Assembly (NCBI GenBank): GCA_003284445.1
Contig: QBVH01000010.1
Span: 1 to 50,511 of the forward strand
From: Prochlorococcus sp. AG-311-D23
GTDB taxonomy: Bacteria > Cyanobacteriota > Cyanobacteriia > PCC-6307 > Cyanobiaceae
DNA length: 50,511 nucleotides
Reading direction: 5' to 3'
Made by a program: the position numbers and the translations under genes. Each line of letters opens with the position of its first letter. Position 1 is the first letter of the stretch. This document shows, in pieces, positions 1 to 50,511 of the stretch. The notes under the pieces were generated by a model that worked only from the letters and a program-made list of their open reading frames with translations, did no database searches and was not told the DNA's origin.

Positions 1-71
1 AGAAATTATTAATAAAAAAGTGTGACACTAGTGGAAATCATCGTATTACTATTGCTTTCAGTTATCAGATC

Positions 72-344
72 TCAGTTATAAAAAAAGTCAATTTCTTTAG
101 CTTTTAATCCATCCCAACCAGCTTTGATTAATCGTGTATTTAAAGTGTGTTGATCAAAATGTTTGGATCCAGTTTTAACAATACGGTTTCGCATTGATTT
201 CTTGACTCCACTTCTTTTACGAGCATTTTCTTTATCCATGACATCCCTGTAGAGGATAAGCATTTCTGATGGAATAGGACTTCCATCTAGATCTAATCCA
301 GCTTGGATAGCGTTATCAATTGCATCTGGGCCAGAAAAATCCAC
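72..344 (-). CDS. conserved hypothetical protein, 90 aa
   Basis: I do not recognise this gene. The 90-residue product is soluble and charged, with a basic middle (KENARKRSGVKK) and no membrane segment or Cys motif. The open frame begins at a GTG and contains two later ATGs (one in PSEMLIL, one in VMDKEN), so the N-terminus is uncertain. It lies about 90 bp beyond the stop of the DUF938 gene on the same strand, so the two could be co-transcribed. Confidence 0.5.
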   Translation of the reverse strand: MDFSGPDAIDNAIQAGLDLDGSPIPSEMLILYRDVMDKENARKRSGVKKSMRNRIVKTGSKHFDQHTLNTRLIKAGWDGLKAKEIDFFYN

Positions 345-431
345 AAGAAAAAAGCGTAATGGACTTATTCTCCTATCGCATCTACCAAATTTCTGAAATT
401 CTTAGTAGAAAAAGAAAAGTTGTGTGAAATT

Positions 432-1064
432 TTACTTTATAGAATAAATAACTGAAAGATTATTTGCTGGCATATCGATCACGTGATCAAGTTTAAATCC
501 ATTTTCAATTGCAATATCATTGACGTTGTTTAAATTGCGAAGCCCCCAGAGCGGGTTTTGAATTTTTAAGGATTGATCAAAATTCAAATTACTTTCTGAA
601 GTTTGTCTCTCTTTTCTTAAGAAAGGTCCATAGAGCATCAAAAAATTACTTTGATCTAGATATTTTCTTGATTGTTCAAACAAAGATCTTGTACAACTCC
701 ATGGTGAAATATGAATCATATTTATACACACAATTCCATTAATTAAAGATTTAATTGATTTAGTTATTGGCCAAGGACGCATTTCTACATCAAGATCAAT
801 AGGTTCAGGCATTTTGGAATAAAGACCCTCATGCTTAATCCATGAATTAATACTTTTTCGATGTACTAATTCAGGATCACTAGTTTGCCAGGTAATTGAA
901 GGAAATTTTTTTTGAAAGAATACTCCGTGTTCTCCACTACCACTAGCTATTTCTAAAAGCAAGCTATTAGGAGAAATATAATTGCTTAAAACGGAGGCGA
1001 TGGACTCACGGTTCCTTATCGTGGCAGGAAAATTTAGGCGACAGTCGTAATTTATATTGTCCAT
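432..1064 (-). CDS. DUF938 family SAM-dependent methyltransferase-like protein
   Basis: The product is a class I methyltransferase-fold protein of the DUF938 (UPF0585, METTL26-like) family, substrate unknown. The glycine-rich SAM-binding motif LLEIASGSGEHGVFF lies near residues 36-50, followed by WQTSDPE, which matches the family pattern LEIASGTGEH...WQPSD. The later NMIHISPW segment is the usual motif IV region. The length of 210 aa is normal for the family. The start is an ATG. The gene overlaps the 3' end of the upstream zinc-ribbon gene by 13 nt, which indicates a minus-strand operon with probable translational coupling. Family assignment is confident; the reaction is not known. Confidence 0.88.
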   Translation of the reverse strand: MDNINYDCRLNFPATIRNRESIASVLSNYISPNSLLLEIASGSGEHGVFFQKKFPSITWQTSDPELVHRKSINSWIKHEGLYSKMPEPIDLDVEMRPWPITKSIKSLINGIVCINMIHISPWSCTRSLFEQSRKYLDQSNFLMLYGPFLRKERQTSESNLNFDQSLKIQNPLWGLRNLNNVNDIAIENGFKLDHVIDMPANNLSVIYSIK

Positions 1065-1327
1065 GATTTATCAAAAGTTAATGTGACTAATGAATCAGAA
1101 TTGATTGGAAGTTTTTCCTTAGAAAAATCATTAATAACAAAAATAATCATTATTACTAAGGGAGCTAGAAATGCAGATGCGGCAACTGCTCCAATAATTC
1201 GTCTTGAATTTAATAAGGACTTTTTAACTAATGGGTCACCGCAGAGACCACAAATCAAAACACCATTACTGCTAGTTTTATGAAACTGATAGCGAGAAGA
1301 GCAGAAAGGGCAATAATATCGGCTCAT
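1052..1327 (-). CDS. small zinc-ribbon membrane protein
   Basis: Read from the ATG giving MSRYYCPFCSS, the protein has two CxxC knuckles about 20 residues apart (CPFC and CGLC), a classic zinc ribbon, followed by one hydrophobic helix (about AAVAASAFLAPLVIMIIFVI) and a short polar tail. A longer frame extends 7 residues upstream to an earlier ATG, but starting immediately before the zinc ribbon is more typical. Its 3' end overlaps the DUF938 gene by 13 nt. Likely membrane-anchored with a metal-binding cytoplasmic head. Function unknown. Confidence 0.72.
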   Translation of the reverse strand: MSRYYCPFCSSRYQFHKTSSNGVLICGLCGDPLVKKSLLNSRRIIGAVAASAFLAPLVIMIIFVINDFSKEKLPINSDSLVTLTFDKSWTI

Positions 1328-1417
1328 TTCTGATCTTATTAAAAACAAATTTATCTATATTAAATATGCCTACCATTATAAAAAGCAAACTAATTTGATT
1401 AACTGTAGGACTAAAAG

Positions 1418-2104
1418 ATGAGAGAAGAGAATGACGTATCAAATCATCTTTTACGGAATCTTGAGAGAATATCTCCAGAAAATTCTATTTTTAATTACAA
1501 AAATGGAAGAAAAGCCTTCTTATCATTAGGACAAGGAAATATTCGTGAATGGTTGGAGACATTTCTTCCGAATACAAGAATAATTTTAGAACCAAAAATC
1601 ATTGGATCAATCATTGGCATTCAATATATCAATGGAGAATTAAACAAGGTCATAAATAAAAGTAGTCAAGACATTACAGAAAGTGTAAGTTCTCTAAAAA
1701 AGATTCCTAAAAGCCTTCCGATTAAAAACAGAATAGAAATACAAGGAGTTCTTTACCACGATAAAAATTTATCAACTAGAAAAAATGAAAATGAATTTAT
1801 AGAAAATCAAAATTTAGAATCACAGTCTAAAAGACTTAAATTCTGCGCTTTTCAAATATATCATTGCAATATTAATCACTTTCAATCACTTCAAGAGTTA
1901 AAACATCTAAATTTTGAAATTCCTCAAACTCAATTTACAAACTTTACTTCAGATTTCGAAATCTATCTTCAATGTTGGAAAGAGGGTAAGTTATTTACAA
2001 GCTATCCAACAAATGGATTAGTATTGAAAATCAATTCAAGAAAATTGCAAAAGTATCTTGGAGAAAATAACCTATCAATACCTTGGGCATACGCCATAAA
2101 TTAA
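1418..2104 (+). CDS. NAD-dependent DNA ligase (LigA) adenylation-domain-like protein, degenerate
   Basis: The 228-residue protein follows the LigA nucleotidyltransferase domain from motif I to motif V. EPKIIG near residue 57 matches the adenylation motif ExKxDG. It is followed by a ...NGEL...ITESV...IP.LP block, IEIQGVLY (LigA LEVRGEVF), and NGLVLKIN (LigA DGVVIKVN) near the end, then PWAYAIN (LigA PRWAIAFK). The lysine of motif I remains, but the motif I Asp, the motif III Glu, the motif IV Asp and the final motif V Lys are all changed. The OB, zinc-finger, HhH and BRCT domains are absent. I infer a catalytically impaired or repurposed ligase fragment, not the cell's LigA. The stop overlaps the next ATG by one base. 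Confidence 0.72.
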   Translation: MREENDVSNHLLRNLERISPENSIFNYKNGRKAFLSLGQGNIREWLETFLPNTRIILEPKIIGSIIGIQYINGELNKVINKSSQDITESVSSLKKIPKSLPIKNRIEIQGVLYHDKNLSTRKNENEFIENQNLESQSKRLKFCAFQIYHCNINHFQSLQELKHLNFEIPQTQFTNFTSDFEIYLQCWKEGKLFTSYPTNGLVLKINSRKLQKYLGENNLSIPWAYAIN

Positions 2105-2250
2105 TGATTATTGCTACGACGCAAAAAGCATCACAAGTGGTGGGAGGGGTAGAGATCCTTTCCCCAATTGGATTAACCATCCTAACTATAGGAATACTAT
2201 TTACAGTAGGTGTGCCACTAACAATGATTTTAAGAGGCAAGAAAGATTGA
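2104..2250 (+). CDS. one-helix microprotein, 48 aa
   Basis: The ATG shares its A with the TAA of the ligase-like gene, so translation is probably coupled. The 48-residue product has a polar N-terminus, a single hydrophobic segment (about PIGLTILTIGILFTVGVPLTMIL) and a basic end RGKKD, which predicts a cytoplasmic C-terminus by the positive-inside rule. No family recognised. A minus-strand open frame across this stretch is its shadow. Confidence 0.6.
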   Translation: MIIATTQKASQVVGGVEILSPIGLTILTIGILFTVGVPLTMILRGKKD

Positions 2251-2364
2251 GGTATTTTCACTGACGATTTTATCGAGAATAAAATTGTGAGTAACTAAAC
2301 AAACAACTACAGAATAATGATTTAGATTAAACTCTTAAAAAGCAAAATTCAATACAAGAGAGAT

Positions 2365-2802
2365 ATGAATAAAGATACTAAAATTTTAATTCCTAATATC
2401 TACTACTTTTTTAAGTCTATACAACCTAACAAATTTCATTTTAATTTGCTATTGCTATCAGGATTACTCTTAGTACCATTGCAAAAAACCAGATCCGAAC
2501 AAATGTTTCTAAAATGTGTTGGTAAATATGAAATAAATAGAGGTGCTCTAATCAAACCAGATTGGGTAACGAGCTATCTAACAATTAATCTAGATGGATT
2601 AATATCTACTATTGACGATAAAGGAATAATAAAAGAAGGAAGGACTTTGATTAGACGTAATTCATACACAATTACACACAGAGATAATAAAAAAAACGTT
2701 AAGAATATCTACAAAATAAATGGAAAACACGGTACATACTCAGTTATTTCACCTCAAAGAAATAGAACTTTGATAGGAACCTGTCAAAAAGGAAGAGGTT
2801 AA
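2365..2802 (+). CDS. hypothetical secreted or membrane-anchored protein, 145 aa
   Basis: There is an N-terminal hydrophobic stretch at about residues 26-40 (FNLLLLSGLLLVPLQ) after a rather long polar leader, followed by a soluble domain with two cysteines (KCVGKYEINRGALI and LIGTCQKGRG) that could form a disulfide. The pattern suggests an exported or anchored protein. No family recognised. It starts about 115 bp after the preceding stop and reads alone. Confidence 0.6.
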   Translation: MNKDTKILIPNIYYFFKSIQPNKFHFNLLLLSGLLLVPLQKTRSEQMFLKCVGKYEINRGALIKPDWVTSYLTINLDGLISTIDDKGIIKEGRTLIRRNSYTITHRDNKKNVKNIYKINGKHGTYSVISPQRNRTLIGTCQKGRG

Positions 2803-2854
2803 GGAGATTAATTTATAAAATATAAAAGACTACTTCAATTATTTTCTAAATCGA

Positions 2855-2995
2855 CTATTTATCATTTATTTTACTTTGATCAAGGCCTTGGGCTCTACGG
2901 TTTTTGGCAATACCTCCAACCCCAATCACTAAAAAAGTTGTGTAGAGAAAAACAGTAGAAACAACTGTAATGATTGCAATAGTGAAATAATTCAT
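2855..2995 (-). CDS. one-helix microprotein, 46 aa
   Basis: A minus-strand ATG opens 46 codons. One transmembrane helix (about FTIAIITVVSTVFLYTTFLV) is followed by a glycine-rich turn and a polar basic tail (KNRRAQGLDQSK). This organisation is shared by many small picocyanobacterial membrane proteins in this window. No homologue recognised. Codon use is AT-rich like its neighbours. Confidence 0.55.
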   Translation of the reverse strand: MNYFTIAIITVVSTVFLYTTFLVIGVGGIAKNRRAQGLDQSKINDK

Positions 2996-3001
2996 TTTTA
3001 A

Positions 3002-3139
3002 TTATTGATTATACTTGGCCCATAATTTAACAGGAAGTGTCAATACAACCGCTTAAGTAAAGACAACAGTAACGCCACTGATAAGTATCGCAAACGTAAT
3101 AATGAAAAAAGGCAGGACTTGAATTTTATTGTTATTCAT
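3002..3139 (-). pseudogene. small membrane protein frame interrupted by an in-frame TAA
   Basis: From the minus-strand ATG, 28 codons encode a hydrophobic peptide (MNNNKIQVLPFFIITFAILI then SGVTVVFT) that ends at TAA (3053-3055). The same frame continues without another stop for 16 codons (AVVLTLPVKLWAKYNQ) to a second TAA at 3002-3004. The continuation is hydrophobic and then basic, like the C-terminus of a membrane protein, so a nonsense mutation is the simplest reading. It could also be an intact 28-residue peptide. Confidence 0.4.
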
Positions 3140-3295
3140 AGAATTCAATTTTTTTATACGGTAATAAAATCACAAAGAGGACGAGACGAATAACTACGCA
3201 AAAACATTAGTAATAACCGGCCTACAATAATTTTTTGTTAAAAGCAATTAGTTAAGAAGATTTTAAGTATAAAAATTATTAGCTAGAATTTAAAA

Positions 3296-3610
3296 ATGCT
3301 TTCAATTTTAGTTGATATGTGGGTAAGCATAGATCTTTGCTTAGTACCAATAGGGGTAGGTGTCTCATTATCTCCATACATAAAGACGTGCTTATCAATT
3401 ATTGAGGAACATAAGCTTGAGTATGAACTGGGTCCAAATGGAACTGCAGTTGAAGGGGAGTGGGATCAAGTTTTTGAATGCGTAAAGAAATGCCATGAGG
3501 CAGTTCATAGCAAAGGTGCTCCACGTGTTTATACAACATTAAAAGTAAATACACGTACAGATAAGAAGCAATTATTTAAAGAAAAAGTGGAAAGTGTAAG
3601 AGGCTCATAG
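3296..3610 (+). CDS. MTH1187 / YqgV (DUF77) family thiamine-binding-like protein
   Basis: MWVSIDLCLVPIGVGVSLSPYI, ELGPNGTAVEGEWDQVFECVKKCHEAVHSKGAPRVYTTLKVNTRTDK is the full signature of the MTH1187/YkoF-like ferredoxin-fold family: a conserved PxG near the start, GTxxEGEWD in the middle, and RVYTTLKVxTR at the end. Family members bind thiamine or its precursors and are usually tetrameric and cytosolic. The frame opens at 3296, but the family normally begins at the second Met (3317, MWVSIDL), which I prefer. Upstream is about 300 bp of AT-rich spacer. Family very likely; the ligand is inferred from relatives. Confidence 0.85.
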   Translation: MLSILVDMWVSIDLCLVPIGVGVSLSPYIKTCLSIIEEHKLEYELGPNGTAVEGEWDQVFECVKKCHEAVHSKGAPRVYTTLKVNTRTDKKQLFKEKVESVRGS

Positions 3611-3731
3611 CAAAAGAATTTAAAAGCATTAAGAAAAAGTTTAAAACCCTAAAACAAAAGAAAGATCCCAACATTTACCCATGCATATTTATAGAAGTAC
3701 TGATATAAAAGAAATACCAGCACGGTAATTA

Positions 3732-3833
3732 ATGACTATCTTTGCTCGTCTAAGCAGATCAGAAGTTATTCACGGAAGAGTGGCTATGTTTATCGTTGCC
3801 ATCTGGTTATTCACAAACTATCTAATTCGTTAA
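3732..3833 (+). CDS. very short high-light-inducible-like (Hli) protein, 33 aa
   Basis: The 33-residue protein is essentially one chlorophyll-binding helix: SRSEVIHGRVAMFIVAIWLF. The ExxxGRxAM core is the Hli/LHC chlorophyll-binding signature, with Glu and His at the expected positions. It lacks the TTGQIIPG tail of the other Hli proteins in this window. It would sit in the thylakoid membrane and may bind chlorophyll or aid photosystem repair (family knowledge). The following gene starts 2 bp after its stop, indicating an operon. Confidence 0.7.
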   Translation: MTIFARLSRSEVIHGRVAMFIVAIWLFTNYLIR

Positions 3834-3835
3834 GA

Positions 3836-3973
3836 ATGGCTAACCCTATTAAAACTTGGTTTTTTGAATTAATCGAAGATGCGATAGGCAGTAAAGCCAT
3901 GAAGCAATTTAAGGAAGAAGAAGAAGGAAAAAAAAAGAATCCCGAATCAAATAATGAGCCCAAACACAATTAG
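3836..3973 (+). CDS. small charged protein, 45 aa
   Basis: Starts 2 bp after the mini-Hli gene. The N-terminal half (NPIKTWFFELIEDAIGSKAMKQF) can form an amphipathic helix; the rest is an acidic/basic disordered tail (EEEEGKKKN...). The tight spacing suggests co-expression with the Hli protein. Family not recognised. Confidence 0.55.
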   Translation: MANPIKTWFFELIEDAIGSKAMKQFKEEEEGKKKNPESNNEPKHN

Positions 3974-4012
3974 GTGTTAAAGACTCCTACTAGTTATATA
4001 GCTAAACAAGAA

Positions 4013-4183
4013 TCAATCCCATTCAGCCGCAACGGCTCTTAAACCACTAGCAATGATTTCATTGGGGCAATTAGTATCTTCCTTTAAGGCCTTAGCTGCA
4101 AGATGAACGTTCTCCCAAAATACTGACACTGCTCCAGTTTTTTGATCATCAGTGAATTTAAAATCCTCAAAAGCTTTTGGCAT
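4013..4183 (-). CDS. small soluble protein, 56 aa
   Basis: Begins MPKAFEDFKF and contains VFWENVHLAAKALKEDTNCPNEIIASGLRAVAAEWD, mostly helical, with one cysteine and no membrane segment. The frame is clean with an ATG start. It may form an operon with the two other minus-strand small genes upstream of it. No family recognised with confidence. Confidence 0.55.
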   Translation of the reverse strand: MPKAFEDFKFTDDQKTGAVSVFWENVHLAAKALKEDTNCPNEIIASGLRAVAAEWD

Positions 4184-4216
4184 TTTCCTATTTTTTTTTA
4201 AGTTCTAGCAAAAAAT

Positions 4217-4369
4217 TCATTCATCAACCTTAATCTTCACTGCTTCAATGTAATTATCTTTTTTATTATCTAAAGATAGTTTCCATGTGATTAAAACTGC
4301 TATGGTCGTTAAAAATATAAAGCCAACACTTTGAACAAAATCTATATAGGTTGCCAAAAAATAAGTCAT
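4217..4369 (-). CDS. one-helix microprotein, 50 aa
   Basis: Encoded 33 bp upstream of the preceding small minus-strand gene. One transmembrane helix (FVQSVGFIFLTTIAVLITWKL) is followed by a polar C-terminal tail rich in Lys and Asp. No family recognised. Confidence 0.52.
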   Translation of the reverse strand: MTYFLATYIDFVQSVGFIFLTTIAVLITWKLSLDNKKDNYIEAVKIKVDE

Positions 4370-4447
4370 TGAGAACTTGATTTTTTCAAATGTAGAGGAA
4401 AAAAATCAAATGACAAATTCAACAACACAAAAACAATAAACAGTAAC

Positions 4448-4588
4448 TTAATGATCTGTTGAAGCCACATAACTATCACTCAACAAGCAACCAGTACCAA
4501 GATCAAACACATTTTCCAAATTAGATAGCAAATCTTTTAATTCTTCTCCACTGATTCTTTTAATTTCTTGATAAGTTTCTTTAGACAT
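4448..4588 (-). CDS. hypothetical small protein, 46 aa
   Basis: MSKETYQEIKRISGEELKDLLSNLENVFDLGTGC... is acidic, helical and soluble, with two cysteines near the end. The open frame extends 14 codons further upstream to a TTG, but the ATG at 4588 is the more natural start. Its promoter side faces the start of the large direct repeat about 190 bp away. Confidence 0.45.
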   Translation of the reverse strand: MSKETYQEIKRISGEELKDLLSNLENVFDLGTGCLLSDSYVASTDH

Positions 4589-4840
4589 TGAAAAATAAAT
4601 AAAATCAGATGCAAATTTAACCACTCCCAATCAGTTACAGAGACCGTAAAGACCGATAGGGGTAATTGCCTTTCGGTATACTTCAATAAAAAAAAATAAT
4701 GATAATAATAAGTTTGCCTATATAAAAAATTCTAATCAATGCCAAATACAAATTAACTATACCTATTCAAAATAGATATTAAGTAATTATTCCTACACGG
4801 CTGATAGTGATTTGTTCTTATATTTTTTGAACTTCTCAGG

Positions 4841-4876
4841 ACAACCTTCTTTTTATACTGAGCTTTAGAAGGTTGT
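4841..4876 (+). other. hairpin inside repeat copy 1
   Basis: ACAACCTTCT and AGAAGGTTGT form a perfect 10-bp stem with a 16-nt loop, followed by TTCTTTG. It could be a weak terminator or the 5' fold of an RNA. The same hairpin is present in repeat copy 2. Confidence 0.6.
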
Positions 4877-4924
4877 TTCTTTGAATAAAAACGTCAGTGC
4901 TCCTCCCCAGAAGCCAATTAATTG

Positions 4925-4984
4925 ATGACCACAACAACTAATTGCCTGACGTACATTATCCTAAAATCTCCTTTTCATCAATAG
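4925..4984 (+). CDS. candidate 19-residue peptide ORF within repeat (copy 1)
   Basis: An ATG opens 19 codons reading MTTTTNCLTYIILKSPFHQ. I see no clear Shine-Dalgarno sequence. The copy in the second repeat (15698-15757) is identical, so coding constraint cannot be judged from this window. Listed because it sits just before the candidate sRNA and could be a leader peptide. Confidence 0.2.
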   Translation: MTTTTNCLTYIILKSPFHQ

Positions 4985-5078
4985 TTCTGTAGGACCGTAC
5001 GTATTTGGCAGGGAAACCGTAGAAACTTAAATCTTTTTTATTTAGACATTTAAAAAGGGCCCTAGGGACCCTTTTTCT
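4985..5078 (+). ncRNA. candidate sRNA ending at a strong terminator (repeat copy 1)
   Basis: The segment has no long ORF and includes CAGGGAAACCGTAGAAACTT, then a terminator-like fold at about 5053-5077 (AAAAAGGG ... CCCTTTTT enclosing CCCTAGGG). The repeated GAAAC-type words followed by a terminator recall the cyanobacterial Yfr2-family RNAs, but the sequence does not match a family I can name with confidence. The 5' end is not defined. Confidence 0.4.
5053..5077 (+). terminator. intrinsic terminator in repeat copy 1
   Basis: AAAAAGGG pairs with CCCTTTTT, with an inner CCC/GGG pairing, and ends in a T run. The A/T flanks make it potentially bidirectional. Confidence 0.75.
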
Positions 5079-5110
5079 TTACCGATTCTTTGGAAGCTTC
5101 TGGATTTGGC

Positions 5111-5146
5111 AGCCTGGGGCCAAGTGTCTAGTTGTAAGGCTTTTTT
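5111..5146 (+). terminator. second terminator-like hairpin in repeat copy 1
   Basis: AGCCT and AGGCT pair across a 20-odd-nt loop and are followed directly by T6. The stem is short, so efficiency may be modest. Confidence 0.45.
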
Positions 5147-5252
5147 ACTCCGTTAGGGCACCTAAACGATGCAGTGGAGTTTCGACTGAATTGACGCACC
5201 TAAATCATTGATCCTTGTCGCATCAGACGAATAGCCTACTTATTCTTTGAGA

Positions 5253-5420
5253 ATGTTGGAGCAGGAACCAGAATTCAGTTCGCTTCTCTTAAATACTCAG
5301 GTGGAGTGTCGACCATTAATGGTGCCTCTTAACTCAACAAACGTATCTTTGCTCTATTCGCACCTCAACGCAATCAGCCTTAATGCCCATTGCTTTTCCA
5401 CTACACCTGATCAAAAATAG
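5253..5420 (+). CDS. candidate 55-residue ORF within repeat (copy 1)
   Basis: An ATG opens 55 codons (MLEQEPEFSSLLLNTQVECR, then PLMVPLNSTNVSLLYSHLNAI and a polar tail) ending at TAG just before the repeat boundary. It resembles no family I know, and its GC content is slightly above its surroundings. The copy at 16026-16193 is identical. It may be a real small protein or a chance frame within a structured RNA region. Confidence 0.3.
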   Translation: MLEQEPEFSSLLLNTQVECRPLMVPLNSTNVSLLYSHLNAISLNAHCFSTTPDQK

Positions 5421-5464
5421 TAAGTTTGGGGTCTAAAACTTCTATCTCAAATCAAACCATCAAT

Positions 5465-5809
5465 ATGTCGAGAGAACAAACAAGTAAACAAGATCAAATA
5501 AGCATTTTCGGTGAAATAGCTAAAGGGTGTAGAACTGATCATCAAAAAATTGAATTTTTCGATTCATCTAAGGAAGCATTTTTCACAGATTCAATTGAAT
5601 CAACAAGCTCGGTTAATGAAGATATCCCTAAAGACTTAGACGACGGGTTTTACGTATACGCAAATATGAAAAAACTTAGTGACACGGAGCTTGAAGAGTT
5701 AAAAAGTCTTTCATGGAAAGAATACCCAGAAAACTTTAAGATATTTTTATTCGATTTTTGCATCTTAAATGGTGATGCATATTCAAAATATTTCCCCAAT
5801 TCAAAGTAG
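5465..5809 (+). CDS. hypothetical acidic protein, 114 aa
   Basis: A soluble, acidic protein (DSSKEAFFTDSIESTSSVNEDIPKDLDDGFYVYANMKKLSDTE...) with an aromatic-rich C-terminal part (NFKIFLFDFCILNGDAYSKYF). The frame is open from 5426 inside the repeat, but the ATG at 5465 lies 29 bp after the repeat end, exactly as the ATG of the 16237 gene lies 28 bp after repeat copy 2. This supports 5465 as the true start. No family recognised. Confidence 0.6.
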   Translation: MSREQTSKQDQISIFGEIAKGCRTDHQKIEFFDSSKEAFFTDSIESTSSVNEDIPKDLDDGFYVYANMKKLSDTELEELKSLSWKEYPENFKIFLFDFCILNGDAYSKYFPNSK

Positions 5810-5934
5810 TTTTAGCAAAGAATATTTAAAGACATCCGATAATATATTTATTGCATTCAGTCCACAAATATGATGCGTTATTGCAAGCAAGGTGGAAGCT
5901 TTTAAATTGAAGAAATAACTTTATTTCTCACCTA

Positions 5935-6201
5935 ATGCTTGAAACAACTGTATGTACATTTTATGTGAATGTACCTTACGATGAATGGGTGAAAAAGTTT
6001 GACAACGATGAGGCACCAGCTAGATCAGCCAAAGGTATAAAGGTGATTTTCAGAGGTGTCAGCAAAGACAATCCTGAAAAAGAGATCGTTGTAGTTCAAG
6101 CTTTAGAGGGTGTCTTAGGGAAACATATACAAGAGAACATTGAAATATTAAAAAAAAATGGTGCAGTCATGAGTACTGCAGAACCTAGTCTCTGGTCTTG
6201 A
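5935..6201 (+). CDS. DUF3764-like small protein, 88 aa
   Basis: MLETTVCTFYVNVPYDEWVKKFDNDEAPARSAKGIKVIFRGVSKDNPEKEIVVVQALEG... shares its layout (a beta strand, DEWxxxFD, a charged turn, an IxxxFRG strand, IVVxQ) with the proteins at 28368-28679 and 43219-43515. This is the DUF3764 pattern, a small alpha-beta (ferredoxin-like or ABM-like) fold found in marine picocyanobacteria. Function unknown. Three divergent copies in one 50-kb window is notable. Confidence 0.7.
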   Translation: MLETTVCTFYVNVPYDEWVKKFDNDEAPARSAKGIKVIFRGVSKDNPEKEIVVVQALEGVLGKHIQENIEILKKNGAVMSTAEPSLWS

Positions 6202-6268
6202 GGATCCACATTCCTTAGGTATAAATAAAGAATCAAGTCAAAAGATTAGTCTCAATTAAATCTGTACA

Positions 6269-6538
6269 ATGATTAGAAATCTGTTTTTCTTAATTCTCGG
6301 AGCATTTAGCGGTCTCTGGTTTATATGGCCTCAAATCATTACGACCAAAGGTTGGGAATGCACGAAAGATGTGATTGCATCTTCTAATGAAGATTTAACA
6401 GATATTGAATCATTCGTTGAATCGTTGCCAAACAGAATAAAATTAGGTTTGGCTGTTTCTCCTAAAACATTGCTAAAGAGAGAGAACCTTACTCGTATCG
6501 AGAAGCTCAGAATTGTTGGAGATGCTTGCTTTAGATAA
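6269..6538 (+). CDS. small exported or anchored protein, 89 aa
   Basis: MIRNLFFLILGAFSGLWFIW at the start is a signal anchor or uncleaved signal. The rest (TTKGWECTKDVIASSNED... LRIVGDACFR) is soluble with two cysteines that could pair. No family recognised. It is transcribed toward the convergent PTOX gene. Confidence 0.6.
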   Translation: MIRNLFFLILGAFSGLWFIWPQIITTKGWECTKDVIASSNEDLTDIESFVESLPNRIKLGLAVSPKTLLKRENLTRIEKLRIVGDACFR

Positions 6539-6590
6539 TTTAGAAAGCAAAAGGAAAAATTATCATTATTATCAACAAAAAGTTGACGTC

Positions 6591-7094
6591 TTAACTTATT
6601 AAAGCAATTGCTTCTTTTAATTCGTTCGCGTGATTGATCTCATCCTGAGCAATTTCACGTATCCTCTGATCGCTTGGATTAACGGTTAGATATTTTGCAT
6701 ATGTTTCATACGCATGCTCTTCAATTTTAATATTGATATCGTATGCATTTGATGGCGATAGTAAGTAATAAAAAACCATTACCCAGTAATAGAAGAGCAC
6801 TAAATGCCTGGCAAGAAATCGATCAACCCAATATCTATTGCCGCTTCGTGATTCCATCTCTTCTAAATGCTCCGTCTCATTGATTGCTTGGTAAAAATGA
6901 GCCTTCATTAGCTTGTTGCTTAAAGGAGTCTTTAGGCCAAGCGACTCTTGTAAATGCAAAACTGATAAGAATGCAAAATAAGGTGCTCTAGCAATTACCT
7001 CAAGAACCCAAAAACGTTGAATCGGTCTACCTTCGTAGATCCGATCAAGAATACTTACGCTGAAATCTAAAACAAATGAATTAAAACCTTTCAT
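6591..7094 (-). CDS. ptox: plastoquinol terminal oxidase / alternative oxidase family (PTOX-like)
   Basis: A di-iron carboxylate oxidase of the AOX/PTOX family, which oxidises plastoquinol and reduces O2 to water at the thylakoid membrane and relieves over-reduction. All ligand motifs are visible: LEVIAR (Glu32), NETEH (Glu73, His76), EEHAYETY (Glu125/126) and DEINH (Glu152, His155). At 167 aa it is shorter than plant PTOX because it lacks a transit peptide, as expected for cyanobacteria. The second iron-ligand motif reads NETEHLEEM where AOX usually has NERMHL, so this is a divergent member. It sits inside the segment bounded by the direct repeats and converges with the 6269 gene. Confidence 0.88.
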   Translation of the reverse strand: MKGFNSFVLDFSVSILDRIYEGRPIQRFWVLEVIARAPYFAFLSVLHLQESLGLKTPLSNKLMKAHFYQAINETEHLEEMESRSGNRYWVDRFLARHLVLFYYWVMVFYYLLSPSNAYDINIKIEEHAYETYAKYLTVNPSDQRIREIAQDEINHANELKEAIALIS

Positions 7095-7212
7095 ACTTCC
7101 TTAGCTAACTATTTAAGTGTAAATACTCAGGAAAAGAATATGAGTTATAACTTATTTATTTTACTATCGATAGCAACTGGAGCTGAATATGGAAGTAGGC
7201 CGAAGACTAAAT

Positions 7213-7389
7213 CTATCTTGCTCGAACAGGTTGGTAAGCAGGAATCATCTTTCCTCCTCCGAAATCGTCATCATCGTCTGGAAGCGCTCTTGAGATTAGT
7301 TCTACAAGAATTAGAGCAGCCATAGGGTAGAAACACCATAAAACAGCTTTCCAGATGGGAAATGAATCAACTAGCTGAAGCTCAGACAT
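7213..7389 (-). CDS. Asp-run/GGGM one-helix microprotein, 58 aa
   Basis: An ATG on the minus strand opens MSELQLVDSFPIWKAVLWCF and continues through one transmembrane helix to ALPDDDDDFGGGKMIPAYQPVRAR. The run of Asp followed by GGG and Met then a basic tail is shared with the genes at 9819-9995 and 16641-16775, which supports the frame. A 61-codon plus-strand frame over the same DNA is its shadow. Likely a thylakoid or plasma membrane peptide; function unknown. Confidence 0.65.
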   Translation of the reverse strand: MSELQLVDSFPIWKAVLWCFYPMAALILVELISRALPDDDDDFGGGKMIPAYQPVRAR

Positions 7390-7510
7390 TTATCAGAAAA
7401 TTGTTTGCACAAACCTAACTGATCTAAAAATATTTAGTGTTACGGTTAGCACGAAGTGAATGCTTATCTAATCGAAACTTGTGTAAAAAAATTACTTCAA
7501 GTCGTCTAAG

Positions 7511-7519
7511 TTTTCCACA
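7511..7519 (+). promoter_or_regulatory. DnaA-box-like nonamer TTTTCCACA
   Basis: TTTTCCACA matches the cyanobacterial DnaA-box consensus. An inverted equivalent (TGTGGAAAA, 24413-24421) sits at the matching distance beside the other copy of the dispersed RNA element. A single 9-mer is weak evidence; it is listed because of the conserved position. Confidence 0.3.
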
Positions 7520-7563
7520 GCTTAAGAGTCACTAAATAAATCCAAGATATAAATAAAAAGCAA

Positions 7564-7813
7564 TTCCAATAAAAAAGACCCTAGGTATGGTGTCCTACGG
7601 GCCTGGGTGATGGGGATCTTATTTTTAACTGTTTTTCAACCAAATTGCAACCCCTACCATATCTGGTGTTAGAAAGATTAAAAAAACAGAAAAAAAGGCC
7701 CATATCTGGAATTATCAGCTTGCGTAATATGTACACAGCGAGTAGTATTTTCGAATTACTGGGTGATGGGGATCTCTCAGTAGCTTCTCCCTCAAATTTG
7801 AGGGTTTTTTTAT
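7564..7813 (-). ncRNA. dispersed two-terminator RNA element, copy 1
   Basis: Read on the minus strand, the element holds: a hairpin of CCCTC...GAGGG, the motif GATCCCCATCACCCAG (7761-7776), about 140 nt of variable sequence, the same motif again (7603-7618), then GGCCCGTAGG / CCTAGGGTC folding into a hairpin followed by T6 (ends about 7567). The plus strand reads the complement and ends at the CCCTCAAATTTGAGGG hairpin with T7 (7790-7813). The same layout is found in inverse orientation at 24122-24369. The 53-nt terminal part is identical; the middle differs. This suggests one or two overlapping regulatory RNAs. ORFs of 68 and 83 codons across it are probably spurious. Confidence 0.6.
7790..7813 (+). 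terminator. intrinsic terminator of dispersed element, copy 1
   Basis: CCCTCAAATTTGAGGG is a perfect palindromic hairpin followed by T7 on the plus strand. Confidence 0.8.
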
Positions 7814-7905
7814 GCCATGAATTTCTGCACATAATTTCTATGATGGATTAAGGCAAAATGAGTGAAAAACTGCTCTGATCCTTATTTTTTTCCCAAATCG
7901 AGAAG

Positions 7906-8118
7906 ATGGAACAAGTAACTGATGCAATTGGTAATCCCACAGCACTCTTAATAGAGAGAATTTTTTGGTTGGGGTTAGGTGCATTTTTAGGACTGGCAAT
8001 AATTACTTCTTTACTGAAAGGATTAAAAGAAGGAAAAAACAAAACGACAGCAGTTTCACCTGATCAATTAGAAAATCTTGCAAAAAAAGCGATCCAACAA
8101 AACAGTGATAGCAATTGA
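7906..8118 (+). CDS. small membrane protein, 70 aa
   Basis: The polar N-terminus (MEQVTDAIGNPTALLIER) is followed by one helix (IFWLGLGAFLGLAIITSLL) and a basic, Gln-rich coiled tail (KGLKEGKNKTTAVSPDQLENLAKKAIQQN). This anchor-plus-tail design fits a membrane-tethered scaffolding or inner-membrane subunit. No family recognised. The minus-strand frame over the same DNA is a shadow. Confidence 0.6.
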   Translation: MEQVTDAIGNPTALLIERIFWLGLGAFLGLAIITSLLKGLKEGKNKTTAVSPDQLENLAKKAIQQNSDSN

Positions 8119-8245
8119 TATTGGTTATCAGATATTTTTATAGCCACAAACAAATTTACTTATGGTCGTTGGGGCGAGAACCGTACAATCAGCTACCACT
8201 GATTAGATGATGAGCATATATGCTTAATTCATATTCACAAAAACA

Positions 8246-8326
8246 ATGAAATTAGTTCCTTACATATTCATGGCTGTTGCTATCTTCTCAGAAGTTTCAA
8301 CAATTGCTACGACTCCTATTATCTAA
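8246..8326 (+). CDS. candidate 26-residue hydrophobic peptide
   Basis: MKLVPYIFMAVAIFSEVSTI ATTPII. One hydrophobic helix with a Glu in the middle, vaguely like the first helix of small multidrug resistance proteins, but far too short to call. ATG start and no clear ribosome-binding site. Confidence 0.25.
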   Translation: MKLVPYIFMAVAIFSEVSTIATTPII

Positions 8327-8408
8327 CTGAATCTCATTAATTGAGTATTCAGACCTAACGCATTCGGGTGAATATCGACGTTAGATTATATATAACTGAT
8401 TTCTATTC

Positions 8409-8669
8409 ATGCTCAAAAAGATATTTAGGGCTGCTAGTTTTTTAGCTTTGTCTGTTTTTTTAGCTTCAACAGCTATTTTTTCAGGAATAAACCCTTTAGA
8501 GGCTGCCCAAATGGGTTCTGATATGAATGAAGATAACTCTATGGGTATTGTGATCGAAGAATCGAGTGATGCCTTAGATGGTTCGAAAACTAGTGCTGCT
8601 CCAGACCTTGGAGATGACCAAGCATTTCCTTTTATTCCAGGTTTTGGTAAAAATTCCGGTAAAGACTGA
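8409..8669 (+). CDS. secreted acidic FPF-tail peptide, 86 aa
   Basis: A clear Sec-type signal peptide (MLKKIFRAASFLALSVFLAS ... GINPLEAA, cleavage probably after LEAA near residue 33) precedes an acidic, low-complexity mature region. It ends in LGDDQAFPFIPGFGKNSGKD. The C-terminal GDxQxFPFxPGxG matches the peptide at 16905-17150 and, more loosely, that at 20277-20537. The mature protein is about 50 residues. No known family; it would act in the periplasm or lumen, or outside the cell. Confidence 0.65.
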   Translation: MLKKIFRAASFLALSVFLASTAIFSGINPLEAAQMGSDMNEDNSMGIVIEESSDALDGSKTSAAPDLGDDQAFPFIPGFGKNSGKD

Positions 8670-8770
8670 TTATCTTTTTGTTGAAGGTAATGATTGACAA
8701 TAAATTACTAATTTTTTAGAAAGCTATAAAAAATCCACAGACATAAGTGGTAATTAGCTAAACCATTTTC

Positions 8771-8875
8771 ATGGAAAAATGGGAATCAAAAATAATCATT
8801 CTTGTTATGTTTGCAGTGCTTGCAATTGGGTCAATCGCACCATTGATCAGGATGATCAGTGATCGTATTTCTTAA
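8771..8875 (+). CDS. one-helix microprotein, 34 aa
   Basis: MEKWESKIIILVMFAVLAIG then SIAPLIRMISDRIS: a single transmembrane helix with charged ends, as in small photosystem or cytochrome subunits, but I cannot match it to a named one. Clean ATG and stop. Confidence 0.5.
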   Translation: MEKWESKIIILVMFAVLAIGSIAPLIRMISDRIS

Positions 8876-9008
8876 GATTGAATTTGATTGGACAAGCTAA
8901 GATCATTGGAGGAATTATTACGAACATGAATGCTTTAAGCATTTTTGGCTGATTAATTTTTATTTTGCTAAAACTGGGAAAATGCTTAAATGATCGAATG
9001 GAACAAAA

Positions 9009-9034
9009 AAATCTAGAGAAAAATCTCTAGATTT
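9009..9034 (-). terminator. intrinsic terminator downstream of Hli gene
   Basis: An 11-bp perfect stem (AAATCTAGAGA / TCTCTAGATTT) with a 4-nt loop, followed on the minus strand by a T run. It lies 28 bp after the stop of the 9062-9358 Hli gene. Confidence 0.8.
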
Positions 9035-9061
9035 ATATGAAGATTGATTTGTTAAAGCTAT

Positions 9062-9358
9062 TTAAAATATTCCAGGAATAATTTGTCCAGTAGTGATATA
9101 AGCGCCTAGTAAAGCAATAATTCCGATCATTGCCCAACGGCCATTCGTCTTTTCCGCTTCTTCTGGATAGCTGGAATAGTTTTCAACTAATTGAGTTTGT
9201 ACTTGGGTAGCAAACATGTTTTGCTTGCCATATTCAGTAATGATCTGGTTAGAAGCAGAACTGTAAGCAGGGATTCCTGTTGGATCAACAGATTGTCCTT
9301 CTGATTGATTATCAGTTGGATCTATTGATTGATCAGAAACTGGGTTACTAGAAGTCAT
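9062..9358 (-). CDS. hli: high-light-inducible protein with long N-terminus (Hli/HLIP), 98 aa
   Basis: The C-terminal 40 residues (EEAEKTNGRWAMIGIIALLG then AYITTGQIIPGIF) are a classic Hli chlorophyll-binding helix: ExxNGRxAM and the TGQIIPG tail found in Prochlorococcus and cyanophage Hli proteins. The first ~55 residues are hydrophilic, rich in Ser, Asp, Gln and Thr, and probably stromal. Hli proteins bind chlorophyll and carotenoid, and protect photosystem II under light or nutrient stress. Its 3' neighbour on the same strand is a terminator, and a second Hli gene lies 8 bp upstream. Confidence 0.92.
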   Translation of the reverse strand: MTSSNPVSDQSIDPTDNQSEGQSVDPTGIPAYSSASNQIITEYGKQNMFATQVQTQLVENYSSYPEEAEKTNGRWAMIGIIALLGAYITTGQIIPGIF

Positions 9359-9366
9359 TTAAAAAC

Positions 9367-9474
9367 CTAAAAAATGCCTGGAATAATTTGACCTGTTGTT
9401 GCGTAAGCACCGAAAGCAGCAATAAAGCCGATCATTGCCATCCAACCATTAAACTTTTCTGCTTCTGGAGTCAC
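9367..9474 (-). CDS. hli: short high-light-inducible protein (Hli), 35 aa
   Basis: Read from a GTG start, the 35-residue protein is TPEAEKFNGWMAMIGFIAAF followed by GAYATTGQIIPGIF, with the chlorophyll-binding core ExxNGxxAM and the TTGQIIPGIF tail. The Arg of the usual NGR is replaced by Trp (NGWMAM). The frame stays open for 46 more codons upstream, but that extension has no Hli character. The GTG start gives the standard Hli length. It is 8 bp upstream of the longer Hli gene, so both are probably one transcript ending at the 9009 terminator. Confidence 0.88.
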   Translation of the reverse strand: MTPEAEKFNGWMAMIGFIAAFGAYATTGQIIPGIF

Positions 9475-9639
9475 GAAATTAAACTCAAATAATGAGCACG
9501 AATGTAAAGGAAAAGTAAAGGAATGTAAAGGGGTCACCCGTACACAGCAAAAGTTATCAGGGGTATTAGCTGAAGCAATATTTTTAATCCACGGTCTAAA
9601 TAACAATTCCACTAACTTTGTTGAAATTAATTCAACTTG

Positions 9640-9816
9640 ATGGATTTAATACCAGGTGTAGTTCTTTTCTTTGGAGCCATTGGAACTGTGGCTTTACTTG
9701 GTTGGGATACTTTCCAAAATCGTAAGCCAATTACGAAAGCTGAAATGCAGCAGTCTCGTGGAACTAGAGCAGCAAAGCCACAACAGAAAAGAAAAGGATT
9801 ATTTAACAGAGGATAA
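9640..9816 (+). CDS. one-helix microprotein with basic tail, 58 aa
   Basis: MDLIPGVVLFFGAIGTVALL (one helix) is followed by GWDTFQNRKPITKAEMQQSR and a strongly basic tail (AAKPQQKRKGLFNRG). The tail would face the negatively charged cytoplasmic side or RNA/DNA. Two bases separate it from the next gene, so the pair forms an operon. A minus-strand frame over it is a shadow. Confidence 0.6.
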   Translation: MDLIPGVVLFFGAIGTVALLGWDTFQNRKPITKAEMQQSRGTRAAKPQQKRKGLFNRG

Positions 9817-9818
9817 TC

Positions 9819-9995
9819 ATGGGTGAAATTCAAACATACGCTTCAAACTCAGGAGATTTTAGTTTCCTTTTCGTTTTAATTATTGTTGGGACTTATCTTC
9901 TTTATGAGGTTGGTAGAGCAATATTGGACAACAACGATGATGATGACATGGATGGAGGAATGACGATGCGTGTAGCAGATGGAGCACAAGCCTGA
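9819..9995 (+). CDS. Asp-run/GGM one-helix microprotein, 58 aa
   Basis: MGEIQTYASNSGDFSFLFVL and one helix lead to EVGRAILDNNDDDDMDGGMTMRVADGAQA. The Asp run followed by GGM and Arg-Val places it with the 7213-7389 and 16641-16775 genes. It begins 2 bp after the stop of the 9640 gene. The Asp cluster could bind Ca, Mg or Mn (inference from composition only). Confidence 0.65.
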   Translation: MGEIQTYASNSGDFSFLFVLIIVGTYLLYEVGRAILDNNDDDDMDGGMTMRVADGAQA

Positions 9996-10103
9996 ATTGA
10001 CTACCAAAATAATATGTATTTATTGACTACATAAACATGTCGTCTCTAAAAAGGTTTCAGGGTGAATTGAATATATAATTAGTCATCTATTTAATTAAAA
10101 ATT

Positions 10104-10238
10104 TTGAGCGAAGAAAATATCAAAAGAAAAATAGATGCTTTATTAAAAGAACTTCAGGAGAAAACAGGAGTTTCGGATGAAGAGATGGACGAATTTAAAA
10201 AAATAATGGAACTAGCAGATTTTTCACAAGACCAATAA
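10104..10238 (+). CDS. small acidic soluble protein, 44 aa (TTG start)
   Basis: From a TTG: SEENIKRKIDALLKELQEKT GVSDEEMDEFKKIMELADFSQDQ. Amphipathic helices and no membrane segment. The start is not ATG and the ribosome-binding site is weak, so confidence is moderate. Confidence 0.4.
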   Translation: MSEENIKRKIDALLKELQEKTGVSDEEMDEFKKIMELADFSQDQ

Positions 10239-10270
10239 TAATTTAGGTATAAGTCGTGATGAATGAAGGT

Positions 10271-10423
10271 TTAGCGAGATGCGAGTTTTGACCAAATAAG
10301 CAGTACCAACACGTTAAGCAATGCATATCCAACAGCAATTTGAAGTTGATAAAAATATCCCACAATCGAAGAGGATCCCACAATGATCAAACTAGTAATA
10401 AAAATATCTCTTGAAAAATTCAC
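10271..10423 (-). CDS. two-helix small membrane protein, 50 aa (GTG start)
   Basis: The frame from GTG gives a hydrophobic protein, VNFSRDIFITSLIIVGSSSI then VGYFYQLQIAVGYALLNVLVLLIWSKLASR, with two likely helices. A short AGG precedes the GTG. No family recognised. Confidence 0.42.
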   Translation of the reverse strand: MNFSRDIFITSLIIVGSSSIVGYFYQLQIAVGYALLNVLVLLIWSKLASR

Positions 10424-10466
10424 CTAAAAAAATCAAGCACTATAAATATTCAGATTGAAAATGAAA

Positions 10467-10625
10467 TCATGAAAGTCTTATTTGATTTTCAATCAAATAA
10501 GCATTGCTTGTGCAGGCCTCATTGCCTGTAACTTGAGAAACAGCAATAACGAGAAGGCTTAGAGAACCAACTGCTAAAGAAATTGTTCTAATAGCACTGG
10601 CTTTCTTAGAGATTTTCTTGCTCAT
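10467..10625 (-). CDS. small membrane protein, 52 aa
   Basis: From the ATG, MSKKISKKASAIRTISLAVG then SLSLLVIAVSQVTGNEACTSNAYLIENQIRLS: a basic N-terminus, one hydrophobic helix, and a short polar tail with one Cys. This could be a signal peptide with a ~25-residue mature peptide. The frame extends 20 codons upstream but the ATG is more convincing. It lies 151 bp beyond the stop of arsR on the same strand. Confidence 0.5.
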   Translation of the reverse strand: MSKKISKKASAIRTISLAVGSLSLLVIAVSQVTGNEACTSNAYLIENQIRLS

Positions 10626-10775
10626 ATCAAAAAATCTTGATGTAATAAGAATATGATAACTATCCAAGCATAAAAGAGTATCCATTGATACCTAGTAGAA
10701 ATAATTACCTAAAAATTATTAGAACAATTCTGAATAGAGCTAAATCAATTGGAAACTAGATTTAAATTAATTGCT

Positions 10776-11105
10776 TTATTTACAAACTTGCGATGGTTGT
10801 TGGGAGCTTTCTTTTAACAGTTCAATCCAATCTTGCAAAGAATTTAATGAGTCAATATTCAATTGGTAATAAACCCATCTACCAGTTTGCCTATCGGTAA
10901 TCAAACCTGCGTCTTTTAAAACTTTTAAATGAAAAGATATTTTCGATTGCGCCAATCCAATTTCATTAATCAAATCACAAACACATCGCTCTCCTCCTGA
11001 AAGAGACTCAATGATTTGCAATCGCAATGGATCAGATAAAGCTTTTAGCAATTTCCTGGCCATTGCATTTTCAAGAACTACTTCGCTCTTTATCGCTGTG
11101 GCCAT
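10776..11105 (-). CDS. arsR: ArsR-family metalloregulatory repressor
   Basis: A winged-helix dimeric repressor that leaves DNA when it binds arsenite or a related thiol-seeking ion. The family box ERCVCDL (Cys41, Cys43) is the ArsR metal-binding site at helix alpha-3. The DNA-recognition region LAQSKISFHLKVLKDAGLIT and the wing DRQTGRWVYYQLN follow. At 109 aa the length is typical. The frame starts GTG-ATG; I use the ATG. It is divergent from the GAPDH gene, and the palindrome at 11177-11192 lies between the two, so it probably controls both itself and the GAPDH-arsJ operon. Confidence 0.92.
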   Translation of the reverse strand: MATAIKSEVVLENAMARKLLKALSDPLRLQIIESLSGGERCVCDLINEIGLAQSKISFHLKVLKDAGLITDRQTGRWVYYQLNIDSLNSLQDWIELLKESSQQPSQVCK

Positions 11106-11176
11106 CACAGAAGGAAAAATATAATCAAATGATAAAACAAACTTCAGAAAAGGCTTGCATCGACAAACCTCTATAC

Positions 11177-11192
11177 ATCAATATAAATTGAT
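11177..11192. promoter_or_regulatory. ArsR-type operator palindrome
   Basis: ATCAAT-ATAA-ATTGAT is a perfect inverted repeat with 6-bp arms, matching the AT-rich ATCAA(N)xTTGAT operators of the ArsR/SmtB family. It lies 52 bp upstream of the GAPDH ATG and 72 bp upstream of arsR, so one dimer could block both promoters. Assignment is by motif and position. Confidence 0.72.
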
Positions 11193-11243
11193 ATGAGGAA
11201 TCCAGTCCTTTATTGATTCACTCAATTCACTCAATTACAGGTT

Positions 11244-12269
11244 ATGCGAATCGGTATTAATGGTTTCGGTCGAATAGGACGACTTGTTCTAAGAGCGCTC
11301 TGGGGTAGAGAAAATATCGAGATTACACATATCAACGATCCATTGGGTGATGCAAAGGGAGCTGCGCATTTACTTGAATTTGATTCAGTACATGGTCGTT
11401 GGAACAAAGCAATAAGCAACGACCAAAACAACCTGAGTATTGAAAGTCAACCAATATCTTTTTCTCAAGAAAGTGATTTCACAAAAGTGCCATGGAAGGA
11501 AAAAGGAATAGAACTAATTCTCGAATGTTCAGGAAAATTCAAAACCCCTCAAACATTAAATCCATATTTCGATACTCTTGGAATGAAAAGAGTTGTCGTT
11601 GCATGTCCAGTTAAAGGTGAAATACAGGGAGAGGATGCTCTAAATATCGTCTACGGTATTAATCATAATTTATATGAGCGCAATAAACATCGCTTAGTAA
11701 CAGCAGCATCCTGCACAACTAATTGCTTAGCTCCAGTCGTGAAGGTCGTTAATCAAAACTTTGGTATTAAGCATGGAAGCATCACTACACTCCATGACCT
11801 AACAAATACTCAGGTAATCGTTGATTCATTTAAGCCAGATTTAAGAAGAGCCAGAAGCGGATCACAAAGCTTAATTCCAACAACGACAGGATCAGCAAAA
11901 GCGATAGGGATGATATTCCCTGAATTACAAGCAAAATTAAATGGTCATGCAGTTCGAGTTCCTCTCCTCAATGGATCTTTAACTGATGCTGTATTTGAAT
12001 TAGAGAAAGAGGTCACGCAAGAAGAAGTCAATCATGTGTTCAAAAAAGCTTCCGAAGAAGAACTAAAAGGAATACTTGGTTACGAAGAAAAACCACTTGT
12101 CTCAATTGATTATGTCAATGACTCAAGGAGTTCAATTATTGATGCGCCCTCAACCATGGTGATCAACAAAACTCAACTGAAAGTCTATATTTGGTATGAC
12201 AATGAATGGGGGTATAGCTGTCGAATGGCTGATCTCGTATCACATGTAATAAAGCTAGAAAAAGAATAA
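11244..12269 (+). CDS. gap: glyceraldehyde-3-phosphate dehydrogenase of the ArsJ arsenate-resistance pathway
   Basis: A full-length GAPDH of 341 aa: the Rossmann NAD motif [15 protein letters not shown] at residues 5-19, the catalytic AASCTTNC with Cys157, the active-site His184 region, and the C-terminal WYDNEWGYS. In the arsR-gap-arsJ arrangement known from bacteria this enzyme uses arsenate in place of phosphate to form 1-arseno-3-phosphoglycerate, which ArsJ exports. It is separated from arsJ by 10 bp and sits behind the ArsR palindrome. By sequence it is an ordinary GAPDH, so the arsenate role comes from context and could be additional to glycolytic use. Confidence 0.93.
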
Positions 12270-12279
12270 GAATATAAAC

Positions 12280-13554
12280 ATGCGATTAACGGCATTGCAA
12301 CAATATGGAATAGTAACGACCAACTATTGGGCATTCACACTGACTGATGGTGCTCTAAGAATGCTAGTGATTTTTCACTTTCATAGCCTTGGATATACAA
12401 CATTAGAAATTGCATTCTTATTCCTTTTTTATGAGTTCTTTGGCGTCATCACTAATCTCTATGGAGGTTGGATAGGAGCAAGATATGGATTACGTCTAAC
12501 ACTTTGGGTAGGAACTCTTTTACAAATCGGCGCCTTATTGATGTTGATACCCGATTCAAGTGGTTGGTCGAAACTTTTGAGTGTCATTTATATCATGGTT
12601 GCTCAAGCGATTAGTGGCATAGCAAAAGATCTCAATAAGATGAGTGCTAAAAGTGCCATCAAAACTGTCGTTCCAGACTCCTCAGAAGAGGATGGTGGAA
12701 ATAATCAATTATTTAAATGGGTAGCCATCTTAACTGGTTCAAAAAATGCACTCAAAGGAGTTGGCTTCTTTCTTGGTGGACTTTTGCTTACAAGTTTTGG
12801 ATTTAATAAAGCAGTTGAATTAATGGCAATCGGATTAAGTGTTTCGTTTTTATTGACATTGATTTTGCCTGGAGATATTGGAAAGATGAAAAGCAAACCC
12901 ATATTTAAAGACTTATTCTCTAAATCTCAAGGGATCAACGTCCTATCTGTTGCACGTTTTTTTCTCTTTGGAGCAAGAGATGTATGGTTCGTCGTAGCAC
13001 TTCCTGTTTTTCTTGAAACGTATCTAAATTGGAATTTTTCTGAGATTGGAGCGTTCCTAGGCTTATGGGTTATTGGTTATGGCTTTATCCAAGCTATTGC
13101 ACCGTCTTTAAGAAATTTATGGGGAAATAAAACAAGCCCAGGAGTTTCTTCTGTTCAATTTTGGAGTGCTGTCTTAACTGCGATACCTGCGCTAATAGCA
13201 ATAGCACTATGGCGACAAAGCAATCCAGAAATAGCAATTACAGCTGGATTGATATTATTTGGGTTCATTTTTGCAATGAACTCATCAATACATTCATATA
13301 TGGTTCTTGCTTATACGGACAAGGAAAACGTGAGTCTAAATGTAGGCTTCTATTACATGGCAAATGCGGCAGGAAGACTGATTGGTACGCTCTTATCTGG
13401 TGTCCTATTTATGCTTGGGAGCAATGCCTCTATAGGAATGCAACTATGTTTATGGTGTTCAAGCCTATTTGTATTTATCTCATTGTTGACTAGTTTACGA
13501 CTACCTCCAGTATCAAATACAAAAGCTATTAAAAATCCTAAGACCTTCAATTAA
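12280..13554 (+). CDS. arsJ: ArsJ organoarsenical efflux permease (MFS)
   Basis: A 424-residue, 12-helix major facilitator protein. LTDGALRMLVIFHFHSLGYT near the start and the loop GIAKDLNKMSAKSAIKTVVP around residues 111-130 are hallmarks of ArsJ. A classic MFS loop (GGWIGARYGLR) follows the second helix. ArsJ exports 1-arseno-3-phosphoglycerate, which decays outside the cell to arsenate. The gene is 10 bp after gap, so transcription is probably shared and ArsR-controlled. An internal plus-strand frame and the minus-strand frames here are shadows. Confidence 0.93.
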   Translation: MRLTALQQYGIVTTNYWAFTLTDGALRMLVIFHFHSLGYTTLEIAFLFLFYEFFGVITNLYGGWIGARYGLRLTLWVGTLLQIGALLMLIPDSSGWSKLLSVIYIMVAQAISGIAKDLNKMSAKSAIKTVVPDSSEEDGGNNQLFKWVAILTGSKNALKGVGFFLGGLLLTSFGFNKAVELMAIGLSVSFLLTLILPGDIGKMKSKPIFKDLFSKSQGINVLSVARFFLFGARDVWFVVALPVFLETYLNWNFSEIGAFLGLWVIGYGFIQAIAPSLRNLWGNKTSPGVSSVQFWSAVLTAIPALIAIALWRQSNPEIAITAGLILFGFIFAMNSSIHSYMVLAYTDKENVSLNVGFYYMANAAGRLIGTLLSGVLFMLGSNASIGMQLCLWCSSLFVFISLLTSLRLPPVSNTKAIKNPKTFN

Positions 13555-13583
13555 AAAAAATTAAATATAGAGGGAAAGAAAGA

Positions 13584-13781
13584 CTACTGAACCTCTGATT
13601 CTCGGTCATATTCAAGTCCAACTTCATTCATCCAAGCTGCTTTCGTTTTACAGTTTTTACCATGCTCGGCTAGATGTAATCCCTCAATCGAAATAAATAA
13701 AACTAGTAGTGAAACTGGAATCCACCAGAGGGGTGATCCAACTATTTCCTTCCAATTATTCATTGATTCTTTTTTTTTCAT
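13584..13781 (-). CDS. small membrane protein, 65 aa
   Basis: A Lys-rich start (MKKKESMNNWKE), one helix (PLWWIPVSLLVLFISIEGL), then a polar tail HLAEHGKNCKTKAAWMNEVGLEYDRES with His and Cys. ATG start; a second Met six residues later is an alternative. It lies between arsJ (convergent) and the pstS terminator. No family recognised. Confidence 0.55.
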   Translation of the reverse strand: MKKKESMNNWKEIVGSPLWWIPVSLLVLFISIEGLHLAEHGKNCKTKAAWMNEVGLEYDRESEVQ

Positions 13782-13840
13782 ATTAAAGAGCTTTTTTAAG
13801 CTTAAGTTAAGAAGTTACTAGCAAGCAAAAAAGACAATTA

Positions 13841-13866
13841 AAAAAGGAGGCTATTACCTCCTTTTT
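13841..13866 (-). terminator. bidirectional intrinsic terminator after pstS
   Basis: AAAAAGGAGG and CCTCCTTTTT form a 10-bp stem with a 6-nt loop, with T runs on both strands. It sits 19 bp after the pstS stop. Confidence 0.88.
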
Positions 13867-13884
13867 AATTTATAAGGAATTAAT

Positions 13885-14856
13885 TTACTTACCAATACGC
13901 TTTACAGCAGCGCGAGACTTGGAAAGAATATCACCTTCAAGAGGTACAAATCCAAGAGAAGGAGCCTTAGCCTGGGCTTTATCACTTAGTAGGTAGTTAA
14001 GTGAATCTTTAATGGCATCAGTGTTTCTACCATTACCAGTTTCGTAAGCAAGAATCCATGTAAGGGTTGCGATTGGGTATGCACCTTTGGCCTTGGGGTT
14101 AGGATTTTTTCCGGCTAGATTTTTATCTAGTTGTATTCCATTAAGAGCAATCGCACCAGCCTCAGTAGTTGGCTGTAAGAACTCTCCTGATAAATTTTGG
14201 AGAGCGGCTGCTTTGATTTCACCTCTTATATATGACTGGTTTACATAACCAATTGCACCAGGAGTGTTTCGAATAACGCCAGCGACACCAGCATTACCTT
14301 TACCACCAACACCAGCAGGCCAGGCGACAGATTTACCTGTACCTAGAGTCCAGGTCTTTGAGAAAGCTTGCATGGAATTTGTAAAAGCCTTCGTAGTACC
14401 GGAGCCATCAGAACGATGCGCCCAAGTTAGTTTTCCATCAGGGCAACCAACCTCTTTCCAGTTTGTAATTTTACCCATAGCAACACGAACTGCTTGCTCT
14501 TGAGTAAGTTTAAGATCGCAATCGTAGTTATAACCAAAGGCAATAGTGCCACCAACCATTGGGATTTGAACTAATCCACGCGTCACTCTTGCAATATCTG
14601 TTGCTTTCATCGGATCATCTGACGCACCAAAATTAACGGTTTCATCAATGAAAGCTTTGCGGCCAGAACCTGAACCAACAGCCTGATAGTTAACACGAGG
14701 TCCACGCTCTTTAGCTAAGTCAGAAAACCATCGAGTGTAGATTTTAGCGGGAAAAGAGGCTCCAGCTCCGCTGAGTCGAGCACCCGCAAGAGCACTTCCT
14801 CCTGAGCCAAGAATAATTAAAAAGGAAAGAACAATACTCTTCTTAGCAAAGCTCAT
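13885..14856 (-). CDS. pstS: phosphate ABC transporter periplasmic phosphate-binding protein
   Basis: A periplasmic binding protein that captures inorganic phosphate for the PstCAB channel. The signal peptide is MSFAKKSIVLSFLIILGSGGSALAG with cleavage near ALA. The mature protein shows the phosphate-ligand motifs GAGASFP, GSGSGRKA and RSDGSGTTKAF. Its codon use is richer in GC than its neighbours, consistent with high expression. The frame extends 11 codons upstream to another ATG (14889), but the MSFAKK start gives a normal signal peptide. It stands alone without pstCAB and is followed by a strong terminator. I saw no clear Pho box upstream. Confidence 0.95.
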   Translation of the reverse strand: MSFAKKSIVLSFLIILGSGGSALAGARLSGAGASFPAKIYTRWFSDLAKERGPRVNYQAVGSGSGRKAFIDETVNFGASDDPMKATDIARVTRGLVQIPMVGGTIAFGYNYDCDLKLTQEQAVRVAMGKITNWKEVGCPDGKLTWAHRSDGSGTTKAFTNSMQAFSKTWTLGTGKSVAWPAGVGGKGNAGVAGVIRNTPGAIGYVNQSYIRGEIKAAALQNLSGEFLQPTTEAGAIALNGIQLDKNLAGKNPNPKAKGAYPIATLTWILAYETGNGRNTDAIKDSLNYLLSDKAQAKAPSLGFVPLEGDILSKSRAAVKRIGK

Positions 14857-15049
14857 CAAAGGTCTGCGACGTAAAAGCAATGGAAGCATAGGACGCGAAG
14901 GTACTGATATTGATATGGAGCTTGCGGCAAAAGCTAATTCAAAATAAAATTATATTTTGATGGAGCGAAGTGGTAGATTCACGAGCCATAATAGGATTGA
15001 TGCTTGTTTGAAAGCCAACCAATAGAACAATCAAGCATTTAATAAGAAG

Positions 15050-15190
15050 TTGAAAAACAAAGTAAAATATCTTCTAATAATCCTAGTCTTAATAATCGGC
15101 ACATCTATATCTATTAGGCAATACAAAAACACATATCCAGATCCTAGTGAGAGAAAAGATTTATCTGTTAAAGGAATCTTGCTAGATTAA
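15050..15190 (+). CDS. small membrane-anchored protein, 46 aa (TTG start)
   Basis: KNKVKYLLIILVLIIGTSIS then IRQYKNTYPDPSERKDLSVKGILLD: one N-terminal helix after a basic start and a polar tail. It would read from TTG, preceded by AAGAAG as a ribosome-binding site. No family recognised. Confidence 0.45.
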   Translation: MKNKVKYLLIILVLIIGTSISIRQYKNTYPDPSERKDLSVKGILLD

Positions 15191-15292
15191 AATGTTATGT
15201 TTACAAAAATATAAAACATAAATAAGGTTTAAGGGTATTAATTTAGACTAAAATAAATAAAGAGTGAAGGCTTGAAGAAAAGAGGAAACTAA

Positions 15293-15523
15293 ATGAGATG
15301 GCCACCGAATGCAGCTTGGACCTCAGCAGTAAAAAGAGAAGGTTATCGACATTTTGAAGTTAAAAGCTATGGAGGCAAAAAAGATGAAAGGTGGGTAGAA
15401 CTATTTCCTGTTAACAACAACGAAATTCTTATAAAAGTTCCATGGTCGGAATTAAAAACATACTCAAAGTGGACGAGTGGATGGCTTCAGTTGCCAAAAG
15501 ATGAAGACTGCGATGGCAACTAA
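15293..15523 (+). CDS. TIGR02450 family Trp-rich protein, 76 aa
   Basis: MRWPPNAAWTSAVKREGYRHFEVKSYGGKKDERWVELFPV then IKVPWSELKTYSKWTSGWLQLP. The spaced tryptophans (WP..AWTS, RWVELF, PWSELK...W.SGWLQLP) identify the TIGR02450 family of small tryptophan-rich proteins found in marine bacteria and cyanobacteria. Soluble; function unknown. The stop lies 27 bp before repeat copy 2. Confidence 0.75.
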   Translation: MRWPPNAAWTSAVKREGYRHFEVKSYGGKKDERWVELFPVNNNEILIKVPWSELKTYSKWTSGWLQLPKDEDCDGN

Positions 15524-15697
15524 TCTTTAGAGAAAATAAAAAACCGATATTTTAAGTAATTATTCCTACACGGCTGATAGTGATTTGTTCTTATATTTTT
15601 TGAACTTCTCAGGACAACCTTCTTTTTATACTGAGCTTTAGAAGGTTGTTTCTTTGAATAAAAACGTCAGTGCTCCTCCCCAGAAGCCAATTAATTG

Positions 15698-15757
15698 ATG
15701 ACCACAACAACTAATTGCCTGACGTACATTATCCTAAAATCTCCTTTTCATCAATAG
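15698..15757 (+). CDS. candidate 19-residue peptide ORF within repeat (copy 2)
   Basis: Identical to the ORF at 4925-4984 (MTTTTNCLTYIILKSPFHQ). Same caveats apply: no visible ribosome-binding site and no independent test of coding. Confidence 0.2.
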   Translation: MTTTTNCLTYIILKSPFHQ

Positions 15758-16025
15758 TTCTGTAGGACCGTACGTATTTGGCAGGGAAACCGTAGAAACT
15801 TAAATCTTTTTTATTTAGACATTTAAAAAGGGCCCTAGGGACCCTTTTTCTTTACCGATTCTTTGGAAGCTTCTGGATTTGGCAGCCTGGGGCCAAGTGT
15901 CTAGTTGTAAGGCTTTTTTACTCCGTTAGGGCACCTAAACGATGCAGTGGAGTTTCGACTGAATTGACGCACCTAAATCATTGATCCTTGTCGCATCAGA
16001 CGAATAGCCTACTTATTCTTTGAGA

Positions 16026-16193
16026 ATGTTGGAGCAGGAACCAGAATTCAGTTCGCTTCTCTTAAATACTCAGGTGGAGTGTCGACCATTAATGGTGCCT
16101 CTTAACTCAACAAACGTATCTTTGCTCTATTCGCACCTCAACGCAATCAGCCTTAATGCCCATTGCTTTTCCACTACACCTGATCAAAAATAG
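16026..16193 (+). CDS. candidate 55-residue ORF within repeat (copy 2)
   Basis: Identical to the frame at 5253-5420. It ends 15 bp before the repeat boundary. No family recognised; possibly non-coding. Confidence 0.3.
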   Translation: MLEQEPEFSSLLLNTQVECRPLMVPLNSTNVSLLYSHLNAISLNAHCFSTTPDQK

Positions 16194-16236
16194 TAAGTTT
16201 GGGGTCTAGCTAAGATCTAATCAATAAATCAAAAAC

Positions 16237-16431
16237 ATGAATCAGTCTCCAGAGAAAGAGAAGGGAATGAGCTTTATTAAAAAAGCTGGTAAATGGGCTC
16301 CATTAGTTGGAGGAGCATGGATTGTTCTAAATATTGTTGTTCCATTAGCTCTACTTCGTATTCCTGCAGTCCAAAAATACTTAGTAGTACTTGAAGACAA
16401 ACTCCCTTTTGATATTCCAGGTATTGGTTAG
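16237..16431 (+). CDS. one-helix protein ending LPFDIPGIG, 64 aa
   Basis: MNQSPEKEKGMSFIKKAGKW then a hydrophobic helix (APLVGGAWIVLNIVVPLALL) and the tail KYLVVLEDKLPFDIPGIG. The tail LPFDIPGIG is close to the FPFxPGxG ends of the secreted peptides at 8409 and 16905, but here it follows a membrane helix with a basic N-terminus instead of a cleaved signal. First gene of a tight run of small membrane proteins: the next ATG is immediately after its stop. Confidence 0.62.
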   Translation: MNQSPEKEKGMSFIKKAGKWAPLVGGAWIVLNIVVPLALLRIPAVQKYLVVLEDKLPFDIPGIG

Positions 16432-16608
16432 ATGGCAACAGAGATTATTTGTTTTTTCTTGCTTGGTATTGCAGCACTGCTTCTAAATGCTGGACTCGAC
16501 GCTCAAGTTCTTCCACTCTTTTGGCTAATTCTTCCATTAGTAATCAAATTAAGTTTCGACAATATAACCAGAAAGAAAGCTCTATTCCTCAACAAAAAAA
16601 CAAAATAG
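16432..16608 (+). CDS. hydrophobic small membrane protein, 58 aa
   Basis: The ATG directly follows the TAG of the previous gene. MATEIICFFLLGIAALLLNA then GLDAQVLPLFWLILPLVIKL: two helices with a basic end (NITRKKALFLNKKTK). It is in a different frame from a longer 108-codon open frame over the same DNA, whose N-terminal part is not protein-like. No family recognised. Confidence 0.5.
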   Translation: MATEIICFFLLGIAALLLNAGLDAQVLPLFWLILPLVIKLSFDNITRKKALFLNKKTK

Positions 16609-16640
16609 AGGCTAAGGTCGTAAAAATTAGCCGCAAAGCT

Positions 16641-16775
16641 TTGAACGAGTTACAAGCATTGACGCTATCGGGGGCATTAGCTGTATTTGCTATTACCTGG
16701 CTATTTTTTGGTTTTGGGGATGACGATGATGATGGAGGCGGAATGATGAGACCTGTCAGACAAAGTGCCGATTAA
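16641..16775 (+). CDS. Asp-run/GGGMM one-helix microprotein, about 44 aa (TTG start)
   Basis: The frame is open for 108 codons, but protein-like sequence begins near NELQALTLSGALAVFAITWL and ends FFGFGDDDDDGGGMMRPVRQSAD. A TTG start at 16641 gives MNELQAL..., matching MSELQLV at the start of the 7213-7389 relative. The Asp run plus GGGMM and Arg-Val tail is the family signature. The start is inferred from this alignment. Confidence 0.55.
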   Translation: MNELQALTLSGALAVFAITWLFFGFGDDDDDGGGMMRPVRQSAD

Positions 16776-16904
16776 ATATCGATAGCAAATTAGAAGAAGA
16801 AAAGCCTCAATTGAAAGAAGACAATCCAAAAGTTATTTTTACAAGTCCTAAAGCTAATCAATCTTCTCATCAAGCATTAGCCTAAGTAATGAGAGCATGG
16901 TTAT

Positions 16905-17150
16905 ATGAAAAATTTTCTAATCAAATTAGCTTTATTCGTATTCATTGTTTTCTCTGGATTGAATAGTGCTGATGCTGTATTACAAGGTTGGGTACCACCA
17001 GAAGATTATGGAGAGGGTGACTCATATGAGATGGGAATGGAGCCTGAGGATGACGCTGAGGGGATGGACTCACAAAGTGAAGAGTTGAGTATGGAAGATA
17101 TTTTTGGGGATGAACAAGTTTTTCCTTTTCCACCAGGCCTAGGCAATTAA
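16905..17150 (+). CDS. secreted acidic FPF-tail peptide, 81 aa
   Basis: A Sec signal peptide (MKNFLIKLALFVFIVFSGLN then SADA, cleavage near residue 24) precedes a very acidic region (GEGDSYEMGMEPEDDAEGMD) and ends DIFGDEQVFPFPPGLGN. The C-terminus DxxGDxQxFPFxPGxG is shared with 8409-8669. Mature length is about 57 residues. It may be exported to the lumen, periplasm or medium. No known family. A minus-strand frame over it is a shadow. Confidence 0.65.
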   Translation: MKNFLIKLALFVFIVFSGLNSADAVLQGWVPPEDYGEGDSYEMGMEPEDDAEGMDSQSEELSMEDIFGDEQVFPFPPGLGN

Positions 17151-17219
17151 TCAAACGCAAACATTCTCTTTAGTAATGTAGATGCAGATAACCATCTAAC
17201 TTTTAAGTTTGTTGAACTA

Positions 17220-17630
17220 ATGGCAGCAATAAAAAAAAACTCAGAGCCTCTAGATAACTTATCTAGTAAAGAGATAGAGGATATTGTCAGATCAAATGAA
17301 ATCTTAGATCAAGAAAATGAAAAACTAATCAAAGAAGAAGAAATAGAGGCACAAAGATTCTCAAAGACAAAATCTAGAAAAGGATTGCTTAGACGATTAA
17401 GAAGATCTCCACTTGAAGTGATAAATCGATCACTCTTTTTTGTATTCATTGGTAGTTTTATATTCTCCTTTGTCTCTGTGTACTCAATCAACAAGTTGTG
17501 GTTTGTCTTTTATATCATCAGTGCCTTCTCATGTGTTTTATACACTCCAAATAGACAAGCCCTAAAGGAACTAATTGCAGCATGGCCAAATATCGAAGAT
17601 CTTTTAAAAAAAAGAAGTCTATGGAAATAA
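17220..17630 (+). CDS. membrane protein with acidic coiled N-terminus, 136 aa
   Basis: The first ~60 residues are charged and helical (IEDIVRSNEILDQENEKLIK), then a basic patch (RKGLLRRLRRSPLEVINR) and two transmembrane helices (SLFFVFIGSFIFSFVSV and LWFVFYIISAFSCVLY), ending in a soluble tail. This resembles small inner-membrane scaffold proteins but matches no family I can name. Confidence 0.6.
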   Translation: MAAIKKNSEPLDNLSSKEIEDIVRSNEILDQENEKLIKEEEIEAQRFSKTKSRKGLLRRLRRSPLEVINRSLFFVFIGSFIFSFVSVYSINKLWFVFYIISAFSCVLYTPNRQALKELIAAWPNIEDLLKKRSLWK

Positions 17631-17717
17631 ATTATTTAGACTTATAGACCATTGATGTGAAAATTATTTACTGAGGTAAGTCTCAACTATTCTAAATTCA
17701 TAATTGATTAAAAAGTA

Positions 17718-18059
17718 ATGGATAAAAAAGGAGCCAAAGGGTACTGGATCTCAACAGCAAAAATAATTAATCAAGAATTATTTGATGAATATGTCGAAAA
17801 AGTTGGGCCATGGCTCAAAGAAAATGGTGGGGAGGTATTTGCGAAGGATACAGACCCAAGAGGAAAAGAAAAAACCGAAGATTCAAACCTTGCAGTCATT
17901 TGTGAATTTCCATCTATGCGAATAGCTGTAGATGCTTATGAGTCGAGTGAATATCAAGAACTATCTAAGCTACGAAAAGCAGCCACCGTGAATGCAACGT
18001 TCACAATTATGGAAGGAATGGATGAGGCAACAAAACTAAGAAGAGCAATGGGAATGTAG
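17718..18059 (+). CDS. DUF1330 family protein
   Basis: GYWISTAKIINQELFDEYVEKVGPWLKENGGEVFAKDTDP... VICEFPSMRIAVDAYESSEYQELSKLRKAATVNATFTIMEG is the DUF1330 signature: a ferredoxin-like, dimeric alpha-beta barrel family (GYW...V.D...Y..Y......GG..LAR) with the SxEYQ..  ...R motif. Small cytosolic proteins, function unknown, often near stress genes. Length 113 aa is normal. ATG start. Confidence 0.85.
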   Translation: MDKKGAKGYWISTAKIINQELFDEYVEKVGPWLKENGGEVFAKDTDPRGKEKTEDSNLAVICEFPSMRIAVDAYESSEYQELSKLRKAATVNATFTIMEGMDEATKLRRAMGM

Positions 18060-18152
18060 ACAATCGCATCTCGCTATTCACCGTTTATATTAAAAGAAAG
18101 TATGGATTAATCTAATAATTAATAGCATTAAAATTTTAGGAGGCATATTCAG

Positions 18153-19001
18153 ATGAGTTCACAAAATAGAAGTGACGATCAAGAGCTAGTCAGAAAAAAC
18201 CTTGAATTAATTATTAGTTCAAGTAACTACCAATTAGCTCATGAAGATAGAGAGTTACTCAATAGTGATGAAATGAGAGGAGTGCGAATGCTTCTAGAAA
18301 TAAATAAACCAGAAAAAATCTTGGAAGAGCAGAATATTTTATCAACAATCATCGTCTTTGGAGGTGCAAGTTTATCTGATAAAAGCTCTATAGATCACAG
18401 AATTGAACTAGTTAAGAACTCTCTCACTAAAGATCCAAGCTCATCAAATTTAGATAGAGAATTAACACGACTAAAGAATTTACAGTCAATCTCTCATTAC
18501 TACGACTCTGCTAGAGAATTCGCGAAGATTGTCTCCAGACAAAACCAAAAAGAGCATTGTAATTCACATGTAATTGTCACTGGTGGTGGTCCGGGGATTA
18601 TGGAGGCTGCCAATCGAGGTGCTTTTGATGCGGACTGTAAATCAATAGGATTAAACATAAGTCTCCCAAACGAGCAACATCCCAATGCATATATCACGCC
18701 TGGGCTTTGCTTTAAATTTAATTATTTCGCCTTACGAAAATTTCATTTTGTGATGCGATCAGTTGCAGCTGTCTTTTTCCCTGGGGGATTTGGAACATTT
18801 GATGAACTCTTCGAATTACTCACTCTTCGTCAAACAGGAATGAAAACAGAAATTCCAATTATTCTTTTTGGTCGAGATTATTGGTCGAAAGTGATCAACT
18901 TTCAATTCCTTTCAGATCACGGACTTATCTCAGATGAACACATGAATCTCTTTCAATACGCCGATAGTGCTTCAGAAGCATGGGACATAATCAAACAATA
19001 G
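18153..19001 (+). CDS. LOG family protein (TIGR00730-like phosphoribohydrolase)
   Basis: A 282-residue Rossmann-like protein with the LOG motifs: GGGPGIMEAANRGA near residue 148 and FPGGFGTFDELFE near residue 205 (PGGxGTxxE). LOG enzymes cleave ribose 5-phosphate from cytokinin nucleotides or from nucleoside monophosphates such as AMP; bacterial members often degrade AMP-like nucleotides. The N-terminal ~60 residues are an extra helical extension typical of the long LOG group. A good ribosome-binding site (AGGAGG) lies before the ATG. The substrate is inferred from the family. Confidence 0.88.
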   Translation: MSSQNRSDDQELVRKNLELIISSSNYQLAHEDRELLNSDEMRGVRMLLEINKPEKILEEQNILSTIIVFGGASLSDKSSIDHRIELVKNSLTKDPSSSNLDRELTRLKNLQSISHYYDSAREFAKIVSRQNQKEHCNSHVIVTGGGPGIMEAANRGAFDADCKSIGLNISLPNEQHPNAYITPGLCFKFNYFALRKFHFVMRSVAAVFFPGGFGTFDELFELLTLRQTGMKTEIPIILFGRDYWSKVINFQFLSDHGLISDEHMNLFQYADSASEAWDIIKQ

Positions 19002-19016
19002 CCCTATCATCTGGTA

Positions 19017-19298
19017 ATGGATTGGAAGACATCACTTGATTGGTATTGCTCAGGTAACATTCTTGAAAAAGAAGATGTCGACCTTTTAGAGAAACACTAT
19101 CAAGAAATAATCAATGAAAGCGATTCGAATCTCTCTCCAGAAATAGCTCCAAAACATATTTGTAACCAAACAAATATTCCAGAGGGAAGTTCTTGGATCA
19201 CAGCAGTTGCAGTAATACTTGATCGATTAAATCCAGTAAAAACAGGTAAACCAAGAAGTTTATTAGTCGATCAATTAAGAAGAAAGCAAAGCAGTTAA
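19017..19298 (+). CDS. APKHIC-family small protein, 93 aa
   Basis: MDWKTSLDWYCSGNILEKED then SPEIAPKHICNQTNIPEGSSWITAVAVILDRLNP. The APKHIC...GSSWIT...ILD core occurs also in 31211-31513, and a looser form in 22351-22647. Soluble and helical, with Cys and His that could bind metal. It starts 15 bp after the LOG stop, so the pair may be co-transcribed. Its 3' end overlaps the convergent MAPEG gene by 24 bp. Function unknown. Confidence 0.65.
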   Translation: MDWKTSLDWYCSGNILEKEDVDLLEKHYQEIINESDSNLSPEIAPKHICNQTNIPEGSSWITAVAVILDRLNPVKTGKPRSLLVDQLRRKQSS

Positions 19299-19694
19299 AC
19301 CCTCTTTATACAAAAGAGTTGAACATAAAAGACCGGAAGCCCAACAAAGTCCTCTAGCAGGAGGAATATCGCCAACATAAGCACCAATATAGATAAACCT
19401 CACAATTGGGTGAACCCACGCAGCTGTTACGGCCACAGGAGACACAACACCGGCAATCAGACATAGCAAACATGCAGGAGCATGAAGAGTGATACTCTCC
19501 CAGCAATTTTGATGACACCAGACAGCTCTTTTACCAAAATCAGGGAGTTCATCAAATAAAGCTCTTGGCGCACCCATATTCTCAGCAGAATAACCAGCCT
19601 TGACTCGGCCATACGTTAGTGGTCCAATTGAAATCAATACAACAACGGCAGAAAGGCATAGGCTCCAAGCGAAAGCTGTTTCCATGGAATTCAC
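19275..19694 (-). CDS. MAPEG family membrane protein
   Basis: A four-helix membrane protein of the MAPEG superfamily (membrane-associated proteins in eicosanoid and glutathione metabolism). LISIGPLTYGRVKAGYSAENMGAPRALFDELPDFGKRAVWCHQNCWESITLHAPACLL is the diagnostic region, with NxxE-type residues in helix II and a C-terminal AYVGDIPPARGLCWASGLL. In bacteria these are often glutathione-linked or of unknown use. 139 aa is typical. Its tail overlaps the convergent 19017 gene. Confidence 0.85.
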   Translation of the reverse strand: MNSMETAFAWSLCLSAVVVLISIGPLTYGRVKAGYSAENMGAPRALFDELPDFGKRAVWCHQNCWESITLHAPACLLCLIAGVVSPVAVTAAWVHPIVRFIYIGAYVGDIPPARGLCWASGLLCSTLLYKEGLTALLSS

Positions 19695-19748
19695 AATTAT
19701 ATTTTGAGCCTAAGTGAGGCAGATTCAAATTGCGGATTAAAAGGTGAG

Positions 19749-19791
19749 TTGAATACTTGGTTTGAATAGGTTGTTCAAACCAAGTATTCAA
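19749..19791. other. perfect 18-bp hairpin
   Basis: TTGAATACTTGGTTTGAA and its exact complement flank a 7-nt loop (TAGGTTG). No T run follows on either strand, so it is not a classic terminator. It lies 55 bp upstream of the MAPEG ATG and could be a regulator site, an mRNA stabiliser or a small RNA fold. Confidence 0.7.
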
Positions 19792-19893
19792 AAAGATGAT
19801 AAAAATCAATATTTAGTTCATAAACTTGTTATTCTCTAGAAGTCATAAAGAGTTCAGCTCGACTAAAACATCCATTATCAAAATAATCCAACC

Positions 19894-20058
19894 ATGGACT
19901 GGGATTCTGCAAAACAACATTGCAATGAGAGAAACTGGCAATGGTCATTGGAATTGATAAACCAGGCTCAAAAGGAGATGGAAGATTTAGAGACGAAGCT
20001 AAAAAAATGTGAGGATCAACAGAAAGCTAATCGTTTATATAACGCCTGTAATTACTAA
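19894..20058 (+). CDS. small coiled-coil protein, 54 aa
   Basis: MDWDSAKQHCNERNWQWSLE then LINQAQKEMEDLETKLKKCEDQQKANRLYNACNY. Amphipathic helix with three Cys. It overlaps the next gene by one base (TAATG), giving translational coupling to a membrane protein that also has a coiled tail; the two may interact. Confidence 0.55.
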   Translation: MDWDSAKQHCNERNWQWSLELINQAQKEMEDLETKLKKCEDQQKANRLYNACNY

Positions 20059-20264
20059 TGGAAGAAATGAGCGCAACAATAGTTCCATTGGGTTCACTTG
20101 CACTTTTATTTGCTGTGATTTCAATCCTTGTGTTCCTTAGGAAGGCAAGTATCGCAAGACAAGCTGAAGCGTCCATAAAAAATAGAATAGAAGCTAAAAG
20201 AAATGAAAAGACAGAGAGTCTTGAAGAACAAAAACAACGTTTAGAACTTTTGCTTAAAAAATAA
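20058..20264 (+). CDS. one-helix protein with coiled tail, 68 aa
   Basis: MEEMSATIVPLGSLALLFAV then ISILVFLRKASIARQAEASI and a charged coil (KNRIEAKRNEKTESLEEQKQ RLELLLKK). Its plan and end (LxxLL/LFKK) resemble the protein at 30983-31180. ATG shares a base with the upstream stop. Function unknown. Confidence 0.6.
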   Translation: MEEMSATIVPLGSLALLFAVISILVFLRKASIARQAEASIKNRIEAKRNEKTESLEEQKQRLELLLKK

Positions 20265-20276
20265 AGAGGTACGTAT

Positions 20277-20537
20277 TTACAAATTATCGTCGCTTATCTT
20301 GCCAATCCTTTTAATAGGATTTGATCCATCTCTGTGATTTGCTGGATCAAATGGGAAATTTGTATCTGGCCCTAAAAGATCATCAATACTTTTTGAATCC
20401 ATAGAACTTTGATCATTTTCAATATCAGCATCCGTTGCCATTAAGACCGGCTGAGCTTCAACCGACTCAAAACAAAAACAAATAACCAAAAATAAGGAAA
20501 AAAATAATCCAAAACAAGTTTTTATAACACGTTTCAT
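20277..20537 (-). CDS. secreted acidic peptide with NFPFDP motif, 86 aa
   Basis: A Sec signal peptide (MKRVIKTCFGLFFSLFLVIC FCFESVEAQ, cleavage near VEA) is followed by an acidic region and DLLGPDTNFPFDPANHRDGS then NPIKRIGKISDDNL. The DLLGxDxxFPFDP core parallels DLGDDQAFPFIPG and DIFGDEQVFPFPPG in the two other secreted peptides, but this one has a basic extension after it. Likely a divergent member of that family, on the opposite strand. Confidence 0.6.
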   Translation of the reverse strand: MKRVIKTCFGLFFSLFLVICFCFESVEAQPVLMATDADIENDQSSMDSKSIDDLLGPDTNFPFDPANHRDGSNPIKRIGKISDDNL

Positions 20538-20600
20538 AAAGAAGCAAAAAGATTAACTATTTCATAAGGGAAACTTTATTTCCTCACGTTTAATAAACTC

Positions 20601-20762
20601 CTAGTCCTCAAAAAGAAGGCATCCAGGTGAAGAAGGATTTAAAGCACACTCTTTCTCCCAGTAGGAAGCAACCGCTGTCATCCCTCTTTTAATTGCCTCG
20701 TGTTTCATACCGATGTCACCCATAGCATCGTTGGGAACACTAAATGAAGTTTGAAGTTTCAT
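20601..20762 (-). CDS. CP12-tail-like microprotein, 53 aa
   Basis: MKLQTSFSVPNDAMGDIGMK then AIKRGMTAVASYWEKECALN PSSPGCLLFED. The last 16 residues have the form CxxNPxSPGCLxFxD, the same spacing (C-x8-C, NP in between, acidic end) as the C-terminal GAPDH-binding hairpin of CP12 (CxxNPxxxECrxYdd). 37673-37846 encodes a second such tail. It lacks the N-terminal CP12 cysteine pair. A role in redox control of GAPDH or another enzyme is inference. Confidence 0.58.
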   Translation of the reverse strand: MKLQTSFSVPNDAMGDIGMKHEAIKRGMTAVASYWEKECALNPSSPGCLLFED

Positions 20763-20950
20763 AGTTTCTCTTCAATTAACTTTGGTATAAAGCATCAATA
20801 AGGACTATGGCAAGTGAATTTATCCTTATCTTTCTTGTAAATTATTTAAAGGCATCAATTATTATGTTATTGAGAAAAGAATTCAATTATTGAAATCTGA
20901 TTATCTGCTGCAAAAAGAAAATCAACCAAAGCAAGTAAAAAGTCAAATTA

Positions 20951-21085
20951 ATGACATCGACAACAATATCAATAATGACATTAGGCATCGCAATAACAGG
21001 GATTTCTGTTTGGTGGGTCAGCACAACCCTTAAAGAAGGGAATAAGGCACTTGAAGAAAGCCAAAAAGAAAATCAAGACAATTAA
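20951..21085 (+). CDS. one-helix microprotein, 44 aa
   Basis: MTSTTISIMTLGIAITGISV then WWVSTTLKEGNKALEESQKE NQDN: one transmembrane helix ending in Trp-Trp and a polar helical tail. ATG start. No family recognised. Confidence 0.5.
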   Translation: MTSTTISIMTLGIAITGISVWWVSTTLKEGNKALEESQKENQDN

Positions 21086-21154
21086 AACTCTTTAATAAAT
21101 TTAAATTCCAAGAAAATTTTGAGAAAAAGATTTGAACATTAAGTCCAAAGAAAT

Positions 21155-21176
21155 TCCTCCACTTTTCAGTGGAGGA
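21155..21176 (-). terminator. hairpin downstream of coiled-coil gene
   Basis: TCCTCCAC / GTGGAGGA form an 8-bp GC-rich stem with a 6-nt loop. On the minus strand ATTTCTTT follows, a weak T run. It lies 33 bp after the 21209 stop. Confidence 0.6.
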
Positions 21177-21208
21177 GATAACCCAACATTCATCAGACCA
21201 ACTATCAG

Positions 21209-21472
21209 CTACTTCTTATTAAGAGCAGCCTTAGGCTTTGTGGGAAACAAGTCCAGCTCTTCTTTTAGTTCATTTTGACGTTCATCAAGAACTTTAATAC
21301 GTGCTTGATAGCTATCTTCTAATCTCTTTCTAGAGTCCTCGATGTTATCGAGTTCCTCTTGACGTTGATTACGCCTAAGCTCTTCAAGCTGGCTATCAGA
21401 AACTACATAAACAGTTCTGGCAGGAGCAATTAAAGAATCAGAGAAAAAAGTGTCGAAGAGTGAAGTGTACAT
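21209..21472 (-). CDS. coiled-coil protein, 87 aa
   Basis: From the ATG giving MYTSLFDTFFSDSLIAPART, an N-terminal hydrophobic patch precedes a long charged helix (QLEELRRNQRQEELDNIEDS then RKRLEDSYQARIKVLDERQN), a likely coiled coil, and a Lys-rich end. The frame has an earlier ATG at 21493. No family recognised; the hydrophobic/aromatic N-terminus followed by a coil suggests a scaffold or chaperone-like protein. Confidence 0.58.
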   Translation of the reverse strand: MYTSLFDTFFSDSLIAPARTVYVVSDSQLEELRRNQRQEELDNIEDSRKRLEDSYQARIKVLDERQNELKEELDLFPTKPKAALNKK

Positions 21473-21649
21473 AACTTTTCTTTCGGAGTACATGACTACT
21501 CTGTCCTAAATTGATTTTGCTAGGGATGAGGCATACCGAAGAAAATCATTCGGTAAATATCACTCACTTCGGTTGCTACTACTGAAAAGTTAGGTATACC
21601 GACCTCTAAACTTAATCAAAAGACGCCTTTTAAAAGAGACAACAAAATA

Positions 21650-21808
21650 ATGGCTACATATTCACTCTTACTAGGAATCCTTATCATAATTATTTCATGG
21701 AAATTCTTCAATGACTGGGCGTCTGGTCTGGCAGGATTTATTTATGGAGGCATCTTATTTTGGAGTATCAAATTATTTATTCAACTGATCAAAGATTTAT
21801 TTGGATAA
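21650..21808 (+). CDS. two-helix small membrane protein, 52 aa
   Basis: MATYSLLLGILIIIISWKFF then NDWASGLAGFIYGGILFWSI and KLFIQLIKDLFG: two hydrophobic helices separated by a short polar turn. Clean ATG frame. No family recognised. Confidence 0.55.
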   Translation: MATYSLLLGILIIIISWKFFNDWASGLAGFIYGGILFWSIKLFIQLIKDLFG

Positions 21809-21829
21809 AAAATAATGTATTTATTGAAA

Positions 21830-21985
21830 TCAAATGAAACTACCGAAACCATGTTTTAACCCCCAAAAAATAGTTACCAAAATCGCTGACAAAGGGAGTG
21901 CAATGGCAAGTGTGATATTGATTGTCCTAAAAATCTTACCAACTCCATTACTTTTATCTTTAGAGGGATCTACGATGAGTGGCAT
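21830..21985 (-). CDS. one-helix microprotein, 51 aa
   Basis: MPLIVDPSKDKSNGVGKIFR then TINITLAIALPLSAILVTIF WGLKHGFGSFI. A polar N-terminus and one strong helix. The opposite strand is open for 64 codons, but that translation is less protein-like, so I prefer this strand. Confidence 0.48.
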   Translation of the reverse strand: MPLIVDPSKDKSNGVGKIFRTINITLAIALPLSAILVTIFWGLKHGFGSFI

Positions 21986-22063
21986 AACGCATACATATTT
22001 TTTTATTTATAGGCGCAAATTCCATTAGATTGGTTAGATTGTCGTAATTATAGAGACAGTCTC

Positions 22064-22279
22064 ATGTATTTATTAGGTCTAGGACTATTAGTTTTAAGCA
22101 CTTGGTATTTAATGAAGCTATACACAAATTTCAATAATGATCCAATAGCAAAGAAAGAAATTGATAACGCATGGCAAGAAGCTAAGAAGGAGGCAAAAGG
22201 TAAAAATCCTTTTGCTCCAGGAAGGATTAAAGAAGCTCTCAATGCATATAAAGCTGATATGAATAAAGAAGACACCTAA
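22064..22279 (+). CDS. membrane-anchored small protein, 71 aa
   Basis: MYLLGLGLLVLSTWYLMKLY (helix) then TNFNNDPIAKKEIDNAWQEA KKEAKGKNPFAPGRIKEALN AYKADMNKEDT: an anchor followed by a soluble helical tail with a PFAPGR turn. No family recognised. The overlapping minus-strand frame is a shadow. Confidence 0.6.
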   Translation: MYLLGLGLLVLSTWYLMKLYTNFNNDPIAKKEIDNAWQEAKKEAKGKNPFAPGRIKEALNAYKADMNKEDT

Positions 22280-22350
22280 AAGATGGAAAATCAAAAAAGA
22301 TCATGATTAGTAAAATAAAAAAGTTAAAGTAGAATTTTGTTATTTTCCTT

Positions 22351-22647
22351 GTGACCCCCTCTTTGGTTTTAATGGATTATGTAGACAGAAAGACATTGAA
22401 TAACGAACAACTAGAATATCTCGAACAAGTCTTAAAAGCATCAGTTCAGAAATTGAGATTCATAGGAATAGAACCTGCTATTGCCAATAATGAAATATGT
22501 GATGCAGCTCTCATTTCCCATGGTTCATATGAAATAAGTTGTATCGCATCCATACTCGATATGCTTCAGCCAACAAAAAAAGCCATGGAGCGTAAAACAA
22601 AAGTATTTAATGCTCTATGCAATTCAGGGTTAATAGTTACTGATTGA
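22351..22647 (+). CDS. divergent APKHIC-family protein, 98 aa (GTG start)
   Basis: Related to 19017 and 31211: a Tyr at position 10, an acidic helix (LNNEQLEYLEQVLK), then ANNEICDAALISHGSYEISC IASILDMLQP near residue 48 in place of APKHIC...GSSWIT...ILD. The GTG start gives the same spacing from the first residue to YVDRKTL as in 31211 (YASGETI), which favours it over the ATG at 22372. The His-Cys pair of APKHIC is changed to NNEIC, so function may differ. Confidence 0.55.
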   Translation: MTPSLVLMDYVDRKTLNNEQLEYLEQVLKASVQKLRFIGIEPAIANNEICDAALISHGSYEISCIASILDMLQPTKKAMERKTKVFNALCNSGLIVTD

Positions 22648-22708
22648 ATAAAAAGCCTACCTTAAAAGACAAATCAGGACAGATATTTACATAACAACTA
22701 AGAAAAAA

Positions 22709-22753
22709 CCAGCGAGAGGAATTGAACCTCTCATGCCGCCTAGACGGTTCTGG
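22709..22753 (-). ncRNA. tRNA-like three-way-junction element / terminator downstream of histone-like gene A
   Basis: On the minus strand, 6 nt after the histone-like stop: CCAG closes with CTGG around two hairpins, CCGT-CTAG-GCGG and GAGAGG-TTCAATT-CCTCTC. The second is an exact tRNA T-arm with a TTCAATT loop. T6 follows, so it may terminate transcription. The same fold, with paired base changes, follows the second histone-like gene (33628-33674). It lacks D and anticodon arms and CCA, so it is not a tRNA. Confidence 0.6.
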
Positions 22754-22759
22754 AAAAGT

Positions 22760-23278
22760 TTATTTAGCAGCTTCAGGTGCTTTTCTGGCTTTACGTGCAC
22801 GCCGAGCAGGTCTACCAGCACTTGGTTTCACAACCGAAGAAACCTCTACTTTAGCTTTGACTGCAGCCTTTTTAGCGACCGACTTTTTAGCTACTGCTTT
22901 CTTTGCTGTAGCCTTTTTAGCAACTGTTTTTTTTGCAGAAGCTTTTTTTACTGTTGAGGTTTTAGCTGCAGTAGCTTTTGGAGCAGCTCCTTTACGTGTG
23001 CGATGAGAAAGAATTAAAGCCCATTCATCAGCACTAATATTTGCTGGCTTATTTCCATGAACCTCAGAAACTTTAGCTGCTTTTTCGATATCTTTAATTA
23101 GGTTTTTCCAAGAAGCTGCGTAACGCTTATCAGACTGAGATTTTGCTCCGCTTTCAACAAGGGTTTCAACGACTTGAGAAGCAGTGACCTTTTTACGACG
23201 TCTGTTAAAGATCTCTTTTTGCAAGGTAGCAATCAAGGCATCACCTTTAGCACTAACTTTGATTGATAACTGAGACAT
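22760..23278 (-). CDS. histone H1-like nucleoid protein with AT-hook tail (paralogue A), 172 aa
   Basis: The N-terminal ~95 residues (MSQLSIKVSAKGDALIATLQ ... NKPANISADEWALILSHRTR) are near-identical to those of 33682-34269. The rest is a low-complexity Ala-Lys tail (KKASAKKTVAKKATAKK and similar) like bacterial histone H1-like proteins, ending AGRPARRARKARKAP, where GRP flanked by Arg fits an AT-hook. I infer an abundant DNA- or RNA-binding chromatin-like protein. The tail repeats differ between the paralogues, so the tail evolves quickly. It is followed by a tRNA-like fold. Confidence 0.7.
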   Translation of the reverse strand: MSQLSIKVSAKGDALIATLQKEIFNRRRKKVTASQVVETLVESGAKSQSDKRYAASWKNLIKDIEKAAKVSEVHGNKPANISADEWALILSHRTRKGAAPKATAAKTSTVKKASAKKTVAKKATAKKAVAKKSVAKKAAVKAKVEVSSVVKPSAGRPARRARKARKAPEAAK

Positions 23279-23301
23279 AACTCAATAATTACTTTCTTAA
23301 T

Positions 23302-23331
23302 ACATCTATCACATATAGGGTATTAAATTCA
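23302..23331 (-). promoter_or_regulatory. conserved 5' element upstream of histone-like gene A
   Basis: The stretch ACATCTATCACATATAGGG (plus-strand sense) followed by TATTAAAT is matched at 34294-34322 (ACATCTAGCACATTGTGGG, TATCCAAT) before paralogue B, at almost the same distance from the start codon (24-25 bp). Read on the minus strand it contains a GATAGATGT or CTAGATGT word that could be a -10 region. It is likely the shared promoter. Confidence 0.5.
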
Positions 23332-23566
23332 ATAGTCAATGGTTATTCGACTACTAATGTGTCATATATCTAACAATATCAACCTAAAGTGACACGCTCA
23401 AAATAATTATAATAAAGCGAAAATATTTCGACATTAAAAAGAATTTTATATTAAGTAGGCAGGAGCGAGCCCAAAACCAATACAAAAAAACTACTAGTCA
23501 ATCAAATAATAAAGGAATTAAAAAAGACATGGTAACTCATAAAAGACGATTGATTAAGTCAGAGTT

Positions 23567-23731
23567 TCAGACAACCTCTGGACACCAACCAATCCCTCTC
23601 TCGTGTTGCCGCACCCAAAGATGACAACGTGAAATCAAATGATCTACAGGAATTAAACGACGATGAACATGACAGGAAAGAATTGTTCTGCAATGCCTGT
23701 CGCTGAAATAGTTGAAATAATGACATGTCAT
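23567..23731 (-). CDS. small Cys/His zinc-binding-like protein, 54 aa
   Basis: Read from the ATG giving MTCHYFNYFSDRHCRTILSC then HVHRRLIPVDHLISRCHLWV and ending GIGWCPEVV. It has two CxxC/H-type sites (CHYF...HC, SCHVHRR, RCHLW), a pattern I recognise in small cyanobacterial proteins (CHxHRRLIPxxDHLxxRCPxW). It overlaps the upstream 67-residue gene by ATGA, so translation is coupled. Because that gene starts just below a LexA palindrome, this one is probably part of the same DNA-damage-responsive unit. Confidence 0.6.
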   Translation of the reverse strand: MTCHYFNYFSDRHCRTILSCHVHRRLIPVDHLISRCHLWVRQHERGIGWCPEVV

Positions 23732-23931
23732 GCAAACGCGAGCTGAACATGTTTTTTTGAGTAACCCTTTCTCAAGGAATTTCCACTCTTCTTCTTCTTG
23801 ATCGAAGATCTGATCGGTGCGAGTTTCTTCGGAGCGAGTCGTAGAGACTGTCCAATACCAATAGGTTGAGCTACGGCAGATAGCCATTCCTCAGCCTTAA
23901 AAACAGCATATGGGGAAGCAGATGGAGTCAT
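23728..23931 (-). CDS. small basic protein under a LexA-type palindrome, 67 aa
   Basis: MTPSASPYAVFKAEEWLSAV then AQPIGIGQSLRLAPKKLAPI and a basic tail (SIKKKKSGNSLRKGYSKKH). No family recognised; the tail suggests nucleic-acid binding. The ATG lies 12 bp from the LexA-like AGTAC..GTACT palindrome, and the stop overlaps the next gene's start. A regulatory or repair role in the SOS response is inferred from the site alone. Confidence 0.58.
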   Translation of the reverse strand: MTPSASPYAVFKAEEWLSAVAQPIGIGQSLRLAPKKLAPIRSSIKKKKSGNSLRKGYSKKHVQLAFA

Positions 23932-23942
23932 TTATCTTTAGC

Positions 23943-23956
23943 AGTACACATGTACT
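23943..23956. promoter_or_regulatory. LexA (SOS) box
   Basis: AGTACACATGTACT is a perfect palindrome and fits the cyanobacterial LexA box AGTACN4GTACT (RGTACNNNDGTWCB). It lies 12 bp upstream of the ATG of the 67-residue minus-strand gene, a position where LexA would block transcription. I found no other such palindrome in the window. Confidence 0.75.
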
Positions 23957-24121
23957 AGCAGAGATAAATAGGTGTTGTCAAGTTATTTAATTCATAACAT
24001 CTAAAAAATGTTTTCTCACATACAAGAAATTCAGCAGACGAAAGGGTTAGGCTCGATAAATAGACCAAAGGGTTAAAAGGTAATTAAAAATTTAAACGGA
24101 TAAGTAGCGCCGAGAAAAATC

Positions 24122-24369
24122 AACAAAAAAGCCCTCATCTCATGAGGGCAAATATTACTGGCTGAAGGATCCCCATCACCCAGCTTCCAAAAAATAATAA
24201 TCAAATTAATTAGATTAAGCAACAATAAAGCACCATATATTTTATCTCAGGATTAAACGAACACCATCTGTAGGGGGGGGGTTGATTTATTAAAGAAATA
24301 GGGTTAGAAATAGTATCCCCATCACCCAGGCCCGTAGGACACCATACCTAGGGTCTTTTTTATTGGAAA
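24122..24369 (+). ncRNA. dispersed two-terminator RNA element, copy 2
   Basis: In plus-strand order: GCCCTCATCTCATGAGGGC hairpin, GGATCCCCATCACCCAG, a variable ~130-nt segment with a G9 run, ATCCCCATCACCCAG, then GGCCCGTAGG..CCTAGGGTC and T6 (terminator at 24336-24362). This is the inverse-orientation copy of 7564-7813. The opposite strand reads the complement (GGGTGATGGGGATC) and ends in the GCCCTCATGAGATGAGGGC hairpin with T6. No convincing ORF. A regulatory RNA or a sense/antisense RNA pair is likely. Confidence 0.6.
24336..24362 (+). terminator. intrinsic terminator of dispersed element, copy 2
   Basis: GGCCCGTAGG folds with CCTAGGGTC (one bulge) and is followed by T6. Confidence 0.8.
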
Positions 24370-24412
24370 AGCTTTCATAGGCTGATTTGATTATCAATAA
24401 GGACATAGGAGT

Positions 24413-24421
24413 TGTGGAAAA
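24413..24421 (-). promoter_or_regulatory. DnaA-box-like nonamer TTTTCCACA (inverted)
   Basis: TGTGGAAAA, the complement of a DnaA box, about 50 nt beyond the terminator of the dispersed RNA element, just as TTTTCCACA lies beyond copy 1. Position is conserved; function uncertain. Confidence 0.3.
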
Positions 24422-24631
24422 CTTTTGTTAGTTGAACGAATTCGTTATCAATAAAAACAGCCCATACCTAGATATTCAGAAAAGACAGCTTATAGAGATT
24501 TAAAAACGATTAATTGAAAAATCAAGCTCAATTGAGTAAAAAGGTTCTAAATCTTCTAACGAATAGGAGAAAGACAAGTGCGCTAAGGAAACTGGAATCT
24601 ATTGAATAAATACATTTGAAATCCACACCAA

Positions 24632-25492
24632 ATGATTGATCTCAAAAGGAATAGCAAAAAGATACCAATTGAAGCAACAGGTCTGCGGAGTCGCAAGTCT
24701 TCTCTCTATGAGCCAAATCAAAAAGAAGATTTCAAAATCAGTAGAGGTCGATTCTCAAATTTCCTTACGTGTCAGAGGTGTTTTTATCTTGACAGGGTAA
24801 GAGGTCTCGATCCTCCAGGGACACCAGGTTGGACTCTCAATGAAACAACTGACCTATTACTCAAAAAAGAATTTGACTATTGCAGACAGAAACAGATTCC
24901 ACACAGAATATTTGCATCTAATGGACTATCTCATGTTGTGCCATTTGATCACCCTGAAATAGATAACTGGAGAAACTCGCTTAATCGAGGACTAATGCAT
25001 CGTTACAAAGATACAGGAATAATATTAACTGGAGGCGTAGACGATATTTGGCAAAACACTATTACGAAACAACTAATCATTGTGGATTACAAATCTCAAG
25101 CTAAAAACGGGCGAGTTGATAAGAAAGATTATTTAGAGGATCCATTTCACGAGGCCTATAAAATTCAAATGGATTTTTATGCTTACTTACTCTCGGGGAT
25201 GGGTTTTAGTGTTCATCCAACATCTTATTTTCTAGTTTGTAATGCAAAAAGGGATGAAGATGAATTTAATAGGACCATGCGTTTTGATGAATATCTTGTT
25301 CCCTACAAATGGAGCAATGAGTGGATAGAGAGTCGACTAGATGAAATGGTAGAACTAATGAATCAGCTAGAAATTCCAGAATCAAATCATTCCTGCAAGA
25401 ACTGCGCCTACGCAGATCAATATTCGAAAAATCTATTTTCAGGAAATACAAGTCAAAAAGAAATTACTCAAGGAACCTTGCAATTATTTTAA
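24632..25492 (+). CDS. RecB-family PD-(D/E)XK nuclease with likely Fe-S cysteines
   Basis: A 286-residue protein with the Cas4/AddB-like RecB nuclease layout: FLTCQRCFYLDRVRGL at about residues 43-58, the catalytic region GVDDIWQNTITKQLIIVDYK (Asp and DYK motif), and a C-terminal CKNCAYADQY. The two N-terminal and two C-terminal cysteines could hold a 4Fe-4S cluster. Such enzymes degrade single-stranded DNA ends. The start is the first ATG; the first ~30 residues are not conserved-looking. The next gene, 57 bp downstream, encodes an SRAP protein, suggesting a DNA-repair pair. No cas1/cas2 nearby, so not CRISPR. Confidence 0.78.
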   Translation: MIDLKRNSKKIPIEATGLRSRKSSLYEPNQKEDFKISRGRFSNFLTCQRCFYLDRVRGLDPPGTPGWTLNETTDLLLKKEFDYCRQKQIPHRIFASNGLSHVVPFDHPEIDNWRNSLNRGLMHRYKDTGIILTGGVDDIWQNTITKQLIIVDYKSQAKNGRVDKKDYLEDPFHEAYKIQMDFYAYLLSGMGFSVHPTSYFLVCNAKRDEDEFNRTMRFDEYLVPYKWSNEWIESRLDEMVELMNQLEIPESNHSCKNCAYADQYSKNLFSGNTSQKEITQGTLQLF

Positions 25493-25549
25493 GAACGCTA
25501 ATAATTTAAAAAATGATTCTGATCTTAAAGCCTCTAGAGGATTAATGGT

Positions 25550-26188
25550 ATGTGCGGAAGATACCAACTAATAAGCGATTTTATAAATCTTCCTGATCTT
25601 TTAAAAAAAGATATGCCAAGAGGGTTGAGTCAAAAATATGAACCACAAGACTTAATCAAACCAGGGTCTCCAATTCTTGTTCTGAAGAATGAAGGCAAGA
25701 CACAAACATCAATAATGCTTTGGGGGTTTATTTCTGAGTGGAGTAAAGACCCTTTCGACAACACAAGACCAAAACCCTTTAATGCTAGATCTGAAAGTGT
25801 CGAAGAAAAGAAACTTTTTCGTGCAAGCTGGAGGCATAAGAGATGTTTGATGCCAGCAAGCGGATTTTTAGAAAAAGGTCACCTAATAAGTAGAAAAGAT
25901 TCTCAAACTTTTTGGTTGGGTGGACTCTGGAATAGATGGATGTCTAACGAAGGCAGTGAACTAGAGAGTTGTTGTGTTCTAACAACCGAACCAAATGATT
26001 TAGTAAAACAATTTCATAACCGTATGCCAGTAATTATTCCAAAAGGACTTGAAGAAGAATGGATATCTTCAGTAAAAAATGCTCAAGACTTGAAAGCTTT
26101 AAAACCCCTAATGACGAAATGGGACCCAGAAGAATGGACAGCCGAGCCGATAATCAAACCTAATGTTAACCAATTATCCTTCCTATGA
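25550..26188 (+). CDS. yedK: SRAP domain protein (YedK/HMCES family)
   Basis: Begins MCGRYQL, where Cys2 is the catalytic nucleophile that forms a thiazolidine link with abasic sites in single-stranded DNA. NARSE (around residue 80), the conserved RxxxRCLMPASGFLEKG region with the catalytic Glu, and FHNRMPVII with the His all appear. HMCES/YedK proteins shield abasic sites at replication forks. 212 aa is normal. It follows a RecB-like nuclease on the same strand. Confidence 0.93.
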   Translation: MCGRYQLISDFINLPDLLKKDMPRGLSQKYEPQDLIKPGSPILVLKNEGKTQTSIMLWGFISEWSKDPFDNTRPKPFNARSESVEEKKLFRASWRHKRCLMPASGFLEKGHLISRKDSQTFWLGGLWNRWMSNEGSELESCCVLTTEPNDLVKQFHNRMPVIIPKGLEEEWISSVKNAQDLKALKPLMTKWDPEEWTAEPIIKPNVNQLSFL

Positions 26189-26206
26189 AATCGTGATAAA
26201 AAGAAA

Positions 26207-26222
26207 GGGCTTATATGAGCCC
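26207..26222. terminator. short GC hairpin terminator
   Basis: GGGCT and AGCCC pair around a 6-nt loop. On the minus strand TTTCTTTTT follows, which fits the end of the 26250 gene; on the plus strand it follows the SRAP stop by 18 bp. Confidence 0.6.
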
Positions 26223-26249
26223 TAGATACAGAATTAAAAAGTCAATAAA

Positions 26250-26423
26250 TCAGTGATCGTGATGAACTTCTGCAGAACTAGGCATTTCATGGGCAGAAGA
26301 CAATTTCTTCAATGATTGAGATCCACAGATAGCAGACAGCGCGATCACAACCAGGGATGCAGTGCTTAACAATTGAAGAACTATCGGGAGATGTGAATTA
26401 ATTCTTTCTCTAAAGGTAGTCAT
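26250..26423 (-). CDS. small exported or anchored protein with His-rich end, 57 aa
   Basis: MTTFRERINSHLPIVLQLLS then TASLVVIALSAICGSQSLKK and LSSAHEMPSSAEVHHDH. One N-terminal helix and a short exported tail ending HHDH, which might bind a metal (inference). ATG start. No family recognised. Confidence 0.55.
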   Translation of the reverse strand: MTTFRERINSHLPIVLQLLSTASLVVIALSAICGSQSLKKLSSAHEMPSSAEVHHDH

Positions 26424-26805
26424 TTGGGAAGTTAATTAACACTCCATTCAAACAAAAAGAATAAGCACCGTCCATAGCATGAGTAATCTGAATTAAATAG
26501 CTAAGAGCAAAAGAATAAGCATAATTAAATTTAGTCCTACAGTTAATAGTGATGTACTTGGTTTAATTTCTTTAACCAAAACTATGGACTCAAGCTCTTA
26601 TTGATTTCTAATTATGACTGAAATATATAAAAGTCTCATAAGATACAAAATAAAAATTAAATATTGAAAGAAAGCTCAAGCATCAATAAATGTACAATTA
26701 ACTCTGGTATCAACGCAAACCTCCTCATGAATGAAATATTTATAAAGGCTAAAACCACTCGACGTAAGATATCTGATTAAAATTACCAATATAAATTTAA
26801 ATATA
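26424..26805. other. 382-bp stretch without a supported gene
   Basis: AT-rich. On the minus strand a frame from a TTG near 26570 encodes a 28-residue hydrophobic peptide (MVKEIKPSTSLLTVGLNLIM then LILLLLAI), which is too weak to call. Nothing else stands out. Confidence 0.4.
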
Positions 26806-27309
26806 ATGGACGAAAATAAAATGGATCTTCCTTCTCTAGACAAACTTAAAGAATTAGAAAAAAGCGCAAGAGTAGAAGGGAGTGGAATTGAGTTTGACTC
26901 TCTATTAGGACTTTGGAAATTTAATTCAGTTTGGAAGCAGGGATCAGATAAAGAAGACTCAATTTCAAGCACATTGCTACAGGTTCTTTCAGCGAGCCTA
27001 GAGTTGAAGAAGGATACACAGAATCCAGAAGAAGAGAAATTTTCTATCGCCAACGCAATTCAATTTGGATTATTAACTCTGAGATTTAGTGGATACGCAA
27101 ATTTAGAAAGGAAGCAACCGTTGTTACCATTTACTTTTGATTGCATCCAAGTAAAACTAGCTTCATTGACTATTTTAAAGAGATCTTTACCTACGCCCGA
27201 CCTAAAGAAAAGACCTTTTTTCGCATTAATAGCTATCGATTCAAATGGCAAATGGTTGTCTGCTAGAGGAAAGGGCGGAGGACTCGCTCTGTGGACACGA
27301 GGTAAATAA
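26806..27309 (+). CDS. conserved cyanobacterial protein, fibrillin-like fold possible, 167 aa
   Basis: Contains GIEFDSLLGLWKFNSVWKQG, ...NAIQFGLLTLRFSGYANLER... and FFALIAIDSNGKWLSARGKG GGLALWTRG. The pattern of a GxW start and a C-terminal GGGLALW strand resembles a lipocalin/PAP-fibrillin-like beta barrel, common in cyanobacteria. The first five residues could be skipped (second Met at 26821). Function unknown; a lipid or pigment binding role is only a guess. Confidence 0.6.
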   Translation: MDENKMDLPSLDKLKELEKSARVEGSGIEFDSLLGLWKFNSVWKQGSDKEDSISSTLLQVLSASLELKKDTQNPEEEKFSIANAIQFGLLTLRFSGYANLERKQPLLPFTFDCIQVKLASLTILKRSLPTPDLKKRPFFALIAIDSNGKWLSARGKGGGLALWTRGK

Positions 27310-27426
27310 CCACTTGTAAGTTACCAACGTTCTTTTGGTAATTATTTCTCAAAATATTTTATTCGAACAGTAAAGACTACGCTTCAGCTATAAATATTTG
27401 CAAAATGTCAATCAAACTTAGAAAAA

Positions 27427-27624
27427 TTAAGCGTTGACTTTATTTCTGAGCGAAATCCTATCAATAGAATTTGGATGCTCACGAACAAATTTATTGAACT
27501 CAATTGCTAGCTGTTTAGCTTCAAAAGCATCAATTGCATAAAAACCTAACTCATGTCTTTTGTTAGCTAAATCTCTATAGCTGACAGCATATCTTTTGCA
27601 GGATGTAATGGGTCTTGAAGGCAT
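27427..27624 (-). CDS. small basic protein, 65 aa
   Basis: MPSRPITSCKRYAVSYRDLA then NKRHELGFYAIDAFEAKQLA IEFNKFVREHPNSIDRISLR. It reads as a soluble alpha-beta protein in which a YAxDAFEAK helix follows a beta strand, as in small nucleic-acid- or tRNA-associated domains, but I cannot name it. Confidence 0.6.
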   Translation of the reverse strand: MPSRPITSCKRYAVSYRDLANKRHELGFYAIDAFEAKQLAIEFNKFVREHPNSIDRISLRNKVNA

Positions 27625-27984
27625 CTCTATTAATACATTTGATTTAATCTTAGAAATATGTAAATAGTGTCGAAAGAAATCTACCGAACAATTTTTGCAT
27701 AGGTAACCGAATCTAAAATCAGTTATTGATTTTGACTTATGAGATCACAATACATTTCAAAATTAAATTCTTGGTGAATAGGTGTACAAAAAATATAAGC
27801 TAAGCTACTTTTACTAAATCTAATAGTTTTTAAAAAACCTAAAAAGACCGAAGTCCTTAAATATTAATTATTAGAAAAACTAATTACATTTATAATTTTT
27901 ACTTTATAGGTTTGGTATTTATCCATACATAAAGTCAGTGATTAAATAGTTAGCTTTAAAAATTATTTTAGTTTAATTAAAGTT
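27625..27984. other. 360-bp gene-free, AT-rich stretch
   Basis: No frame with a protein-like translation on either strand, no hairpin with a T run and no repeat recognised. It probably carries the promoter of the 27427 gene (minus) and of the small frames after 27985. Confidence 0.5.
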
Positions 27985-28065
27985 ATGACTCTAGATATTT
28001 ATAAAGCGATTGTTAAAGCATCAAAAGAAGGAAAGTTATGGGGTCTCAATCGTACTAATTACTAA
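27985..28065 (+). CDS. candidate 26-residue peptide
   Basis: MTLDIYKAIVKASKEGKLWG LNRTNY. An amphipathic helix, ATG start, three bases (TAA then AT) from the next frame. Weakly supported on its own, but the close spacing to a hydrophobic peptide suggests a two-cistron unit. Confidence 0.35.
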   Translation: MTLDIYKAIVKASKEGKLWGLNRTNY

Positions 28066-28067
28066 AT

Positions 28068-28193
28068 ATGTATAAATTTACAAAATTTAAGATTATTCAG
28101 CTACTTATATTGTGGAATCTCCCGATTCTATTTTTATTTATCGGAATAATATCAATTCCCATAGAGATTTTTAATTCAACTTCAATTTATTAA
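28068..28193 (+). CDS. one-helix microprotein, 41 aa
   Basis: MYKFTKFKIIQLLILWNLPI then LFLFIGIISIPIEIFNSTSIY. Basic N-terminus and one or two hydrophobic segments. Two bases after the preceding stop. No family recognised. Confidence 0.45.
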   Translation: MYKFTKFKIIQLLILWNLPILFLFIGIISIPIEIFNSTSIY

Positions 28194-28367
28194 TAAGTAA
28201 GATTACTTACCAAAAAAAAGAGTTACTTTTAGTTATCGAAAACATTAATAAGTTAGGTAGTCTTGAAGATTTAAGGACGCAAACCTATTAGTGAATTTGA
28301 ATGGGTAAGAAAATGAGATCAAGAAAAATGTTATCAATTTAAGTCTTAAGTAGAAGGCCTGTCATCA

Positions 28368-28679
28368 TCAAGCGGCTTTTAACTGAACACTACTGTTGTC
28401 AGTCCAAGTCCAAGCAGACTTCTCCATTGTAGATAAATCAACTCTGTGGCTCGCCATCCAATCTCCATTGGCTTCAAAGAATTTCTCAATATTACCCTCT
28501 GGGTGCTGATGGATAACAATGATTTTTTGAGGGTCATTATCACAGCACCCTCTGTATAAAGGCTGAATATTAAACTCTCTATGCCTTCTTGTAGCTTCTT
28601 TACTGTCGAAAATTGCAGCCCACTCGTCAAAGGTGCTTTCAACCTTAAAAGTAAAAACTGAGGTGACAGTAAAAGACAT
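28368..28679 (-). CDS. DUF3764-like small protein, 103 aa
   Basis: MSFTVTSVFTFKVESTFDEW then AAIFDSKEATRRHREFNIQP LYRGCCDNDPQKIIVIHQHP EGNIEKFFEANGDWMASHRV. The FDEWxxxFD core, the LYRG turn and the IIVIHQ strand line up with 5935-6201 and 43219-43515. Small alpha-beta monomer/dimer fold, function unknown. An overlapping minus-strand frame is a shadow. Confidence 0.75.
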   Translation of the reverse strand: MSFTVTSVFTFKVESTFDEWAAIFDSKEATRRHREFNIQPLYRGCCDNDPQKIIVIHQHPEGNIEKFFEANGDWMASHRVDLSTMEKSAWTWTDNSSVQLKAA

Positions 28680-28783
28680 CGAAGATTATTAATATGCGTA
28701 AACGATACCTAAACCAAACACAACTGACTAACAGTTGTGGTAAAAACTAGATATAAAAGCAAAAGTTCTGCTAGAAATGGCTG

Positions 28784-29005
28784 ATGCAGATACCAAGAAA
28801 AGTCCTTAAACGAATCATCAACTTAATTGTTGTTCTAACTGTTGCCACTGTTGGGTTCATCAAAGTAAAACACCCATTTAGTTATATAGTTGGAGTCCCT
28901 GTTTCAAGTTGGGTCGTTTATCTTTTATGCAACGCAATGTGTACAGATATTCTTTTTGGAGAAACATTCGGCTGTTCAGAAAAAAGTATTTATAAGGAGA
29001 AATGA
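28784..29005 (+). CDS. small membrane protein, 73 aa
   Basis: MQIPRKVLKRIINLIVVLTV then ATVGFIKVKHPFSYIVGVPV SSWVVYLLCNAMCTDILFGE: two hydrophobic helices and a tail with several Cys. ATG at 28784 is one of two possible; an out-of-frame ATG at 28777 gives only 10 codons. No family recognised. Confidence 0.5.
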   Translation: MQIPRKVLKRIINLIVVLTVATVGFIKVKHPFSYIVGVPVSSWVVYLLCNAMCTDILFGETFGCSEKSIYKEK

Positions 29006-29166
29006 GCTAATCAAACAAATTAAAAATTTCTCAATCAGAGTAAATGACCTTTATATCAAATTCGCTAATAGTACTTAGAAAGAAAAACCTAAGTTAAAAT
29101 AATTAAAGAAATCAATAAAACTACTCTTAACTTACTAGCACCACTAATGTTATTTGATTTACTCAG

Positions 29167-30084
29167 TTGGAAATAATCCTTCTTTTCGCTGAATTAATAC
29201 CATGTCTTTTAATAGGCTATTTACTCGGACGATTTAAAGAAAATTTATCTCTAACAATTTCTCGTCCACTTATTAGCTATGGAATTCCTATCGGTTTGAC
29301 GGGGATATTACTTAAGTCTGGACTAGAATTGCCTTTAATTGAATCAGCTGCATTAGCATTGGTAGCTATTGGTATTTTAATGACTATATTAAATTGCCTT
29401 CCTCATGTAAAAAACCTTGTACTAAACAGAACTCTTCAACTAGGTAGTGCATTTGGGAATACAGGATATTTCGGGATACCAGTTTCACTTGCACTGCTTC
29501 CCGATCATGCTTTGATTTACAGCATAGGTTTTGACATTGGTGCGACATTAGTGATTTGGAGTCTTGGTCCAATACTTTTAACTGTTCCATCAAAAGTTTT
29601 AAGTTCGAATAGATATTGGAAGAATTTTATAAATGGATTATTTAGTAGTCCTGCTGTTAAAGGATTAATTGGCGCATTAATAATTCATTCATCTCCATGG
29701 GATGAACAAATAACAGACTTACTATGGATTCCTTCAAGGGTAGTAATTGTTTTAGCACTAGTAATCGTTGGAATGCGCCTAAGTTGGCTAAGGAAAGCCA
29801 ATATTTCAAGAATAAAAATTCAAATAATATCCATAAAAAATGCATTAATCATGAAGCTGGTTGGATTGCCAGTCATTATGTTGATCATTTCCTCTGCCAT
29901 AAGATTACCCAGCGTCATGCGAGAGGCCTTAGTACTGCAAGCAGCTGCACCCACTGCGATATCTATCCTATTAATATCCCAAGCAGCCTCAAGAGATGAA
30001 AAGGAAGCCACATCTCTTGTTGTTTTTAGTACGATCATCGCTCTCATATCAATCCCAGCTTGGTTGTTCCTTTTAAGATTGTAA
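29167..30084 (+). CDS. AEC-family (auxin efflux carrier-like) membrane transporter
   Basis: A ten-helix membrane protein of 305 aa with the AEC layout: an N-terminal half of five helices, GNTGYFGIPVSLALLPDHAL around residue 97 (the GNTGF-like pore motif), and a C-terminal AAAPTAISILLISQAASRDE repeat. AEC proteins move organic acids, amino acids or auxin-like anions by secondary transport. The start is TTG. Several short frames on both strands inside it are shadows. Substrate not predictable. Confidence 0.82.
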   Translation: MEIILLFAELIPCLLIGYLLGRFKENLSLTISRPLISYGIPIGLTGILLKSGLELPLIESAALALVAIGILMTILNCLPHVKNLVLNRTLQLGSAFGNTGYFGIPVSLALLPDHALIYSIGFDIGATLVIWSLGPILLTVPSKVLSSNRYWKNFINGLFSSPAVKGLIGALIIHSSPWDEQITDLLWIPSRVVIVLALVIVGMRLSWLRKANISRIKIQIISIKNALIMKLVGLPVIMLIISSAIRLPSVMREALVLQAAAPTAISILLISQAASRDEKEATSLVVFSTIIALISIPAWLFLLRL

Positions 30085-30147
30085 AAAGTTAACAACTATC
30101 GCCTTTTAACTCAGCATGTCTAAGTTGTAAGAAATACATTTTTTTTA

Positions 30148-30348
30148 ATGACCTCAGCTACAGCAACAAAAGCGACAACAAAGAGAACAGCGGCAGTAAA
30201 GTCATCAGAAGTAAAGTCTCAATCAATTTATTCATCAACTCAATCAAGATTTGCCAGTTCAAAGTTAATACAAAACTTAGGTTCATCTAATGATGGGGTT
30301 CAATTCGATTTTTCTAGTGCCTTAAGAACTGCATTTGGAAGGGACTAA
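30148..30348 (+). CDS. Thr/Ser/Lys-rich small protein, 66 aa
   Basis: MTSATATKATTKRTAAVKSS then EVKSQSIYSSTQSRFASSKL IQNLGSSNDGVQFDFSSALR. A basic, disordered N-terminus and an amphipathic C-terminal helix. It resembles a short leader-like or DNA-interacting peptide; no family recognised. Confidence 0.5.
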   Translation: MTSATATKATTKRTAAVKSSEVKSQSIYSSTQSRFASSKLIQNLGSSNDGVQFDFSSALRTAFGRD

Positions 30349-30354
30349 AAGAAC

Positions 30355-30450
30355 ATGGACCTCTTAAAAACACTTTTTACAGTTGTTATATGTCTCGGTA
30401 TTGGATGGGCAATCTCTAAGGGGATCATGTTTGGTTTAACACATATTTAA
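30355..30450 (+). CDS. one-helix microprotein, 31 aa
   Basis: MDLLKTLFTVVICLGIGWAI SKGIMFGLTHI. One helix, ATG start, 6 bp after the previous stop. No family recognised. Confidence 0.45.
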   Translation: MDLLKTLFTVVICLGIGWAISKGIMFGLTHI

Positions 30451-30612
30451 AGTGCGTGATGGAGGCCATTCACAAATGACGAACTAGAAGTTATGGACAT
30501 TGCATGGATGAAAGTCAAAGTCGAATGAGAAAAATAAGGCAAAAACAACTGCAACAGAAAAATATATTTCAAAGACGCTTAACGAAATAGCTAATCATTA
30601 CTGAGGAAATTA

Positions 30613-30804
30613 ATGTCTAAAGATTGGCAACCAAAAAAAGAACATCAAGCTATTATCGCAAGGAGTATAGAATTTATTTCCGACGAGTTTGCTGAGTTAC
30701 AAGAGGCTTTGCACTGTCCAAATTCATTTATTGTTGAAATAGCCAATAAAGTTATCTCAGAATATAAAACAAATCAAATCACTATTAGAAGAGATGAAGA
30801 ATAA
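30613..30804 (+). CDS. small soluble helical protein, 63 aa
   Basis: MSKDWQPKKEHQAIIARSIE then FISDEFAELQEALHCPNSFI VEIANKVISEYKTNQITIRR. Entirely helical and mixed-charge. The next gene starts immediately after its stop, indicating an operon with a membrane microprotein. Confidence 0.55.
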   Translation: MSKDWQPKKEHQAIIARSIEFISDEFAELQEALHCPNSFIVEIANKVISEYKTNQITIRRDEE

Positions 30805-30924
30805 ATGGAATTTCTACAATCACATGACCTAAACCAATGGGGTCTTTGGACTCCACTTATTGGAGGTATTCTTCTTTACGTTGGTTTAAATATTAAAATC
30901 ACTGAAATTGATCCTAATGAGTAA
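30805..30924 (+). CDS. one-helix microprotein, 39 aa
   Basis: MEFLQSHDLNQWGLWTPLIG GILLYVGLNIKITEIDPNE: a Trp-rich start and one helix. ATG directly after the preceding TAA. Resembles small photosystem or cytochrome b6f subunits in size only. Confidence 0.5.
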   Translation: MEFLQSHDLNQWGLWTPLIGGILLYVGLNIKITEIDPNE

Positions 30925-30982
30925 TAAAAACACTAGAAATCAACCTGACTATGGGAAAACGTTAAATTTATAAAAAATGTAG

Positions 30983-31180
30983 TTGGAGATGAAACAAGGA
31001 ACTATTGAACTAATTCTTTTTGCACTAATTTTCTTTAGTCTTCAATTTTGGTGGATAAGAATGACCATTCAAAATGGTCGAACTGGAGAAGTAGATAAAT
31101 GGGGGCAAAAAGCAACCTCCAAAAAACTAAATGAACTAGAGAAAGCCAAGCAAAATTTAGAAAAACTTTTTCGATCTTAA
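30983..31180 (+). CDS. one-helix protein with coiled tail, 65 aa
   Basis: MEMKQGTIELILFALIFFSL then QFWWIRMTIQNGRTGEVDKW GQKATSKKLNELEKAKQNLEKLFRS. The plan (helix, linker, leucine-zipper-like end) parallels 20058-20264. A second Met at residue 3 is an alternative start. Function unknown. 30 bp before the APKHIC-family gene. Confidence 0.58.
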   Translation: MEMKQGTIELILFALIFFSLQFWWIRMTIQNGRTGEVDKWGQKATSKKLNELEKAKQNLEKLFRS

Positions 31181-31210
31181 TTTTAAAGATCAATAAAAAC
31201 TTTTGAATTA

Positions 31211-31513
31211 ATGAACTATCAAATTTTGATTGAAAGCTATGCGTCTGGAGAAACTATTAGTAAAGACGAGTTAACATTGCTCGAATTAGAACTTGATTCT
31301 CAACTGGAATCTATCAAATTTTCTCGTAATCAAGGTTGTACTGAAAAAGCTCCTAAACACATTTGCGAAGCAGTTCAAGTATGTGTGGGTAGTAGTTGGA
31401 TCACATGCCTTGCCTCAATACTGGATAAGGCTAATCAACTTTCTCTAGGTAAGAAATCAAGAGGAGCAAAAGTCATTGATGCACTTGTAGATAACAATTA
31501 TTTAATGAATTAA
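31211..31513 (+). CDS. APKHIC-family small protein, 100 aa
   Basis: MNYQILIESYASGETISKDE then APKHICEAVQVCVGSSWITCLASILDKANQ. It shares the APKHIC...GSSWIT..ILD core with 19017-19298, and its N-terminal spacing with 22351-22647. Cys and His are placed as a possible metal or redox site. It is 30 bp from the upstream one-helix gene, as the APKHIC gene at 19017 also stands among microproteins. Confidence 0.65.
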   Translation: MNYQILIESYASGETISKDELTLLELELDSQLESIKFSRNQGCTEKAPKHICEAVQVCVGSSWITCLASILDKANQLSLGKKSRGAKVIDALVDNNYLMN

Positions 31514-31572
31514 ACTAGGAGCAACAATTTTCAATTCATTCTTAATACTCAAATTATTATCAACCGAATCCA

Positions 31573-31785
31573 ATGAAAAATTGTGAAAGTCGTGAAGAGA
31601 GAAAAAAACGTTTTAAGAGTCTTTCAAGTGAAGAAAGAAAAATATTGATCAGGAAGAAATTAGAACTACAAGGTTTAACAGAGGGAAGTGGTGTGAGAGA
31701 AGAGGATCAATCTTCTTATGACAAGGAAGAAATGATAGATTTAATTCTATTAACAAGATGTTTTCAAAAGAATAAATTTCAATAA
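31573..31785 (+). CDS. small basic/acidic soluble protein, 70 aa
   Basis: MKNCESREERKKRFKSLSSE then ERKILIRKKLELQGLTEGSG VREEDQSSYDKEEMIDLILL. Highly charged and helical. Possibly a helical adaptor; no family recognised. Confidence 0.5.
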   Translation: MKNCESREERKKRFKSLSSEERKILIRKKLELQGLTEGSGVREEDQSSYDKEEMIDLILLTRCFQKNKFQ

Positions 31786-31836
31786 CTCATGCAAGCAAAA
31801 TTTGTATTAGGAAGTTAGTTACTGCAAAATGGATAT

Positions 31837-32040
31837 ATGGATAAACCTATAAAAAAAAATAAAATTACCTTTGGAAGGTTTGCAGTTCGTACTCTTGCTA
31901 TATCTGCAAGTACCCTAGCGCTATTTGATTTTCTAAAAGGAGAATATCAAACTGGATGGCTTCTAGCACTTGGATGGTTAACAATCATTATCGGGGAGAA
32001 AAGGATGTTTAATGGTGAAAAGACAAATGAAGACATCTAA
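31837..32040 (+). CDS. two-helix small membrane protein, 67 aa
   Basis: MDKPIKKNKITFGRFAVRTL then AISASTLALFDFLKGEYQTG WLLALGWLTIIIGEKRMFNG. Basic N-terminus, a first weak and a second clear helix. ATG at 31837; an earlier in-line ATG is out of frame. No family recognised. Confidence 0.5.
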   Translation: MDKPIKKNKITFGRFAVRTLAISASTLALFDFLKGEYQTGWLLALGWLTIIIGEKRMFNGEKTNEDI

Positions 32041-32178
32041 GAGAAATGACCAACTGTTAACTATCAATAAATACATCTATAAAATTCATTCAGTTTTTAC
32101 GCCCTATGCCACCATTAAAAAGAAAACAGAATAAAAGCCTTTCAATATTGAGACATTTTATTTCAACCAATTATTTCT

Positions 32179-32439
32179 ATGAGTGAAACCAAGAAAAATA
32201 AAAACTTCAATTTAACTGAAATGAAATTCAAGTTTAATGATCTATTTACTGGAATTGCTCTGCTGTTGTGCGCATTTCTATGTGCATTTAGCCTTGCATT
32301 AATTGCAATCAGATTAGGGCCAATAGCTAAATGGGCTAATTATCAAACTATTTGCGTTGAACAAGAAAGTCTAAAATCACCAATAGAATGGGCCGTACGG
32401 AAATGTAATGGAAGGTCAAAAGTTTATCAAGTGAAGTGA
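32179..32439 (+). CDS. small membrane protein, 86 aa
   Basis: MSETKKNKNFNLTEMKFKFN then DLFTGIALLLCAFLCAFSLA LIAIRLGPIAKWANYQTICV. One long helix with two Cys, then a periplasmic tail with two more Cys. ATG start. No family recognised. Confidence 0.58.
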   Translation: MSETKKNKNFNLTEMKFKFNDLFTGIALLLCAFLCAFSLALIAIRLGPIAKWANYQTICVEQESLKSPIEWAVRKCNGRSKVYQVK

Positions 32440-32526
32440 GAGCAACTCAATTAAAGTTGAGTTGAGAAGTTTTCACCATTCAGATGTTCACGTTTTTCTG
32501 AAGAAGCAAAAACATCAAATTAATTT

Positions 32527-33141
32527 TTAGAGCCAAAACAATAGAAATCCTGCCAAAAGTCCAGACATATGACCTAACAGACTAATTCCAGGGAGGAATG
32601 ACCAAATAATTCCAACGCCTGTGAGTAATGAAATAGATTTTAGTAAACTTGGATCTTTCTTTAATTCGCATCTAATAGAAAAAAATTTTTTCTTTCCATA
32701 TATGGTTGTCATCAAAATAAATGCGTCTATACCAAATAAAACACCACTGAAGCCAATGGCTAAAGACATCGGATCTCCTAAAACTAAAACATCAAAGCAC
32801 CAACAAATAAATGCTTGAAGAGGCATTATTAATGCAACAAAAGCTAAAAAGAAATAGTTACTTTTAAGGCTTAGAGATTTAAGAAAGTATCTAGCGACGA
32901 TGATTCCAGAGATATTTGCCAATAAATGATTCACGTCACCATGAAAGAAATGGGACGTAATTATCCTGTATGGCTCATAAAACAAACGTCCAGACCAATA
33001 GGCAATGTATGTCTTATCAATTATTCCTAAGAAATCTGTTGCAACAAAACAAATAGTGCAAGCCAAAAAGGGAATAAAATATTGCCAATCATCTTTTGAA
33101 ATTTTCTCAAGCATTCGTAAAAAGATTTGCCGATAATTCAA
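32527..33141 (-). CDS. rhomboid-family intramembrane serine protease
   Basis: A 204-residue, six-helix protein. The rhomboid signatures are present: HFFHGDVNHLLANI (helix 2, residues ~64-77), the catalytic Ser in GFSGVLFG near residue 129, and the catalytic His in GHMSGLLAG near residue 187. It would cleave transmembrane substrates in the plasma or thylakoid membrane. Shorter than secreted rhomboids with extra domains. Start is the first ATG. A plus-strand frame within it is a shadow. Confidence 0.85.
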   Translation of the reverse strand: MNYRQIFLRMLEKISKDDWQYFIPFLACTICFVATDFLGIIDKTYIAYWSGRLFYEPYRIITSHFFHGDVNHLLANISGIIVARYFLKSLSLKSNYFFLAFVALIMPLQAFICWCFDVLVLGDPMSLAIGFSGVLFGIDAFILMTTIYGKKKFFSIRCELKKDPSLLKSISLLTGVGIIWSFLPGISLLGHMSGLLAGFLLFWL

Positions 33142-33284
33142 TCGTACATTGTGAATATGATCAATACAAAAGGGAAAAGGTTAATTCTTTAATTATGTGA
33201 TTAAGTTAAAATATATACCTATAAAAGGCTTTATCAATAAATAAAGGTCTAAACAATAAGGTAACAAAGAAATTATTCACATAA

Positions 33285-33611
33285 ATGAACATGGAATTAA
33301 AAAAGAAACTAAATCTGAATAGTTATGAATGGTGGAGAAACCACCGAAGATTTGTAACCCTTGGATTATTTCTGGCGTTTTTTGCTGGCTATGTCAGAGG
33401 CCCTTCAGCGAAAGACTTCAAAGTTAATGATATTTGCGGACGTCTTAGCGCTGATTTGATTACAGGGGAAGAAGCTGCAAGAGGATTAAAATTAGGGAAG
33501 AAAAGAATCGATGGACTAGAGGGAGAGAAAGCTAATATCACTAATCACTACTACCATGCAAAGTACTACTGCCAAGGCTACACAAAAGGAAATGTAGGCT
33601 TGGGATACTAA
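33285..33611 (+). CDS. membrane-anchored protein with two conserved-looking Cys, 108 aa
   Basis: MNMELKKKLNLNSYEWWRNH then RFVTLGLFLAFFAGYVRGPS and a soluble domain (DICGRLSADLITGEEAARGL ... YHAKYYCQGYTKGNVGLGY). One helix near residues 24-38 and a periplasmic tail. Second Met at 33291 is possible. No family recognised. Confidence 0.58.
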   Translation: MNMELKKKLNLNSYEWWRNHRRFVTLGLFLAFFAGYVRGPSAKDFKVNDICGRLSADLITGEEAARGLKLGKKRIDGLEGEKANITNHYYHAKYYCQGYTKGNVGLGY

Positions 33612-33627
33612 CATAATTACTAAAATA

Positions 33628-33674
33628 GCCAGAGAAAAGCATTGCACTTTTCACGCCGCTTTGACGGATCTGGC
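33628..33674 (-). ncRNA. tRNA-like three-way-junction element downstream of histone-like gene B
   Basis: On the minus strand, 7 nt after the histone-like stop: GCCAGA pairs with TCTGGC around CCGT-CAAA-GCGG and GAAAAG-TGCAATG-CTTTTC hairpins. Same architecture as 22709-22753. The T-arm-like stem differs at two positions (GAGAGG/CCTCTC versus GAAAAG/CTTTTC) with both partners changed in each case, i.e. two compensatory pairs, which supports a selected RNA fold. TATTTTAG follows. Confidence 0.62.
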
Positions 33675-33681
33675 TTTTGGA

Positions 33682-34269
33682 CTAAGCTTTAACGGCTTTA
33701 GAACTTGATTTTCTTGCACGCCTTGCAGGTCTTCCTGCTACAGCCTTAGATATTGCTTTTGAAACTGACTTATCGCTTGAAGTTGCCTTTTTTGCCTGAG
33801 CAGAAGCTACTTTCTTGACTGCTGTTTTAACTTTAGAAGTCTTAACTTTTGCATTAGCAGCACTCTTCGCTGGAGCAGGTTTACTTACTGCCTTCTTCGT
33901 AATTGCTTTTTTAGCTACAGTTTTTTTGACAGCTATCTTTTTAGCAGAGGGTTTTGCTGAAACCTTCTTAGCACTTGTAGTTTTACGAGTACGGTGAGAA
34001 AGAATCAAAGCCCACTCATCAGCACTAACATTTGCAGGCTTATTACCATGGACCTCAGAAACTTTTGCAGCTTTTTCAATATCCTTAATTAAGTTTTTCC
34101 AAGAAGCCGCGTAACGCTTATCAGATTGAGATTTAGCTCCACTCTCTACAAGAGTTTCAACAACTTGTGATGCTGATACTTTTTTTCTTCTTCTGTTAAA
34201 GATTTCCTTTTGAAGAGTAGCGATCATGGCTTCGCCTTTAGCACTAACTTTGATACTTAATTGAGACAT
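33682..34269 (-). CDS. histone H1-like nucleoid protein with AT-hook tail (paralogue B), 195 aa
   Basis: First ~95 residues (MSQLSIKVSAKGEAMIATLQ ... NKPANVSADEWALILSHRTR) are almost identical to paralogue A. The tail (KKVSAKPSAKKIAVKKTVAK ... ) is a longer Lys/Ala/Ser repeat and ends AVAGRPARRARKSSS, an AT-hook-like GRP flanked by Arg. I infer a nucleoid-associated protein. The N-domain could be an oligomerisation or DNA-binding fold of its own. A conserved upstream element and a downstream RNA fold are shared with A, so whole modules were duplicated. Confidence 0.7.
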   Translation of the reverse strand: MSQLSIKVSAKGEAMIATLQKEIFNRRRKKVSASQVVETLVESGAKSQSDKRYAASWKNLIKDIEKAAKVSEVHGNKPANVSADEWALILSHRTRKTTSAKKVSAKPSAKKIAVKKTVAKKAITKKAVSKPAPAKSAANAKVKTSKVKTAVKKVASAQAKKATSSDKSVSKAISKAVAGRPARRARKSSSKAVKA

Positions 34270-34293
34270 TAAATTAAGATTTACCTATTTACA

Positions 34294-34322
34294 ACATCTA
34301 GCACATTGTGGGTATCCAATCC
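34294..34322 (-). promoter_or_regulatory. conserved 5' element upstream of histone-like gene B
   Basis: ACATCTAGCACATTGTGGG then TATCCAATCC matches the stretch before paralogue A (23302-23331) at nearly the same distance from the ATG. It probably contains the promoter. Confidence 0.5.
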
Positions 34323-34562
34323 GAACAATCTATTTACATGTAGATGTAAAGAGGCTTTGTATCTTGCTAATTCTTATAAATAAAGTTCAAAACAAGTCGT
34401 AAGATGAAAAAAACAAGTCATAGTCTTATTTAAATAAAAGCAAGGATAGTCTTACTTAAAGCAAAAATGACTATCAAGAAGGTATTAATGGTTTATTTCT
34501 TATGAAAATAGTAAAAAGTAGTAAACATACGCGTTATAAAAAAACAAAATAAAAAAATCAAC

Positions 34563-34784
34563 TTAACTATCTATTGAAAACGTTCTTTCTAATTTTGCTT
34601 TAATTTGCTTTAAGGACGGTTCTGAGACCTTGAGAATTTTTTTATAGAATCCAAAAAGTTTAAGACACGCCAAGGGAACAAATATTGTGAGTAGTAAGCT
34701 TTTGGTTGTAATCATATGAATGTTATAAGCCAAATCAATTAGAAACGCACAAATATTACTTGTTAAAGCTATGTATAAACCCAA
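34563..34784 (-). CDS. small membrane protein, 73 aa
   Basis: MGLYIALTSNICAFLIDLAY then NIHMITTKSLLLTIFVPLAC LKLFGFYKKILKVSEPSLKQ IKAKLERTFSIDS. Two hydrophobic segments and a basic tail. An internal ATG (MITTKS) could be the start. No family recognised. Confidence 0.5.
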   Translation of the reverse strand: MGLYIALTSNICAFLIDLAYNIHMITTKSLLLTIFVPLACLKLFGFYKKILKVSEPSLKQIKAKLERTFSIDS

Positions 34785-34846
34785 AGTATTTCGTAAATTT
34801 TAGTTAAGGTCAAGATGTTTAAAAACGAATTAACCAATTAAATAAA

Positions 34847-35608
34847 ATGAAAGACAGAAAGGATCTAAAAGCTCTTATTTACCAAGTCGCAGCAGCAACA
34901 GATAGAGGTCAAAGATTGAACGCCATGATTGCTCCTATGTACCAAAATAAATCAGAAGAGATGAAGAAACTGGTTGAGGATCTACTGCCACTGTCAGATG
35001 AAATAACTCAGAATTCTATTGAAGGTGAATGGGAGCTTATTTACTCATCAGTTGAATTATTTAGAAGCTCTCCATTCTTTTTAGCCATTGAAAACGCATT
35101 AAACGACAAATCAAAAAGCGATTTATTTTTCAAGCTTCATCTTTTACAAGTAGGATCATTTGGTTTATCAACAGTAGGCAGAGTAGGTCAATATCTCAAT
35201 TTTACTAGAGGAGAAATGATCTCTACCTTTGATACTACGATCTTTGGTCTTACAACTATCCCTATCCTTGGTTGGTTCAAACTTTTGCCTACCTTTGGGG
35301 GTCGGGTAATAACGCTTGCTAAGGAACTTCAACTAAAGGACAACATAATTTCCATAGAATTAGAGAAGACTAAGGTGTCAGAGGTTGATGGTCTGGGGAG
35401 AATTCCATTTGTAGATAATTTTCTCATGGAAAAGTGGTATCCCGTTAAGACAGTATGGAAACTTCTGCCGTGGAATAAAGAAAATCCAAATTGTGAAATT
35501 AGCGTGATCTATGTCGACGAGGATTTAAGAATCGTGAGGGATATGTACGGAGCATTATTTGTTTATATACGTCCATCCATTCCTCTTCTTGACCAAATAA
35601 AAACATAG
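34847..35608 (+). CDS. PAP/fibrillin (plastid lipid-associated) family protein
   Basis: A 253-residue lipocalin-like protein: LKALIYQVAAATDRGQRLNA at the start, then EGEWELIYSSVELFRSSPFF and a beta-rich region ending VIYVDEDLRIVRDMYGALFV. This is the PAP_fibrillin signature (xGxWxLxYTS and LxxYLDExLRIxR..xG..FV). In cyanobacteria these proteins bind thylakoid lipids or plastoquinone, and are linked to light and chill stress. It is 92 bp upstream of a carotenoid-isomerase-like oxidoreductase on the same strand. Confidence 0.85.
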   Translation: MKDRKDLKALIYQVAAATDRGQRLNAMIAPMYQNKSEEMKKLVEDLLPLSDEITQNSIEGEWELIYSSVELFRSSPFFLAIENALNDKSKSDLFFKLHLLQVGSFGLSTVGRVGQYLNFTRGEMISTFDTTIFGLTTIPILGWFKLLPTFGGRVITLAKELQLKDNIISIELEKTKVSEVDGLGRIPFVDNFLMEKWYPVKTVWKLLPWNKENPNCEISVIYVDEDLRIVRDMYGALFVYIRPSIPLLDQIKT

Positions 35609-35700
35609 TCGATATGTTTTTAATATTCAGTTAACTGAAGCAATCACGAAGAAAATGTTGTAGAAACTCTAAAGAAGAAAATTTCTTAATTAGAAAATAA

Positions 35701-37230
35701 ATGAAAAATCCAGATGTAATAGTAATTGGAAGTGGTATTGGAGGATTATGTTGCGGAGGACTACTCGCAAAAGCAGGTAAAAAGGTCCTAATTCTTGAGA
35801 GTCACTCAAAACCAGGAGGTGCTGCTCATGGCTTTGAAAAAAATGGTTATAAATTTGAATCTGGTCCATCTCTTTGGAGTGGAATAGGTACTTGGCCTAC
35901 GACGAATCCCTTAGGTCAAGTCCTTAAAGCTCTTAACCAAAAAGTTGAGTTAATTAAATATCAGGATTGGAATGTTCAAATTCCTGAGGGTGACTACACG
36001 ATAGGAGTTGGAGATAAAAGATTTCTTGATCAGATCAATAGAATTAGCGGAACAGATGCCATTAAAGAATGGGAAAATTTTATTCAAGTGATTAAACCAA
36101 TTGGTGCAGCAGCCAATGCAATTCCCTTATTAGCTCTAAATCAAAACAAGGAAACCGTTTTTCAGCTCTTAAAACGTAGTAAAACACTTCTCACTCACTT
36201 GAAATCATTTAAATACCTTGGAGGTGGATTCGGGAATTTAGTTGATGAGCATCTCAAAGATCCATTTTTAAGAAATTGGGTTGAATTACTTTGTTTTCTA
36301 ATAAGTGGTTTATCTAAAGACGAAACAAATGCAGCAGCCATGGCGACCCTTTTTGACGATTGGTTTAAAACAGATGCCTACTTGGAATATCCAAAGGGGG
36401 GAAGTGAATCAATCGTTAAGGCACTATTAGATGGAATGTACTCATTTGGAGGGGATCTGCAACTTAATTCAAAAGTTAGTCAGATAATTATAAAAAAGAA
36501 TAAAGCAATTGGTATTGAGTTGAAAAACGGTGAGAAAATATTTGCAGAAAATATTGTTAGCAATGCAGACATTTGGAATACTGTTGATTTAATACCAAAA
36601 GAGATATCTCAAAATTGGAGAGAAGAAAGGTCAAGGGCTCCAAAATGTAAGTCATTTCTTCATCTTCATCTTGGATTTAATGCAGAAGGACTGGAAAATA
36701 TTCCACTCCATTCAATATGGGTTGATGATTGGTCAAAAGGTATTACGGCTGAAAGAAATGTTGTCGTTCTCTCTATTCCATCGGCATTGGATCCAACTAT
36801 GTCACCAGCAAACAAACACATACTTCACGGGTACACACCTGCTAATGAACCGTGGGAGATATGGGAAAACCTTAAAATTGGCACACAAGAATACGAAAGG
36901 ACAAAAGAAGAGCGGTGCTCAGTTTTCTGGAAACCCTTAAAAAAATTGGTACCTGATATAGAAGAAAGAATCGAAATAAAAATGCTAGGAACACCACTTA
37001 CACATCAAAGATTTTTAAATACAAGAAATGGAAGTTATGGTCCAGCCTTATCAGCGGCAGAAGGGCTTTTCCCAGGGAATAAAACTCCAATTAAAAATCT
37101 ATTATTGTGTGGGTCAAGTACATTCCCAGGGATCGGGATACCGCCTGTAGCAGCCAGTGGTGCCTCAGCCGCCAATACAATTCTTGGTTCCAAATTTCAA
37201 AGAGATCTAATCGAAGAGCTAGACATATAA
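35701..37230 (+). CDS. CrtISO/phytoene-desaturase-like FAD-dependent oxidoreductase
   Basis: A 509-residue flavoprotein. The FAD Rossmann motif VIVIGSGIGGLCCGGLLAKA begins near residue 6 and GGAAHGFEKNGYKFESGPSL follows. The C-terminal LLLCGSSTFPGIGIPPVAAS is the flavin-binding end of carotenoid desaturases, CrtISO and retinol-saturase-like enzymes. It would act on a hydrophobic polyene in the thylakoid or plasma membrane; the exact substrate is unknown. The neighbouring PAP/fibrillin gene fits a pigment or lipid context. The 89-codon internal frame is a shadow. Confidence 0.85.
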   Translation: MKNPDVIVIGSGIGGLCCGGLLAKAGKKVLILESHSKPGGAAHGFEKNGYKFESGPSLWSGIGTWPTTNPLGQVLKALNQKVELIKYQDWNVQIPEGDYTIGVGDKRFLDQINRISGTDAIKEWENFIQVIKPIGAAANAIPLLALNQNKETVFQLLKRSKTLLTHLKSFKYLGGGFGNLVDEHLKDPFLRNWVELLCFLISGLSKDETNAAAMATLFDDWFKTDAYLEYPKGGSESIVKALLDGMYSFGGDLQLNSKVSQIIIKKNKAIGIELKNGEKIFAENIVSNADIWNTVDLIPKEISQNWREERSRAPKCKSFLHLHLGFNAEGLENIPLHSIWVDDWSKGITAERNVVVLSIPSALDPTMSPANKHILHGYTPANEPWEIWENLKIGTQEYERTKEERCSVFWKPLKKLVPDIEERIEIKMLGTPLTHQRFLNTRNGSYGPALSAAEGLFPGNKTPIKNLLLCGSSTFPGIGIPPVAASGASAANTILGSKFQRDLIEELDI

Positions 37231-37272
37231 AAAACGCCTATGGTTGCTAGATAAAATAAAAATACAAATCAA

Positions 37273-37536
37273 ATGACTAACTCACTCAATAAAGCTTTTA
37301 CAGGAGTAATCGCTCTCGCTCTGATTGTGATAGCCGTAGGTCGAATACCCTTTTCCAGAGAGAAAGAGCTATCAAATTTATGTAGAGAATACTACACAAT
37401 GTACCTTAATCAGAATGACTATTCATTAAAGGAAAAGAACAAGAAGATCAAAATAATCGCAGATAAAACAGGTCTTAAAGCTGAGACAAACAACGTTGGT
37501 AATTTTTGCAATTCATTCTATTTCAACCAAAGGTAG
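37273..37536 (+). CDS. small membrane-anchored protein, 87 aa
   Basis: MTNSLNKAFTGVIALALIVI then AVGRIPFSREKELSNLCREY YTMYLNQNDYSLKEKNKKIK, ending in GNFCNSFYFNQR. Signal anchor and a soluble tail with two Cys. No family recognised. 42 bp after the oxidoreductase stop. Confidence 0.58.
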   Translation: MTNSLNKAFTGVIALALIVIAVGRIPFSREKELSNLCREYYTMYLNQNDYSLKEKNKKIKIIADKTGLKAETNNVGNFCNSFYFNQR

Positions 37537-37672
37537 ATTTTAAATAAGCAAAAAAAGAAAAGTTTATCTGGAAAGATTTATGAATTTTTAATAGGAACAA
37601 ATACATCCGTAATTATATCGATAGATTTTATATCAATTTAGTAGTTAAATAAGATTAGTAACTAGGAAATTC

Positions 37673-37846
37673 ATGAAGGAAGAAACTTCATCAAATGTCC
37701 TTGAAAAAATTCATGTAGCCAAAGAAAGAATCAAGGAATTACAGACAATGATTAATCATTGGGAAGTCGGCAAAGTTGCAAGCTTTTGGGATACTGAATG
37801 CTCCATAAATCCATCCTCTCCGGGTTGCCTTATCTTTAATGATTGA
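37673..37846 (+). CDS. CP12-tail-like microprotein, 57 aa
   Basis: MKEETSSNVLEKIHVAKERI then KELQTMINHWEVGKVASFWD TECSINPSSPGCLIFND. The last 23 residues repeat those of 20601-20762 with conservative changes (VASxWxxECxxNPSSPGCLxFxD). The CxxNPxSPGC segment mirrors the C-terminal CP12 hairpin. The first half is a helical, charged coil. Inferred to bind GAPDH or a similar NAD enzyme in a redox-dependent manner; not shown. Confidence 0.6.
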   Translation: MKEETSSNVLEKIHVAKERIKELQTMINHWEVGKVASFWDTECSINPSSPGCLIFND

Positions 37847-38060
37847 CCATCACTTGATGAATATCTAAGCCAACTCAATCGAATAATTTCATATCAGAAA
37901 CTTCTCTAATAGCCTATGTAGATAAGTAAAAAACGGCTTAAGACCTTAAAATTTTTTGAATGCCCTGCAGAGGTATATTTGTTTATCTGGTCAAATCCAC
38001 CTTTTTGAACTCATAATTCATAAAAAAATTTTATAGAGTTAGAAGAAATCGTAGATAAAA

Positions 38061-38621
38061 ATGCCTGAGCTATCAAAAGTCGTGTCATCCAGTGATTTTG
38101 ATGATTGGTTTTCGTTGAATGACACTATTATGGGAGGCTCAAGCAAGGCAATATGTAGAGCTTCCTCAAAAGGCCTATCCCTTGAAGGTGTTGTTGTTGA
38201 GGAAAAAGGGGGTTTTGTTAGCTGCAAATCTCCAATATTTTCACCACTTCTAAATTTATCGAGTTATCAAGGTTTTGAATTAAAAATTGAAGGCAAAGGT
38301 CGAACTTTAAAATTTGGAGTTTCTTGTAAATACGGAATTTTAGGATTAAAAGAATTTTTCTTAAACAAGTCACCTGGTGGGCTCAGATGGGTAGCAGAAA
38401 TAGATACAAAAAGATTTGGTATAACCACTATAAAAGTTCCTTTTGGAAGCCTTGAACCAACTGTTCTTGCAAAAAAAATCTCATTACCTATTAAATTCAA
38501 AACCGATGCTATAAGCCAATTTCAATTACTTCATTCTAAATTCGGCAGACCAGGAGAACTTAATCCTGGTTTTAAACCTGGGAAAATAAATTTTCTATTG
38601 CAATCAATTAGTGTTTATTAA
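38061..38621 (+). CDS. CIA30 (NDUFAF1-like) domain protein
   Basis: SDFDDWFSLNDTIMGGSSKAICRA near the N-terminus, then GFELKIEGKGRTLKFGVSCK and FGITTIKVPFGSLEPTVLAKK, are the CIA30/NADH:ubiquinone oxidoreductase intermediate-associated domain: the W..xDxVMGGxS start and the xxxPxxxF..  Gx  core. In cyanobacteria such proteins are small (here 186 aa) and may help NDH-1 assembly or bind sugars through a galactose-binding-like fold. The ATG is 20 bp after a good AGAAG sequence. A minus-strand frame over it is a shadow. Confidence 0.85.
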   Translation: MPELSKVVSSSDFDDWFSLNDTIMGGSSKAICRASSKGLSLEGVVVEEKGGFVSCKSPIFSPLLNLSSYQGFELKIEGKGRTLKFGVSCKYGILGLKEFFLNKSPGGLRWVAEIDTKRFGITTIKVPFGSLEPTVLAKKISLPIKFKTDAISQFQLLHSKFGRPGELNPGFKPGKINFLLQSISVY

Positions 38622-38821
38622 CATTATCAGGGATAATAAACTTATTTAGATATTTTTTATTCCTAAGGTAATACCTACCAGACAATTGAAGTGATTAAAT
38701 TACTGCTCAATGAATGGAACAGAAAACAATTTAAAACTCTGAAAAAAAAAATTTTATTGTCTATACTTTTGAATAAGTGCTCTTCAAGAGGGAGAAACTT
38801 AAGATACATTACCTAAAAAAA

Positions 38822-40291
38822 ATGAAGAATAAAGATTTACCAACGATATGTGGCTTTGAATCTGAAATTAACGAATTAGTAAATAGGGATAGAGATATTA
38901 GACAATTCAAAGAAAAGTTAAATTTAGAGAATGTCAATTCAGGATTTGCATGCGCTCTCCATATGCATCAGCCAACAATTCCAGCAGGTAAAAATGGAGA
39001 GCTCATTTCACATTTGCAATATATGTTTGAACATACTTCAGAAGGAGATAATCACAATGCAGAACCATTTGCTCAATGTTATAAACGTCTAGCTGAAATC
39101 ATTCCAAGTCTGATAAAAGATGGATATGATCCGAAAATAATGCTTGATTATTCCGGAAATCTTCTATGGGGAATTGAACAGATGGGTCGCGAAGATATCC
39201 TCTCATCGTTAAAGGTCCTTACTTGTGATAAAACTGTTCAACCACATGTGGAATGGCTAGGAACCTTTTGGAGTCATGCTGTAGCCTCTTCGACACCACC
39301 TTCTGACTTTAAATTACAAATTACAGCCTGGCAGCATCACTTCGCAGCATTATTCGGAGAAGATGCATTAAGTCGAGTAAATGGATTCTCTCTTCCTGAG
39401 ATGCATCTTCCAAACCATCCTGATGTTCTTTTTCAATTAATAAGAGCTCTTAAAGAATGTGGATATAAATGGGTAATGGTTCAAGAACATAGCGTTCAGA
39501 ATATTGATGGCTCCATTCTCAGAGACGAGCAGAAATATATTCCCAATATGCTTAAAGCTCAAGGAAGTAATGGAGAAACCATCTCAATACTTTCACTGAT
39601 AAAAACTCAAGGGTCAGATACAAAACTTGTTGGGCAAATGCAACCCTATTACGAGGCAATTGAGCTATGTAAACAAAAAATAGGTCAACATACTATTCCC
39701 ACACTGGTGTCCCAAATTGCTGATGGAGAAAATGGGGGAGTGATGATGAACGAATTTCCTCAAGCTTTTATTCAGGCGTATAAAAGAATTGGTCCAAAAA
39801 CAAATATAAGTCCCACAATTGCTATGAACGGATCTGAATATCTCGACTTCCTAGAGACTTCAAATATAGATGAAGATACTTATCCGCTGATTCAAGCAAT
39901 CGATCAACACAAAATATGGGAAAAAATATCCGGACCAATAACACCAACAACATTGAAGAAAGCAATTGAAGAATTAAAAGAGGAAGATAAATCTTTTTCT
40001 TTGAGTGGAGCTAGCTGGACTAACGACTTGAGTTGGGAAGATGGATACGATAATATTTTAGAACCAATTTCAAAACTTAGTTCATATTTTCATGAAACAT
40101 TTGACAATTTAGTAGTTCAGAATCCATCTTTAACAAAAACCCAAAGTTATCAAAAAGCACTCCTATACCTTTTGCTATTAGAAACAAGCTGTTTCCGTTA
40201 TTGGGGACAGGGCAAATGGACCGATTACGCTAAAACGATCTTCGAAAAAGGTAAAGAGGTACTTAAAAGCTTAGAAATTTCATCTCAATAA
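38822..40291 (+). CDS. glycoside hydrolase family 57-like protein
   Basis: A long (about 489 aa) cytosolic protein. CALHMHQPTIPAGKNGELIS near residue 40 is the GH57 first motif (xHxHQP). NGFSLPEMHLPNHPDVLFQL is the region of the catalytic nucleophile Glu. GH57 enzymes include amylopullulanases, 4-alpha-glucanotransferases and branching enzymes, acting on alpha-glucans. The frame extends 15 codons upstream to a GTG at 38777; I chose the ATG at 38822. The specificity cannot be read from the sequence; glycogen metabolism is a reasonable guess. Confidence 0.8.
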   Translation: MKNKDLPTICGFESEINELVNRDRDIRQFKEKLNLENVNSGFACALHMHQPTIPAGKNGELISHLQYMFEHTSEGDNHNAEPFAQCYKRLAEIIPSLIKDGYDPKIMLDYSGNLLWGIEQMGREDILSSLKVLTCDKTVQPHVEWLGTFWSHAVASSTPPSDFKLQITAWQHHFAALFGEDALSRVNGFSLPEMHLPNHPDVLFQLIRALKECGYKWVMVQEHSVQNIDGSILRDEQKYIPNMLKAQGSNGETISILSLIKTQGSDTKLVGQMQPYYEAIELCKQKIGQHTIPTLVSQIADGENGGVMMNEFPQAFIQAYKRIGPKTNISPTIAMNGSEYLDFLETSNIDEDTYPLIQAIDQHKIWEKISGPITPTTLKKAIEELKEEDKSFSLSGASWTNDLSWEDGYDNILEPISKLSSYFHETFDNLVVQNPSLTKTQSYQKALLYLLLLETSCFRYWGQGKWTDYAKTIFEKGKEVLKSLEISSQ

Positions 40292-40387
40292 AGTCGGCCC
40301 GTTTTGTAAAGGGATCAACCAAGAAAAAGAAATAACTAGCATAAAATAATTTTTTGGGTTAATGTCACGCACCAAGGCTTTAATGAA

Positions 40388-40579
40388 ATGACTAGTACAA
40401 GTTTTGATAAAAATGGACTTGACAAAGCAGGTATTCATTGGATGCAATATCTTTCAATGACATCAATGTCATTGCTTATATTTCTTATAGCCTTAGATAA
40501 AGCAGTTCCAAGCTTTCATCAATTTGTTTTACTTTCAATGGCCAAAGCAGGAATTATTTGCAATGGGATACCTGGATAA
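40388..40579 (+). CDS. small membrane protein, 63 aa
   Basis: MTSTSFDKNGLDKAGIHWMQ then YLSMTSMSLLIFLIALDKAV PSFHQFVLLSMAKAGIICNGIPG. One clear helix and one weaker. Starts 96 bp after the GH57 stop. No family recognised. Confidence 0.5.
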   Translation: MTSTSFDKNGLDKAGIHWMQYLSMTSMSLLIFLIALDKAVPSFHQFVLLSMAKAGIICNGIPG

Positions 40580-40637
40580 ACCACATTGACAAATCTGATG
40601 ATCTTGCCAAAGCATACATTCCAAAGAAAATTTTTAA

Positions 40638-40775
40638 ATGATAAAAGACAAAATCAATCCAGACAACGATGGGGTTGATCCTTCAGAGGAATACTTCAAA
40701 AAGAAAGTTGATACATATGAGAATGACACTGAAGAATATTTCCCTCAAGAAACTTCTAAGCCTCCCCATTATTAA
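40638..40775 (+). CDS. acidic disordered small protein, 45 aa
   Basis: MIKDKINPDNDGVDPSEEYF then KKKVDTYENDTEEYFPQETS KPPHY. Very acidic and likely disordered. ATG start. No family recognised. Confidence 0.48.
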   Translation: MIKDKINPDNDGVDPSEEYFKKKVDTYENDTEEYFPQETSKPPHY

Positions 40776-40820
40776 ACAAACTAAGGAAAGGCTGAAGATA
40801 ATTTAATATCAACTAATTAT

Positions 40821-40994
40821 TTATTGCCGATATGAAATAAAAGTACCTTCTGGATAGAGCCTTGAGATTGCATTGAATCTCCTCGAGATATGTCGTTCTC
40901 TATCAATGTTGACTTTCCGATTAAGAACTAAAACGTTGTGAACCATCCACAGAAAAAAGCCAACAAGCCAATACCAAGATATGGGATGAGCCAA
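40821..40994 (-). CDS. small membrane protein with basic tail, 57 aa (TTG start)
   Basis: From a TTG: MAHPISWYWLVGFFLWMVHN then VLVLNRKVNIDRERHISRRF NAISRLYPEGTFISYRQ. A Trp-rich hydrophobic helix and a strongly basic tail. An internal ATG gives a soluble 42-residue form instead. Moderate support. Confidence 0.42.
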   Translation of the reverse strand: MAHPISWYWLVGFFLWMVHNVLVLNRKVNIDRERHISRRFNAISRLYPEGTFISYRQ

Positions 40995-40999
40995 AATTT

Positions 41000-41376
41000 T
41001 TAAATTTGATCTAATTTATGATGGCAATTTTAAAAGCTTTTTTCATAAGTATTTAAACCTTTTGTTATTACCTCAACATCAAAAATAAATTTCAATAGAA
41101 GATTATTCAGTAATATTATCCTTTTCACTACATCCATAACTTTGCAGTATTACAAAAAAATCTAGAATCATTAAGTAATAATTAAAACAATTAGTATCAA
41201 TGAAACAACAAAATTCGCAAGTATATAAATTCCTATTTAATAGTTATGTAATCGACTATTTTTGTTCGAAAATTAAAGAAGTATAAAATTAGATCTCTAA
41301 TTTAAAATGGAGATTCAAAATTAGATTAAAAAACAATAAAGATACGATTTATTAAAAGTTTAATTTCTATGAAATT
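41000..41376. other. 376-bp AT-rich stretch without a supported gene
   Basis: Dense in A/T homopolymer runs. I found no protein-like frame, hairpin with a T run, or repeat. May contain regulatory sequence for the 40821 or 41377 genes. Confidence 0.5.
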
Positions 41377-41511
41377 CTAAAAATATGAGCTTTTCAAATG
41401 CCTTTCCATGCATATAGTTTGGCAATCACTCTCTTCAGCTCTGCTAGATATTGAACAATATGTAACACACTCTAGATAATCATCAATTGGATCAACTTGT
41501 CCTTGGGACAT
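41377..41511 (-). CDS. twin-CX3C microprotein, 44 aa
   Basis: MSQGQVDPIDDYLECVTYCS then ISSRAEESDCQTICMERHLK SSYF. The cysteines form CX3C-X10-CX3C, the geometry of small alpha-hairpin proteins closed by two disulfides (as in the small Tim chaperones). In a cyanobacterium it could instead bind a metal or cluster. ATG start, clean frame. No family named with confidence. Confidence 0.55.
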   Translation of the reverse strand: MSQGQVDPIDDYLECVTYCSISSRAEESDCQTICMERHLKSSYF

Positions 41512-41781
41512 TTTTTTAATATCTATCGTATTCATAAAAGTCTCGTATAATTGGTCACAATCTATCCTTTCTTTTAATTTTTTTCTATCGGTATTACTTA
41601 CTAAAGCTTAAATATAAGAAATACTAATAAATGAATCTAATTTAAAATGAAACGCTTTGGCGGAATGGTGATAAAGCTAAGATTTTATAGCTCATAATAA
41701 TAGTCATATAAAAAATACACTTCATAAAAAAAAGAAACGTTTAAACACAACTCAATCAAAATTAAATTTAAAAACTTTATG

Positions 41782-41961
41782 CTACTTTCTCAGTTTAATT
41801 TTTATTCCTATTCGTTCTCTAATAGCTTTTAACGGAATCATTTCTTTCATTTGATCATCAATTTGTTTTCTAATTAAATTTCTAAATAATAGGGAAAGAA
41901 AGATTAAAGTCGAAACTAATAAGACAAGGGTTACAAAAACCATTAATGAAAAAGTATCCAT
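41782..41961 (-). CDS. one-helix protein with basic tail, 59 aa
   Basis: From the ATG at 41961: MDTFSLMVFVTLVLLVSTLI then FLSLLFRNLIRKQIDDQMKE MIPLKAIRERIGIKIKLRK. One helix and a very basic tail. The start is one base below the stop of the 41963 gene, indicating a tight operon. The longer frame upstream overlaps that gene and is unlikely. Confidence 0.55.
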   Translation of the reverse strand: MDTFSLMVFVTLVLLVSTLIFLSLLFRNLIRKQIDDQMKEMIPLKAIRERIGIKIKLRK

Positions 41962-41962
41962 T

Positions 41963-42226
41963 CTAAAGTTCTCTGTATATTGCCCATTCATCACCATTAG
42001 CAGTGACCTCAGACAGCAAAGCAACAGCTATATCAGACTGATCAGATCGTTTAACAATAATCTCTTTACCACCCATATATGGATCATTGAACTCTGATTT
42101 TGAACGGCTAGCCTCCAACTGTTCTGAAGCTGTCAAAACTTCAAGAATTTTAATCCAAATATCATCATCTGAAGCAAAAGGAGGAACAGAAAACTTGCTT
42201 GGACTATTTCCTTTTTTTTTATCCAT
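41963..42226 (-). CDS. hypothetical soluble protein, 87 aa
   Basis: MDKKKGNSPSKFSVPPFASD then DDIWIKILEVLTASEQLEAS and later SDIAVALLSEVTANGDEWAI. Mixed alpha-beta, no membrane part. It is the middle gene of a three-gene minus-strand unit (42232, 41963, 41782), 5 bp from the upstream stop. No family recognised. Confidence 0.58.
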   Translation of the reverse strand: MDKKKGNSPSKFSVPPFASDDDIWIKILEVLTASEQLEASRSKSEFNDPYMGGKEIIVKRSDQSDIAVALLSEVTANGDEWAIYREL

Positions 42227-42231
42227 ATTAC

Positions 42232-42438
42232 TTAATTTTCAGCATTAATTTCTTTGACTTCATTAATTAATCGCTCTTTTAGTTCAGGTTTAATAAACCC
42301 AAGAGAGGCACACTCATTAATGTCTTGAATTGGATCTGATAGCCCATCGTGTTTTCCAAGCCAACCCTCAGTGCATCCTTTACATGCTAATTCATTTAAT
42401 TCATTAGCTAAGGACTTTGCTTTTAAGCTATCCATCAA
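42232..42438 (-). CDS. hypothetical soluble protein, 68 aa
   Basis: MMDSLKAKSLANELNELACK then GCTEGWLGKHDGLSDPIQDI NECASLGFIKPELKERLINE. A CKGC pair and a further Cys. First gene of the three-gene unit; the start is one of two adjacent ATGs. Confidence 0.58.
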   Translation of the reverse strand: MMDSLKAKSLANELNELACKGCTEGWLGKHDGLSDPIQDINECASLGFIKPELKERLINEVKEINAEN

Positions 42439-42597
42439 TTAAAAATTAATACTTCTTTCTTTAACTTTACAGTCATTCAATAATTCAAGGAGAAGATTAA
42501 TACGGTTTATTGAACAAAATTGCACAATTGGAAAAATAATACCCTGTTAACAGATTAATGGTAACAAGAAATAACTAAGGAAACATAAAGCAGTAGC

Positions 42598-42843
42598 TCA
42601 TGCAGCGTCCTTTTTGAATTCCCTATAAATAGATATATCTATAGGTCTATTCACATCGGATTGAAAATCAACAATTTCTTGATAAATATCATTAGGCAAA
42701 GGTTCCATTTCACATCTTGAATAACATTTGCTGTTGTCAATCTTTTTTAATAATAACCTGTTTCTTAGGCGGTTAAAGATAGACAATGTCACAATGCAAC
42801 TTATGTTAGTTATATCGTTTGAATCTATAGAAGCAATACGCAA
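42598..42843 (-). CDS. hypothetical protein, 81 aa
   Basis: MRIASIDSNDITNISCIVTL then SIFNRLRNRLLLKKIDNSKC YSRCEMEPLPNDIYQEIVDF. Contains CYSRCEMEPLP; the two Cys are near a basic stretch. No membrane helix. No family recognised. Confidence 0.5.
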   Translation of the reverse strand: MRIASIDSNDITNISCIVTLSIFNRLRNRLLLKKIDNSKCYSRCEMEPLPNDIYQEIVDFQSDVNRPIDISIYREFKKDAA

Positions 42844-43218
42844 GAACTACTAGGCTTATTTATTAATGGTGCGAGTAGTTATTCCAAATATTGATTTCTT
42901 ATTTAGGTGATAACCTCATATGATTTTGTTGAAATAGCAATAGTTATGCCGCCGATATAAAAAAGGAATTTCGATTCAAATGAGTAGATTCCACACATTA
43001 AATAAATTCAACAAAAATTTTGATGACACACAAAGGTTCTTAGTGTGAAATGATTTTAGTAATCCACAAAAAGCTTTTTAAATCATCGTAAGTCCAAATT
43101 GAATAGAAAAGCAAATAATAAATAACCTCTGATTACGATGAAATCGAAAACAAAAGTCTATATAAAGACAAGTAAAGTGGTCGTTATATAAATTCTTCAA
43201 TTTTTACATTCCTCTTCC
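42844..43218. other. 375-bp stretch without a supported gene
   Basis: Only short frames (13 codons or fewer). Contains the likely promoter of the DUF3764-like gene at 43219. No strong hairpin. Confidence 0.5.
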
Positions 43219-43515
43219 ATGTCAACTGAAATCACTGTTTTAGAATTAAAGCTTAGAAATACTTTTTCAGAGTATTGCACACATATGAATGCTCCAGAGC
43301 AGCAGGCAATGTTTAAAGAGATGGGTGTTAAAACCTTTTATATCGGCGAATGTATAGGAGACTCTAAAAGAGCAACTGTTATGTTTGAAGGACCAGAGAA
43401 TGTTTTATATAACATTTTCACGAATCCTGAAACAAAGCCTATTGTTGAGGCATCTGGTCATATTTATGAAGAAACAAAAATCACAAGATGGAAAAACAAT
43501 TGTCCTAACTGCTAA
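43219..43515 (+). CDS. DUF3764-like small protein, 98 aa
   Basis: MSTEITVLELKLRNTFSEYC then THMNAPEQQAMFKEMGVKTF YIGECIGDSKRATVMFEGPE NVLYNIFTNPETKPIVEASG. Same alternation of strands and helices as 5935 and 28368, including the FYIGE/LYRGC turn and a following VMFEG/IVIHQ strand. Function unknown. Confidence 0.7.
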   Translation: MSTEITVLELKLRNTFSEYCTHMNAPEQQAMFKEMGVKTFYIGECIGDSKRATVMFEGPENVLYNIFTNPETKPIVEASGHIYEETKITRWKNNCPNC

Positions 43516-43517
43516 TT

Positions 43518-43685
43518 TCAACGTGATGAAGAATTCAAGAAATCGAATCTGGAATAACTAGGTATTGAATGTTTTTTGCCGTCTGGACTTACATATATAT
43601 TCTCTTTCCCATATTCTGTCTCAATGATTTTTTCAAAATGAGTCCCATTTGGAAGATGAAGAAAATATTTTTGTGCTCTGTTCAT
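43518..43685 (-). CDS. hypothetical small protein, 55 aa
   Basis: MNRAQKYFLHLPNGTHFEKI then IETEYGKENIYVSPDGKKHS IPSYSRFDFLNSSSR. A beta-rich, soluble peptide. Its stop is 3 bp from the convergent 43219 stop. No family recognised. Confidence 0.52.
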   Translation of the reverse strand: MNRAQKYFLHLPNGTHFEKIIETEYGKENIYVSPDGKKHSIPSYSRFDFLNSSSR

Positions 43686-43765
43686 TTTGATAGTACAGCT
43701 ACTTAAAAATACCCAAGATATTTACTAACGACAAGAAATTGTTTGTTTTATGAAAGTTTTAGTAG

Positions 43766-44119
43766 CTAACTATTTAATTTTTCTAAAGCAGTTAATAATC
43801 TTCCCACTCTTGTTCCATTAACGCCAAGATCGCCACCACCATATCTTGAAGCCGATTTGATTTGAATCACCTTACCGGTTTTTAAAATTTCCAAGTCATC
43901 AGGGAATCTGAAAATTAGGCTTCTACAAACTCCTTTCCAATAATTTTGATTACTCTCTAAAACTTTGGTTCTAGGAATTTTCAGGGCAATCATGACAAGT
44001 TGGTCAAAGGTCTTGTCAACATCTTTAAATTCCTTCTGAAAGAAAACGCAATTAAGTGGATTAAAACAGGGCTTAAGACCTGATTCAGGAGATGGCATAT
44101 TTTCTATGAGTTCATTCAT
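43766..44119 (-). CDS. DUF1499 family protein
   Basis: LKPCFNPLNCVFFQKEFKDV... RSLIFRFPDDLEILKTGKVI QIKSASRYGGGDLGVNGTRV. DUF1499 proteins (about 110-150 aa) end with a RSASRxGxxDLGVNRxRV motif, matched here by KSASRYGGGDLGVNGTRVGR. Many are secreted or associated with lipid or lumen; this copy has no clear signal peptide. ATG start. Confidence 0.82.
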   Translation of the reverse strand: MNELIENMPSPESGLKPCFNPLNCVFFQKEFKDVDKTFDQLVMIALKIPRTKVLESNQNYWKGVCRSLIFRFPDDLEILKTGKVIQIKSASRYGGGDLGVNGTRVGRLLTALEKLNS

Positions 44120-44256
44120 TGATCATGACAAAAAGTTTATCGCTACCGCGATCTTTTTTTTTTATAAATTTATTACTTAATGATGTCTAGTTCTCCCTAC
44201 CTAAAATACCCATGGGAAAAAGAATCATCTATTAAATTTACTAAAAACTTTTAAAC

Positions 44257-44352
44257 ATGAAAAGATTAGATAAAAAAGGGATGATGCTAATTGTTTTTAG
44301 TGTGGCTTCAACACTTCCTTATCAGTTTCATTATCTCTCTTCCATAAGTTAA
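44257..44352 (+). CDS. candidate small secreted peptide, 31 aa
   Basis: MKRLDKKGMMLIVFSVASTL PYQFHYLSSIS. A basic start and a signal-peptide-like hydrophobic stretch. ATG start. Weakly supported; it ends 7 bp before the convergent nitroreductase stop. Confidence 0.3.
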   Translation: MKRLDKKGMMLIVFSVASTLPYQFHYLSSIS

Positions 44353-44358
44353 ACCAAG

Positions 44359-44910
44359 TTAATCGCTCTCTCTATAGATAGTGCTAATTAAAGGCCTTTT
44401 GATTAAAGGTGGCTCGGTTCCATACCCAATCCATATAAAACCAATAATTTCCTCTTCACTTACATCTATTTCTGCAATTTTATAGGTATTAATGTCTTTA
44501 GTTATTTTTCCTGTTGACCACTTGCAACCAACATCATTAGCAACAAGTGAAAGCGACAGGTTTTGAATCGCGCAAGCACAAGCAGCATAATCTTCGAGTC
44601 TTTGAACTTGGTTATCAGTACATAATTGAGTGGCAATAAGTAAATGTGAAGGATTTAGCATTTTGTCCCTAATTTTTTTTAAACTAGAGTGATCTACTGT
44701 CATATCACCAAACTTCAAAGTCAGTTGTAGTTGATATAAAAGTTCCCTTTTTTTTATTCCAATGTTGGTAAAACGCCATGGAAAAGTCCTTCTATGGCAG
44801 GGCGCTTGATTAGCTGCAACTATTGATTTTTCAATTACTTCACTAGGAACACTTTTTTTAGAAAAGATATGAATTGTCCTTCGATTTTTAATTGCTTGAT
44901 CTATCTCCAT
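44359..44910 (-). CDS. nitroreductase family protein
   Basis: MEIDQAIKNRRTIHIFSKKS at the start (the family RRSxRxF pattern), QAPCHRRTFPWRF, ...CAIQNLSLSLVANDVGCKWS (the FMN-fold helix) and EEEIIGFIWIGYGTEPPLI near the end match the nitroreductase/NADH oxidase family (184 aa is normal). These FMN enzymes reduce nitro groups, quinones or flavins with NAD(P)H; specificity unknown. Start is the first ATG. Confidence 0.83.
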   Translation of the reverse strand: MEIDQAIKNRRTIHIFSKKSVPSEVIEKSIVAANQAPCHRRTFPWRFTNIGIKKRELLYQLQLTLKFGDMTVDHSSLKKIRDKMLNPSHLLIATQLCTDNQVQRLEDYAACACAIQNLSLSLVANDVGCKWSTGKITKDINTYKIAEIDVSEEEIIGFIWIGYGTEPPLIKRPLISTIYRESD

Positions 44911-45058
44911 GATTTTTTTGACTTAATTAACAATAATATTCGCCATTCTGCAACTTCTCATCAAGCTGTCTAGAGATTCGAATAAATAAAAGATATTTGC
45001 ATCTTACCTTGCTTGAGTCTTACTCCTAAAAAAACAATATATGGTAGAGAATCACTTA

Positions 45059-45319
45059 TTAAGCAACTTGATCAAGAATTACATTTGATTGTTTCGAGCA
45101 TAAAGAAATAATTTGGCCCATTGGGGTTTTAAAAACTCGTTCGACAATTTCTCCATCATTGATAATTACTTTCGTATTCAAGGATCCAGCAGGTAAAAAA
45201 GCAGTTCTATTTTTTAGAATATGCTCTAGCTCTGGATACAGATCATTAGGTTTAAGAAAATCTATTAAATCAGGATGAAGCTCTAACATTGAGTCATCAA
45301 AGGCCCTAAACTTTTTCAT
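45059..45319 (-). CDS. VIINxGEIVERV-family small protein A, 86 aa
   Basis: MKKFRAFDDSMLELHPDLID then ...AGSLNTKVIINDGEIVERVF KTPMGQIISLCSKQSN. The segment SxNTKVIINxGEIVERVxKTPxGxIISL is shared with 49106-49321 on the other strand; the two are paralogues. A small beta-rich domain preceded by a helical arm. Function unknown. Confidence 0.62.
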   Translation of the reverse strand: MKKFRAFDDSMLELHPDLIDFLKPNDLYPELEHILKNRTAFLPAGSLNTKVIINDGEIVERVFKTPMGQIISLCSKQSNVILDQVA

Positions 45320-45498
45320 TAAAACAATACTTTAAAAAAGCTATCACGTACAACTTTTAACCTACTAATCTCATGAAGTAAAGAGTATTTAAACTAAATA
45401 CAGCAAAAAAGTTAATAATACTTTCTGTAAAGTTTTAATAGGAGAAAAAAGTTAATATAAAATAACTGCTGCTAGCCGCTCAAGGCAAAAGTTAATAA

Positions 45499-45675
45499 TT
45501 AGTTTCTAGTTGCATCAATTACTCGCTTTGCATGATGAGAAATTGACGAAACCTCAGTATTCCTTTCAATTAATACCGACTGTGTGAAAACAGTAAAAGC
45601 AGCGATACTTGGAGTAATTGGTAGAAACATAAACAAAGCAAGCAACGTACTTTTAGATTTAAACAATTTTTGCAT
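45499..45675 (-). CDS. small secreted or anchored protein, 58 aa
   Basis: MQKLFKSKSTLLALFMFLPI then TPSIAAFTVFTQSVLIERNT EVSSISHHAKRVIDATRN. A signal peptide with likely cleavage near IAA and a ~35-residue mature peptide. ATG start. No family recognised. Confidence 0.5.
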   Translation of the reverse strand: MQKLFKSKSTLLALFMFLPITPSIAAFTVFTQSVLIERNTEVSSISHHAKRVIDATRN

Positions 45676-45752
45676 TAAATTTTGTCATTAAAATATTATT
45701 CTCGACAACTTTATAGTGAGCTGCGTGTACGGTTAACCTTTAATAAAAGCTA

Positions 45753-45923
45753 TTAATTGGACCTGTAATACCATCTAAACACTTTTGGTCTTTTCCAGAG
45801 CATTGAATATATAGCTTCCAGCGCCTTTTGAGTTTTAGGAAGCTTGCAACTAGGCCATGACTGTTTAGTAATCATTGTGATTATTTCGAAGTCATTATTA
45901 TTTCTAAATCGGATACCACCCAT
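45753..45923 (-). CDS. small protein, 56 aa, possibly frameshifted
   Basis: From the ATG: MGGIRFRNNNDFEIITMITK then QSWPSCKLPKTQKALEAIYS MLWKRPKVFRWYYRSN. A different frame of the same region, with no start codon, reads LKRRWKLYIQCSGKDQKCLD then GITGPINSFY, which looks more like a real C-terminus with two Cys. A frameshift between the two is possible. Confidence 0.4.
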   Translation of the reverse strand: MGGIRFRNNNDFEIITMITKQSWPSCKLPKTQKALEAIYSMLWKRPKVFRWYYRSN

Positions 45924-46002
45924 AAAACAAGAGTAATAAAACTCAAGTAAAAATACATAGACCCAAGCTATTTATTAAATTAGATATTTATAAAAAACAA
46001 AA

Positions 46003-46026
46003 AAAGGGGACAATTTTGCCCCCTTT
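46003..46026 (-). terminator. intrinsic terminator after the DUF4278 gene
   Basis: AAAGGGGAC..GCCCCCTTT (an A/T-flanked GC stem), followed on the minus strand by a long T run. It lies 16 bp after the 46042 stop. Confidence 0.8.
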
Positions 46027-46041
46027 AAAATCTCCTTTAGA

Positions 46042-46212
46042 TTACTTTTGGTATGTATTACCTCTATAAGTTAAGGATGCTTGCATTTGCTTTTTAGCTT
46101 CTGCTTGCCTCGATGTGTAGATGTTACTTCTGTAACTGAGTTCTACAACATTTTTTGGAGTAACTTCTTTGTGTTGAAGATACTCTTTACCTCTGTAAGT
46201 AAGAACAGTCAT
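46042..46212 (-). CDS. DUF4278 family protein
   Basis: MTVLTYRGKEYLQHKEVTPK then NVVELSYRSNIYTSRQAEAK KQMQASLTYRGNTYQK. The repeated (L/V)xYRGxxY modules at start, middle and end are the DUF4278 signature (LTYRGxxY), a small cyanobacterial family with 2-3 copies of the motif. Function unknown. Upstream is a GC-rich leader (46213-46262). Confidence 0.8.
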   Translation of the reverse strand: MTVLTYRGKEYLQHKEVTPKNVVELSYRSNIYTSRQAEAKKQMQASLTYRGNTYQK

Positions 46213-46399
46213 TGCTCTTTCCCGTAGTGCCCAAGACCCCGTTCCATGTCTCGAGTCTTACTGCAGCTTTAAAGTCAGCTGAACGTTTGCTAAAAATAAC
46301 AGAATCAATCTCTAAAAGATGTTCCTGGTGATACATAAGGCAACGAATTTTAGTAGTGTTATCCGAAATAGTTACATTTTCTACTAAAACAAAGGGCAA
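46187..46399 (-). CDS. hypothetical protein frame, 70 aa (doubtful)
   Basis: The frame from a TTG reads MPFVLVENVTISDNTTKIRC then LMYHQEHLLEIDSVIFSKRS ADFKAAVRLETWNGVLGTTG. The first two-thirds looks protein-like; the last third runs through a GC-rich leader that precedes DUF4278 and overlaps it by 26 bp. It may be a real upstream gene or only an open leader. The internal ATG (MYHQEHLLE) is an alternative start. Confidence 0.35.
   Translation of the reverse strand: MPFVLVENVTISDNTTKIRCLMYHQEHLLEIDSVIFSKRSADFKAAVRLETWNGVLGTTGKSNDCSYLQR
46213..46262 (-). promoter_or_regulatory. GC-rich leader upstream of the DUF4278 gene
   Basis: In this AT-rich genome a run of about 50 bp directly before the DUF4278 start is unusually GC-rich, including (minus strand) ACATGGAACGGGGTCTTGGG and CACTACGGGAAAGAGCA. 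It could be an RNA leader or cis-regulatory element. I could not match a named riboswitch. Confidence 0.35.
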
Positions 46400-46415
46400 G
46401 AATTAATTTTTTATC

Positions 46416-46589
46416 CTATTTTTTTTCAAATTTAAACTTACACCAACCCTCCTCCTTAATTCCTCCTCTAACAGAAGTTATTAATGCAGCAATAAAAAAA
46501 GATCCTAAAATGGAAAAAATCGCCAAAGTAATTAAAGGCTTAACTCCGGATGAAGCATTATTTTGAAAAATTAAATCTAATGCATCCAT
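46416..46589 (-). CDS. one-helix small protein, 57 aa
   Basis: MDALDLIFQNNASSGVKPLI then TLAIFSILGSFFIAALITSV RGGIKEEGWCKFKFEKK. One hydrophobic segment and a basic tail. ATG start. No family recognised. Confidence 0.52.
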   Translation of the reverse strand: MDALDLIFQNNASSGVKPLITLAIFSILGSFFIAALITSVRGGIKEEGWCKFKFEKK

Positions 46590-46853
46590 GACATATTAAT
46601 GAAGTTAGACCGTTTAGTAACCTCACAAAAGTCTCGTTACTTGTAACCCAGTTTCTAAACAAAATATAACGATTAGGTTAATCAAAAGAATAATGGATAA
46701 AAGAGGTTTTAAATCCACTAGCACCATAAAATAATTAAAATTTACTATTTTAAAGTAACACCAAATTAAAAATAGTTAACGATCCTATATTTATAGGAAC
46801 TAGAATAGGAGCTAAAAGAATGTGTATGAAGTTATTAATCTTATGTATCATTT

Positions 46854-47111
46854 TCAATTCCCTTTAAAAGGCCTACCACCCTTACTTAAAAAATCCATAT
46901 ATTTATCAGACTCTCGGAGGTAATAATTCCTGCATTGACCAATATATCTAGCTTCGATTAACAGATCAGTAACTTCAGGCCAAAAAGATTCAGGAACCAG
47001 CTCCAAGGGGTTGATTGCATTGGGATTCCAATTCAACTCAGTTAAAAAAAGAAACCAAACCGACTTGCACTTAATGAAATCAGATAAACAATCTGAATGA
47101 GTATTATTCAT
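46854..47111 (-). CDS. small protein overlapping purT, 85 aa
   Basis: MNNTHSDCLSDFIKCKSVWF then LFLTELNWNPNAINPLELVP ESFWPEVTDLLIEARYIGQC. Soluble, Trp-rich, with three Cys. It overlaps the purT stop by 8 bp, so it is probably translated from the same message. No family recognised. Confidence 0.6.
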   Translation of the reverse strand: MNNTHSDCLSDFIKCKSVWFLFLTELNWNPNAINPLELVPESFWPEVTDLLIEARYIGQCRNYYLRESDKYMDFLSKGGRPFKGN

Positions 47112-48267
47112 TTATGAATTGGACTGATTGAGCTGCTGTATCAGCTTTGATTATAGCCTCTTCAATGGTTTCAGCCTTTGCTACGGCTACTCCCATTCGA
47201 CGACCTTCCGTTGAACTCGGCTTACCAAATATAAATACATTTGTGTTCGATTGACTTAAGGCTTGTTCAAGACCTGTGAAACATACGCTTGTGGTTTTTT
47301 GCTCAGCCAAAATCACTCGACTTGCAGAAGGTCCATGACAAACTATTTCTGGGATTGGGATTCCTAAAACAGCTCTAAGGTGCAATTCAAATTCATTTAA
47401 ATTCTGGCTAATCAAAGTCACTAAGCCTGTGTCATGTGGTCTTGGTGATAGCTCTGAAAAAATCACCTCCTCACCCTTAATAAAAAATTCAACTCCAAAC
47501 AAACCTACGCCTCCAAGATTATCAGTGAGGCGTTTAGCAATCTGTTTGGCTTTTCCTAGGACACTTTCATTTAATTCAACTGGTTGCCAACTACATTGAT
47601 AATCTCCATTCTTTTGCTCGTGTCCTATGGGAGCACAAAATAATGTCCTACCATTAGATTGTCTAATAGTTAACAGAGTAATTTCTAAATCGAACTCAAT
47701 AAATTCTTCGATTATTATTTTATTAGATTTACCTCTTGATTTTTCAATTGCCAAATTCCAAGCCTGGGCTAAATCATTTTTATTATTAACTAAGCTTTGC
47801 CCTTTACCTGAAGAACTCATAACTGGCTTAATTAGTAAAGGATAACCAATTGCCTCTGCATGTAAATCTAGCTCTGATTGATTAATTGCATAACTAAATT
47901 TTGCAGTTCTTATATTTAATTCGTTAGATGCTAAGTCTCTGATTTTATCTCTATTCATTGTTATTGCAGTTGCTCTTGCGTTGGGTATAACTATTATCTT
48001 TTCTTCGATTTCTTTAAGTACATCTACTGCAAGTGCTTCTATTTCAGGAATAATAATATCAGGATTAGATTTATATATAACTTCCTTTAGTTCACTCTCA
48101 TTATTCATATTTAATACTTCAAACTGATCAGCTACCTGCATCGCTGGTGCATTATCATATCTATCACATGCAATAACATAACAACCTAATCTTTTTGCTG
48201 CGATTACAACCTCTTTTCCTAATTCTCCACTACCTAAAAGCATTATTTTCTTTGGAAATACAGTCAT
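47104..48267 (-). CDS. purT: formate-dependent GAR transformylase (PurT)
   Basis: Phosphoribosylglycinamide formyltransferase 2, an ATP-grasp enzyme that makes formyl-GAR from formate, ATP and GAR in purine synthesis. KKIMLLGSGELGKEVVIAAK (N-terminal nucleotide fold), the ATP-grasp region GYPLLIKPVMSSSGKGQSLV and the FSELSPRPHDTGLVTL core (residues ~285-300) are visible. Length about 387 aa is normal. The frame extends 17 codons upstream but the ATG before TVFPKKIML is the usual start. The adjacent 46854 gene overlaps it. Confidence 0.95.
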   Translation of the reverse strand: MTVFPKKIMLLGSGELGKEVVIAAKRLGCYVIACDRYDNAPAMQVADQFEVLNMNNESELKEVIYKSNPDIIIPEIEALAVDVLKEIEEKIIVIPNARATAITMNRDKIRDLASNELNIRTAKFSYAINQSELDLHAEAIGYPLLIKPVMSSSGKGQSLVNNKNDLAQAWNLAIEKSRGKSNKIIIEEFIEFDLEITLLTIRQSNGRTLFCAPIGHEQKNGDYQCSWQPVELNESVLGKAKQIAKRLTDNLGGVGLFGVEFFIKGEEVIFSELSPRPHDTGLVTLISQNLNEFELHLRAVLGIPIPEIVCHGPSASRVILAEQKTTSVCFTGLEQALSQSNTNVFIFGKPSSTEGRRMGVAVAKAETIEEAIIKADTAAQSVQFINE

Positions 48268-48511
48268 AATCATATATAGGTCAAGAGATATTATATAAAC
48301 ATAATATCTCTTATACACTACTACTTATTATAAAAAGAAGTAGAAATTAACAAGCATTATTAAATGAAAAAAAGAAAAAAAAACAACATACACAATTAAT
48401 AGAGGGAATAAAGGAAAGAAATCAATTCTCCAAAGATCAGTGCATTAGCAATTAATGGACAAAATCAATAAAACAATAGCAGGTTTATTTTCTACTAAAT
48501 AACATAGACTA

Positions 48512-48625
48512 ATGGAATTCCCACCACCTCAAGTAATTTCTGGATTACTAATTTTTAGTACTGAAGTGGTTTTGATCTTAGACATTAGGTACAATCCTTT
48601 TTGCGACAAAGAAAATGAGCTTTAG
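48512..48625 (+). CDS. one-helix microprotein, 37 aa
   Basis: MEFPPPQVISGLLIFSTEVV LILDIRYNPFCDKENEL. A Pro-rich start and one hydrophobic helix. ATG start, TAG stop. No family recognised. Confidence 0.42.
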   Translation: MEFPPPQVISGLLIFSTEVVLILDIRYNPFCDKENEL

Positions 48626-48641
48626 TACAAACTTAAAAAAA

Positions 48642-48828
48642 TTATTTCTTTTGGTAACCTAGTTTCAACCATTTTTCGCTCACTATTTTTGGACTAACAA
48701 CAGCATAAACAATCCAACCTAAAAAAAAGACCACAAACTAATCCCACAGCAAAATTCGCCAAGGTATGTCCTATTTCACCAACACATAGAAAGAAGATAG
48801 GTCCAAAAAGGAATGCAGCTAAAAACAC
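48642..48828 (-). pseudogene. frameshifted small membrane protein (A8/T8 slippage)
   Basis: From a GTG at 48828 (the frame is open further up to about 48873) the minus strand reads MFLAAFLFGPIFFLCVGEIG then HTLANFAVGLVCGLFF. It then meets a T8 run (A8 on plus, 48721-48728), after which the frame goes off. One base shifted, it continues FLGWIVYAVVSPKIVSEKWL KLGYQKK to a stop at 48642. Together this is a plausible two-helix membrane protein, so I infer a frameshift in the T8 tract: decay, sequencing error, or slippage. Confidence 0.55.
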
Positions 48829-49105
48829 TTTCCAATTAATAACTACTACTTTGTGGTCATTGGAGGGATTATGAAATTAAGGCAGTACTTTGATCTACTC
48901 ATATAATTTTCACACAAAAACTGAAAACGCGCTTATAAAAGAAATCATTAATCCAATTTCAACTATTTAATGTTTTGCAAGAGGATTTCAAATCCAAATC
49001 TAAAATTTTTAACTTTAGACCCATAAAGAGATTATTGCTGAACAAAACCTTTACGAGTGGAGAAAAGTTAGGTAAAAGGAAAAAATAACTTCGACTTCTT
49101 TAGTA

Positions 49106-49321
49106 ATGGTTGCCAAGAAAAAAGTTAAAGACTTCACTGATATGGATCAGTTCCCGGACTTAAAAGAAGCTCTTGTACCAGCTATAAAGACATTACCCTC
49201 AGGATCAATGAATACTAAAGTAATCATTAATGAAGGCGAAATTGTAGAGAGAGTGTATAAGACACCAAAAGGTGAAATCATATCTCTATTCACAAATGAT
49301 TTTTTGAGAGAAGCTGCCTAA
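49106..49321 (+). CDS. VIINxGEIVERV-family small protein B, 71 aa
   Basis: MVAKKKVKDFTDMDQFPDLK then EALVPAIKTLPSGSMNTKVI INEGEIVERVYKTPKGEIIS. Paralogue of 45059-45319, sharing about 28 residues of the domain with few changes. N-terminal arm shorter. ATG start. Function unknown. Confidence 0.62.
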   Translation: MVAKKKVKDFTDMDQFPDLKEALVPAIKTLPSGSMNTKVIINEGEIVERVYKTPKGEIISLFTNDFLREAA

Positions 49322-49471
49322 TAATTCTATTGGCTAAATTTTTTTTATTTCAATAGTAGGAGGGGTAATTCTTATTGTCAGCACAACAAGAAAAGATGTT
49401 AAAGAAATCATCCAATATTGAGCAAATATGCAATCCTAAATTTATTTTTTTATTGATAAATGTCTTCTAAA

Positions 49472-49530
49472 GAAATAATCCTCTCTATAGAAGCAAAGCT
49501 TCTATAGAGAGGATTATTTCATTTTTTTTA
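49472..49530 (+). terminator. very strong intrinsic terminator (23-bp perfect stem)
   Basis: Arms at 49472-49494 and 49498-49520 are exact complements with a 3-nt loop (AAA), and T8 follows at about 49522-49529. It lies 150 bp after the 49106 gene. An exceptionally long, perfect stem for a bacterial terminator. Confidence 0.85.
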
Positions 49531-49559
49531 GACAATGCAACCCGACTTTTTTTTATTTA

Positions 49560-49848
49560 TTAGACCAAGTGGGATTCCCATAGGTGCAAAAGGTTTTCAT
49601 GACATGTTGTCCTCAGGAGATCTTGAATTACAAAGCACCAAAAGCACAAAGGTACATAAATTCGAAATCTTAGTTCAAATACTGCAATATGCGTTTTCAA
49701 TCTAGGCTCAAAATTTACTTATGAAGGGACTCAAAACGATGCTCCCTCCACAAACAACTCGATTTTTAAAGAGATTGAAGAAAAGTGGAAAGTAGCATGG
49801 ATGAAAAGATCTTCAGGCCAATCAGATATGACTTTATGGAACGACTAA
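49560..49848 (+). pseudogene. decayed coding remnant
   Basis: One frame without a start codon reads NLGSKFTYEGTQNDAPSTNN then SIFKEIEEKWKVAWMKRSSG QSDMTLWND to a stop at 49848. It looks protein-like (acidic, helical), but there is no ATG or GTG upstream before a stop. Another frame upstream (GDLELQSTKSTKVHKFEILV) is also partly protein-like. I suspect a frameshifted or truncated gene. No family recognised. Confidence 0.35.
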
Positions 49849-49962
49849 TTTATATTTTCTTCTTAATGGTTAAGTATTCGTAAATTCTATTTATATTCTT
49901 ACGTATGATGTATTCAATCAAACTTAGAGATAGTTTAAAAGTGAAACAGTTAATTGTCGTAA

Positions 49963-50139
49963 ATGCAAGAAAAGCCCAATGTTGAAGAATTAATTGCAGA
50001 TTCAATGACATTACTCTTAATTAGAGCACAAAAATTACCTAAGAGGGAAAGGTTGGCAATTGCTCAAGAGTTCAGAGAATGGCTAAATGGTAATTGCAAA
50101 GTCGAAGATATATTGATCCTTGATACAAGAATCAAATAG
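49963..50139 (+). CDS. small soluble protein, 58 aa
   Basis: MQEKPNVEELIADSMTLLLI then RAQKLPKRERLAIAQEFREW LNGNCKVEDILILDTRIK. Helical, with a basic KLPKRERLA segment. ATG start. No family recognised. Confidence 0.52.
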   Translation: MQEKPNVEELIADSMTLLLIRAQKLPKRERLAIAQEFREWLNGNCKVEDILILDTRIK

Positions 50140-50228
50140 AAATAACTACATAAAGTTGATAATCATCAATTTTAGCAATTTAATTTAAGACTATTATTCA
50201 CTCGACAATAATAAAAGCACTAAAAAAA

Positions 50229-50256
50229 GTCTCTTCCGTAATGACAGAGAAGAGAC
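50229..50256 (-). terminator. intrinsic terminator after Hli gene
   Basis: GTCTCTTC / GAAGAGAC form an 8-bp stem, followed on the minus strand by T7. It lies 30 bp after the 50286 stop. Confidence 0.82.
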
Positions 50257-50285
50257 CTTTTCTAATTAGATTTTAAGAATCAGAA

Positions 50286-50411
50286 TTAAACAATTCCTGG
50301 AATGATCCAGCCTGTTATTCCGTAGTTAATTACAGCAGCAAAGAAGCCCATCATTGCAAGACGGCCATTCATTTGCTCGGCTGTTTTCCAATAGTTAGTT
50401 TCTTTGTTCAT
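50286..50411 (-). CDS. hli: high-light-inducible protein (Hli), 41 aa
   Basis: From the ATG: MNKETNYWKTAEQMNGRLAM then MGFFAAVINYGITGWIIPGIV. The chlorophyll-binding ExMNGRLAMMGF core and the TGWIIPGIV tail (variant of TGQIIPG) are clear. The frame is open upstream but without Hli character. The start shares a base with the stop of the next Hli gene upstream, so the two are coupled, and the terminator at 50229 closes the unit. Confidence 0.9.
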   Translation of the reverse strand: MNKETNYWKTAEQMNGRLAMMGFFAAVINYGITGWIIPGIV

Positions 50412-50511
50412 TACACGAAACCTGGAATGATTTGACCTGTTGTTAGATATGCACCAACAAGAGCTAAACATCCAATCGATGCAGCTAAGCCGTTAAGTCT
50501 CTCAGCAGTTA
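50411..50511 (-). CDS. hli: high-light-inducible protein (Hli), partial, cut by window edge
   Basis: The visible C-terminal part reads TAERLNGLAASIGCLALVGA then YLTTGQIIPGFV and ends TAA. The ExLNGxxA core and TTGQIIPGF tail are those of Hli proteins; NGL replaces NGR. It overlaps the 50286 gene by one base. The 5' end lies beyond the window. Confidence 0.85.
   Translation of the reverse strand, partial: TAERLNGLAASIGCLALVGAYLTTGQIIPGFV

Follow-up and report, generated by a model that had tools for sequence, protein, structure and literature searches.

The two long direct repeats in the window (the whole 50,511-nt stretch of Prochlorococcus sp. AG-311-D23 analysed here) most likely each carry one gene copy of Yfr103, a non-coding RNA already described in Synechococcus and Prochlorococcus. 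We put the probability of the whole account, that of an old and fixed Yfr103 gene pair kept alike by gene conversion rather than the ends of a mobile segment, at roughly 85%. The observations behind it are the identity of the copies, their fixed sites, their likeness within genomes, the conserved RNA fold, and the agreement with published Yfr103 features. The features of the window are as follows:

4779–5435, no strand assigned: repeat copy A, 657/657 bases identical to 15552–16208
15552–16208, no strand assigned: repeat copy B, 657/657 bases identical to 4779–5435
5093–5412, minus strand: Yfr103-like RNA gene, copy A (family alignment, covarying structure, U-G pairs)
15866–16185, minus strand: Yfr103-like RNA gene, copy B, identical to copy A
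5417–5422, minus strand: putative −10 element TACTAT, copy A (predicted from its place in the alignment)
16190–16195, minus strand: putative −10 element TACTAT, copy B (predicted as for copy A)
5052–5076, minus strand: putative terminator hairpin, copy A (it folds; similar hairpins follow the core in several relatives)
15825–15849, minus strand: putative terminator hairpin, copy B (as for copy A)
4805–4955, strand unsettled: second conserved structured element, an sRNA candidate, copy A (low diversity, hairpins with paired changes)
15578–15728, no strand assigned: second conserved structured element, copy B, identical to copy A
5436–15551, no strand assigned: segment between the copies, with alternative oxidase, two Hli-like ORFs, arsR, gap, an arsJ-like MFS gene, a pstS-like gene and other small genes (Pfam, gene order)
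5465–5809, plus strand: small gene divergent from RNA copy A (ORF; no Pfam match)
16237–16431, plus strand: small gene divergent from RNA copy B (ORF; no Pfam match)

The copies lie in direct orientation with a start-to-start distance of 10,773 bp, confirming the near-identical direct repeats of a preliminary description of this DNA. That description also gave a single T as the difference between them; a mismatch in a T run is indeed present, but it comprises two T's (GATATTAAG versus GATATTTTAAG) and lies at the left edge, outside the identical 657-bp block. Copy A ends 29 bp before the ATG at 5465 and copy B 28 bp before the ATG at 16237, as had been noted. The repeat was said to carry no transposase, and the sole ORF wholly inside it (57 a.a, at a 35-a.a cut-off) is not of transposase size; no inverted pair of at least 30 nt was found at the repeat ends. 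An IS element or transposon was thus rejected, since neither a transposase gene nor terminal inverted repeats of that length turned up. Rfam covariance models gave no match at the gathering score in the repeat, with three weak matches (up to E 5) over 4600–5600; a likeness to PhotoRC-I at 5006–5097 was rejected at 14.9 bits against a gathering score of 45. ARAGORN called neither tRNA nor tmRNA in the window, and phage records held no match to the repeat and its flanks, nor to the core from the genome we take to be CC9311.

Judged from its alignment, the conserved part of the repeat is a structured RNA of ~320 nt. The fold comprises 40 pairs, with 95.6% of alignment cells paired (27–47% when the structure is slid), and two-sided changes occur at 10 RNA pairs compared to 3.5 in shuffles (alignment A1, 19 of 25 rows, after removal of L073, which has an insertion, and of five second copies that were near-identical). 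The U-G pairs favour the minus strand. The RNA is 320 nt in the window and 291–322 nt in 24 of the 25 alignment rows, L073 being 379 nt; because we set these ends from conservation, with the published length already known to us, the agreement in length with Yfr103 is weak evidence. The available sections of PMC5069720 describe Yfr103 as a very abundant non-coding transcript of 290–328 nt with a strongly conserved secondary structure, an imperfect palindrome at −29 to −58, and seven paralogues in CC9605. The homologues named in those sections are from Synechococcus and from SS120, NATL1A, NATL2A, MIT9303 and MIT9313, with no high-light strain among them. The window RNA shares with Yfr103, as far as those sections describe it, the size class, the occurrence in Synechococcus and low-light Prochlorococcus, the presence of several copies, and the conserved structure, whereas the window unit extends to 657 bp and includes a second structured element; likeness of the copies within a genome does not figure in those sections.

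A search with the copy from the presumed CC9311 genome matched 56 of 60 chosen genomes, the four without a match being of high-light type. The genome that we take to be CC9605 (G245, contig of 2,510,659 bp) gave seven matches in this search and, in a further comparison, 11 pieces at 7 places. The conserved structure of the RNA family fits Yfr103 as described, and by that description the size, copy number and fold, with the occurrence in Synechococcus and low-light strains, together make two copies of the Yfr103 gene the most likely identity of the repeats. Novelty of the repeat core, as first supposed, is accordingly not supported; the suggestion of an RNA- or promoter-bearing duplication unit does gain support from the predicted structured RNA, with the promoter putative. 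Rfam models likewise gave no match at the gathering score at the RNA in four relatives. Certain short-word matches elsewhere were set aside: a degenerate 16-mer matched 41 stretches of viral contigs, which the RNA profile scored at 16.3 bits at best (157–226 for full copies in other genera and 41–50 in high-light genomes), consistent with chance, a 23-mer matched none of the viral contigs, and a contig from Sporomusaceae that shared a 20-mer had no match to the RNA profile.

The RNA is more widely distributed than printed for Yfr103. A profile search found a divergent homologue (41–50 bits) in all 17 high-light genomes, homologues that had escaped a BLAST search started from a Synechococcus copy. 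Some of these genomes are, we presume, MIT9301, MIT9312 and AS9601. The homologues share the gene order <- -> -> that is tabulated in PMC2518516 for Yfr17 of high-light Prochlorococcus, for which the strains listed include MIT9301, MIT9312 and AS9601. On gene order and strains, we hypothesize that the high-light homologue is Yfr17, in which case two separately named RNAs would become one family.

Each repeat would thus comprise one Yfr103 gene with its core promoter and terminator, probably with minus-strand transcription that diverges from the adjacent small gene. Consensus scans called neither a promoter nor a terminator at the proposed places. A GGCACGCC-like motif that may correspond to the published palindrome lies upstream of the RNA in some Synechococcus and other relatives; none was seen in the window.

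Beyond the putative terminator, a second sRNA-like element would belong to the unit in this genus, so that the repeat may yield a second structured RNA candidate. This element (~4805–4955) has low diversity at 4809–4898 among 17 genomes and forms hairpins with paired changes, making it a candidate RNA gene in this genus. It might instead belong to a longer precursor of Yfr103, or serve as a signal for processing, as it lies in the same 657-bp unit as the RNA, its outer stem on the minus strand is followed by a T run, and the shared block in G160, G104 and the presumed CC9311 genome extends beyond the RNA and ends shortly after a strong hairpin. The putative terminator between the RNA and the element, and diverged solo copies of the element in four of 18 genus genomes searched (G000, G002, G007, G031), argue against this, and we regard it as possible but the less probable reading.

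In pairs of alike copies, the shared block starts 16–49 bp before the RNA in 17 of 21 pairs (exceptions at −1, −80, −200 and +24; the 21 exclude the G114 tandem array and three unlike pairs) and ends 324–640 bp after the RNA start. RNA copies also occur in unrelated neighbourhoods in several genera. One could picture yfr103 as a dispersing unit, its RNA common to low-light, high-light (as Yfr17) and Synechococcus lineages, that has moved and been recopied, with copies homogenised across hundreds of kilobases, and that has gained a second RNA gene in the low-light genus; we consider this rather unlikely.

The preliminary description proposed that recombination between the repeats could excise or duplicate the segment, and the direct orientation of the copies would suit an 11-kb mobile or excisable segment bounded by them. 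However, the search for the 657-bp unit across the genus placed the pair at two shared locations in 20 of 41 genomes, with shared neighbour genes at both sites that extend to the divergent G036 and G038 (in G008, the contig carries only one side of copy A). The pair is therefore old and fixed at two sites ~11 kb apart, and gene gain and loss, including cases where the ars/pstS block is lost or inverted, falls within the segment. No recombinase was found among ten Pfam-tested proteins, nine of them from the segment. Pfam matched six of the ten, upholding most of the gene content first proposed, including alternative oxidase (PTOX-like), ArsR, GAPDH, MFS (ArsJ-like) and PBP-type (PstS-like) proteins; the two ORFs labelled Hli had no match at 1e-3, so that this label rests on appearance.

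The predicted junction lacking the segment, in which one repeat joins the left flank of copy A to that on the right of copy B, was found in two of 41 assemblies (G030, G009), but both are drafts in which segment genes sit on other contigs. Much of the segment in G030 is on contig C32, in which the match to the window ends 8 bp away from the repeat edge, with 13 bp of contig left; in G009, short pieces are on contigs C25 and C26. Contigs of G031, G033, G034 and G037 stop ~30–60 bp from the repeat edges, indicating that assemblers fail at the repeat, and a real deletion or excision is no more likely than a mis-join through a collapsed repeat. The repeat is thus a warning that draft genomes break or mis-join there. 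A mobile segment is, in our view, very unlikely; recombination between the copies seems to occur as copying and is not supported as excision.

Within genomes, the copies are markedly alike. The closest copy to each was its own partner in 17 of 19 two-copy genomes, the exceptions being G001 (32 differences) and G002 (17); the tree and comparisons exclude G008 copy A, which is truncated. In the 17 genomes of lower divergence, copies had a median of 3 differences within and 34–35.5 between genomes. Under random re-pairing in 17 of the 19 genomes (without G036 and G038), the observed sum of 93 compared to a mean of 560 and a minimum of 363, with 0 of 10,000 re-pairings reaching it. The closeness of partners points to concerted evolution, most simply through gene conversion, i.e., non-reciprocal homologous recombination; taken alone, the sequences would equally fit repeated duplication and replacement. 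Near-identical copies in most genomes might also suggest a recent duplication in each lineage, which the constancy of the flanking genes at the two sites in 20 genomes, including the divergent G036 and G038, renders highly improbable. That the second copy is an assembly artefact, as a 65-contig draft might invite one to suspect, can be dismissed, since six single-contig relatives (G002–G007) hold the same pair, several with edge differences.

Dispersed Synechococcus copies also appear to be often, but not always, alike within a genome. The presumed CC9311 genome has two copies that are separated by 759 kb and differ at one position in 472, as against 26–29 differences from either G160 copy. 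Four copies in the genome we take to be CC9902 are 99.2–99.7% alike, and three in G127 are 99.5–100% alike; in contrast, the divergence is ~20% across the alignable region among the paralogues of G253, of G071 and of G092, and 5% for one pair in G114, while G245 has RNA copies of several types. Literature searches on concerted evolution or gene conversion with bacterial small RNA, and on gene conversion and repeats in Prochlorococcus NATL2A, returned nothing on this RNA.

Ribosomal RNA operons are multi-copy and under concerted evolution, and are likewise abundant structural RNAs kept alike within a genome, whereas not all Synechococcus paralogues of the RNA here are homogenised. The duplicated sRNAs PrrF1/PrrF2 and Qrr1-4, named in PMC2518516, are similarly single sRNAs in several copies, but are target-pairing regulators, unlike Yfr103, which has no known target. 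That small genomes keep several alike copies points to a role for both dosage and precise sequence, much as with ribosomal RNA, and selection on the dose and sequence of this very abundant RNA probably also acts, with dosage the presumed reason for having two copies.

The two copies of the repeat in the window are identical over 657 bases, lie in direct orientation and are spaced 10,773 bp apart. The preliminary description of a near-identical direct pair of ~657 bp stands, apart from its single-T difference: the copies differ by two Ts in length at the left edge, outside the identical block. Elsewhere in the genome, the repeat has one partial match only (77 bp at 81%).

Repeat features in the window
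4779–5435: copy A, direct
~4805–4955: second element, RNA-like candidate, either strand
5093–5412: minus strand, Yfr103-like RNA gene (core)
5436–15551: segment between the copies
15552–16208: copy B, direct
15866–16185: minus strand, Yfr103-like RNA gene (core)

With the repeat as query, matches were found in 191 of 300 family genomes at E 1e-3 (copy numbers from this search, which scored two candidates per genome, are lower bounds). Among the matches listed, those in other genera cover mainly part 315–619 of the repeat, and the core is alignable across genera. RNAalifold folding of 19 sequences gave 40 pairs with 95.6% of cells paired, compared to 27–47% for slid structures, and both-side changes in 10 pairs (25 cells; 3.5 and 8.6 in shuffles), the slide and shuffle controls being biased in favour of a structure derived from the same alignment. 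For extra pair types the contrast is weaker (25 vs. 21.4, with 8 of 500 shuffles as high). U-G pairs, for example the one that 16 of the 19 sequences have in helix 9, would be A-C on the opposite strand, which suggests the minus strand for the RNA. Hairpins lie 3′ of the core in several relatives; scanning for promoters and terminators gave no prediction at the positions proposed for them around the core. Given that the neighbours of the RNA gene mostly differ between the genera compared, the gene has moved. Genome G114 (C1:2267300-2269800) carries three tandem copies, 450 bp apart and 99.8–100% alike, and the copy in an SS120-size genome has a tRNA gene ~160 bp away.

The RNA measures 291–322 nt in 24 of 25 aligned rows, with ends set by us, and occurs at seven places in G245, presumably strain CC9605. 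In its published account, Yfr103 is an RNA of 290–328 nt with an enigmatic function, with seven paralogues making up 55.2% of the mdRNA-seq reads of CC9605; its homologues occur in Synechococcus as well as SS120, NATL1A, NATL2A, MIT9303 and MIT9313 (PMC5069720). From these features we take the core to be, most likely, Yfr103. Our main reading, with a probability of about 0.85, is of a known RNA with newly seen behaviour: a yfr103 pair in concerted evolution, accompanied in this genus by a second RNA-like element and with a likely high-light relative. The homologues in high-light genomes weaken the distribution argument and lower this confidence slightly.

A search with a CC9311-size copy found matches in 56 of the 60 genomes chosen (1–9 each, some perhaps pieces), and the four without a match were all g18, of high-light type. 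The window core matched 25–32 bases of one short stretch, CAAGGATC[A/C]ATGATTTAGGTGCG, in 17/17 g18 genomes given. The window's genus and certain relatives have this stretch inside the RNA; in the high-light type it lies downstream of the RNA. Just upstream of the stretch, an RNA profile scored 40.7–49.6 bits over nearly the whole model in 17 of 18 high-light loci, representing all 17 genomes (maximum 1.7 bits in 240 shuffled sequences), so these genomes carry a divergent homologue.

High-light loci with a profile match
L246–L261 and L263 (e.g., L247:1296-1534): divergent Yfr103-like RNA

The remaining locus, L262 (G307:C11), carries CAAGGATCAATGATTTAGGTGCG and no adjacent match to the Yfr103 profile; this stretch may be an RNA submodule able to move. 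The window gene at 1052–1348, located 3.4 kb from copy A, has a relative that adjoins the RNA in all three high-light loci that were tested and is also near the MIT9313-size copy. Yfr17, for which lengths of 76, 285 and 450 nt are given, fits the high-light homologue in gene order and strains (PMC2518516), and on these two points the homologue is perhaps Yfr17.

Across 17 genomes, 4809–4898 varies as little as the RNA does, and a variable stretch separates the two. A solo copy of this second element matched 15 of 18 genus genomes, four with a solo copy, and one of 15 genomes in other genera (24 bases). Its stem ACAACCTTC/GAAGGTTGT reads CCACTCT/AGAGTGG in two of four solo copies, while each of the remaining two has a form with one side changed; its loop is conserved. 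A further stem, ACGTCAG/CTGACGT, not perfect everywhere, surrounds a hairpin and a C-rich stretch. From sequence, the element is a candidate RNA on either strand.

The closest copy was the partner in the same genome in 17 of 19 genomes, and most copies grouped by genome in a tree with 15 of 32 inner branches open. The exceptions, G001 (32 differences, one copy nearer G007) and G002 (17 differences), perhaps hold imported alleles. Leaving out these two and G036, whose 25 differences are located beyond the reference span, 45 of the 49 within-pair differences fell at the hand-cut row ends (first 22 and last 11 bases). In 7 of 10 pairs compared, the near-identical block starts 16–27 bp before the RNA (−1 in G104) and ends at +407 to +640, directly after a strong hairpin in the CC9311-size genome, G160 and G104 and ~60 bp past one in G097. 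Leaving aside the tandem array, a second comparison covered 14 pairs: in 11 the block began at −18 to −49, in the remaining three at −80, −200 and +24. Homogenisation is absent from the pairs in G071, G092 and G253, and one G114 pair is 5% different.

The search for the 657-bp unit across related genomes, proposed in the preliminary description, matched 32 of 41 genus genomes. Twenty of these (G000–G008, G015, G017–G020, G022–G024, G027, G036 and G038; one copy cut at a contig end in G008, two stretches in G002) have both copies with neighbours and order as in the window, mostly spaced ~10–12.6 kb (4.5 kb in G036, 7.7 kb in G008, 26 kb in G002).

Other arrangements of the repeat in the genus
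G011: two copies, different surroundings, one at contig end
G026: one copy, 56-bp fragment, contig rearranged
G016, G021, G025, G032: copy B alone, with a contig start or end within or at the segment
G040: copy B alone
G028: copy A only, contig end inside the repeat
G009, G030: single-repeat junction
G031, G033: partial match

No match was found in G010, G012–G014, G029, G034, G035, G037 and G039. Contigs end ~30–60 bp from the repeat edge three times each in G034 and G037, and twice each in G031 and G033. Among genomes without a match, neither outer flank was found in G010, G012, G013, G029 and G039, and G014 and G035 gave short flank matches only. The predicted junction lacking the segment was seen in G030 and G009 and in none of the other assemblies examined, and no genome examined joined the outer flanks directly without the repeat.

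Within the segment, the arsR-to-pstS block was not seen in G008, G026 and G030, and G036 keeps the pstS-like gene with no matches to the ars genes, oxidase or Hli-like ORFs. In G002 (L120), the block is inverted, the pstS-like gene first and then the ars genes, beyond ~7.4 kb of other DNA; G010 (L119) starts likewise, with the pstS-like gene inverted relative to the window after ~7.4 kb of other DNA.

The window holds two further repeat pairs. One, 105 nt and inverted (7557–7661 and 24271–24375, 82% alike), is perhaps another small RNA family; Rfam gave no match at gathering score, and what it listed at 7450–7850 was weak (up to E 1). The other, 288 nt and direct (22991–23278 and 33982–34269, 84%), may represent paralogous protein genes, since its first copy lies inside a basic, alanine- and lysine-rich ORF (22760–23278, minus strand).

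Further RNA in the window
46230–46288: minus strand, Glutamine-II riboswitch aptamer (50.1 bits)
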